DNA from: a virus
IMG/VR virus record: IMGVR_UViG_3300046167_000066
Span: 1 to 34,182 of that record
DNA: 34,182 nt
Strand: one strand, 5' to 3'
In this document: in pieces, positions 1-34,182 of the stretch
Layout: each line of letters opens with the position of its first letter
Position numbering within the stretch: position 1 is the stretch's first letter
Position numbers and translations under genes: made by a program
The notes under the pieces: generated by a model
The model's input: only the letters and a program-made list of their open reading frames with translations
Database searches by the model: none
What the model was told of the DNA's origin: nothing

Positions 1-17
1 ATAACTAATAAAGAAAT
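1..17. repeat. Terminal direct repeat, left copy (circular closure)
   Basis: Bases 1-17 are identical to bases 34166-34182. Merging the copies gives a 34,165-bp circle and joins the two halves of the tape-measure gene in frame (codon starts at 34166 and at 1 coincide). This is what a circular or circularly permuted genome looks like after linear assembly. It is too short to be a physical terminal redundancy. Confidence 0.9.
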
Positions 18-942
18 AAAAGCAGCTCAACTTAGATTAGAAGCAAGACAATTAGAAAACTCATTATCTGCATCTACTAAAGAAGATTTAGATGAGGAAG
101 CAAGATTAAAAGCAGAACTTATACAATTAGAGACTGCTAAACTTACAAAACAAAAAGAAGTTACTTCACAAACTATAGCATTAAAGGCAGAAGAAGCTGC
201 AGCATTAAAAGCAATAGAAGATGAACAAAGAAGGGTAAAAGAGGAACAAGATAAAATAGATGAAGAAAAGAAAATAGCAAAAGACAAGAAAGATGAAGAA
301 GCAAAAAAGAAAAAAGCAGAACAAGATGCAGAAGCAGCAAAAATAAAACAAGAAAGAGATGCTAGAATACTAGCTATGGATATTGATATTGAGAATAGAA
401 GAACTGCTGCTAAGAAAGCATCAGTAGATGCTGCTATATCATTATTTGGAGCAGAAACTGCTGCAGGTAAAGCTGCTCTTATAGCTAAACAAGTTATGGC
501 TGCACAAGAGATGATACAAGAAGCAAGAAAGACTTTAACATTCTCAAGTTTAGTAGCTACAAGATCAAGTGCTGCAGTTGCAGAAGGTACTGCACAAACT
601 GCTAAAATAGGTTTTCCACAAAACATACCAATGTTAATTGCTTATGCTTTACAAGCAGTAGGAATAGTACAATCTATTAGTCAAGCAGTAGGTAAAAGTA
701 AATCAGTAGCATCATCAATAGGAGGTGGTGGAGGAGCAGGAGGTTCAATACAAACTCCACAAATTCCAACAAGTTCAGCTCCACCTGCATTTAATGTAGT
801 AGGCACATCTGGTTCTAATCAATTAGCAGGTGCAATAGCATCACAACAACAACAACCTGTTAAAGCATTTGTAGTAAGTAATGATGTAACAACTGCTCAA
901 GAGTTAGATAGAAATATTGTAAGTGGTGCAACTATAGGATAA
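1..942 (+). CDS. Tape measure protein, C-terminal part (continues from 33500)
   Basis: The frame is open from base 1 to the stop at 940-942 and continues the reading frame that starts at 33500 and runs off the right end. The joined gene encodes about 535 residues. This part begins with a long charged coiled-coil of Lys/Glu/Ala-rich heptads (to about base 360). A hydrophobic segment (about 625-690), a Gly-rich linker (about 720-745) and a Gln-rich tail follow. Tape measure proteins span the tail tube and set its length. The coiled coil, hydrophobic patches and position at the end of the tail operon fit that role. By the usual rule of about 0.15 nm per residue the tail would be about 80 nm, which is inference. 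An internal ATG at 376 is not the real start. Confidence 0.85.
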   Translation: MTNKEIKAAQLRLEARQLENSLSASTKEDLDEEARLKAELIQLETAKLTKQKEVTSQTIALKAEEAAALKAIEDEQRRVKEEQDKIDEEKKIAKDKKDEEAKKKKAEQDAEAAKIKQERDARILAMDIDIENRRTAAKKASVDAAISLFGAETAAGKAALIAKQVMAAQEMIQEARKTLTFSSLVATRSSAAVAEGTAQTAKIGFPQNIPMLIAYALQAVGIVQSISQAVGKSKSVASSIGGGGGAGGSIQTPQIPTSSAPPAFNVVGTSGSNQLAGAIASQQQQPVKAFVVSNDVTTAQELDRNIVSGATIG

Positions 943-946
943 AATA

Positions 947-977
947 CAAAATATTAATTTTTAAACGATATATAAAT
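947..977 (+). promoter_or_regulatory. Late promoter-like element A (before the protease gene)
   Basis: CAAAATA at 947-953, then 12 nt, then CGATATATA from 966, and the ATG exactly 12 nt after the C of CG (978). The same bipartite arrangement recurs at 2317, 4632 (and its duplicate at 8421), 25306 and 28222. Spacing matches -35/-10 elements with the A of ATG near +1, implying a leaderless mRNA. Function is inferred from recurrence and position. Confidence 0.6.
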
Positions 978-2168
978 ATGAAAATAGTAGAACTTATTTT
1001 AGATGAAAATGAGGAGCTAAATGGAATTGAAGCAATAAGCATTGTAGAGAATCCTGCAATAGAAGAAGACTTTGTTGCTTTAAAAAGTGATGAAATAAAA
1101 TTAGCAGAGGTTAGCGAAGAAAAGAGAATTTTAATGGGAGCTTTATTAATCCCTAACAAACCTATATACAGAAGGAGTGGAGAAGATGAATATTATATAT
1201 ACTTCTCTAAAGATACGGTTTTAAAAGCATCCCAAATGTATTTAATGAAAGGCAACCAAAACAATTCAACATTAGAGCATCAATATTCTTTAAATGGTTT
1301 GTCTTTAGTAGAGTCCTGGATAGTAGAAGATACTGTTCACGACAAATCTAGAAAGTACGATATGGAAGTTCCTGTAGGGACTTGGATGGGTACTGTTAAA
1401 GTAAATAATGAAGATGTTTGGAATGACTATGTGAAAACAGGTAAGGTAAAAGGATTTTCTATAGAAGGCTACTTTGTGGATAAAATGGAAAGACCTAAAG
1501 ATGCTACTATAAACGACTTAGCTGAAATAGAGGAAGAAGAAGCTAAAGAATTGTTATCTACTATTAGAGGTATTATAAAAGGAGACAAAAGAACTAAGAG
1601 TGGAAAGAAAATGGTAATGGAATCTTATACAGACTATCCTGATGCAGTTAAGAATAATGCCAAAAAAGGTTTAGAACTTAATGAGAAAGTAAACAACAAA
1701 TGTGCAACACAAGTTGGTAAGATCAGAGCAACACAACTTGCACAAGGTAAACCAATAAGTAAAGAAACTATAAAGCGTATGTATTCTTATTTGTCAAGAG
1801 CAGAGGAATACTTTGACCCAAGTGATAATTCTAAATGTGGAACTATAAGTTTCTACTTGTGGGGAGGATTAGCAGCAAAGAGATGGAGTGAGTCTAAGTT
1901 AAAAGAATTAGAATTAGCTTCTATGAAGATAAATGAGGACTATGCTATAATAGATGATAGACTTGCATACTCCACAAAAGAGAAAGCTATAGAAATGGCT
2001 AAGGACTTAGGGTGTGACAAATATCACGAACACGAGTATGAAGGTAAGATATGGTTTATGCCTTGTGAACAACACGAGCTTAAAAAACCTTGTCAAGCAG
2101 GATATGAGCAATATGGAATGAAAAGAAAGAATGGAAGATTAGTACCTAACTGTATACCAATTAAGTAA
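978..2168 (+). CDS. XkdF-type prohead protease with C-terminal extension
   Basis: This 396-residue protein opens with MKIVELILDE, typical of the PBSX XkdF / Peptidase_S78_2 family of phage maturation proteases. Plausible catalytic residues are His101 (EHQYSL) and Ser161 (GFSIEGYF). The enzyme would process scaffold and capsid inside the prohead, which fits its place upstream of a scaffold-like gene and the capsid gene. From about residue 215 there is an extension with a NNKCATQVGKIRA segment and a WGG motif, then a Cys-containing tail (CDKYHEHE, CQAGYEQYGMK). I know similar extensions from flavobacterial phage structural proteins, but their role is unknown to me. The start is fixed by element A. 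Family call is strong; catalytic residues are inferred. Confidence 0.8.
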   Translation: MKIVELILDENEELNGIEAISIVENPAIEEDFVALKSDEIKLAEVSEEKRILMGALLIPNKPIYRRSGEDEYYIYFSKDTVLKASQMYLMKGNQNNSTLEHQYSLNGLSLVESWIVEDTVHDKSRKYDMEVPVGTWMGTVKVNNEDVWNDYVKTGKVKGFSIEGYFVDKMERPKDATINDLAEIEEEEAKELLSTIRGIIKGDKRTKSGKKMVMESYTDYPDAVKNNAKKGLELNEKVNNKCATQVGKIRATQLAQGKPISKETIKRMYSYLSRAEEYFDPSDNSKCGTISFYLWGGLAAKRWSESKLKELELASMKINEDYAIIDDRLAYSTKEKAIEMAKDLGCDKYHEHEYEGKIWFMPCEQHELKKPCQAGYEQYGMKRKNGRLVPNCIPIK

Positions 2169-2170
2169 TT

Positions 2171-2311
2171 ATGGATGATACTACTCACAATGTAAGTCCA
2201 CAAGGAGGAAACAGAGCTTGTCTTTGTTGGGATAAAGAAACCTATAGTATTAAATGCTGTGATGGTTCTTTACACGCACAAGGAATAGGAAGTATAAATA
2301 GAAACTCTTAA
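2171..2311 (+). CDS. Small Cys-rich protein, 46 aa
   Basis: A short ORF starts 2 nt after the protease stop and encodes 46 residues with four cysteines (ACLCWD and KCCDG) and a C-terminal GSLHAQGIGSI segment. I recall similar small Cys-rich peptides in the same position in flavobacterial phages, but no function is known to me. Paired cysteines suggest metal binding or disulfides. Tight spacing suggests co-translation with the protease. Real gene likely, function unknown. Confidence 0.55.
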   Translation: MDDTTHNVSPQGGNRACLCWDKETYSIKCCDGSLHAQGIGSINRNS

Positions 2312-2316
2312 AAATG

Positions 2317-2347
2317 CAAAATAATTAAATAAACTCGATATATTAAT
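2317..2347 (+). promoter_or_regulatory. Late promoter-like element B (before the scaffold gene)
   Basis: CAAAATA at 2317-2323, a 12-nt spacer, CGATATATT from 2336, and ATG at 2348, again exactly 12 nt after the CG. Same geometry as element A. It would start a transcript at or next to the scaffold start codon. Confidence 0.6.
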
Positions 2348-2977
2348 ATGAAACCTATGGAAATGTTAAATCAAATCAAAAGCGTCTTGGGTGTAGAATT
2401 ATCTACAGAAGAAATAGTAGAACTTGCTCAAGCTAAATTAGAAAATGGTACTGTTTTAGAAGCAGAATCATTCGAATCAGGAAAAGAAGTATTTATCTTA
2501 ACTGATGATGAAAAAGTAGCTTTACCTGTTGGAGAGTACGAAATGGAAGATGGTAAAATCTTAGTAATAGAAGAAGAAGGTATTATTTCAGAAATCAAAG
2601 AAGGTGGAGAAGAAGAAGTTGTGGAAGAAGTAGTAGAAGAAGTAGAGCAAGTAGAAGAAGAACTAAATGAAGAAGACAAATACGCAACTAAACAAGAACT
2701 TCAAGAAATCAAATCTATGGTAGAAGAAATCAAAGAATTGATGAAAGAAGGTAAGAAAGAAGAAATGCACAAGGAAGAAGAATTAATGTCACAGAAAATG
2801 ACAGAACTTGCTTGTCAAGAAGATGAAGCACTAAAAGAAGAATTATCTAAACCTGCTTCTGAACCTATTAAGCATTCTCCTGAAGCAAAAGAAGAATTAA
2901 ATAAAGTTGTTTATTCTCAAAAGAGAAACTTAACAACAAAGGATATAGTATTCAATAAAATAGCAAATTTCAAATAA
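2348..2977 (+). CDS. Putative capsid scaffold protein
   Basis: A 209-residue, very acidic protein with long Glu/Val-rich coiled-coil stretches (residues about 80-160) and a more basic C-terminus (SQKRNLTTKDIVFNKI). Composition, size and location between the prohead protease and the major capsid gene fit an internal scaffold. Such proteins guide capsid assembly and are then degraded by the protease, often with a basic C-terminus that binds the coat. No specific family is recognised, so the call rests on position and composition. Driven by element B and probably read through into the capsid gene. Confidence 0.65.
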   Translation: MKPMEMLNQIKSVLGVELSTEEIVELAQAKLENGTVLEAESFESGKEVFILTDDEKVALPVGEYEMEDGKILVIEEEGIISEIKEGGEEEVVEEVVEEVEQVEEELNEEDKYATKQELQEIKSMVEEIKELMKEGKKEEMHKEEELMSQKMTELACQEDEALKEELSKPASEPIKHSPEAKEELNKVVYSQKRNLTTKDIVFNKIANFK

Positions 2978-3006
2978 AAATTAATAAAATTAAATAAAAT
3001 TAAATT

Positions 3007-3957
3007 ATGGCAACTACAGTTTCAATTACTTCCAGTTATTCTGGGGAATTTTCAGGAAAGTACATCTCGGCGGCTTTGTTAAGTTCACCGACATTAGAAA
3101 AAGGAAACATCGAAATTAAACCTAACGTAAAGTTTAAAGATGTAATCAAAAAAGTAGCAACAGATGCTAATGTTATTAAAGACGCTTCTTGTGACTTTAG
3201 TGATACAGCTACTGTTACTTTAACAGAAAGAATCTTACAACCAGAGCAATTCCAAGTAAACCTTGAGCTTTGTAAGCAAGACTTTATCTCAGATTGGGAA
3301 GCAATTTCTATGGGATATAGTTCTTTAAATGACCAATTACCTCCAAAGTTTTCTGATTTCTTAATCGGTCACGTTGCAGGATTGGTAGCAGAAAAGAATG
3401 AGCAAAACATTTGGGGTGGTGTTAATGGTAACGCAGGAGAGTTTGATGGAATCACAGTATTAGCAGCAGCAGACGGAGACGTTAACGATGCAGCTAACGG
3501 TGGTGAAACTGCTTTCAGTTCAACTAACATTATCAGTTTATTAGAAAACGTAGTAGATTCACTTCCTTCTGCAGTATATGGAAAAGAAGATTTAAAAATC
3601 TACGTTCCAACAATCGCTTGGCAATCATACATCAGACAATTAGGAGGATATGCTGCTAATGGTGTTGGTGGTTCAGGTGTTGATAATAGAGGTGGTTTAT
3701 GGTACAATCAAGGTAATGCACTTTCTTTCGATGGTATCGAAGTTGTATTAGCTCCAGGTATGCCAACTAATCACATTGTTGCAGGACAAAAATCTAACAT
3801 TTACTTTGGTACAGGTCTATTATCTGACCACAACGAAGTTAAGTTATTAGATATGGCTGACCTAGATGGTTCTCAAAACGTAAGAGTAGTTATGAGGTTC
3901 TCAGCAGGTGTACAATATGGAATAGGAAGTGACCTATCTTTATTGACATTAGCTTAA
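3007..3957 (+). CDS. Major capsid protein
   Basis: A 316-residue protein (start MATTVSITSS) between the scaffold and tail-tube-like genes; I recognise it as the flavobacterial-phage type of major coat protein. It contains a central LVAEKNEQNIWGG helix typical of coat-protein spine regions. C-end features are DMADLDGSQNVRVVMRFSAG and a short hydrophobic tail. Codon choice differs from the neighbours, with more ATC, AAC and GTT, as expected for the most highly expressed virion protein. The last 58 codons are repeated at 7573-7746 by the tandem duplication; this copy is the intact one. A hairpin follows the stop. Confidence 0.8.
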   Translation: MATTVSITSSYSGEFSGKYISAALLSSPTLEKGNIEIKPNVKFKDVIKKVATDANVIKDASCDFSDTATVTLTERILQPEQFQVNLELCKQDFISDWEAISMGYSSLNDQLPPKFSDFLIGHVAGLVAEKNEQNIWGGVNGNAGEFDGITVLAAADGDVNDAANGGETAFSSTNIISLLENVVDSLPSAVYGKEDLKIYVPTIAWQSYIRQLGGYAANGVGGSGVDNRGGLWYNQGNALSFDGIEVVLAPGMPTNHIVAGQKSNIYFGTGLLSDHNEVKLLDMADLDGSQNVRVVMRFSAGVQYGIGSDLSLLTLA

Positions 3958-3972
3958 TAAATTGTTTAACAT

Positions 3973-4010
3973 AGAAGGGTAGGTAAGGTGTATACCTGCT
4001 TACCCTTTCT
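3973..4010 (+). terminator. Hairpin after the capsid gene
   Basis: An imperfect long stem (GAAGGGTAGGTAAGGT pairing with ACCTGCTTACCCTTTC) follows the capsid stop by about 15 nt. It has no good U-tract, so it could be a weak terminator or a 3'-end stabiliser that protects abundant capsid mRNA. Confidence 0.5.
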
Positions 4011-4028
4011 TATAAAAATTATAATAAT

Positions 4029-4571
4029 ATGGCTTGTACATTAACAACAGGAAGAAACATACCTTGTAAATCTTCTGTCGGTGGACTTAAAACAGTTTAC
4101 TTTTCAGATTATGGTCTTACTGTTACTGATAATAGCACAGATGCAGAAAAAGTAGATATAGGAGGAACTCCTGACTTTTTTCAATACGACCTTAAAGGTA
4201 GTTCATCTATGGAGACAGCAGTAAACAGCTCAAGAGAAAATGGTACTACTTTCTTTGAATCAACTTTAAATATTTCGTTACAATTATTAGATAGTAAAAC
4301 ACAAGAAGAATTAAAGATTATAGCTTTAGGACGTCCACAAATCGTAATAGAAGACTATAATGGTAATTTCTTTTTAATGGGTAGAGAACACGGATGTGAA
4401 GTATCTGGTGGCTCATTCACAACAGGTGCAGCTATGGGAGATGCTTCGTCATTCTCTTTAACATTAACAGCTCAAGAAGTATCAGCTCCTGCATTCCTTG
4501 CAGATTCAACTGATGTAACTGATAATGTAAATGCAGCTAAGATTTCACCTGCTACTCCTAATAATGGATAA
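4029..4571 (+). CDS. Probable major tail (tube) protein, copy 1
   Basis: A 180-residue protein starting MACTLTTGRNIPC, a type I know from flavobacterial phages directly after the capsid gene. Size, beta-rich pattern and single small domain fit a tail-tube subunit; a head-decoration protein is the main alternative. There is no promoter element of its own; it is read from the capsid transcript and followed by a strong terminator. It is duplicated with an identical protein sequence at 7818-8360. Confidence 0.6.
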   Translation: MACTLTTGRNIPCKSSVGGLKTVYFSDYGLTVTDNSTDAEKVDIGGTPDFFQYDLKGSSSMETAVNSSRENGTTFFESTLNISLQLLDSKTQEELKIIALGRPQIVIEDYNGNFFLMGREHGCEVSGGSFTTGAAMGDASSFSLTLTAQEVSAPAFLADSTDVTDNVNAAKISPATPNNG

Positions 4572-4593
4572 TAAATTATTAAGTTAGAAAATT

Positions 4594-4621
4594 AAGGGGA
4601 CTATATGTCCTCTTTTTTTTT
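4594..4621 (+). terminator. Rho-independent terminator
   Basis: AGGGGAC, a TATAT loop, GTCCTCT, then a run of eight T. It closes the capsid/tail-tube transcription unit just upstream of element C. Confidence 0.8.
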
Positions 4622-4631
4622 GCATTTAACA

Positions 4632-4662
4632 CAAAATATAGTTTTTTTTTCGATATATAAGT
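4632..4662 (+). promoter_or_regulatory. Late promoter-like element C (copy 1)
   Basis: CAAAATA at 4632-4638, a 12-nt T-rich spacer, CGATATATA from 4651, and ATG at 4663, 12 nt after the CG. It lies directly after a terminator, as expected for the promoter of the portal operon. Confidence 0.65.
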
Positions 4663-5043
4663 ATGAAGAAACTTACTACAAGTGCATCATCTCAAACTAT
4701 AAAGATTATACCAAGAAGTTATGTTACTTCTTCTACTACTTTAAAAGTAAGAGACGATTCATTAAATGAAGAATTTAGCTTTACAGTAACTCCATCTGTT
4801 GATGGTAATTATCTAAGTATTTCTAATGAATATACATCTTCAGGAAATTCAATATTAAAAGAGGGTAGAACTTATGACATAGAGTTATTAGATACATCTT
4901 CTAATATAATATACAAAGACAAAGTATTTTGTACTGACCAAACTGTAGATCAATCAAGTAATGACTATTATTCAATTAATGATGGTCAATATACATTTGA
5001 TACTACAGCAGGTTCTCACGATAACGATTACATAATAATATGA
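4663..5043 (+). CDS. Unknown beta-rich structural protein, copy 1
   Basis: A 126-residue protein rich in Ser/Thr and alternating hydrophobics (SQTIKIIPRSYV, TLKVRDDSLNEEFSF, YDIELLDTSSNIIYKDKVFCT), consistent with an immunoglobulin-like or beta-sandwich fold. It is the first gene after element C and overlaps the portal start by 4 nt (ATGA), so translation is probably coupled. Position between tail-tube-like and portal genes suggests a virion decoration or assembly factor. No family recognised. Identical copy at 8452-8832. Confidence 0.7.
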   Translation: MKKLTTSASSQTIKIIPRSYVTSSTTLKVRDDSLNEEFSFTVTPSVDGNYLSISNEYTSSGNSILKEGRTYDIELLDTSSNIIYKDKVFCTDQTVDQSSNDYYSINDGQYTFDTTAGSHDNDYIII

Positions 5044-6794
5044 ACGATTTAAGAATAGTAAATTTAAGCACTTACACAAGTCCTAAAATAAAAGAAGTTA
5101 GTAATAGAGATTGGATTTCTTATGGAGAGGACAACAACTACTTTCAATATCTTATAGACAGATATAATGGAAGTCCAACTAACAATGCCATAATAAATGC
5201 TGTATCTTCTATGATATATGGTAAAGGATTAGATGCTACTAATTCCAATAAAAAACCAGATCAATATGCACAAATGATTTCATTATTTGATAATGATAGT
5301 GTAAGAAGATTAGCATACGACTTAAAATTAATGGGACAATGTGCAATACAGGTAATTTATTCTAAAGACAGAACTAAGATTGCTCAGATAGAGCATATGC
5401 CTGTAGAAACACTTAGAGCAGAGAAGTGTAATGAGAAAGGAGATATTGAAGCATATTACTATTGGAAAGATTGGGAAAAGATTAGACCTTCAGACAAGCC
5501 TTTAAGAATACCTGCATTTGGTACAAGCAAAGAAGCTATAGAAATACTTTATGTAAAACCATACAGATCAGGATATTATTATTATAGTCCTGTAGATTAT
5601 CAAGGTGGTTTACAATATGCAGAGCTTGAAGAAGAAGTATCTAACTTTCACTTAAACAACATTCTTAATGGTATGAGTCCTTCTATGTTAATTAACTTTA
5701 ACAACGGTACTCCTAATGCAGAGGAAAGAAGACTTATAGAGCAAAGAATATACAACAAATTTAGTGGGTCAAGTAATGCAGGTAAGTTCATATTAGCTTT
5801 TAATGATAATGCAGAGAGTGCTGCAAGTATAGAACCTGTTCAACTTAGTGATGCACATAATCAGTATCAATTCTTGTCTGAAGAATCTACTAAAAAGATA
5901 ATGGTAGCTCATAGGGTCGTTTCTCCGATGCTTTTAGGCATAAAAGATAACTCAGGGTTAGGTAACAATGCAGATGAGCTTAAAACAGCTTCTACGCTTA
6001 TGGACAATACTGTTATCAGACCTTTTCAACATCTTTTAATAGATGCCTTTGACCAAATCTTAGCTTATAATGGTATCTCACTTAAATTATACTTTAAGAC
6101 TTTACAACCTTTAGAATTTACTGAATTAGATAATGTAGAGGATGAGGAAACTAAAGAAGAAGAAACTGGAGTTAAATTATCTAAAGAAGACCTAACTGAT
6201 GAGGAGTTTGATATTATTCTTGATGAACTTAGAGGTGAGACAATGTCTAATAGATGGGAAGAAGTAGATGCAAGAGAATATAAAGACGACAATGAAAGTG
6301 AAGAAGAATGGGCAAGTAGATTAATACAATCTAAGAAAGAAAATTTAGAAAAGAAAAGTATCGATTCTAAGAAATCAGGCTTTAGCTACTTAGACAAGTC
6401 TTTATATAAAGTGAGATATAAATACAATGAGAAATATTCTTCTGGTAAATCAAGACAATTCTGTAGAATTATGATGAATAGAAGTAGACGTAAAGTAGTT
6501 TATAGAATAGAAGATATTGATAAGGCTAGTAGAGCAGGAGTAAATAAGTCATTTGGACATAAAGGAAAATCTTATGATTTATTCAAATATAAAGGAGGGG
6601 TTAATTGTGGTCACTATTGGAGTGAAGTGTTGTATAGGTTAAAATCTAAGACAATGAAAAAATCAATACAAAACTATGATGAGGTAGATAATATTCCTAA
6701 ATCATATCAACCAACTCCTGCAGGACATAAAAAGGCAAAGATAGCTCCAAAAGATATGCCTAATGAAGGACATCACCCAAGTTATAATAAATAA
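5040..6794 (+). CDS. Portal protein with C-terminal extra domain, copy 1
   Basis: This 584-residue protein would form the dodecameric DNA-entry ring at one capsid vertex. Residues about 1-360 have the portal pattern: an N-terminal region with SYGEDNNYFQYLIDRY, a central VSPMLLGIKDNSGLGNNADELKTAS segment broken here only by recognition (typical of SPP1/HK97-like portals), and QHLLIDAFDQILAYNG. An acidic linker follows (about 365-430). A basic C-terminal domain (about 440-560) has SGKSRQFCRIM, DIDKASRAGVNKSFG and GGVNCGHYWSEV, which resembles a separate domain of flavobacterial phage head proteins. It is longer than simple portals (about 400-500). Differs from copy 2 only at synonymous positions 5489 and 6077. 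Confidence 0.8.
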   Translation: MNDLRIVNLSTYTSPKIKEVSNRDWISYGEDNNYFQYLIDRYNGSPTNNAIINAVSSMIYGKGLDATNSNKKPDQYAQMISLFDNDSVRRLAYDLKLMGQCAIQVIYSKDRTKIAQIEHMPVETLRAEKCNEKGDIEAYYYWKDWEKIRPSDKPLRIPAFGTSKEAIEILYVKPYRSGYYYYSPVDYQGGLQYAELEEEVSNFHLNNILNGMSPSMLINFNNGTPNAEERRLIEQRIYNKFSGSSNAGKFILAFNDNAESAASIEPVQLSDAHNQYQFLSEESTKKIMVAHRVVSPMLLGIKDNSGLGNNADELKTASTLMDNTVIRPFQHLLIDAFDQILAYNGISLKLYFKTLQPLEFTELDNVEDEETKEEETGVKLSKEDLTDEEFDIILDELRGETMSNRWEEVDAREYKDDNESEEEWASRLIQSKKENLEKKSIDSKKSGFSYLDKSLYKVRYKYNEKYSSGKSRQFCRIMMNRSRRKVVYRIEDIDKASRAGVNKSFGHKGKSYDLFKYKGGVNCGHYWSEVLYRLKSKTMKKSIQNYDEVDNIPKSYQPTPAGHKKAKIAPKDMPNEGHHPSYNK

Positions 6795-6797
6795 GAT

Positions 6798-7298
6798 ATG
6801 GCAACAGCATTATTCATAAAACCAATAGACATTAAAAGAAATACCATAATAGATGGTAATGTCGATGTAGATAAATTTATTCAGTTTATTAAAATAGCTC
6901 AACAGATTCACGTTAGGAATTATCTTGGAAGTGATTTATATAATAAGATCAGTAGTGATATTATAGCAGATACTTTAACAGGTGACTATCTAAGTTTAGT
7001 AAATACTTATATCCAACCTATGCTTATTCATTTTGCTATGGTAGATTATTTACCATTTGCAGCTTACCAGGTTAAGAATGGAGGAGTATTTAAACACTCA
7101 TCTGAAAATAGTGAGACAGTATCTAAAAATGAAGTAGATTATTTAGTAAATAAAGAAAGAGAGTTTGCAGAATACTATACAAGAAGATTTATAGATTATA
7201 TGGCTAACAATCAAAACTTATTTCCTGAATATACAAGTAATACAAATGAGGACATAAATCCTGATAAAGATGCAACATTTAACGGATGGGTATTATAA
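6798..7298 (+). CDS. Head-tail connector-like protein (DUF6712 type), copy 1
   Basis: A 166-residue helical protein three bases after the portal stop. The N-terminal IKPIDIKRNTIIDGNVD segment and central QQIHVRNYLGSDLYNKI match the DUF6712 / gp6-like adaptor pattern known from Bacteroidota phages. Such adaptors dock under the portal and form the neck. Neighbours (portal upstream, fibre downstream) fit. An identical copy is at 10587-11087. Confidence 0.6.
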   Translation: MATALFIKPIDIKRNTIIDGNVDVDKFIQFIKIAQQIHVRNYLGSDLYNKISSDIIADTLTGDYLSLVNTYIQPMLIHFAMVDYLPFAAYQVKNGGVFKHSSENSETVSKNEVDYLVNKEREFAEYYTRRFIDYMANNQNLFPEYTSNTNEDINPDKDATFNGWVL

Positions 7299-7402
7299 AA
7301 AAGATTTACAAACCTAAAGAGGGGAACGTAAAAAAATTATTAACTTATTTAAAAAGCAATAATGGCTACATTAACAAGCACGAAAATAAAAAATACTTAT
7401 GA
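7286..7402 (+). CDS. Possible small basic protein bridging connector and fibre, copy 1
   Basis: A 38-residue ORF (MGIIKKIYKPKEGNVKKLL...) starts inside the connector gene and ends 41 nt inside the fibre gene. It covers the only otherwise empty gap between them (7299-7361). It is basic and has a plausible start, but overlaps on both sides and has no recognised family. It may simply carry the ribosome from connector to fibre. Duplicated at 11075-11191. Confidence 0.3.
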   Translation: MGIIKKIYKPKEGNVKKLLTYLKSNNGYINKHENKKYL

Positions 7403-7586
7403 TGCGTTATTAAAGTCAATAGACAATGATGCAATAGGAACAACAGCAAAACAGATCACAGACGGACTTGGAAACCTTACTCCATTATATATATCAACAA
7501 CACAAATAGGAATAGGAGTAACACCTGAATCAGGATTAAACCTTCACGTTTATGGAGATGCTAAAATAGGTAGGACAAAAATCTAA
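7362..7586 (+). pseudogene. Truncated tail fibre N-terminus (duplication junction)
   Basis: The first 70 codons are identical to the 1511-residue fibre at 11151. The frame then crosses the duplication breakpoint at 7572-7573 into out-of-frame capsid sequence and stops after four foreign residues (RTKI). The product would be a 74-residue stub lacking all shaft and receptor-binding sequence. If made, it might compete with full-length fibre for its virion attachment site; that is speculation. It arose from the tandem duplication, not from gradual decay, since no other damage is seen. Confidence 0.85.
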
Positions 7587-7746
7587 CATTTACTTTGGTA
7601 CAGGTCTATTATCTGACCACAACGAAGTTAAGTTATTAGATATGGCTGACCTAGATGGTTCTCAAAACGTAAGAGTAGTTATGAGGTTCTCAGCAGGTGT
7701 ACAATATGGAATAGGAAGTGACCTATCTTTATTGACATTAGCTTAA
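7573..7746 (+). pseudogene. Orphan 3' fragment of the major capsid gene
   Basis: Identical to 3784-3957, the last 58 codons of the capsid gene including its stop, with no start codon of its own. It was created by the tandem duplication and joined to the fibre stub in another frame. It carries the capsid 3' hairpin with it. Confidence 0.9.
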
Positions 7747-7761
7747 TAAATTGTTTAACAT

Positions 7762-7799
7762 AGAAGGGTAGGTAAGGTGTATACCTGCTTACCCTTTCT
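7762..7799 (+). terminator. Duplicate of the capsid 3' hairpin
   Basis: Identical to the hairpin at 3973-4010, 3,789 bases downstream. Here it would lie between the fibre stub and the second tail-tube-like gene and might reduce read-through into that gene. Confidence 0.45.
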
Positions 7800-7817
7800 T
7801 ATAAAAATTATAATAAT

Positions 7818-8360
7818 ATGGCTTGTACATTAACAACAGGAAGAAACATACCTTGTAAATCTTCTGTCGGTGGACTTAAAACAGTTTACTTTTCAGATTA
7901 TGGTCTTACTGTTACTGATAATAGCACAGATGCAGAAAAAGTAGATATAGGAGGAACTCCTGACTTTTTTCAATACGACCTTAAAGGTAGTTCATCTATG
8001 GAGACAGCAGTAAACAGCTCAAGAGAAAATGGTACTACTTTCTTTGAATCAACTTTAAATATTTCGTTACAATTATTAGATAGTAAAACACAAGAAGAAT
8101 TAAAGATTATAGCTTTAGGACGTCCACAAATCGTAATAGAAGACTATAATGGTAATTTCTTTTTAATGGGTAGAGAACACGGATGTGAAGTATCTGGTGG
8201 CTCATTCACAACAGGTGCAGCTATGGGAGATGCTTCGTCATTCTCTTTAACATTAACAGCTCAAGAAGTATCAGCTCCTGCATTCCTTGCAGATTCAACT
8301 GATGTAACTGATAATGTAAATGCAGCTAAGATTTCACCTGCTACTCCTAATAATGGATAA
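7818..8360 (+). CDS. Probable major tail (tube) protein, copy 2
   Basis: Encodes the same 180 residues as 4029-4571. In this copy the upstream context is the junction rather than an intact capsid gene. It would therefore depend on read-through from the portal/connector transcript that starts at element C. A second dose of a major virion protein could alter tail stoichiometry if the duplication is real. Confidence 0.6.
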   Translation: MACTLTTGRNIPCKSSVGGLKTVYFSDYGLTVTDNSTDAEKVDIGGTPDFFQYDLKGSSSMETAVNSSRENGTTFFESTLNISLQLLDSKTQEELKIIALGRPQIVIEDYNGNFFLMGREHGCEVSGGSFTTGAAMGDASSFSLTLTAQEVSAPAFLADSTDVTDNVNAAKISPATPNNG

Positions 8361-8382
8361 TAAATTATTAAGTTAGAAAATT

Positions 8383-8410
8383 AAGGGGACTATATGTCCT
8401 CTTTTTTTTT
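8383..8410 (+). terminator. Rho-independent terminator, copy 2
   Basis: Identical to 4594-4621: AGGGGAC / GTCCTCT stem followed by a T-run. Confidence 0.8.
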
Positions 8411-8420
8411 GCATTTAACA

Positions 8421-8451
8421 CAAAATATAGTTTTTTTTTCGATATATAAGT
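8421..8451 (+). promoter_or_regulatory. Late promoter-like element C (copy 2)
   Basis: Duplicate of 4632-4662, with CGATATATA from 8440 and ATG at 8452. The duplicated segment therefore carries its own promoter, so the second portal operon and the full-length fibre can be expressed. Confidence 0.65.
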
Positions 8452-8832
8452 ATGAAGAAACTTACTACAAGTGCATCATCTCAAACTATAAAGATTATAC
8501 CAAGAAGTTATGTTACTTCTTCTACTACTTTAAAAGTAAGAGACGATTCATTAAATGAAGAATTTAGCTTTACAGTAACTCCATCTGTTGATGGTAATTA
8601 TCTAAGTATTTCTAATGAATATACATCTTCAGGAAATTCAATATTAAAAGAGGGTAGAACTTATGACATAGAGTTATTAGATACATCTTCTAATATAATA
8701 TACAAAGACAAAGTATTTTGTACTGACCAAACTGTAGATCAATCAAGTAATGACTATTATTCAATTAATGATGGTCAATATACATTTGATACTACAGCAG
8801 GTTCTCACGATAACGATTACATAATAATATGA
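8452..8832 (+). CDS. Unknown beta-rich structural protein, copy 2
   Basis: The same 126 residues as 4663-5043, with the same ATGA overlap with the portal gene and the same promoter-like element. No family recognised. Confidence 0.7.
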   Translation: MKKLTTSASSQTIKIIPRSYVTSSTTLKVRDDSLNEEFSFTVTPSVDGNYLSISNEYTSSGNSILKEGRTYDIELLDTSSNIIYKDKVFCTDQTVDQSSNDYYSINDGQYTFDTTAGSHDNDYIII

Positions 8833-10583
8833 ACGATTTAAGAATAGTAAATTTAAGCACTTACACAAGTCCTAAAATAAAAGAAGTTAGTAATAGAGAT
8901 TGGATTTCTTATGGAGAGGACAACAACTACTTTCAATATCTTATAGACAGATATAATGGAAGTCCAACTAACAATGCCATAATAAATGCTGTATCTTCTA
9001 TGATATATGGTAAAGGATTAGATGCTACTAATTCCAATAAAAAACCAGATCAATATGCACAAATGATTTCATTATTTGATAATGATAGTGTAAGAAGATT
9101 AGCATACGACTTAAAATTAATGGGACAATGTGCAATACAGGTAATTTATTCTAAAGACAGAACTAAGATTGCTCAGATAGAGCATATGCCTGTAGAAACA
9201 CTTAGAGCAGAGAAGTGTAATGAGAAAGGAGATATTGAAGCATATTACTATTGGAAAGATTGGGAAAAGATTAGACCATCAGACAAGCCTTTAAGAATAC
9301 CTGCATTTGGTACAAGCAAAGAAGCTATAGAAATACTTTATGTAAAACCATACAGATCAGGATATTATTATTATAGTCCTGTAGATTATCAAGGTGGTTT
9401 ACAATATGCAGAGCTTGAAGAAGAAGTATCTAACTTTCACTTAAACAACATTCTTAATGGTATGAGTCCTTCTATGTTAATTAACTTTAACAACGGTACT
9501 CCTAATGCAGAGGAAAGAAGACTTATAGAGCAAAGAATATACAACAAATTTAGTGGGTCAAGTAATGCAGGTAAGTTCATATTAGCTTTTAATGATAATG
9601 CAGAGAGTGCTGCAAGTATAGAACCTGTTCAACTTAGTGATGCACATAATCAGTATCAATTCTTGTCTGAAGAATCTACTAAAAAGATAATGGTAGCTCA
9701 TAGGGTCGTTTCTCCGATGCTTTTAGGCATAAAAGATAACTCAGGGTTAGGTAACAATGCAGATGAGCTTAAAACAGCTTCTACGCTTATGGACAATACT
9801 GTTATCAGACCTTTTCAACATCTTTTAATAGATGCCTTTGACCAAATCTTAGCTTATAATGGTATTTCACTTAAATTATACTTTAAGACTTTACAACCTT
9901 TAGAATTTACTGAATTAGATAATGTAGAGGATGAGGAAACTAAAGAAGAAGAAACTGGAGTTAAATTATCTAAAGAAGACCTAACTGATGAGGAGTTTGA
10001 TATTATTCTTGATGAACTTAGAGGTGAGACAATGTCTAATAGATGGGAAGAAGTAGATGCAAGAGAATATAAAGACGACAATGAAAGTGAAGAAGAATGG
10101 GCAAGTAGATTAATACAATCTAAGAAAGAAAATTTAGAAAAGAAAAGTATCGATTCTAAGAAATCAGGCTTTAGCTACTTAGACAAGTCTTTATATAAAG
10201 TGAGATATAAATACAATGAGAAATATTCTTCTGGTAAATCAAGACAATTCTGTAGAATTATGATGAATAGAAGTAGACGTAAAGTAGTTTATAGAATAGA
10301 AGATATTGATAAGGCTAGTAGAGCAGGAGTAAATAAGTCATTTGGACATAAAGGAAAATCTTATGATTTATTCAAATATAAAGGAGGGGTTAATTGTGGT
10401 CACTATTGGAGTGAAGTGTTGTATAGGTTAAAATCTAAGACAATGAAAAAATCAATACAAAACTATGATGAGGTAGATAATATTCCTAAATCATATCAAC
10501 CAACTCCTGCAGGACATAAAAAGGCAAAGATAGCTCCAAAAGATATGCCTAATGAAGGACATCACCCAAGTTATAATAAATAA
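8829..10583 (+). CDS. Portal protein with C-terminal extra domain, copy 2
   Basis: Encodes a protein identical to 5040-6794. Two nucleotides differ: Pro150 is CCA here and CCT in copy 1 (9278), and Ile346 is ATT here and ATC in copy 1 (9866). This copy lies directly upstream of the intact connector and full-length fibre, so it has the ancestral downstream context. Domains are as described for copy 1. Confidence 0.8.
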   Translation: MNDLRIVNLSTYTSPKIKEVSNRDWISYGEDNNYFQYLIDRYNGSPTNNAIINAVSSMIYGKGLDATNSNKKPDQYAQMISLFDNDSVRRLAYDLKLMGQCAIQVIYSKDRTKIAQIEHMPVETLRAEKCNEKGDIEAYYYWKDWEKIRPSDKPLRIPAFGTSKEAIEILYVKPYRSGYYYYSPVDYQGGLQYAELEEEVSNFHLNNILNGMSPSMLINFNNGTPNAEERRLIEQRIYNKFSGSSNAGKFILAFNDNAESAASIEPVQLSDAHNQYQFLSEESTKKIMVAHRVVSPMLLGIKDNSGLGNNADELKTASTLMDNTVIRPFQHLLIDAFDQILAYNGISLKLYFKTLQPLEFTELDNVEDEETKEEETGVKLSKEDLTDEEFDIILDELRGETMSNRWEEVDAREYKDDNESEEEWASRLIQSKKENLEKKSIDSKKSGFSYLDKSLYKVRYKYNEKYSSGKSRQFCRIMMNRSRRKVVYRIEDIDKASRAGVNKSFGHKGKSYDLFKYKGGVNCGHYWSEVLYRLKSKTMKKSIQNYDEVDNIPKSYQPTPAGHKKAKIAPKDMPNEGHHPSYNK

Positions 10584-10586
10584 GAT

Positions 10587-11087
10587 ATGGCAACAGCATT
10601 ATTCATAAAACCAATAGACATTAAAAGAAATACCATAATAGATGGTAATGTCGATGTAGATAAATTTATTCAGTTTATTAAAATAGCTCAACAGATTCAC
10701 GTTAGGAATTATCTTGGAAGTGATTTATATAATAAGATCAGTAGTGATATTATAGCAGATACTTTAACAGGTGACTATCTAAGTTTAGTAAATACTTATA
10801 TCCAACCTATGCTTATTCATTTTGCTATGGTAGATTATTTACCATTTGCAGCTTACCAGGTTAAGAATGGAGGAGTATTTAAACACTCATCTGAAAATAG
10901 TGAGACAGTATCTAAAAATGAAGTAGATTATTTAGTAAATAAAGAAAGAGAGTTTGCAGAATACTATACAAGAAGATTTATAGATTATATGGCTAACAAT
11001 CAAAACTTATTTCCTGAATATACAAGTAATACAAATGAGGACATAAATCCTGATAAAGATGCAACATTTAACGGATGGGTATTATAA
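10587..11087 (+). CDS. Head-tail connector-like protein (DUF6712 type), copy 2
   Basis: The same 166 residues as 6798-7298, three bases after the second portal gene and followed by the intact fibre gene. Confidence 0.6.
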   Translation: MATALFIKPIDIKRNTIIDGNVDVDKFIQFIKIAQQIHVRNYLGSDLYNKISSDIIADTLTGDYLSLVNTYIQPMLIHFAMVDYLPFAAYQVKNGGVFKHSSENSETVSKNEVDYLVNKEREFAEYYTRRFIDYMANNQNLFPEYTSNTNEDINPDKDATFNGWVL

Positions 11088-11191
11088 AAAAGATTTACAA
11101 ACCTAAAGAGGGGAACGTAAAAAAATTATTAACTTATTTAAAAAGCAATAATGGCTACATTAACAAGCACGAAAATAAAAAATACTTATGA
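11075..11191 (+). CDS. Possible small basic protein bridging connector and fibre, copy 2
   Basis: Duplicate of 7286-7402: 38 residues overlapping the end of the connector gene and the first 41 nt of the fibre gene. Weak call; no family. Confidence 0.3.
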   Translation: MGIIKKIYKPKEGNVKKLLTYLKSNNGYINKHENKKYL

Positions 11192-14100
11192 TGCGTTATT
11201 AAAGTCAATAGACAATGATGCAATAGGAACAACAGCAAAACAGATCACAGACGGACTTGGAAACCTTACTCCATTATATATATCAACAACACAAATAGGA
11301 ATAGGAGTAACACCTGAATCAGGATTAAACCTTCACGTTTATGGAGATGCTAAAATAGGTAGCAATCTAACAGTTATTGGAAACTTAGTAGTTGAAGGAA
11401 GCACTACAACAGTAGGAACAGATACATTAACAGTAAAAGACCCTTTAATTGTACTGGCAAACAATAACACCTCTACAGATGCAGTTGACATAGGTTTTTA
11501 TGGCAAATATACTCCTTCAGGTACCACACTATACTCAGGACTGTTTAGAGAAGCTCTAACAGGCAAATATAGGTTATTTAAGGATTTACAGGTTGAACCT
11601 ACTACAACAGTAAATACAAGTGGAACTGGGTATGCTCAAGCTACTTTAATTGCTGCCTTAGAAGGTAATGTAACAGGTAATGTTACAGGTAATCTGACGG
11701 GTAATGTTACAGGAGGAACAATATCAGGTACTACAGGAACATTTAGTGGTAATGTAGATATTGACGGAACATTAGATGTAGATGATGTAATAAGTGTTGA
11801 AGGTTCTGCTTTTGGTAGAATAGAAATAGGTGGAGCTTCAGGTGGTTATATAGATTTAAAAGCACCTAACTCTGATGATTACGATTTTAGAATAATTACA
11901 AGTTCTGGTGGTAATGAAATAACTACAGCTACAGGTGACTTAATATTTAATACAGCAGAAACATTAGCGTTAACGATAGACACTTCACAAGATGCCACAT
12001 TTGAAGGAAATATAATACTTTCAGGAACAGTCGATGGTAGAGATGTTTCAGTAGATGGGACAAAATTAGATGGTATTGAAGCAGGAGCAGATGTAACAGA
12101 TGCTGCTAATGTGTTGGCGGCAGGTGCAGTAATGACTACTGGTAATCAATCTATTAGTGGAGTAAAAACATTTAGCGACAACGTATCAATTGCTACAGAC
12201 AAAAAACTGTATTTTAACTCAACAGCAAATTTATCTTTATATCATAATAACAGTACAAATGGTTCGATTATAGAAAACAGTCAAGGTGACTTGACTATTC
12301 AAGGAATTGGTTCATCTGATGATGTAAACATAAAGTCAGCAGACGATGTTAAGATTTTTGTTAATGGAACTGACCAAGCAATAGATGCAAATGCTTCTGG
12401 TGGTGTTGAATTATATTACAACAATAGTAAAAAGTTTGAAACTACAAGTACAGGAGTTACAGTTACAGGGAATATAAATCTAGGAGACAATAATAAAATA
12501 CTATTTGGTGATGGTGGAGATATAGAAATGTTTTATAATGGAAGCACTTTTGTAATTGACGATACAGTAGAGGCTTTAAATGGTATAGACATTGACACAA
12601 ACTTAGTAAGATTTAGAGGTACTGACCTATATACTGAGCTTAATAATGGTCAACATACATTTTGGATTAATGGAACTCAAAGATTTCAAATAAATAGTAC
12701 AGAAGTAGATGTTTCTCACAATTTAAGTGTAACAAATGATTTAATAGTAGACACAGATACTTTGTTTGTAGATACTTCAGAAGATTCTGTTGGTATTGGT
12801 TTGACTAATCCTAGTGACTATTCTGCTGATGAATTAGTTATAAGTGTGCCTGATGATAGTGGAATGACTTTAGTTAGTGGAACTACAGATACAGCTTATA
12901 TAAGATTTGCAGATGGTACTGCGGCAGCAGACCAAGCAAACTTTATTTCACACGACCATAATACAAACACTTTAACTGTTTTTTCACAAGCTAAAGTTTC
13001 TATAGGAATATTAGAAGCTGAAGTTGCATACTTTACAGATACTGCTTTTTATGTAGATAAATCTACAACTATTGATGATACTTTGACTGTTAATGGTAAC
13101 TCAACTTTTGCAGGAGAAACATATTTTAACAAAGGAGTTAGATTTTATAGGTACACAGACCAAGCTAACTTTTGGTCAGTATATACTAATACAGACGATT
13201 CATTAAGATTTAATTATAATGGTGCGGGTAATGATGAAATAACAATAGACACATCAGGAAACTCAACTTTTGCAGGTACAATAGTTAGTGACAATATAAC
13301 AGTTGGTTTATCAGATGGTAATGATAGCTCAATATCTTTAACTGCAAATACGGGTAATTGGAAATTTACTAACGTACAATCAAATAGAAATTTAGAAATA
13401 TCTGATACAGACGGTACAGGAACAGTTATGACTATTGATACTTCTGGAAACGTAGGAATAGGGAATACAAATCCTTCTGCTTTTGGAAAATTTGTTGTTC
13501 AAGGTACAGGTAATTTATTAAACTTAAATGCAACGAGTGGTAAAGTATATCAAGCATTTTATGAAAATGGTGTAGGTAGATTTTATTTAAACACTTTAAA
13601 TGGTTCTGATGGTTTAGCTTTTACAGATGCTGATGGTGCAACAGAAAGAATGCGTATAGATAGTTCAGGAAACGTCTCTATTGGTCAGGATGTAGGAGGA
13701 AGTGCTTTTAATGGAGCAAGTGTTTTACAATTATCTCCTTATACTTCTGGGCAACCTGTTTATATAGGACTAAAATCTGATACCTCTAATAACTGTGGTA
13801 TTTTAATGGGAGATAGTGATGATAGTTATGTAGGTGGAATAATTTATAATAACCCAAATAATTATCTTGTTATAAATACTAATAACGCAGAAAGAATGCG
13901 TATAGACAGTTCTGGGGATGTATCTATTAAAACTGGATATTTATCTATAGATTCAGTAGCGAATAATTCTGCATCAGTAGCAGGTCAATATAGATTAGCA
14001 TTAGGTCACGATGCAAGTACAGATGCTTCTTGGATTCAAAGTAATGGTGTAAGTGGAACACAAAGAAAATTATTATTAAATCCTTTAGGAGGAAACGTAG

Positions 14101-15686
14101 GAATTGGAACTGATTCCCCTGATTATAAACTTCATATAAAAGAAACTACTACTGCAGCTAAAATGTACATAAATGGAGAAAATGGTACAGTAACATCTTC
14201 TTTATTAATAGGTAGAGATGCTCGTAATTGGGAAATTAAAACAGATACTGCAGTTAATATATATAGATATTCACTTTCTTATATTGGAACTGATTCTCCA
14301 GTACCAAATATATTTACTGCTTTAGCTTCTGGAAAAGTAGGAATTGGAACTGATTCACCTGCTGAAAAATTACATATTAGGGATGATAGCACAGACGCTG
14401 ATGTTTATATAAAAATAGCTAATGATTCTAGAGACTGGTTTATGGGTGTTGAAGGTTCAAATTCAGATATATTATCTTTCAAAACTCACGATGCTTCAAA
14501 TCTTTTAAATATAACATCTGGTGGAGAAATAGGCATTGGAACCACATTTGTATCTGCAAAAGTTCAAATCCATAGCACTAATGCAGGACAACCAACAATA
14601 CCCTTATTTATAGTCAATAAAAGTACAACTCTAAATACAGAAGCAAGGTTAGGTTTTGCTGCACATACAAACGATGATGTAGGTACAAATAGGTATTCAT
14701 ATATAAGTACAATAAATACAAGTGGTTCAAATGGTCAGGATATGATATTTGCCACTAATGCAACAGGTGCATCAGCAAGTGAAAGAATGCGTATAACATC
14801 TGGGGGGTTAAGTAGATTTAAATCACAAGCAGGTTCTTATGGTTATGGCTCAGGCTATAATTTTCACGAATTTAATAACGACTTTGGTAATCAACCAATA
14901 GCTATGTTTTGGCAAGCATCTGGAAGTGGCTCACATTATGGTATTAACGTACATAATAATGATGATGAAAACGATACTACTTCTCGTTTCTTTATGGGAA
15001 AAGGTGGAGGTACCGAAAGAATAAAAATATATTCAAATGGAAATATTGAAAACACTAACAATAGTTATGGACAATTATCTGATATTAAATTAAAGGAAAA
15101 CGTAACAGATGCTACTTCTAAGCTAGAAGATTTAATGAAAGTTCAAATTAAAAACTTTAATTATATAGGACAAGAACAAAAACAAATTGGTGTTATTGCT
15201 CAAGAGTTAGAACAAATATTTCCAAATTTAATATATGAAACTCCAAAAACAAAACGTGAAGAAGTAAACAAAACGGATAATGAAGGTAATATAATTTATC
15301 AAACAGAACAAAGATTAATTAATGAAGCTGTTGAAGGACAAGAGGCTATTGAGTGGAATGAAAAACCAACACAAGATAATACAAAAATTCAGATTCAAAC
15401 TTGGTTAGATAATAATAATATAGAGTGGCAAAGTGCAGATACGAAACAAGAATTACTTGATAGAATACCTGAATATCAACAAGAAGCAGTTGAAGCAAAG
15501 GAAGCAATATATGAAACAATAGAAACAGATGAACCTGTAAAAGAAAATGTAGAGTTAGCAACAGGAGAAGTTATAAAAGGAGTAAAATATTCTGTATTTG
15601 TTCCTATGTTAATTAAAGGAATGCAAGAACAACAACAACTAATCAATGATTTAAAAAGTAGAATAGAAACACTTGAGAATAATTAA
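11151..15686 (+). CDS. Long tail fibre / tailspike with S74 intramolecular chaperone
   Basis: A 1511-residue adhesin. The N-terminus (residues about 1-150) has the NLTVIGNLVVEGSTTTVG and IGFYGKY motifs seen at the virion end of marine phage fibres. A long trimeric shaft of beta repeats follows, including repeated GxVGIGTDSP and ERMRIDSSGxVSI modules (about 770-1230). At the C-terminus a peptidase S74 chaperone domain starts near residue 1305: QLSDIKLKENV, then NFNYIGQEQKQIGVIAQELE. Ser1310-Asp1311 is the expected self-cleavage site by analogy with endosialidase. A helix-loop-helix insert at 1413-1439 (WLDNNNIEW, TKQELLDRI) resembles HeH/SAP domains. The extreme end is a short coiled coil. This is the only full-length copy; its first 70 codons are duplicated at 7362. 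Confidence 0.85.
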   Translation: MATLTSTKIKNTYDALLKSIDNDAIGTTAKQITDGLGNLTPLYISTTQIGIGVTPESGLNLHVYGDAKIGSNLTVIGNLVVEGSTTTVGTDTLTVKDPLIVLANNNTSTDAVDIGFYGKYTPSGTTLYSGLFREALTGKYRLFKDLQVEPTTTVNTSGTGYAQATLIAALEGNVTGNVTGNLTGNVTGGTISGTTGTFSGNVDIDGTLDVDDVISVEGSAFGRIEIGGASGGYIDLKAPNSDDYDFRIITSSGGNEITTATGDLIFNTAETLALTIDTSQDATFEGNIILSGTVDGRDVSVDGTKLDGIEAGADVTDAANVLAAGAVMTTGNQSISGVKTFSDNVSIATDKKLYFNSTANLSLYHNNSTNGSIIENSQGDLTIQGIGSSDDVNIKSADDVKIFVNGTDQAIDANASGGVELYYNNSKKFETTSTGVTVTGNINLGDNNKILFGDGGDIEMFYNGSTFVIDDTVEALNGIDIDTNLVRFRGTDLYTELNNGQHTFWINGTQRFQINSTEVDVSHNLSVTNDLIVDTDTLFVDTSEDSVGIGLTNPSDYSADELVISVPDDSGMTLVSGTTDTAYIRFADGTAAADQANFISHDHNTNTLTVFSQAKVSIGILEAEVAYFTDTAFYVDKSTTIDDTLTVNGNSTFAGETYFNKGVRFYRYTDQANFWSVYTNTDDSLRFNYNGAGNDEITIDTSGNSTFAGTIVSDNITVGLSDGNDSSISLTANTGNWKFTNVQSNRNLEISDTDGTGTVMTIDTSGNVGIGNTNPSAFGKFVVQGTGNLLNLNATSGKVYQAFYENGVGRFYLNTLNGSDGLAFTDADGATERMRIDSSGNVSIGQDVGGSAFNGASVLQLSPYTSGQPVYIGLKSDTSNNCGILMGDSDDSYVGGIIYNNPNNYLVINTNNAERMRIDSSGDVSIKTGYLSIDSVANNSASVAGQYRLALGHDASTDASWIQSNGVSGTQRKLLLNPLGGNVGIGTDSPDYKLHIKETTTAAKMYINGENGTVTSSLLIGRDARNWEIKTDTAVNIYRYSLSYIGTDSPVPNIFTALASGKVGIGTDSPAEKLHIRDDSTDADVYIKIANDSRDWFMGVEGSNSDILSFKTHDASNLLNITSGGEIGIGTTFVSAKVQIHSTNAGQPTIPLFIVNKSTTLNTEARLGFAAHTNDDVGTNRYSYISTINTSGSNGQDMIFATNATGASASERMRITSGGLSRFKSQAGSYGYGSGYNFHEFNNDFGNQPIAMFWQASGSGSHYGINVHNNDDENDTTSRFFMGKGGGTERIKIYSNGNIENTNNSYGQLSDIKLKENVTDATSKLEDLMKVQIKNFNYIGQEQKQIGVIAQELEQIFPNLIYETPKTKREEVNKTDNEGNIIYQTEQRLINEAVEGQEAIEWNEKPTQDNTKIQIQTWLDNNNIEWQSADTKQELLDRIPEYQQEAVEAKEAIYETIETDEPVKENVELATGEVIKGVKYSVFVPMLIKGMQEQQQLINDLKSRIETLENN

Positions 15687-15694
15687 TATATTTG
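15687..15694 (+). promoter_or_regulatory. Possible Bacteroidota -7 promoter element
   Basis: TATATTTG fits the Bacteroidota -7 consensus TAnnTTTG immediately after the fibre stop and 25 nt before the next ATG. No TTG is seen at the usual -33 spacing, so it is a weak candidate for a promoter of the lysis cassette. Confidence 0.35.
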
Positions 15695-15718
15695 TAATAT
15701 AACTATAAATTTAATAAA

Positions 15719-15955
15719 ATGTCAAAAATTAGTAAAGAAGAATTAGAATCATTATTAGAATCAGAAAAGAAAGTTTCTGCTATTAAGCACGACTTAGGTA
15801 CACTAGATGAGCAAAAGCATAATCTATTACACGCTTTAAGTCAAGTTAGAGAAGAATCTAACAAAGTAAAGAAAGAACTAGAAGACAAGTATGGTAAAAT
15901 AAATATCAACTTGCAAGATGGTTCTTACGAGGAAATGAAAGAAGATAAAGAATAA
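15719..15955 (+). CDS. Small coiled-coil protein, 78 aa
   Basis: A charged helical protein (ISKEELESLLESEKKVSAIKHDLGTLDEQKHNLLHAL...) with heptad pattern through most of its length and no signal peptide or membrane segment. It follows the fibre gene and begins the run of lysis genes. No family is recognised. It could be a fibre-assembly cofactor or a lysis accessory. Ends 4 nt before the next small ORF. Confidence 0.6.
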   Translation: MSKISKEELESLLESEKKVSAIKHDLGTLDEQKHNLLHALSQVREESNKVKKELEDKYGKININLQDGSYEEMKEDKE

Positions 15956-15959
15956 CGCT

Positions 15960-16100
15960 ATGGATTTTGCAGATATGAAGATATACCTTATAAACTCAAT
16001 GGCTTTTCTAGTATCATTAACTGAGGTTGAGGTATGGTTAAAAATTATACTTCTAATCTGCACGATAGTATATACTATTCAAAAAACTAAAAAACTATGA
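15960..16100 (+). CDS. Small membrane protein, 46 aa
   Basis: The ORF encodes MDFADMKIYL... with a hydrophobic stretch at about residues 8-20 and a clear transmembrane segment at about 26-41, ending in a basic QKTKKL tail. Its stop overlaps the next ATG (ATGA). Size, topology and location upstream of an M15 endolysin suggest a holin or antiholin-like role, by position only. Confidence 0.5.
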   Translation: MDFADMKIYLINSMAFLVSLTEVEVWLKIILLICTIVYTIQKTKKL

Positions 16101-16375
16101 GTGAATTAAGCGAAGACAGTAAATTTGAAATTAGTATAAAGACACTTATTGCTATAGGGGTGGGGTTATCTACCCTTATAGGAATGTGGTTTGCCTTACA
16201 AGCAGACATAGAAGAAGCTAAGAAGCTACCTGAACCTGAGATTTCAAGAACAGAGTATGATTTAAAAGACAAGCTCGTAAGAGAGACAATAATGAATACT
16301 GGTAAAAAAGTAGAAGAAAACTCAGATGCGTTAAAGAAAATAGACGATAAGTTATTTGAAATAATTAGTAAATGA
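16097..16375 (+). CDS. Membrane-anchored coiled-coil protein (lysis cassette)
   Basis: A 92-residue protein with one transmembrane segment (about 15-32, TLIAIGVGLSTLIGMWFAL) and a charged, helical C-terminal half ending NSDALKKIDDKLFEIISK. It overlaps both neighbours by 4 nt. This topology resembles small phage holins of the one-TM type or Rz-like inner-membrane spanins. A lipoprotein two genes downstream could be a partner, but a canonical Rz/Rz1 pair cannot be asserted. Confidence 0.5.
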   Translation: MSELSEDSKFEISIKTLIAIGVGLSTLIGMWFALQADIEEAKKLPEPEISRTEYDLKDKLVRETIMNTGKKVEENSDALKKIDDKLFEIISK

Positions 16376-16713
16376 AAAAATTAATATTATGTGTGATATG
16401 TGTATTGGTTGCGGGCTTTGTATATAGTCAAGACGTAACAGTTCTGCAAATAAATGCAGAATGGAATAAAAAGAATAATTACGATTTAAGTGATATTACA
16501 GGTGCTACTGTTAAGTTTAGTTACTTGAAAGACCAGCCTAGAGATGTTCAGAACTCTATTATGGCTGTACCTGTAATTGTTATTATGGATAAATCAGGTA
16601 GAGTTAGAATGCAATATGTAGCAGATATATCTTTGCAAATTAAAGCTACTAGATTAGAAATACAAAATACTATAAATAGAATTAATAAACCTAGAAGGGC
16701 AAGTACAAATTAA
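16372..16713 (+). CDS. Secreted thioredoxin-fold-like protein lacking CXXC
   Basis: A 113-residue protein with an N-terminal signal peptide (MKKLILCVICVLVAGFVYSQ, cleavage near residue 20). The mature part follows the thioredoxin pattern: a strand leading to NAEW, then NKKN where CGPC is expected (residues 32-35). AVPVIVIMDKSGRVRMQYVA follows, with Pro67 at the usual cis-proline position. Without the two cysteines it cannot do thiol-disulfide exchange. A periplasmic binding or scaffold role in lysis or exclusion is possible. Overlaps the upstream gene by 4 nt. The fold call is by motif reading. Confidence 0.55.
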   Translation: MKKLILCVICVLVAGFVYSQDVTVLQINAEWNKKNNYDLSDITGATVKFSYLKDQPRDVQNSIMAVPVIVIMDKSGRVRMQYVADISLQIKATRLEIQNTINRINKPRRASTN

Positions 16714-16714
16714 A

Positions 16715-17056
16715 ATGAGATTTATTATATGTTTAATATTAATAATAGGGTGTGGAACTTATACTCCAAAACCAACAATCAAGCACGTTTTAGCAGTTAC
16801 TTCAGAAGGAGATACTCTCCTATTACCAATAGATAAAATAAGACCTAATATTTATCAATCTATTTATCCTCTGTATGCTAGGGAGTGGAATCCTTATTAC
16901 TATAATAACTGGAGATATAATAATATATACTCTAATAAAATATATTATGAATCTAATAGTAGCTCTAGTAACAATAATTCTACAAGCAATCATCAAACAA
17001 AAGACATATCAAGAATAGATATGAATGCTATAAAAGATAAAAGGAACGATAAATAA
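16715..17056 (+). CDS. Small lipoprotein
   Basis: A 113-residue protein with a short hydrophobic leader and lipobox LIIGC, giving Cys13 as the lipidated residue. The mature protein is rich in Tyr, Asn and Ser (WNPYYYNNWRYNNIYSNKIYY, then a Ser/Asn run) and ends in a charged helix. It sits one base after the thioredoxin-like gene and shares one base with the endolysin start. A role in outer-membrane disruption (spanin-like) is plausible from context, but there is no sequence match to Rz1. Confidence 0.55.
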   Translation: MRFIICLILIIGCGTYTPKPTIKHVLAVTSEGDTLLLPIDKIRPNIYQSIYPLYAREWNPYYYNNWRYNNIYSNKIYYESNSSSSNNNSTSNHQTKDISRIDMNAIKDKRNDK

Positions 17057-17538
17057 TGAATAAGATAAGCAAACATATAAGCTACAAAGAAGCTACTAGG
17101 AGTGCAACAGCTTTACGTTTAGGTATAGATAATAAACCTAATGAGTATGAGCTTCAAAATATGGAGATGGTAGCTAATAAAGTATTTGAACCATTAAGAG
17201 AGGCATTTGATGCTCCTATAAAAATAAACTCATTTTATAGATGCGAAGAACTTAATAAGGCTATTGGTGGAAGCAGTAAAAGCCAACATTGTCAAGGGAG
17301 AGCTATTGATATTGATGATGTTTATGGTAATGTTAGTAATGCTTATATGTATTATTATATTAAAGATAATCTCGACTTTGACCAAATTATTTGGGAGTTT
17401 GGTACAGACCATAATCCTGATTGGGTTCACGTAAGCTATGTAGATGAAGATTCTAATAGAAAAAGATGTTTAAGAGCAATAAGAGAAAATGGTAAAACTA
17501 AATATATAGATATAACAAATGAGCAAAATACTAAGTAA
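17056..17538 (+). CDS. M15-family peptidase, probable endolysin
   Basis: A 160-residue enzyme of the Peptidase_M15_3 type (D-Ala-D-Ala carboxypeptidase/endopeptidase fold) that would cut peptidoglycan cross-bridges at lysis. Zinc ligands visible are His78 and Asp85 in SQHCQGRAIDID and His125 in WVHVS; Glu114 (IIWEFG) is the likely catalytic base. A helical N-terminal part (residues 10-50) and FYRCEELNKAIGG complete the family pattern. It has no signal peptide, so it needs a holin, and a two-TM protein follows with a 20-nt overlap. Confidence 0.85.
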   Translation: MNKISKHISYKEATRSATALRLGIDNKPNEYELQNMEMVANKVFEPLREAFDAPIKINSFYRCEELNKAIGGSSKSQHCQGRAIDIDDVYGNVSNAYMYYYIKDNLDFDQIIWEFGTDHNPDWVHVSYVDEDSNRKRCLRAIRENGKTKYIDITNEQNTK

Positions 17539-17914
17539 ATTATTTGGAGCTGCAGGTGGAAACATAGCAGAAAAGATTTCAGGCATAATAGACAAACATA
17601 CTTTTAGTAAAGTAGAGAAAGCTCAATTTGAAAAGGAAATGGAGCAGATCTGGATTGATGCAGAAGCTGACATACAAAAGAATGTTACTGAGAGATGGAA
17701 AGTAGATATGGCTTCTGATAGTTTTCTTAGCAAGAATGTACGTCCAATGGTTTTAATATTTCTTGTAGTATCTACAGTTCTTATGGTATTTATAGATGCA
17801 GGAGTTATTGCATTTGAAGTTAAAGCTAATTGGATTGATTTATTACAGTTAGTTCTTATAACAGTCATAGGAGCTTATTTTGGGGGTCGTAGTGCAGAGA
17901 AATTTAGAAAGTAA
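17519..17914 (+). CDS. Holin-like protein (3TM holin family pattern)
   Basis: A 131-residue protein with an amphipathic N-terminus, a helical linker (HTFSKVEKAQFEKEMEQIW), then two strong membrane segments. They are MVLIFLVVSTVLMVFIDAGVIAF and LLQLVLITVIGAYFGGRSAEK (split here; residues about 80-102 and 108-125). The KNVRP motif before the first segment and GGRSAEK after the last are hallmarks of the GTA/phage 3TM holin family as I know it. It overlaps the endolysin gene by 20 nt and shares one base with the next small gene. It would open the inner membrane for the M15 enzyme. Confidence 0.7.
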   Translation: MSKILSKLFGAAGGNIAEKISGIIDKHTFSKVEKAQFEKEMEQIWIDAEADIQKNVTERWKVDMASDSFLSKNVRPMVLIFLVVSTVLMVFIDAGVIAFEVKANWIDLLQLVLITVIGAYFGGRSAEKFRK

Positions 17915-18039
17915 TGGCAAAGCTAACCACAAGTAATTATCGTGCTTCTAAACGCACAAAAAGACCTGGTGTTCATTCTAAGAATGCTAGTAAAGGTCAA
18001 GTAAAATTCAAAAAGAAATATAAAGGTCAAGGTAGATAA
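17914..18039 (+). CDS. Small highly basic protein, 41 aa
   Basis: MAKLTTSNYRASKRTKRPGV... with 14 or more Lys/Arg residues and a C-terminal KKKYKGQGR. I recall similar small basic peptides with a KxxRGQGR-like end in flavobacterial phages. Nucleic-acid binding or a virion-associated role is possible. It starts at the stop of the holin-like gene and ends 1 nt before the next ORF. Confidence 0.55.
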   Translation: MAKLTTSNYRASKRTKRPGVHSKNASKGQVKFKKKYKGQGR

Positions 18040-18040
18040 T

Positions 18041-18163
18041 ATGGAAACATTAAAACACTTATTAGGATTTTGTGGAGAAACACATCCAAACATTTTTACA
18101 ATCATTTTTATTATTGCAGTAATTATTTCTGCTTTTAAGTACAAAAAATATATATTAAAATAA
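18041..18163 (+). CDS. Small membrane protein, 40 aa
   Basis: METLKHLLGF... with one transmembrane segment (about residues 18-32, FTIIFIIAVIISAF) and a basic KYKKYILK tail. Last gene of the lysis cassette. Could be an antiholin or accessory holin; unrecognised family. Confidence 0.5.
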   Translation: METLKHLLGFCGETHPNIFTIIFIIAVIISAFKYKKYILK

Positions 18164-18168
18164 TTTTA

Positions 18169-18176
18169 TATATTTG
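18169..18176 (+). promoter_or_regulatory. Possible Bacteroidota -7 promoter element
   Basis: TATATTTG matches TAnnTTTG just after the lysis cassette. Transcription from here would run through a small potential hairpin (CAAC...GTTG near 18200) and the polypyrimidine mirror repeat into ninG. No clear TTG at -33. Confidence 0.35.
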
Positions 18177-18236
18177 TTTTTGCTTATAGCTAAACTTGCA
18201 CAACCTAATAAAGTTGGACGGTGCTTGGAACAGGTA

Positions 18237-18306
18237 TTACTTTCTTTCTTTTTTACTAGGTTTTTTCTTTCTTTTTCTTTTTACTCTTTTTCTTTTTCTT
18301 TCTTTT
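18237..18306 (+). repeat. Homopyrimidine tract with perfect mirror repeat (H-DNA type)
   Basis: An almost pure T/C run of about 70 nt. Within it 18263-18282 and 18287-18306 are exact 20-nt mirror images around the spacer ACTC. Homopurine-homopyrimidine mirror repeats of this length are the classic substrate for intramolecular triplex. The tract lies in the only non-coding gap between the lysis and replication modules (18164-18331), so it may be a replication, pausing or module-boundary element; function is inference. Confidence 0.75.
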
Positions 18307-18331
18307 AATTATAATTTATATCTTAGTGTAT

Positions 18332-18745
18332 ATGAGAAAGGTATCACGCAAAAGTCTTGTAAAGAAATTAGATGCAATATTCTCTGAATATATAAGACTT
18401 AGAAAAGCTAATAAGAAAGGCATAGTATCTTGCTATACTTGTGGTAAGAAAGCATATTGGAAAGGTGCAGGAATGCAGAATGGACATTTTATGTCTAGGA
18501 AATCTTACTCTACAAGATGGGAGGAGCTTAACTGCCAAGTACAATGCTATTCCTGTAATTGTATGAGATATGGTGAACAATACAAGTATGGCTTAGAACT
18601 CCAAAAAGAATATGGTAAAGACTTACCAGAACAGCTTCTTATACAATCTAAACAGATCAAAAAGTTCTCTAATATAGACTTAGAGGATATGATAAATAAA
18701 TACAAAGACTTAGTAGATAAAAGGAAAAAAGAATTATCTTTGTAA
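18332..18745 (+). CDS. ninG: NinG-like recombination nuclease
   Basis: A 137-residue protein with the lambda NinG/Rap pattern. Zinc-binding CYTCGK (C-x2-C) is followed by MQNGHFMSRKSYSTRW and QCYSCNCMRYGE (second C-x2-C), and a Leu-rich helical end. NinG-type proteins carry an HNH-like fold and act on recombination intermediates such as Holliday junctions and D-loops. I prefer ATG at 18332 over an in-frame GTG at 18326. It is the first gene of the early module, isolated by the pyrimidine tract upstream and a terminator downstream. Confidence 0.8.
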   Translation: MRKVSRKSLVKKLDAIFSEYIRLRKANKKGIVSCYTCGKKAYWKGAGMQNGHFMSRKSYSTRWEELNCQVQCYSCNCMRYGEQYKYGLELQKEYGKDLPEQLLIQSKQIKKFSNIDLEDMINKYKDLVDKRKKELSL

Positions 18746-18784
18746 GCATAATCTGTTTCTCGCAGGTCTTATAGTTTTGTTTTG

Positions 18785-18816
18785 AAGGGAGGGATTAATT
18801 TTCCTCCTTTTTTTTT
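18785..18816 (+). terminator. Rho-independent terminator after ninG
   Basis: GAAGGGAGG pairs with CCTCCTTTT around a GATTAATTTT loop and is followed by a T-run ending at 18816. It separates ninG from the replication operon promoter. Confidence 0.8.
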
Positions 18817-18822
18817 ATGCAC

Positions 18823-18852
18823 TTGTTTTATTAACATTTTTTAATTAACTTG
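18823..18852 (+). promoter_or_regulatory. Early promoter candidate P1
   Basis: TTG at 18823-18825, 20 nt, then TAACTTG at 18846-18852. This is close to the Bacteroidota TTG-N19-21-TAnnTTTG pattern with one base missing in the -7 element. It sits directly after the ninG terminator and about 40 nt before the first replication-operon ATG. Confidence 0.4.
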
Positions 18853-18894
18853 CTAAAGTATTGCAATAAAGCATTACATTAAAAACAATTATAT

Positions 18895-19107
18895 ATGACC
18901 CATAAAGAAGATTTATTAAGGCTTTTAAAAGCTGAGGTAGAGCAATTAAGAAAGCACTACTACGAGAGTGATGCTAAGATCAAGAAATTAGAGAATAGCA
19001 TTAAAGAGAAGGATAGTATTATAGAAAAATACGAACTTCATATTAAACAACAAGAAGTAAGAAACGCACATTTAGAAATTAACATAGTAGACGAATATAT
19101 AAAATAA
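18895..19107 (+). CDS. Small coiled-coil protein, 70 aa
   Basis: A highly charged protein with continuous heptads (LLRLLKAEVEQLRKHYYESDAKIKKLENSI...). First gene of the main early operon, downstream of candidate P1. The leading gene of an early operon is often a host-takeover or regulatory protein, but nothing in the sequence shows a function. Confidence 0.6.
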   Translation: MTHKEDLLRLLKAEVEQLRKHYYESDAKIKKLENSIKEKDSIIEKYELHIKQQEVRNAHLEINIVDEYIK

Positions 19108-19112
19108 TAAAT

Positions 19113-19502
19113 ATGAATTATACAGCACAAGTAAAAGAGATAAGCAAAATGGATAAACCACCTTTTGGTGATGGTATTCTAACTTATAAAATGAAAACTT
19201 CTAAACACGAAGGATTTTTATATACTCCTAAATTAAATTTACAAAATGGAGATGAGATTTCTTATGATTATTTACAACAAAAAAATCAAGAGTATAAATT
19301 TGCTAAAGTTAAAAAAGTAGGTATGTATAATAATTATAAAAAAGATACTAATACACAGACTTATAATAAACCTCAAGATACTCATAGCTCTATATTAAGA
19401 CAAGTAGCATTTAAAGGAGCTATAGAACTTGCTTCTTCTGGCAAGATAAACATACAAGAGATAGAAGAATTTACAAATACATTTAATCAAATATTAAAAT
19501 AA
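19113..19502 (+). CDS. Unknown early protein, possible OB-fold DNA-binding protein
   Basis: 129 residues. The N-terminal 70 residues alternate strands (ILTYKMKTSKHEGFLYTP, YKFAKVKKVGMY) in a way compatible with an OB fold. A Lys/Asn/Thr-rich linker and a helical end follow (SSILRQVAFKGAIELASSG, IEEFTNTFNQIL). I know the RQVAFKGAIE type helix from early proteins of marine phages, next to SSB and exonuclease genes. It lies 5 nt upstream of the SSB-like gene. A role in DNA replication or recombination is inferred from context. Confidence 0.5.
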   Translation: MNYTAQVKEISKMDKPPFGDGILTYKMKTSKHEGFLYTPKLNLQNGDEISYDYLQQKNQEYKFAKVKKVGMYNNYKKDTNTQTYNKPQDTHSSILRQVAFKGAIELASSGKINIQEIEEFTNTFNQILK

Positions 19503-19507
19503 TAATT

Positions 19508-19840
19508 ATGGAAATTACAGGTAGAATTAAAAAGATTAATAGTACACAAACAAGAGGTGCTAAAAACTTTAGAACTAGAACTATGTGGCTAGTAACAAAT
19601 GACAAATATCCTCAAACATTACAGGTAGAGTTTCTACAAGACAAAGTAAATCTATTAGACAACTTTACAGAAGGTTCTTTTGTTAGAACTGCTATTAACC
19701 TAAGAGGTAGAGAATGGCAGAATCCACAAGGAGAGGTAAAAGTATTTAATACTATTGAAGGATGGAAGTTAGAAGATGATGTAGAACAAGTAAGTGCTTC
19801 ACAACAGAGTCCTGACAGAAACAATGACTTACCATTCTAA
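19508..19840 (+). CDS. DUF3127-type single-stranded DNA-binding protein
   Basis: A 110-residue OB-fold-like protein: MEITGRIKKI, then TMWLVTNDKYPQTLQVEF and LRGREWQNPQGEVKVFNTIEGW, matching the DUF3127 family that serves as a small SSB in Bacteroidota and their phages. The tail is disordered, Gln/Ser/Asp-rich and ends NNDLPF, like the SSB C-terminal tip that recruits partner proteins. The stop overlaps the next ATG (TAATG). Confidence 0.75.
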   Translation: MEITGRIKKINSTQTRGAKNFRTRTMWLVTNDKYPQTLQVEFLQDKVNLLDNFTEGSFVRTAINLRGREWQNPQGEVKVFNTIEGWKLEDDVEQVSASQQSPDRNNDLPF

Positions 19841-20124
19841 TGACTGCTGAAGAAAGAAAAAAGACCCCTGTTTATTCAGGGGTTTTAAATTATTTTCCTG
19901 ATGCTATTTTAGAAGTGGCAAAAGTTTCTTATATTGGTAATCAACAACACCATCCTGATTTACCTTTACATTGGGACAGAAATAAAAGTACAGATGAATT
20001 AGATGCTCTTAGTAGACATCTTATTGAAGCAGGTAAGATTGATAGTGATGGTGTAAGACATTCAGCTAAGGTAGCTTGGAGAGCTTTAGCTAACTTGCAA
20101 AAAGAAATAGAAAACAATAATTAA
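19840..20124 (+). CDS. dATP/dGTP pyrophosphohydrolase-like protein (DUF5664 type)
   Basis: A 94-residue protein with PVYSGVLNYFPDAILEVAKVS, HPDLPLHWDRNKSTDELDALSRHL and AKVAWRALANLQ, the pattern of the DUF5664 family (named dGTP_diPhyd_N in Pfam). Related MazG/MazZ-like enzymes hydrolyse dNTPs and can reshape the nucleotide pool. This one is short, and I see no PurZ or DatZ nearby, so base replacement (2-aminoadenine) is not supported. A perfect terminator-like hairpin lies inside codons 8-16. It is part of the replication operon, one base before the helicase gene. Confidence 0.6.
   Translation: MTAEERKKTPVYSGVLNYFPDAILEVAKVSYIGNQQHHPDLPLHWDRNKSTDELDALSRHLIEAGKIDSDGVRHSAKVAWRALANLQKEIENNN
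19861..19886 (+). promoter_or_regulatory. Intragenic terminator-like hairpin (possible attenuator)
   Basis: ACCCCTG (19864-19870), loop TTTATT, CAGGGGT (19877-19883), preceded by an A-run and followed by TTT. It is a perfect 7-bp GC-rich stem in AT-rich DNA, just inside the DUF5664-type gene. Terminator shape is clear; whether it works when ribosomes translate through it is unknown. Confidence 0.55.
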
Positions 20125-20125
20125 G

Positions 20126-21040
20126 ATGCTAATAAACTTTGACCAACAGATTGATAAACTACAACAAATCAGGTCAGGGAAGATAGTAGAAGGTTTAGCA
20201 TTAGGATTCCCAGAAATAGACGAATACTTTAGATTCAAACAAGGTAACTTTTTAGTATGCTTAGGTCACGCTAATGTAGGTAAGACTACTGTGATTTTAT
20301 ATATGATGTTATTGTATTCATTAAAGCATAATATTAGATGGCTTGTATTTTCTAGTGAGAATGAAGCACATAGTATTATTAGAAAATTAATAGAATTCCT
20401 GGCAGCAAAACCTATAAACAAAATACCTGAAGAAGAATTTGTAAAGCACAAGAGTTTTGTATTTAATCAATTTAAGATAGTAGACTCTAATGAGCTTCAT
20501 ACTTATAAGACTTTATTAGAATTAGCTACAAGTATTAAGAAGGCTTGGAACTATCAAGGATTTCTTATAGACCCTTACAACTCTTTAATGAAAGATAGAG
20601 AGATGTTGAAAGGTATTAACTCTCACGATTATGACTATGAAGCAACATCTGAAATAAGATTATTCTGCAAGACTCATAATGTATCAGTATGGTTAAATAC
20701 TCACGCAGCTACAGAATCATTAAGAAAGAAACATTCTAATTCTGATGAATATGCAGGACATCCTATTCCTCCTATGGCAAGTGATGTAGAAGGTGGAGGT
20801 AAGTTTGTTAATAGAAGTGATGAGTTTCTAGTAATCCACAGATATACTCAACACCCTACAGATTGGATGTATAACCATATACACGTTAGAAAAGTAAAAG
20901 ACATTGATACAGGAGGAAGACCTACTCCATTAACAGAACCTATTAAACTTAAATCAATACTTAACAATGTAGGTTTCCAAATAAATGGTAATAATATTAT
21001 AACTCCAACTCTTACAGAACAAATAAACTTACCATTTTGA
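20126..21040 (+). CDS. DnaB-like replicative helicase (RecA-fold ATPase)
   Basis: 304 residues. Walker A is GHANVGKTT at 47-55; FSSEN at about 75 is the DnaB H1a motif. A Walker-B-like FLIDPYNSL lies near 145, and VSVWLNTHA near 195 is the sensor region. A basic C-terminal HVRKVKD near 250 matches the arginine-finger area of SF4 helicases. There is no separate N-terminal primase-binding domain, so it is a short phage form. It unwinds the replication fork; the neighbouring SSB and DnaA-like genes fit. The C-terminus ends NLPF, similar to the SSB tip. The stop overlaps the sigma gene start (TTGA). Confidence 0.75.
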   Translation: MLINFDQQIDKLQQIRSGKIVEGLALGFPEIDEYFRFKQGNFLVCLGHANVGKTTVILYMMLLYSLKHNIRWLVFSSENEAHSIIRKLIEFLAAKPINKIPEEEFVKHKSFVFNQFKIVDSNELHTYKTLLELATSIKKAWNYQGFLIDPYNSLMKDREMLKGINSHDYDYEATSEIRLFCKTHNVSVWLNTHAATESLRKKHSNSDEYAGHPIPPMASDVEGGGKFVNRSDEFLVIHRYTQHPTDWMYNHIHVRKVKDIDTGGRPTPLTEPIKLKSILNNVGFQINGNNIITPTLTEQINLPF

Positions 21041-21516
21041 AAACACCTGTAGAATTAGCATATGAGAAACATAACCAATGGGTAGAGATAGTACAAACCT
21101 TTGGTGGCTTAAACAAAGAGGAGTGTGAAGATTTGGTACAAACTATGTATATTCTGCTAATAAAGAATACTCAAAAAGGAATAGATTATTTATATAAAGA
21201 TGAGATAAACTATTATTATGTTTTTAAAATACTTAGAGGATTGTATGTAGATTTGATTAGAAAGAAAAGTAAAGTAAAACTGATTAGTTTAGAAAACATA
21301 GAACCTGTTACAGAAATAGATCACAACAATTATGATGAGGTCTATAATAAGCTCCAGGATATTTTAAAAGATATGTACTGGTATGATAAAAAAGTATTCG
21401 AAATAATAGAAGATGGCACTAACATAAGTGAGCTATCAAGAAAAAGTAAAATAAGTTATTACAGCTTATACAATACTTATAAGAAAGTTAAACAGAAACT
21501 AAAAGAAAATTTATGA
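21037..21516 (+). CDS. Phage sigma-70-like factor (ECF type)
   Basis: 159 residues with sigma region 2 at about 25-80 (KEECEDLVQTMYILLI, then YVFKILRGLYVDLIRKK, the -10 recognition helix pattern). Region 4 lies at about 115-157 (YWYDKKVFEII, ISELSRKSKISYYSLYNTYKKVKQKLKENL), a helix-turn-helix for -35 contact. Start is TTG at 21037, overlapping the helicase stop, so translation is likely coupled. Made early with the replication genes, it is the best candidate to direct host RNA polymerase to the CAAAAWW-N12/13-CGATATAT late elements. The family is clear by pattern; the target is inference. Confidence 0.7.
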   Translation: MKTPVELAYEKHNQWVEIVQTFGGLNKEECEDLVQTMYILLIKNTQKGIDYLYKDEINYYYVFKILRGLYVDLIRKKSKVKLISLENIEPVTEIDHNNYDEVYNKLQDILKDMYWYDKKVFEIIEDGTNISELSRKSKISYYSLYNTYKKVKQKLKENL

Positions 21517-21674
21517 AACTAGGAAACTTAGTAGAACTTATAACAACATACACAGGAATAAAATACTTAGTAGATACTTACCATAGTATAAGAGGAACTA
21601 AGTGCAACTGTGATAAAAGAAAAGATGCTTTAAATAAATTTAAAATAGATAGAAATGGGATTACAAAAGTTTAG
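21513..21674 (+). CDS. Small early protein, 53 aa
   Basis: Begins at the sigma gene stop (ATGA overlap). MKLGNLVELITTYTG..., with a CNCDKRKDALNKF segment near the C-terminus that recurs, as I recall, in similar small proteins of flavobacterial phages. Two cysteines could bind metal. Overlaps the next gene by 20 nt. Function unknown. Confidence 0.55.
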   Translation: MKLGNLVELITTYTGIKYLVDTYHSIRGTKCNCDKRKDALNKFKIDRNGITKV

Positions 21675-21873
21675 TCAGGAAGATTACGACAAATGGACAG
21701 AGTTTAAATCTGCTAATGGTAAAAGCATTGATAGAAAAGAACAGGAGTTAATTGCTCGACTACATTCCATCTATTATAAGCATAGCTATTATTTACCTTG
21801 CACTTGTACTCCAAAAACATATATAGCGTGGATAAAACAATTAAATGACATTTACGCTAATGGGACTCAGTAA
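21655..21873 (+). CDS. Small early protein, 72 aa
   Basis: MGLQKFSQEDYDKWTEFK... with SIYYKHSYYLPCTCTPKTYIAWI, a CTC pair and aromatic-rich helices. Probably real because the frame is intact in a packed operon and it bridges its neighbours by overlaps. No function recognised. Confidence 0.55.
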   Translation: MGLQKFSQEDYDKWTEFKSANGKSIDRKEQELIARLHSIYYKHSYYLPCTCTPKTYIAWIKQLNDIYANGTQ

Positions 21874-22279
21874 GATACATCTATACGAACAAGCAGTAGT
21901 TCAGATACTTAATATGGACACTTGGGATTTAAAATGGGCAGGTAATGGCTTTGAGCATTATGATGCTATAGGTAAAACTCCTAAGGGTCACGATTGTGTA
22001 ATAGAAATGAAGTTCAGGAATAAATACTATAAAGAAAAGATGTTAGAGGTTTATAAGTATGAACAGTTAATTAGTATGGATTCCGAAATAGTAAAGCTCT
22101 ACTTTGTATCAGACCCTAAAGGTAACTATCTATATTGGTTAAACTATTTAGAAATGCCAGAACCTGTAGAGATGTATTGTCCTGACACTACTATGTGGAC
22201 TAAGAAACGATTACTCAAACCTGTATATCTTCTAACAGAACAACAAGCAAGTATTATAAATAGGGACTCATATAATTAA
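21860..22279 (+). CDS. Putative PD-(D/E)XK-like nuclease or nuclease-fold protein
   Basis: With ATG at 21860 the product is 139 residues (an in-frame ATG at 21845 would add five). The core HYDAIGKTPKGHDCVIEMKFRN has Asp followed by E-x-K on a strand, the classic restriction-endonuclease-like active site. A helix (EKMLEVYKYEQLI) and a strand (VKLYFVSDPKGNYLYWL) fit the fold. Such enzymes in early phage operons act in host DNA degradation or recombination. Last gene before candidate promoter P2. Confidence 0.5.
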   Translation: MGLSKIHLYEQAVVQILNMDTWDLKWAGNGFEHYDAIGKTPKGHDCVIEMKFRNKYYKEKMLEVYKYEQLISMDSEIVKLYFVSDPKGNYLYWLNYLEMPEPVEMYCPDTTMWTKKRLLKPVYLLTEQQASIINRDSYN

Positions 22280-22282
22280 ATT

Positions 22283-22312
22283 TTGTTAATAACTTTAAAA
22301 GAGTTATATTAG
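22283..22312 (+). promoter_or_regulatory. Early promoter candidate P2
   Basis: TTG at 22283-22285, exactly 19 nt, then TATATTAG at 22305-22312, one mismatch from the Bacteroidota -7 consensus TAnnTTTG. It is the best Bacteroidota-type promoter in the window. The mRNA would have a leader of about 20 nt with A-rich ACAAAATT before the ATG at 22340. Confidence 0.6.
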
Positions 22313-22339
22313 CCTGTATAACTTTAAAAAAACAAAATT

Positions 22340-22564
22340 ATGAAACATAACCACAATGCTTTTGAAAATCAAATATTTAATCATTTTAGAGAAAAAGTAA
22401 AATCAATAAACGCTGCAATAGAATTATTAGTTGAGCATAATTATAAAATTATTGATTTAGAAAATCAAATTATAGATAAGGATAATTTACAGAATATAGA
22501 AAAGAGATTTAGTTTTGATTATAAAAGAACACCTAAAACAAGTTATGAAAAAAAGACAATATAG
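22340..22564 (+). CDS. Unknown small early protein, 74 aa
   Basis: MKHNHNAFENQIFNHFREK... with a helical, heptad-like middle (INAAIELLVEHNYKIIDLENQI) and a basic C-terminus. First gene downstream of candidate P2. No family recognised. Overlaps the next small ORF by 20 nt. Confidence 0.55.
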   Translation: MKHNHNAFENQIFNHFREKVKSINAAIELLVEHNYKIIDLENQIIDKDNLQNIEKRFSFDYKRTPKTSYEKKTI

Positions 22565-22673
22565 ATCAAATCAAGGTAGAAGTCCTGAAAAAGAAGAACA
22601 GATATTTAATGTTCTAAAAGTAGGATTCATAGCATTAATCGTAGCTACTATTAGTTGCATAATACTTAACTAA
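22545..22673 (+). CDS. Small membrane protein, 42 aa
   Basis: MKKRQYRSNQ... a basic N-terminus, then one transmembrane segment (about residues 22-41, VLKVGFIALIVATISCIIL). Starts within the previous gene and its stop overlaps the next ATG (TAATG). Small membrane proteins in early operons often inhibit a host envelope function or block superinfection; no evidence beyond topology. Confidence 0.5.
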   Translation: MKKRQYRSNQGRSPEKEEQIFNVLKVGFIALIVATISCIILN

Positions 22674-22957
22674 TGACATTATTCCAAAATCAAGTATATG
22701 AAGCTAACTTTAATTATATAGGTCAAGCTCTTGTTAAAGCATACGATACTAAAAAAGAAAATAATGAATCTACTAAAGAATTATCTAATCTTATTAAATG
22801 TGTTAATGAGATGCATATGTTTGTAGTTGGTCTTAGAAACGAGGTACAAGTATTAGACTTTAAATTAAAAATAGCAGAAGGAGATAAACTAAGAGCAATA
22901 GAGAGAGCAAGAAAATCAGAAAAATTATTAGAAAATGATACAACTATTAGACGGTAA
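22673..22957 (+). CDS. Coiled-coil early protein, 94 aa
   Basis: MTLFQNQVYEANFNYIGQALVKAYDTKK..., then a long charged helix (MHMFVVGLRNEVQVLDFKLKIAEGDKLRAIERARK split across residues 50-85). Overlaps the RecE-like gene by 23 nt. A partner of the nuclease is conceivable from position. Unrecognised. Confidence 0.55.
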   Translation: MTLFQNQVYEANFNYIGQALVKAYDTKKENNESTKELSNLIKCVNEMHMFVVGLRNEVQVLDFKLKIAEGDKLRAIERARKSEKLLENDTTIRR

Positions 22958-23702
22958 GAATTATGAGCATAAAGAACTATTATCTAAAATGGATGATGAT
23001 TCTTTCTACTATGGAGAATTAAACAAACTAGCTTTAAGCAGTTCTTCACTTAAACTATTATTATCAAGTCCTAAGACTTATAAGCACGTTACTAAGTATG
23101 GTAATCCTGAAACACAACCTTTAAGAGATGGGTGGTTATTTCATACAGCTATATTAGAACCTCACGTTTTTAATGCACAGATATTTGTAGATGTTGCAAG
23201 TAAGAATACTAAGGCATATAAACTAGCTAAAGAGGAACACGGTAAAGTATTTACAATGTCAGAAAAGAATAAAGCTGAAAAGTTAGCAGATGCATTCTTT
23301 AGAAATGAACACGCACTTAAACTAATAACAGATTGTGAGTTTGAAGTTCCTGCAATAGGAAATGTATGTGGTTATCCTTTTAGAGGTAAAGCAGATGTTC
23401 TTGGAAAAGATAGAATAGTAGACTTAAAAACTACAACAGACATAAAAGGCTTTCCTTATGCTGCAAAGAAATATGGATATGATGTTCAATGTTATTTATA
23501 TTGTAATCTATTTAATGTGGGATATGAACAATTCAAATTCTTAGTAATGGACAAAGGAAGTTTAGATATTGGTGTATGGGATTGTTCTGAAGAATTTTAC
23601 TTAGAAGGTAAAAGAAAAGTAGAGAAGGCAGTAGACATCTTTGAAACCTTCTTTGTTAATGGAGCAGACTTAGATGATTATGTACTGACAGGTACTTTAT
23701 GA
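22935..23702 (+). CDS. RecE-like exodeoxyribonuclease (PDDEXK, DUF3799 type)
   Basis: 255 residues matching the putative exodeoxyribonuclease 8 family: N-terminal LALSSSSLKLLLSSPKTYKH, then WLFHTAILEPH. The active site is spread over GKADVLG and IVDLKTTTD (about residues 155-175), with a Gln-Tyr helix (KYGYDVQCYLYCNLF) after it. The enzyme resects double-stranded ends 5'-3' for single-strand annealing recombination; an annealing partner is not obvious nearby. With NinG and the SSB it suggests recombination-dependent late replication. It overlaps both neighbours. Confidence 0.75.
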   Translation: MIQLLDGKNYEHKELLSKMDDDSFYYGELNKLALSSSSLKLLLSSPKTYKHVTKYGNPETQPLRDGWLFHTAILEPHVFNAQIFVDVASKNTKAYKLAKEEHGKVFTMSEKNKAEKLADAFFRNEHALKLITDCEFEVPAIGNVCGYPFRGKADVLGKDRIVDLKTTTDIKGFPYAAKKYGYDVQCYLYCNLFNVGYEQFKFLVMDKGSLDIGVWDCSEEFYLEGKRKVEKAVDIFETFFVNGADLDDYVLTGTL

Positions 23703-23824
23703 AAGAACTAATACAAGACATAGACATCATAATAGATGCTATAGATATGGGAGATAGTGAAGATGCAATAAAAATGCTCCAGGAGATACAAAGAGAATTA
23801 AAAATTAAATTATTATTATTATGA
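23699..23824 (+). CDS. Small acidic protein, 41 aa
   Basis: MKELIQDIDIIIDAIDMGDSEDAIKMLQEI..., one or two amphipathic helices with strong Asp/Glu/Ile content. It starts with an ATGA overlap on the nuclease gene and overlaps the next start by 4 nt, so translation would be coupled. Function unknown. Confidence 0.5.
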   Translation: MKELIQDIDIIIDAIDMGDSEDAIKMLQEIQRELKIKLLLL

Positions 23825-24243
23825 AAAAGAGAGCTTTAGATATAGCAAGACAAGTAAGTAACCTTGCAGAGTTAAATCCATTTGACAATACAAGACAAAG
23901 AGAATATGTAGAGGTAAGAGCTTTGATCTGCTTAATACTAAACAAATATCTAGGAGTAGGATTAACAAGAATAGCAAACTTCTTCAAGGAGAATGGAAAG
24001 AATATGCATCACGCTAATGTATTGCATTTAGTAAGGAGTTTTGATACTTACAAGTTCTACAATAAAAACCTGGACAAGTGGTTAGACATAGTAATCAATG
24101 ATATTGATGATGTGGGAAATGAAAACAAAAGAACACTTATAAGACATCGTATTAAATATCTTACTAATAAAGACATAGATGAATTAGCTCTTTACACAGA
24201 GGATATGTATAATAAAGTTTTACAAAAAGAAGAACTTAGTTGA
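23821..24243 (+). CDS. DnaA domain IV-like DNA-binding protein
   Basis: 140 residues. Residues about 22-75 (REYVEVRALICLILNKYLGVGLTRIANFFKENGKNMHHANVLHLVRSF, quoted in part elsewhere) match the helix-turn-helix and signature of the DnaA C-terminal DNA-binding domain. LTRIANFF takes the place of LPEIGRAF, and NMHHANVLHLV that of DHTTVIHAV. No AAA+ domain is present. It may bind host DnaA boxes or a phage origin, or act as a transcription factor. It overlaps the methyltransferase start (TTGA). Confidence 0.65.
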   Translation: MKKRALDIARQVSNLAELNPFDNTRQREYVEVRALICLILNKYLGVGLTRIANFFKENGKNMHHANVLHLVRSFDTYKFYNKNLDKWLDIVINDIDDVGNENKRTLIRHRIKYLTNKDIDELALYTEDMYNKVLQKEELS

Positions 24244-25304
24244 ATCACTTAGACTTATTTAGTGGCATCGGAGGTTTTAGTCTAGGACTTAAAAGAGTAT
24301 TTAATATTAAGCATTCTTACTTTTCAGAAATACATAAGTATGCAATAGATGTATATAAACATAATTTTAAAAACAGTACTTATGTCAAATCAGTTACAGA
24401 TATTCGAGGAGGGGACTTACCAAGAATCGATGTTATCACTTTCGGAAGTCCTTGTCAAGACTTTAGCCTGGCAGGAAAGAGAAAAGGAATGGATGGGGAA
24501 AGATCAAGTCTTATCACCGAAGCAATTAGGCTTATCAAAGAATGCAGACCAAGTTTTTTTATCTGGGAAAATGTTAAAGGAACTTTCTCCTCAAACTCTG
24601 GCGAAGACTTTTGGGCTATTATCCAAGCCTTTACAAACATTGGGGGTTATAGACTTGAATGGCAACTGCTTAATACAAAGTGGTTTCTACCCCAAAATAG
24701 AGAGAGAATCTACCTTGTCGGATGTCTTGGAGAAGGAAGTGGGAAACAAATATTTCCTATCACAGAAAACAGTAGAGAGACTAATGAGCTACAAGGACAA
24801 CAAGCAAATACCTGTACACTCACAACAAGATACAAAGACTCACAAGGAAATGGGAGTTACATTATTGAACGTGAACTCGATGAAAAAGAAGAAATAATTG
24901 TAGGAGACTTTAGAAATGATGAAGGCTTTAGACCAAGAAAGGATGGAGACTCTCCTTGTTTAGCAACTAGGAGATGTAGTGAAACAGATATTTCTACTAT
25001 GCCACCAATAATAAAACCAACACAAATAGGTAATAGTAAAAAATTTGGTAATGCAGTTGGTAAACATAATCAGGATGCTTTTACACTTCGTTCAGCAAAT
25101 CCAAATGGAGTTATACTTAATCAATCTATTAGAAGACTAACTCCTGTTGAATGTGAAAGACTACAAGGATTTCCTGATAATTGGACAAAGAATGGTATGG
25201 AGCTTGGTGAAATATCAGATACACAAAGATATAAGATGTGTGGTAATGCAGTAACAGTAGATGTAGTAGAAGCAGTAGCTAAAAAAATTAAAGAATCATT
25301 GTGA
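24240..25304 (+). CDS. C5-cytosine DNA methyltransferase
   Basis: A 354-residue Dcm-type enzyme, start TTG at 24240. Motif I is LDLFSGIGGF (4-13), motif IV GSPCQDF with catalytic Cys72, motif VI ENVKG (110-114) and motif VIII QNRER (152-156). Motif IX is RRLTPVECERLQGFP and motif X GNAVTVDVVEAVA near the end. The target-recognition region lies between about 165 and 300. No cognate restriction enzyme is adjacent, so it most likely protects phage DNA from host restriction. Between 24395 and 24890 the gene avoids ATA before A/G and uses ATC/ATT for Ile, unlike the rest of the genome, and a long +1 frame is open there. Confidence 0.85.
   Translation: MNHLDLFSGIGGFSLGLKRVFNIKHSYFSEIHKYAIDVYKHNFKNSTYVKSVTDIRGGDLPRIDVITFGSPCQDFSLAGKRKGMDGERSSLITEAIRLIKECRPSFFIWENVKGTFSSNSGEDFWAIIQAFTNIGGYRLEWQLLNTKWFLPQNRERIYLVGCLGEGSGKQIFPITENSRETNELQGQQANTCTLTTRYKDSQGNGSYIIERELDEKEEIIVGDFRNDEGFRPRKDGDSPCLATRRCSETDISTMPPIIKPTQIGNSKKFGNAVGKHNQDAFTLRSANPNGVILNQSIRRLTPVECERLQGFPDNWTKNGMELGEISDTQRYKMCGNAVTVDVVEAVAKKIKESL
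24382..24897 (+). CDS. Overlapping +1-frame ORF inside the methyltransferase
   Basis: An open frame of 171 codons plus stop from ATG 24382 (ATG 24349 would add 11), wholly inside the methyltransferase. It reads MSNQLQIFEEGTYQESM..., then a Lys/Leu-rich middle, then ESTLSDVLEKEV and KYFLSQKTVERLM. The last part reminds me of an LxDVLExxVxxKYYLSxK segment found in other C5 methyltransferases and in phage proteins encoded beside them; that is memory, not a search. The host gene's Ile codons shift to ATC/ATT over this span and the first ATA followed by A ends the ORF. It could be a dual-coding gene or the relic of a compensated frameshift. Confidence 0.4.
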   Translation: MSNQLQIFEEGTYQESMLSLSEVLVKTLAWQEREKEWMGKDQVLSPKQLGLSKNADQVFLSGKMLKELSPQTLAKTFGLLSKPLQTLGVIDLNGNCLIQSGFYPKIERESTLSDVLEKEVGNKYFLSQKTVERLMSYKDNKQIPVHSQQDTKTHKEMGVTLLNVNSMKKKK

Positions 25305-25305
25305 A

Positions 25306-25337
25306 CAAAAATTTAATTTATTTTTCGATATATAGAT
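25306..25337 (+). promoter_or_regulatory. Late promoter-like element D (before terminase)
   Basis: CAAAAAT at 25306-25312, a 13-nt spacer, CGATATATA from 25326. The base 12 nt after CG starts ATA, not ATG, and no ORF follows there. The terminase ATG is 36 nt further on, so this site would give a short AT-rich leader, unlike the other copies. Begins 2 nt after the methyltransferase stop. Confidence 0.6.
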
Positions 25338-25373
25338 ATACAAAAGATTAATTAATTAATTTATATTAATTCT

Positions 25374-25622
25374 ATGGATGGTAGAAAAAACAATGGTGGA
25401 CATTCAACAAAAGGTAGGGCAGGTAGAAAACCTAAGCAAGAGGAAGTACAATTAATAGAGAAACTTACTCCATTAGAACCTTTAGCATTTGAAGCTCTTA
25501 AAGATGGCTTAGAGAAAAAAGACTTTAAGTTTGTTCAGCTTTACTATAATTACTTTGCAGGTAAACCAAAAGAAACAAAGGATATAACTATAAACGAAGA
25601 TGTACCTTTATTCATTGATTAA
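25374..25622 (+). CDS. Terminase small subunit (putative)
   Basis: 82 residues, with a basic N-terminus (NGGHSTKGRAGRKPKQ) typical of small terminase subunits, two helices (LIEKLTPLEPLAFEALKDGL, FKFVQLYYNYFAGKPKE) and an acidic tail. It overlaps the large subunit ATG by one base (TAATG). It would recognise the packaging start site and regulate the large subunit. Shorter than usual (about 140), so it may lack part of the oligomerisation core. Confidence 0.65.
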   Translation: MDGRKNNGGHSTKGRAGRKPKQEEVQLIEKLTPLEPLAFEALKDGLEKKDFKFVQLYYNYFAGKPKETKDITINEDVPLFID

Positions 25623-26791
25623 TGTTTACAAAAACAGAAGCAGTAATAAAACTCAGAGAATTAGGTAGTAGAATAAGAATAGTAAGAGGAGGTTCTTCTG
25701 CAGGTAAGACAATAGCTATTCTAATGATACTTATTGACTATGCTATTAAAAACAACAACAAAGAAATAAGTGTAGTAGCAGAATCAGTCCCACACTTACG
25801 TAGAGGAGCTTTAAAGGACTTTCTTAATATACTTAAACAAACTAATAGGTATGATGAGAGAAAGTTCAACAAATCAACTCTAAAGTATCAATTCAGCACA
25901 GGTTCTTATATAGAGTTCTTCTCCACAGATCAACCTGACAAATTAAGAGGAGCAAGAAGAACAGACTTATTTATTAATGAGTGCAATAACATTCCTAGCT
26001 TTGAGGTGTATCAACAACTTGCAGTAAGAACATCAGGTACTGTGTGGTTAGATTACAACCCAAGTAACATCTTCTGGGTAGATAAAGAACTAATAGGACA
26101 AGAAGATACAGACTTCCTCACATTAACATATAAAGACAATGACAGCTTACCATCTTCAATAGTAAAAGAAATAGAGAAAGCTAAAGATAAAGCTAAGACA
26201 TCTACTTATTGGGCTAATTGGTGGAAAGTATATGGACTAGGAGAGATAGGTAGTTTAGAAGGAGTATGTATTCCTGATTGGAAGTACATTGATAGTATTC
26301 CTTATGAAGCTAGGTTATTATGTGGAGGATTAGATTTTGGATATAGCATAGACCCTAGTACGATTATCTTATTATACAAATGGAACAATGCTTACATATA
26401 TGATGAGATACTATATCAAAAAGGAATGCTTAATAGAGACATAAGTAGATTTCTAAAAGATAATAGTATAACTACTCATCTATGGGCAGACTCAGCAGAA
26501 CCAAAGAGTATTAGTGAGATCAGAGCTTATGGTCATAAAATTTCAGGAGTAACTAAAGGCAGAGATTCAGTAGTCTATGGTATCAACTTAATAAATCAAA
26601 ATGAAATCTATGTAACCTCCAGGTCTAAGAATCTAATCAAAGAACTACAAGGATATATATGGGCTAAAGACAAAGAAGGTAATAACATACAGAAACCTAC
26701 AGGAACTCATCCTGACTGTATTGATGCAGCTCGATATTGTTTAATGATGCAGTTAGAGAATCCTAACAGAGGTAGATATACTATTCAGTAG
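25622..26791 (+). CDS. terL: Terminase large subunit (packaging ATPase and nuclease)
   Basis: 389 residues, PBSX/Terminase_3 type. The N-terminal ATPase has Walker A GGSSAGKT (about 19-26), the LRGARRTDLFINECN Walker B region (about 110-125) and a coupling-type WLDYNPSN motif. The C-terminal RNase-H-like nuclease has GGLDFGYSIDPS (first Asp), HLWADSAEPKSI (second Asp) and HPDCIDAARYCLM (last Asp). It cuts concatemers and pumps DNA through the portal. Driven with the small subunit from element D. A small hairpin (GCGAA...TTCGC) follows the stop. Confidence 0.9.
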   Translation: MFTKTEAVIKLRELGSRIRIVRGGSSAGKTIAILMILIDYAIKNNNKEISVVAESVPHLRRGALKDFLNILKQTNRYDERKFNKSTLKYQFSTGSYIEFFSTDQPDKLRGARRTDLFINECNNIPSFEVYQQLAVRTSGTVWLDYNPSNIFWVDKELIGQEDTDFLTLTYKDNDSLPSSIVKEIEKAKDKAKTSTYWANWWKVYGLGEIGSLEGVCIPDWKYIDSIPYEARLLCGGLDFGYSIDPSTIILLYKWNNAYIYDEILYQKGMLNRDISRFLKDNSITTHLWADSAEPKSISEIRAYGHKISGVTKGRDSVVYGINLINQNEIYVTSRSKNLIKELQGYIWAKDKEGNNIQKPTGTHPDCIDAARYCLMMQLENPNRGRYTIQ

Positions 26792-26823
26792 ATAAAGCGA
26801 ATTTATTGTTCGCATTGCGATTC

Positions 26824-26831
26824 TATGTTTG
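26824..26831 (+). promoter_or_regulatory. Possible Bacteroidota -7 element after terminase
   Basis: TATGTTTG matches TAnnTTTG and a TTG lies 15 nt upstream (26806-26808), shorter than the usual 19. It would start a transcript about 10-20 nt before the ATA-start candidate at 26855. Confidence 0.35.
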
Positions 26832-26854
26832 TTTTATAATAAGCCATAAGGCAC

Positions 26855-27148
26855 ATAACTAAAAAACTAGAAACTTTCGAAACATTAATCCAAGATTACA
26901 CAGAACAAGGAAAAGCTGATTTAATAGATTTTATTATGTCAGACAAAGAAGCATTATCTCACTTAAAATTATTATTAATAGAAACTGATAATGACTTATT
27001 AGAATACAGATATAATTGGTTTGCTAATTATATTGAATATCAAAACGACTTAAATGGGAATCAAGATGAAATACTTTTTTATAATCTTAAAAGGTTTTTA
27101 TTTGAATTTGTAGAAGCCAAGAAGTTATTAGATAAAAACTTAGATTAA
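26855..27148 (+). CDS. Unknown acidic protein; start codon uncertain (ATA 26855 or ATG 26936)
   Basis: The frame is open from 26843 and gives a natural-looking N-terminus if ATA at 26855 is read as Met: (M)TKKLETFETLIQDYTEQGK, 97 residues. The first ATG is at 26936 (70 residues). No ATG, GTG or TTG occurs further upstream in frame, and the upstream 27 codons look coding. Either a rare AUA start is used, a base was miscalled, or the shorter form is right. The protein is helical with ETDNDLLEYRYNWFANYIEY and YNLKRFLFEFVEAKKLLD. No family recognised. Confidence 0.5.
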   Translation: MTKKLETFETLIQDYTEQGKADLIDFIMSDKEALSHLKLLLIETDNDLLEYRYNWFANYIEYQNDLNGNQDEILFYNLKRFLFEFVEAKKLLDKNLD

Positions 27149-27154
27149 ATTAAA

Positions 27155-27228
27155 TGCGAGATAGAGCAGTTGGTCAGCTCGTTAGGCTCATAACCTAAAG
27201 GTCGGAGGTTCGAATCCTCCTCTCGCAA
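27155..27228 (+). tRNA. tRNA with anticodon CAU (Met or lysidine-type Ile2)
   Basis: A full cloverleaf: acceptor TGCGAGA/TCTCGCA (7 bp), D-stem GAGC/GCTC, anticodon stem TTAGG/CCTAA with loop CTCATAA, T-stem GGAGG/CCTCC with loop TTCGAAT. The discriminator base is A and CCA is not encoded. Anticodon CAU is shared by Met tRNAs and by tRNA-Ile2, which reads AUA after lysidine modification. The first pair is a normal T-A, so it is not an initiator by that criterion. AUA is the dominant Ile codon here, so the Ile2 option matters. Confidence 0.9.
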
Positions 27229-27248
27229 CTAAAAATATTTATTAAAAA

Positions 27249-27281
27249 TTGTTAATAATATAAATAATTGTTGTAGATTAG
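27249..27281 (+). promoter_or_regulatory. Early promoter candidate P3
   Basis: TTG at 27249-27251 in the same TTGTTAATAA context as P2, then 22 nt, then TAGATTAG at 27274-27281, matching P2's TATATTAG variant. It precedes the gene at 27322, whose leader is A-rich (AACAAAACAAAATG). Confidence 0.45.
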
Positions 27282-27321
27282 CTGCATAATTGCAACGAAG
27301 CAGTTATAAAAACAAAACAAA

Positions 27322-27564
27322 ATGAAACAATTTATTAAAGAAACCGAAAGAGAAAGTAAAGAATGGAATGAACCTATATTTATTCAATTCAGAACAAAAA
27401 GAGATGATATAGGTCACATTACAAAACGTACTCCAAGTTGGAATAATCAAGGTGAATGGTCTATAGAATTTAATTGTAAATGTGTACACATATCTAAGAC
27501 TTTAGATTCAGTAGTTAAGAAACTTGAAAGCTTAGGTGTAAGACAATCAGATTTATTTTTTTAA
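27322..27564 (+). CDS. Unknown small protein, 80 aa
   Basis: MKQFIKETERESKEWNEPIFIQFR..., a mixed alpha/beta pattern with strands PIFIQFRTK and GEWSIEFNCKCVHI and a C-terminal helix. First gene of a short operon with its own early-type promoter, between packaging and tail modules. The leader ACAAAACAAAATG is repeated before the next gene. Such isolated small early genes are often host-takeover or anti-defence factors, but nothing in the sequence proves it. Confidence 0.6.
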   Translation: MKQFIKETERESKEWNEPIFIQFRTKRDDIGHITKRTPSWNNQGEWSIEFNCKCVHISKTLDSVVKKLESLGVRQSDLFF

Positions 27565-27589
27565 GTCATATATTAATAAACAAAACAAA

Positions 27590-27778
27590 ATGAAAAAGAA
27601 CTTAATATTTTACAAACACAAATTGTTTCAATACACAGATGATAGAGATGAAACTTGGTATGAACTTGTATGGTTCAAAGATTATGGAACTAAAAAACAA
27701 GAAATACAATACAAAAGTTTTGATACTGTAAAACAAGCAGAGAAATTTATTAAATTTCAAGAAAACTTAATTAACTAA
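27590..27778 (+). CDS. Unknown small protein, 62 aa
   Basis: MKKNLIFYKHKLFQYTDDRDETWYELVWFKDYG... a compact beta-rich pattern with many aromatics, then a helix (VKQAEKFIKFQENL). It shares the ACAAAACAAAATG leader with the gene upstream and is followed by a terminator. No family recognised. Confidence 0.55.
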   Translation: MKKNLIFYKHKLFQYTDDRDETWYELVWFKDYGTKKQEIQYKSFDTVKQAEKFIKFQENLIN

Positions 27779-27785
27779 CAACAAC

Positions 27786-27809
27786 AGGGAGTGTAACAGC
27801 TCCCTTTTT
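27786..27809 (+). terminator. Rho-independent terminator
   Basis: GGGAG, TGTAACAG loop, CTCCC, then five T. It ends the two-gene early operon. Confidence 0.75.
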
Positions 27810-27819
27810 AAACTTAGAT

Positions 27820-27933
27820 ATGAATAAGCAAAACAAAAAACTAATAAAGACATTACTAAAGCTCCACAACAAAAAAGAAATATCTGCTAAGACTTGTGCA
27901 GATACAATCTTTAGAATCATCAAGAATCAATGA
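27820..27933 (+). CDS. Small basic protein, 37 aa
   Basis: MNKQNKKLIKTLLKLHNKKEISAKTCADTIF..., basic and helical. Overlaps the next small ORF by 4 nt (ATGA), which supports both being genes. Function unknown. Confidence 0.4.
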   Translation: MNKQNKKLIKTLLKLHNKKEISAKTCADTIFRIIKNQ

Positions 27934-28037
27934 AAGAGATATATATAAAAAAGATAACTGCAAGTGCTTTAGAAATGCCTGTAGAAAAAAGAAAACAATT
28001 AATAATAGAATTAACTAAATCATTACTAAAAAAATAA
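27930..28037 (+). CDS. Small protein, 35 aa
   Basis: MKEIYIKKITASALEMPVEKRKQLIIELTKSLLKK, quoted in pieces elsewhere: an N-terminal strand and one amphipathic helix with a Pro turn. Starts on the upstream stop (ATGA) and ends 2 nt before the next ATG. It may be a regulatory peptide; unrecognised. Confidence 0.4.
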   Translation: MKEIYIKKITASALEMPVEKRKQLIIELTKSLLKK

Positions 28038-28039
28038 TT

Positions 28040-28153
28040 ATGTTCAAACCAATAATAAGATTCATCAAGCAAGATAAAAATAATATATGGTGGCTACTTA
28101 GCTTTTATGCAGTAGCATTACTAATAACAATACTGTTGACAATACAGATATAA
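28040..28153 (+). CDS. Small membrane protein, 37 aa
   Basis: MFKPIIRFIKQDKNNIWW then a transmembrane segment (about residues 18-37, LLSFYAVALLITILLTIQI). Last of three tiny genes before the terminator at 28179. Unknown role; topology only. Confidence 0.45.
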   Translation: MFKPIIRFIKQDKNNIWWLLSFYAVALLITILLTIQI

Positions 28154-28178
28154 TTAAGTAAAGGTTGTTTTGTTTGGA

Positions 28179-28211
28179 AAGGGGGTAGCAGAAATGTTAC
28201 CCTTTTTTTTT
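28179..28211 (+). terminator. Rho-independent terminator before the tail operon
   Basis: GGGTAGC (28183-28189), loop AGAAAT, GTTACCC (28196-28202), then nine or more T. It insulates the tail operon from upstream transcription. Confidence 0.85.
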
Positions 28212-28221
28212 ATGTATATGT

Positions 28222-28253
28222 CAAAAATGCTTCTAAAATTTCGATATATATAT
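28222..28253 (+). promoter_or_regulatory. Late promoter-like element E (before tail operon)
   Basis: CAAAAAT at 28222-28228, a 13-nt spacer, CGATATATA from 28242, ATG at 28254, exactly 12 nt after CG. It lies right behind a strong terminator, as expected for a true promoter, and fixes the start of the chaperone gene at 28254 rather than at the upstream in-frame ATG 28170. Confidence 0.65.
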
Positions 28254-28904
28254 ATGAAAGTAGAAATAAACGTGCCTAATGATTTAAAAGAAATCAAGCT
28301 GCACCAATATCAGAAGTTCCTAAAGCTCCAAGAAAAGAGTGTAGATGAAAAGTTCTTAGCTTCTAAGATGATAGAAGTCTTCTGTGGTTTAAAGCTCACA
28401 GATGCTCTTAAAATGAAAGTAGCAGATGTCTATGCTATTACAGGAATACTTGGAGATATGTTTAATCAGAAACCTAAGCTAGTAAAGAAGTTTAAAATGA
28501 ATGGTGTAGAATATGGATTCATACCTGACTTAGATCAGATGAGTTTAGGAGAATACATTGACCTGGACACTTACTTAGGAGATTGGGAAAATATCCATAG
28601 AGCTATGAATGTTCTATACAGACCTATCAAACATAAGTATTCAGAAAAATACAATATAGAGGAGTATAATATAGATCATCCCGAGAAGATGCAAAATATG
28701 CCAATGGATGCAGTATTAAGTTCTGTGCTTTTTTTTTATCATTTAGGAATCGACTTGTCGAAAGCTATGATGAATTATTTGGAGGACAAACAGGAAACGA
28801 ATTTAGTGCAATATCTCAATTCGGAACTAAATGGGGATGGTATCAATCAATTTACGGACTCGCTCAGGGAGATATTAGACGATTTGAAAATATCACTAAG
28901 TTAA
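28254..28904 (+). CDS. Tail assembly chaperone, short (unshifted) form
   Basis: 216 residues from MKVEINVPND, comparable to lambda gpG. A helical core (LHQYQKFLKLQEKSVDEKFLASKMIEVFCGL, MKVADVYAITGILGDMF) is followed by YGFIPDLDQMSLGEYIDLDTYLGDW, a pattern common to chaperones of Bacteroidota phages. Near codon 161 the message carries the slippery T TTT TTT, after which this frame switches to unusual codons (TTG, TCG, ACG, CTC, AGG) until the stop at 28902. That is what double coding would cause. The upstream start at 28170 is rejected because element E and the terminator overlap it. Confidence 0.7.
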   Translation: MKVEINVPNDLKEIKLHQYQKFLKLQEKSVDEKFLASKMIEVFCGLKLTDALKMKVADVYAITGILGDMFNQKPKLVKKFKMNGVEYGFIPDLDQMSLGEYIDLDTYLGDWENIHRAMNVLYRPIKHKYSEKYNIEEYNIDHPEKMQNMPMDAVLSSVLFFYHLGIDLSKAMMNYLEDKQETNLVQYLNSELNGDGINQFTDSLREILDDLKISLS

Positions 28905-28990
28905 AGATGCACGAGTGCTTTATGATGTTATCATTTATGAAAGACAAAGCAGAAGCTGAAGCTAAACAATTAAAAAGTAAAATAAAATGA
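28736..28990 (+). CDS. -1 frameshift extension of the tail assembly chaperone (GT-like)
   Basis: In the 0 frame the ribosome reads CTT TTT TTT TAT; slipping back one base on T TTT TTT (28730-28736) gives TTA TCA TTT AGG and 84 more residues to the TGA at 28988-28990. The full fusion is about 245 residues. The extension reads LSFRNRLVES..., with SAISQFGTKWGWYQSIYG and a Lys/Glu-rich helical end; it is clearly protein-like and overlaps the next ATG by ATGA. Long-tailed phages make such fusions in a fixed low ratio to bind tube subunits and the tape measure. The +1 frame meets TAG at 28744 at once, so -1 is the only option. Confidence 0.75.
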   Translation, partial: LSFRNRLVESYDELFGGQTGNEFSAISQFGTKWGWYQSIYGLAQGDIRRFENITKLKMHECFMMLSFMKDKAEAEAKQLKSKIK

Positions 28991-29460
28991 GTCAACAAGG
29001 GATAAGAGGTTTTTATCAATTAACAGAAACAATTAAAACACAGTTGTTAGATGATGCAAACGTCAATATTGTAACTACAGGAGATATAACAGAAATAGAT
29101 TTATCTAAGCAAACTATATTTCCTCTATGTCATATTATGGTTAATAGTGTAAGTACACAAGAACAGGTACTAGCATTTAATATTACTGTTATGGCTATGG
29201 ATATAGTAGATGTAGAAAAAGAAGCTACTACAGATTTATTTAGAGGTAATGATAACCAACACGATGTACTTAATACTCAATTAGCAGTTTTAAATAAACT
29301 TGTTATGGTTCTTAGAAAAGGAGACTTATACACGACTAAATACCAATTAGAAGGAGACCCTACTTGTGAACCTTTCTTTGATAGATTTGAGAATCAGTTA
29401 GCAGGATGGGCTTGTACTATGGATATTCTTATAGAAAACGATATTACTATATGCAACTAA
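28987..29460 (+). CDS. Tail terminator-like protein
   Basis: 157 residues: an N-terminal helix (GIRGFYQLTETIKTQLLDD), strands (TIFPLCHIMVNSV, VLAFNITVMAMDIVDV), then NQHDVLNTQLAVLNKLVMVL and a final beta hairpin (AGWACTMDILIEND). This order matches small tail-completion/terminator proteins that cap the tube and join it to the head. It follows the chaperone with an ATGA overlap. Family assignment is by pattern and position. Confidence 0.5.
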   Translation: MSQQGIRGFYQLTETIKTQLLDDANVNIVTTGDITEIDLSKQTIFPLCHIMVNSVSTQEQVLAFNITVMAMDIVDVEKEATTDLFRGNDNQHDVLNTQLAVLNKLVMVLRKGDLYTTKYQLEGDPTCEPFFDRFENQLAGWACTMDILIENDITICN

Positions 29461-29939
29461 AAGAAACTAAAAACATATTGAATAAGTTTGCTAAGTATGT
29501 GATACAACAATCTCGTAGTAACCTGACAAAAAATAAAAAGAACAGTTCTAAGGCACTTTATAATAGTTTAGATTTTAAGTATAAGACAGTTAATGGAGGA
29601 ATAGGCATACAGTTTCTTATGGATGAATATGGCTTATATCAAGACAAAGGGGTAAGTGGAAAGAAAAAGAAATATAATACTCCTTTCAGTTATAAAGATA
29701 AAATGCCTCCTAGTTCTGCTTTAGATAAATGGAGTGTAAGAAAAGGTATAGCTCCAAGAGACAAGAGTGGAAAGTTCATACCTAGAAAATCTATAAACTT
29801 CTTAATAGCAAGAAGCATATACAATAAAGGAATCAAACCAAGTCTATTTTTTACTAAACCATTTGAAAAGGCTTATAAAGATTTACCAAAAGATTTAGTT
29901 AAAGGATTTATAAACGATATAGAAATAACAATAGAATGA
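29451..29939 (+). CDS. HK97 gp10-like neck/tail protein (putative)
   Basis: 162 residues from ATG 29451 (MQLKETKNILNKF); the in-frame ATG 29406 would force a 55-nt overlap with the upstream gene and is less likely. N-terminal basic helix, a VNGGIGIQFLMDEYGLYQDKGVSG segment and PSLFFTKPFEKAYKDLP near the end resemble the HK97 gp10/minor neck group, where YGxxxDxGt is common. The role would be head-tail joining. Overlaps neighbours by 10 and 4 nt. Confidence 0.5.
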   Translation: MQLKETKNILNKFAKYVIQQSRSNLTKNKKNSSKALYNSLDFKYKTVNGGIGIQFLMDEYGLYQDKGVSGKKKKYNTPFSYKDKMPPSSALDKWSVRKGIAPRDKSGKFIPRKSINFLIARSIYNKGIKPSLFFTKPFEKAYKDLPKDLVKGFINDIEITIE

Positions 29940-31297
29940 GTACAATAATAAATGCAAGAAGTCCATATTATATAAAAGTAGAACCTGCTTCAGGTACACT
30001 TAGTTCAACTAGAATGAGCTTATATATATATTCAGGAACTTTTACAACAGACAAACCTGGAAGTCCACAATATATTATAGACAAAGATATCATAGGTTCT
30101 AACAATTATGTTATATATGAGATCACAGAGCTTATTAGAGATTATCTAAACACAGAGTATGCAAGTTTTGCTACAGATGGAGTATGGGTAGAAGCAGACA
30201 TCACATTAACTAAAACAGTTGGAACTGAAACACAGCTTTTAGATTATCTTTCTTTTGATGGTTATGGATATTTCGAGGATGGAGTTAATCCAAGAACTTT
30301 AATAGACCCAGTAAACACTTTAGTAGATTCAACAACTACAGGTACAACTACATCTTATAAACTAATAGATAGTGGTCAAACATTCTTAACAAGTGTAGCA
30401 ATAGGAGATACAGTTTACAATGATACAGATACAACAGAAACAACAATAACAGCTATAGATAGTGATACACAACTTTCTATAAAGAATGATATAATGACTA
30501 CAGGAGAAGATTATAGAATAGTAGGAACTCCTAACTATACTCCACAGTATCTGCAATCAAATACTAAGATATATTTTAAACAAGGTACTGATATAGTATT
30601 TCCTGTATTTGCAGAAGCTGCACCATTAATAGAATTTACAAGTGGAGGAGGAGCTAATGTATTTTGGGAAGAAGTAGAAAACTTTTGGAATTTATATGAT
30701 GTAAGTTGGGGTAATGTTTTAAATGACATACAAGTAAGCGATTCTACAAACTCTACACAAAAGATAGTATATATTAGAGTAACTCCTACTGATACTTTAA
30801 TAACAGGAGATACAATTACTATAACAAGCTCAGTAGGTACTTCACAAGTAACAACACTTACACTAGAAGCAGTATGTGAACCTAAGTATCAAGAATTACA
30901 AGTTATATTCTATAATAAGTTTGGAGCATTACAGATTATGCCTTTCTATAAAAAGTCAGTAGATAGTATAAACACAAATTCAGATAGTTATAAGCGTAAC
31001 TTAATGGAGTTTGCTACTGACCCTACATACAATACAGAGAAACATCAAATAAGACAGTTTCACGTTACAGGTAAAGAAGCAATAACAATGAATACAGGCT
31101 TTATACAAGAGAGTTTTAATGAGGTTATAAAACAAATGATGCTAAGTGAACAAGTGTGGGTAGATAATGGCACAGAGGTACTCCCAATCACTTTAAACAC
31201 TAAGAGTTTACAATTTAAGAAATCAGTAAATGACAAGCTCATAAATTACACAGTTGATTTCGAGTATGCGTTTAATAAAATAAATGACATTAGATAA
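29936..31297 (+). CDS. Tail protein, 453 aa (function unknown)
   Basis: Starts MSTIINARSPYYIKV; many beta strands with Thr/Ser-rich loops, a VIYEITELIRDYLNTEYASF helix and a repeated TTI/TQ motif region around 150-200. A C-terminal part (IRQFHVTGKEAITMNTGFI, VNDKLINYTVDFEYAFNKIND) recalls tail proteins of Bacteroidota phages. A distal-tail or baseplate-adjacent structural role fits the position between neck genes and a second large tail gene. No enzymatic motif seen. Overlaps both neighbours by 1-4 nt. Confidence 0.55.
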   Translation: MSTIINARSPYYIKVEPASGTLSSTRMSLYIYSGTFTTDKPGSPQYIIDKDIIGSNNYVIYEITELIRDYLNTEYASFATDGVWVEADITLTKTVGTETQLLDYLSFDGYGYFEDGVNPRTLIDPVNTLVDSTTTGTTTSYKLIDSGQTFLTSVAIGDTVYNDTDTTETTITAIDSDTQLSIKNDIMTTGEDYRIVGTPNYTPQYLQSNTKIYFKQGTDIVFPVFAEAAPLIEFTSGGGANVFWEEVENFWNLYDVSWGNVLNDIQVSDSTNSTQKIVYIRVTPTDTLITGDTITITSSVGTSQVTTLTLEAVCEPKYQELQVIFYNKFGALQIMPFYKKSVDSINTNSDSYKRNLMEFATDPTYNTEKHQIRQFHVTGKEAITMNTGFIQESFNEVIKQMMLSEQVWVDNGTEVLPITLNTKSLQFKKSVNDKLINYTVDFEYAFNKINDIR

Positions 31298-33372
31298 TGC
31301 AGAATATTCAATTATATATTGAGGGAAATAGAATGGATATGTTTAAAGATGAGTCAGTATCTCTAACTCAAACTATTCAAAATGTAAAAGACATAGCTAA
31401 AGTATTTACAAACTTTACTAAGACCTTCTCACTACCTGCATCTAAAGGAAATAACAAAGTATTTGAACATTACTATAATTATGATATAGTAGATGGATTT
31501 GATGCAAGAGTAAAAAAGGATTCTACTATTGAATTAAACTATCTCCCTTTTGAAAAAGGTAAGATCAAGCTAGAGGGAGTAGATATGAAGAACAATAAAC
31601 CTTATGCTTATAGAATAACATTCTTTGGTAGTATAGTAGATTTAAAAGATGTTCTTGGAGATGATACCTTACAAGCGTTAGGGTGGTTAGATAACTTTAA
31701 AAAACCTTATAGTTCTTCAGGCATATATACAGGTCTAACAAGTGGTTATGATATAACAGTAGATTCAGTTTCATATACTAAGGCTATGATAACTCCTTTA
31801 ATATCACATACTACTAGACTATTCTATGATAGTACAAATCATACTGCAGAATATCCTGACCCTAATGGTGGAAATTTATATGCACACGGTTCTGGTGAAG
31901 GACATCATCACGGTGTATATTATGGTGAATTAAAATATGCTATTAGATTACATTTAATTATTAAAGCAATAGAGGAGCAATATCCTGAAATAGAATTTAC
32001 TACAGATTTCTTTAATACAAGTAATGATGCTTATTATGGTTTGTATATGTGGCTACATAGAAAGAAAGGAGATGTCAATGACCCTAATCAAGTTTTACAA
32101 TATGAAGAATATGTAGACTTTGGCTTAGATTCGACTATGACAAATGTAATAGCAGTTGGAGAAGAAATAACAGTAACTGGACATACTACAGGAAATAAAC
32201 TACCTACTACATTGACTATAAGACCTAATTCTGCAGAGACAAGTAGATATGAAGTAGAAGTGACTAGAGATGGTTCTACATTTGCTACAGGAAGTGCTGA
32301 AAACTCAGACTTGCAATTAAATATGCAATTACCAAATGGAACATATAAAGTTCTATTAAAAGTAACTGAAGAATTTGTATTTGGAGAAACAGGTGTAGAG
32401 AATGCTGTTGATTGGGAGTTTTCTGACTTATTAGTTCCTGAATCACATACATTTGATGTTACACAGTTTACTGTACCTGCTGAGTTTGAGTTTTTACCTA
32501 CTAAGCAAATACCTACAATGAAATTAATAGACCTTTTAACAGGTGTATTTAAACTCTTTAATTTAACTGCTTTTGTTCAGGATGATGGCAAGATCAAAGT
32601 ACAAACATTAGATAGTTTCTATAGTGGAGGTACGAGTTATGATATAAGTGAATTTGTAGATATTGATTCTAGTCAAGTAGATATAGCTCTACCCTATAGA
32701 GAAATACAATTTCAATATAAAGGACTAGGAACTAAGTTAGCATTACAACACGAGCAACTAAGTAATTCTGGTATAGGGTGGGGAACATTAGAATACAATG
32801 CAAATAGTGGAGAAAACTTAGATGGAGGTATATATACAGTAGAAGCTCCTTTCGAACATATGAAATTTGAAAGACTTAGAGATGGTAATTCAACAACAAC
32901 AACTACAATACAGGTAGGGTGGTGTGTAGATGATAATGATGATGCTTATATTGGAGAACCTATTTTGTTTTATCCTATATATCAACAAAACGAAGATGAG
33001 ATTAGATTTCTAACAGGACAAGATACAGGACAGACTGATACAAATGATTATTATATTCCAAGTAATAGTTTTGCTTTATCTTCTTCTACAAGTGCAATAA
33101 ACATAAACTTCAATGCAGAATTAAATGAGTATACAAGTGATGGTACATTTACTGATACTTTGTTTGATGATTATTATACAACTTACATAACAGATGTATT
33201 TAATATCAAAAGAAGATTATCAAAGTATAAAGCATTTCTTCCATTAAAGATATTAAGAAATTACACATTAGCAGATAGGTTTGTAGTAAACAACAGAAGC
33301 TATAAGATTAATAGTATAAACACTAATCTAGGAACAGGAGAAAGTGAAATAGAATTATTAAACGAGGTATGA
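31297..33372 (+). CDS. Large tail protein, 691 aa (baseplate/hub candidate)
   Basis: N-terminus MQNIQLYIEGNRMDMFKDE then FTKTFSLPASKGNN, then long beta-rich regions and a His-rich stretch (GSGEGHHHGVYYG, about residue 200). The C-terminal YTLADRFVVNNRSYKINSINTNLGTGES type end is one I know from tail proteins of Bacteroides/Flavobacterium prophages. Large size and position immediately before the tape measure gene suggest a hub or tip protein. No lysozyme or peptidase motif was found. Overlaps the next ORF by 4 nt. Confidence 0.55.
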   Translation: MQNIQLYIEGNRMDMFKDESVSLTQTIQNVKDIAKVFTNFTKTFSLPASKGNNKVFEHYYNYDIVDGFDARVKKDSTIELNYLPFEKGKIKLEGVDMKNNKPYAYRITFFGSIVDLKDVLGDDTLQALGWLDNFKKPYSSSGIYTGLTSGYDITVDSVSYTKAMITPLISHTTRLFYDSTNHTAEYPDPNGGNLYAHGSGEGHHHGVYYGELKYAIRLHLIIKAIEEQYPEIEFTTDFFNTSNDAYYGLYMWLHRKKGDVNDPNQVLQYEEYVDFGLDSTMTNVIAVGEEITVTGHTTGNKLPTTLTIRPNSAETSRYEVEVTRDGSTFATGSAENSDLQLNMQLPNGTYKVLLKVTEEFVFGETGVENAVDWEFSDLLVPESHTFDVTQFTVPAEFEFLPTKQIPTMKLIDLLTGVFKLFNLTAFVQDDGKIKVQTLDSFYSGGTSYDISEFVDIDSSQVDIALPYREIQFQYKGLGTKLALQHEQLSNSGIGWGTLEYNANSGENLDGGIYTVEAPFEHMKFERLRDGNSTTTTTIQVGWCVDDNDDAYIGEPILFYPIYQQNEDEIRFLTGQDTGQTDTNDYYIPSNSFALSSSTSAININFNAELNEYTSDGTFTDTLFDDYYTTYITDVFNIKRRLSKYKAFLPLKILRNYTLADRFVVNNRSYKINSINTNLGTGESEIELLNEV

Positions 33373-33515
33373 TACAAAACATTTTAGAATTACTCCAAAT
33401 AGTAAAAGGAGATACAGAAAATATAAAAATAGCTCAAGGTAAGTATAAACTTCCTGAAACATTTAGTGAAACATTTAAACAAATAAAAACAGAAATAAAA
33501 TGGCTCAAAAAGTAG
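33369..33515 (+). CDS. Small tail-operon protein, 48 aa
   Basis: MIQNILELLQIVKGDTENIKIAQGKYKLPETF... two helices, ending in a basic tail. It starts on the upstream stop (ATGA) and overlaps the tape measure start by 16 nt, so it is part of the coupled tail operon. It could be a tape-measure chaperone or a virion peptide; unknown. Confidence 0.5.
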   Translation: MIQNILELLQIVKGDTENIKIAQGKYKLPETFSETFKQIKTEIKWLKK

Positions 33516-34182
33516 TAATAGACATTGATGTAAAAAGTGCAGAAGCTGAGAAGCAAATAGAAAATCTTAATGAAGACCTTAAACAGACAGAAGAAGATTT
33601 AAGTGGCATAGAGGAAGCAGGTGATAAAATGACAGGAGGACTTATTTCTGGATTTAAAGGAATGAGTAAATCTGTTAAGAGTGCAATTAAAGGACTTAAA
33701 ACATTAAGAGGTGCATTAATAGCAACAGGTATTGGTGCTTTTGCATTAGCTATAGTTGCAGTAACAACAGCTTTAACTAATTCAGAAGCAGGACAAAATA
33801 GATTTGCTAAATGGCTTACACAGATTTCAGTAGTCATTGGAAATGTTACAGATATACTTGGAAACTTTGGTAATGCTATATTATCTTTTGTAACAGGTAA
33901 TTTCGATGAAGCTGCAGAATCTATAGCTAAAGTAACAGAAGGTATTAAGAACTTTGGAGAGGAAACTCGTAAAGAATTAGCTATAGCAGGAGAGTTATCT
34001 GATATGAGAGCTAAAGCAGATAAAGCAGAAAGAGATTTACAAGTACAAAGAGCTAAAGCAGATAGAACAAGAGCAGACTTATTAGAGAAAGCAGTAAATA
34101 AAGAGAAGTTTACTGTAGAAGAAAGAATAGGTTTCTTAGAAGAAGCAGGTAGATTAGAAGAAGAAATAACTAATAAAGAAAT
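33500..34182 (+). CDS. Tape measure protein, N-terminal part (continues at base 1)
   Basis: MAQKVVIDIDVKSAEAEKQI..., an N-terminal coiled coil, then a hydrophobic segment (about residues 70-95, GALIATGIGAFALAIVAVTTAL split around the core). A LTNSEAGQNRFAKWLTQIS motif follows that I know from tape measures of Bacteroidota phages, then another charged coiled coil to the window end. The frame passes through the 17-bp terminal repeat without a break into 1-942. It is last in the tail operon driven from element E. Confidence 0.85.
   Translation, partial: MAQKVVIDIDVKSAEAEKQIENLNEDLKQTEEDLSGIEEAGDKMTGGLISGFKGMSKSVKSAIKGLKTLRGALIATGIGAFALAIVAVTTALTNSEAGQNRFAKWLTQISVVIGNVTDILGNFGNAILSFVTGNFDEAAESIAKVTEGIKNFGEETRKELAIAGELSDMRAKADKAERDLQVQRAKADRTRADLLEKAVNKEKFTVEERIGFLEEAGRLEEEITNKE
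34166..34182. repeat. Terminal direct repeat, right copy (circular closure)
   Basis: Identical to bases 1-17. See the left copy; joining here keeps the tape-measure frame intact. Confidence 0.9.

Follow-up and report, generated by a model that had tools for sequence, protein, structure and literature searches.

A conserved phage element with mirror-symmetric pyrimidine arms as a candidate for triple-helix formation on its own DNA

The DNA analysed here (the window) is the stretch of 34,182 nucleotides that makes up positions 1 to 34,182 of the IMG/VR virus record IMGVR_UViG_3300046167_000066, with a GC-content of 31%. The locus of interest follows the lysis genes: the endolysin (17056–17538) and holin (17519–17914) genes are succeeded by tiny open reading frames, the last of which ends at 18163. 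Downstream, outside the element and on the plus strand, lies a gene for a NinG/Rap-like junction endonuclease (18332–18745; PHROG 5034, E = 5.7e-24), which starts at ATG 18332 or GTG 18326 and is followed by SSB and helicase genes. The preliminary description had called the space before ninG the only intergenic gap toward the early region; according to the list of open reading frames, 18746–18894 is likewise non-coding. GC skew, suggested as a check for a replication origin near 18.2 kb, is uninformative and has no inflection there: the cumulative skew climbs steadily and all genes are on the plus strand. No iterons were found as a sign of an origin in the window. A scan of 15500–21500 detected no terminator-like site at the tract, where the G+C-rich stem directly before a U-run that marks an intrinsic terminator is absent.

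Elsewhere in the window, positions 3783–7573 and 7572–11362 form a near-exact tandem duplication (offset 3789 bp, two mismatches in 3791), which includes the portal gene and may be either real or an assembly artefact. The contig ends carry a 17-nt direct repeat (1–17 and 34166–34182) that may reflect a circular map or be a mere repeat, and a phage tRNA-Met (CAT) gene is located at 27155–27229. By portal protein, the nearest cultured phage is Nonlabens phage P12024S/L (37.5% identity). The gap after the P12024S holin gene holds a TATATTTGC box and, by eye, a hairpin terminator, so that the idea of a late/early boundary stays alive; the composite element described below is not present in P12024S.

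Judged by its sequence, the T/C tract is the 3′ part of a larger composite element at approximately 18169–18306 on the plus strand, which comprises a promoter box, a small hairpin, a conserved hairpin (ACUU-stem-UUGG) and the pyrimidine arms A1, A2 and A3, in this order. A TAnnTTTG sequence, noted earlier as lying near the tract, is present at 18169–18176 (TATATTTG). TAnnTTTG is the −7 consensus of Bacteroidetes, and the box is a putative promoter of this type, as its enrichment upstream of ACTT suggests. The small 5′ hairpin GCTTATAGC (18182–18190), predicted from 43 leader segments, lies between the box and ACTT. The conserved hairpin (18194–18228), identified by covariation, consists of ACTT, the stem GCAC (18198–18201), the 19-nt loop AACCTAATAAAGTTGGACG, the stem GTGC (18221–18224) and TTGG. 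Arm A1 (CTTTCTTTCTTTTTT, 18240–18254) mirrors the 5′ part of A2 at 14/14 positions. Loop 1 (18255–18260) reads ACTAGG, with GTAGG, GCTGG, CTAGGGAG and others in relatives. Arm A2 (18261–18282) has T-runs of 6, 3, 5 and 5 toward loop 2 (18283–18286); the latter reads ACTC in the window, and GTCC, ACCC, CTCC, ATCC, GTTTAC or GGTTAC in relatives, and is 4–6 nt long in nearly all members. Arm A3 (18287–18306), with T-runs of 5, 5, 3 and 4, is an exact mirror of A2.

The 20-nt mirror repeat of the preliminary description was confirmed, since 18263–18282 and 18287–18306 match at 20/20 positions around ACTC, as was the nearly pure pyrimidine composition, 43 of the 44 bases in 18263–18306 being T or C. 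This is the longest mirror repeat of the window. In the second longest (14 nt), A1 faces the 5′ part of A2 (18241–18254 and 18261–18274), and the third measures 13 nt. Perfect mirror arms in dinucleotide shuffles of the whole window (n = 25) had a maximum length of 10.4 on average and never exceeded 12. Shuffling of run order within 18237–18308 produced an arm of at least 20 in only 4 of 5000 trials, which argues that the repeat is more than a by-product of T-richness. An assembly or homopolymer artefact had been named as what would undo the observation; the tract recurs in contigs from many metagenomes and is therefore not an assembly artefact. Its homopyrimidine/homopurine composition and its mirror arms around a short (4-nt) central loop, retained through change in relatives, are those of pyrimidine-motif H-DNA. 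Sequence and symmetry thus fit the definition of an H-DNA motif, and the tract is a candidate for which formation is predicted.

A ninG search of IMG/VR returned 59 loci, in many of which the tract precedes ninG; in distant ninG relatives, the arms in the DNA before the gene were altered together. The stretch from box to tract proved to be conserved as well as the tract itself. Patterns for this stretch matched 83, 96, 74 and 73 viral DNA stretches, on contigs of up to 95 kb, and the tract as a pattern matched 110 and 44 stretches, with 87 distinct tracts across all loci; the scans report exact-pattern loci only, so these counts are lower bounds. Each of 16 records searched whole contained one exact copy, and one of them had an extra two-mismatch match. 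We kept 135 distinct post-hairpin regions with at least 110 nt, of which 109 had a mirror score of at least 12 and 106 had three runs per arm; A1 was parsed in 101 of the 109. The 26 regions below the score include arm-less hairpins as well as L135 and L140, whose arms have C opposite G. Because the score threshold selects symmetry, the meaningful tests are those within the set (mirror versus direct repeat, permutation, near pairs). In L191, A3 is apparently deleted, while A1 and A2 are retained.

The genes downstream of the element vary among relatives. They lie on the opposite strand in L084 and L170, and both neighbours do so in L156; a simple 5′ leader therefore misfits some members. No constant downstream gene, of the kind that goes with a riboswitch or gene-specific leader, was found among the relatives.

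The conserved hairpin has the consensus ACTT, four bases, two bases, CCTAATAAAG-N-TGG..., four bases, TTGG. Among 98 distinct 60-mers, 19 stem types were distinguished, and all four pairs were standard in 98/98. A G-U pair was present in 4 of the 19 stem types and other mismatches in none, which favours the hairpin as an RNA structure. In an alignment of 69 sequences, two of which are MAG copies that contain a single inner T.T, paired stem cells made up 99.6%, versus 54.3% in shuffles, and 123 cells had changed on both sides. This result is not circular for two of the patterns, because their stem bases were (almost) free; two other patterns held one stem side constant in some of the sequences. 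The tract pattern also revealed a second, short-loop type of hairpin (e.g., ACTT-CAAT-AGGAAT-ATTG-TTGG). Upstream of the 87 distinct tracts, 70 have ACTT, four pairs, a loop, four pairs and TTGG; the other 17 comprise three too close to the contig end, 13 with a three-pair version by eye, and L334 with none. Consequently, tract and hairpin travel as one unit in the tract-bearing family. In larger phages and two Cryomorphaceae MAGs, the hairpin also occurs without T/C arms and is to this extent independent of them.

In these two uncultured Cryomorphaceae MAGs the hairpin is situated in non-coding DNA (L258, 313–356, minus strand; L259, 590–633, minus strand), ~384 nt from a tRNA gene and within a longer conserved stretch absent from Rfam. 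Hairpin model R1, applied to 296 genomes of the MAG’s order, scored 59.5 bits for the MAG itself and at most 30 bits for the others. Scores of 28–30 bits were obtained for L262–L264, one locus common to three genomes, which may be oriC-like; they were treated as chance. The 3′ side of the hairpin may resemble the 3′ end of 16S rRNA. A blastn search with the 4.2-kb region found no match among known phage records, and blastn of the hairpins and of the MAG region gave partial or weak matches only, judged to be chance. Rfam 15 covariance models at gathering score identified only the tRNA in the window, a weak scan of 18100–18400 gave one chance match (E = 8.5), and 16, 2 and 20 further loci yielded tRNAs or nothing. 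Taken together, all Rfam scans gave tRNAs plus two weak matches regarded as chance. The element belongs to no Rfam family, and the hairpin family is new to Rfam.

Of 100 distinct T/C-rich contexts, 82 have the promoter box TAnnTTTG within the 45 nt that precede ACTT, compared with 6.9 in shuffles. For the looser TAnnTTTR the figure was 99 of 100 (30.2 in shuffles), mainly 16–17 or 6 nt before ACTT. Arm-less contexts had TAnnTTTG in 4 of 25 (0.8 in shuffles). Nearly all of the 43 distinct leader segments at a box distance of 15–17 nt contain a hairpin of the GC-NNNNN-GC type; when the box lies 6 nt from ACTT, the small hairpin is absent by eye. On the basis of this consensus box, the element is probably transcribed. 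A second box follows A3 in 21 of 94 cases (3.3 in mononucleotide shuffles), so the next gene has its own putative promoter in some phages.

Comparison of the mirror symmetry among related phages, a check proposed for the tract, was strongly positive. In 92 of 106 regions, the first three T-runs counted outward from loop 2 had the same lengths in A2 as in A3. Among distinct A2/A3 pattern pairs, 16 of 20 were identical, against a permutation mean of 0.95 and a maximum of 6 in 10,000; of the four non-identical pairs, two have an outermost counted run that is one or two T longer in one arm than in the other, and the remaining two are the short-run L201 and L062. The run patterns include 5,5,3 (window), 5,3,4, 5,4,4, 7,5,4,3 (L084) and 4,4,5 (L234). 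Asymmetric patterns were mirrored in 14 of 18 cases, and a direct repeat, tried as an alternative to the mirror, fitted 0 of 18.

Close pairs, defined by leader and hairpin at least 93% alike, showed the same arms in 168 cases and both arms altered yet mirrored in 86 (11 kinds), compared with 9 one-arm and 4 non-mirror changes. Every printed kind among these 13 involves L062. The 11 kinds are the safer figure, because close pairs are not independent events. In L062, A3 reads T15 and T14 homopolymers and A2 is normal, probably through sequencing error or decay. The spacers between T-runs in A2/A3 were C/C at 288 of 317 positions; the remainder were G/C (12), G/G (5), C/G (4), A/G (3), G/A (2), and A/A, C/A and A/C once each. 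For A1 and the outer part of A2, both runs were equal in 77 of 101 regions and the loop-proximal run in 91 of 101. Distinct A1/A2 pattern pairs were equal in 6 of 18 (permutation mean 1.4, maximum 6 of 5000), a weaker signal than for A2/A3. It is very likely, from these paired changes, that selection acts on mirror symmetry.

In a triplex, one pyrimidine strand is Watson-Crick paired (antiparallel) and another Hoogsteen paired (parallel) on a purine strand. To our knowledge, triple-helix geometry (T.A-T, C+.G-C) is the only one that demands the same bases in opposite order. The H-DNA reading has strong comparative support, because the arms covary as mirrors and are almost purely T/C, and the predicted triplex-forming function is well supported by the mirror symmetry of the relatives. 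The earlier reading of the tract as H-DNA thus stands as regards a symmetry conserved in relatives, but not as regards its extent, the tract being only half of an element with a hairpin and a third arm. The G-U pairs of the hairpin and the promoter box point to RNA, against a purely DNA reading. An RNA hairpin across the arms is unlikely, because A-U and G-C pairs would then have evolved, whereas the arms stay T/C; ViennaRNA predicted A2 and A3 to be unpaired (0.92 and 1.00). The C/C spacers fit a triplex, because C+.G-C requires C, while the other spacers would weaken these triplets and count against it. With the spacer C kept and run lengths that vary from phage to phage, only the element’s own purine strand is certain to match. 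A search of 172 partial loci for a second matching purine tract with up to two mismatches gave 11 matches, none convincing; five of the six inspected were in the low-complexity L113. A triplex with the element’s own DNA has, in our estimate, about an even chance of being correct.

The best explanation of the whole is that of a transcribed element whose arms form a triplex on its own DNA, to which we assign a probability of roughly 0.5. Transcription from the box at 18169–18176 would produce a structured 5′ RNA domain with the ACUU-stem-UUGG hairpin, after which a C/U RNA would be copied from A1-A2-A3. The arms would be selected to remain pyrimidine and mirrored so as to form a pyrimidine-motif triple helix (T.A-T, C+.G-C) with their own purine strand. 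In one version, this would be H-DNA, driven by the negative supercoiling that RNA polymerase leaves in its wake, and either A1 or A3 could supply the third strand on A2. In the other, the nascent RNA would be the third strand on its own gene, which would unite the signs of triplex and of RNA. At the module boundary, the triplex may function as a local switch or as a roadblock, with RNA held at the locus, read-through blocked or the purine strand opened. We infer transcription, triplex formation, own DNA as the purine partner and the downstream effect. Tentatively, a short hairpin-anchored transcript could lay its C/U arms on its own DNA (as RNA.DNA-DNA or H-DNA) and thereby switch transcription or start replication.

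Several other explanations were weighed. The element may encode a stand-alone small RNA that, like ENE/MALAT1, grips an A-rich strand between facing U-runs (U.A-U); this strand would be supplied in trans, or in cis in a few members. The element’s own promoter box and structured 5′ domain suit this, and so does the varying downstream gene, which can occupy the opposite strand (L084, L170), as would be expected of a separate RNA gene. Non-C spacers would matter less, and in L064/L097 and L113/L148 two U-rich arms are followed by an A-rich stretch instead of A3. We nevertheless consider it unlikely: an A-rich strand in cis is missing from the window, the 172 loci gave no convincing purine tract, and a merely A-rich partner leaves the C spacers at 288 of 317 positions unexplained. 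The G-run variant L145 is a further misfit, as intrastrand purine-motif triplexes do not form in RNA according to PMC4666352. The logic of a replication start, in which the promoter yields a primer RNA and the T/C tract serves as an unwinding site or a triplex/R-loop site for fork loading, is comparable to that of the ColE1 or T4 origins. The single exact copy in each of 16 records and, in the window, the adjoining ninG, SSB and helicase genes agree with such a start, but the lack of iterons and of a GC-skew change, and the position beside tail or unknown genes in L156, L164 and L084, make it quite improbable.

A conventional U-rich leader, attenuator or terminator separating late from early genes, whose symmetry would be incidental or recognised by an RNA-binding protein, would be in keeping with the box and by-eye terminator in the same gap of P12024S, the window tract being without a terminator-like site. 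Neither a U-tract nor a protein reading a single strand needs symmetry, yet the arms covary in 11 kinds of close pairs, and no GC-rich stem precedes the tract, so that we hold this to be very improbable. Least credible, and close to negligible, are chance, sequencing slippage, an assembly artefact or the coding of a hydrophobic peptide. The DNA is indeed T-rich and of low complexity, and L062 resembles homopolymer error; against this stand the same tract in many independent contigs and the shuffles. As for coding, none of the frames stays open across the element in every one of the 109 regions, the best being +1 (84/109), followed by +2 (40/109) and the minus frames (12–28). Conservative substitutions hinted at in ‘KLAQPNKVGRCLEQV’ are accounted for by the hairpin.

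The in vivo role of H-DNA and triplexes is an old question, usually argued from the abundance of sequences. Here, the mirror symmetry of many phage contigs shows paired structure-keeping changes of the sort used to prove RNA helices, and a small single-copy element makes the triplex question directly testable. No description of a phage triplex element was found in the open-licence literature searched.

The element resembles pyrimidine-motif H-DNA in its homopyrimidine mirror repeat, its 4-nt loop and a symmetry kept by paired changes in relatives; in contrast to H-DNA, its motif is single-copy and conserved and sits within a larger element, alongside a third arm and an RNA-type hairpin. In comparison with ENE/MALAT1-type RNA triple helices, two facing U-rich motifs that mirror each other are found in A1/A2 and A2/A3, but the window has neither an A-rich tract nor flanking GC stems, and a C occurs every 3–6 nt. 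By eye, an A-rich third strand in cis was absent from 18180–18332 and seen only in L064/L097 and L113/L148; the window element is therefore not an ENE-type RNA. The literature searched contained no report of an ENE/MALAT1-type triple helix in phages. After the hairpin, L154, L166 and L182 have a G-C stem around a T-rich, partly mirrored internal loop and then the purine tract ATATGGGGG(GG)AG, an arrangement that looks ENE-type by eye.

According to PMC4666352, natural H-DNA motifs are few in prokaryotes, and the bacterial intrastrand triplex motifs (ITxF/TMECO) include the many-copy, G/C-rich TMECO. In L145–L147 and L151, the arms are replaced by CTCCC...GGGGGG(G)-TAA-GGGGGG(G), again a mirror repeat, and this order of C-run, G-run and G-run, with short loops, resembles class II of those motifs (PMC4666352). 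These four loci also carry a CCCCC...GGGG hairpin. The window element differs in that all three of its arms are pyrimidine and the same strand carries no purine arm. Lambdoid put sites likewise place a hairpin RNA right after a promoter at the start of a module; the action of put on RNA polymerase is through RNA alone, whereas the window element has predicted triplex arms.
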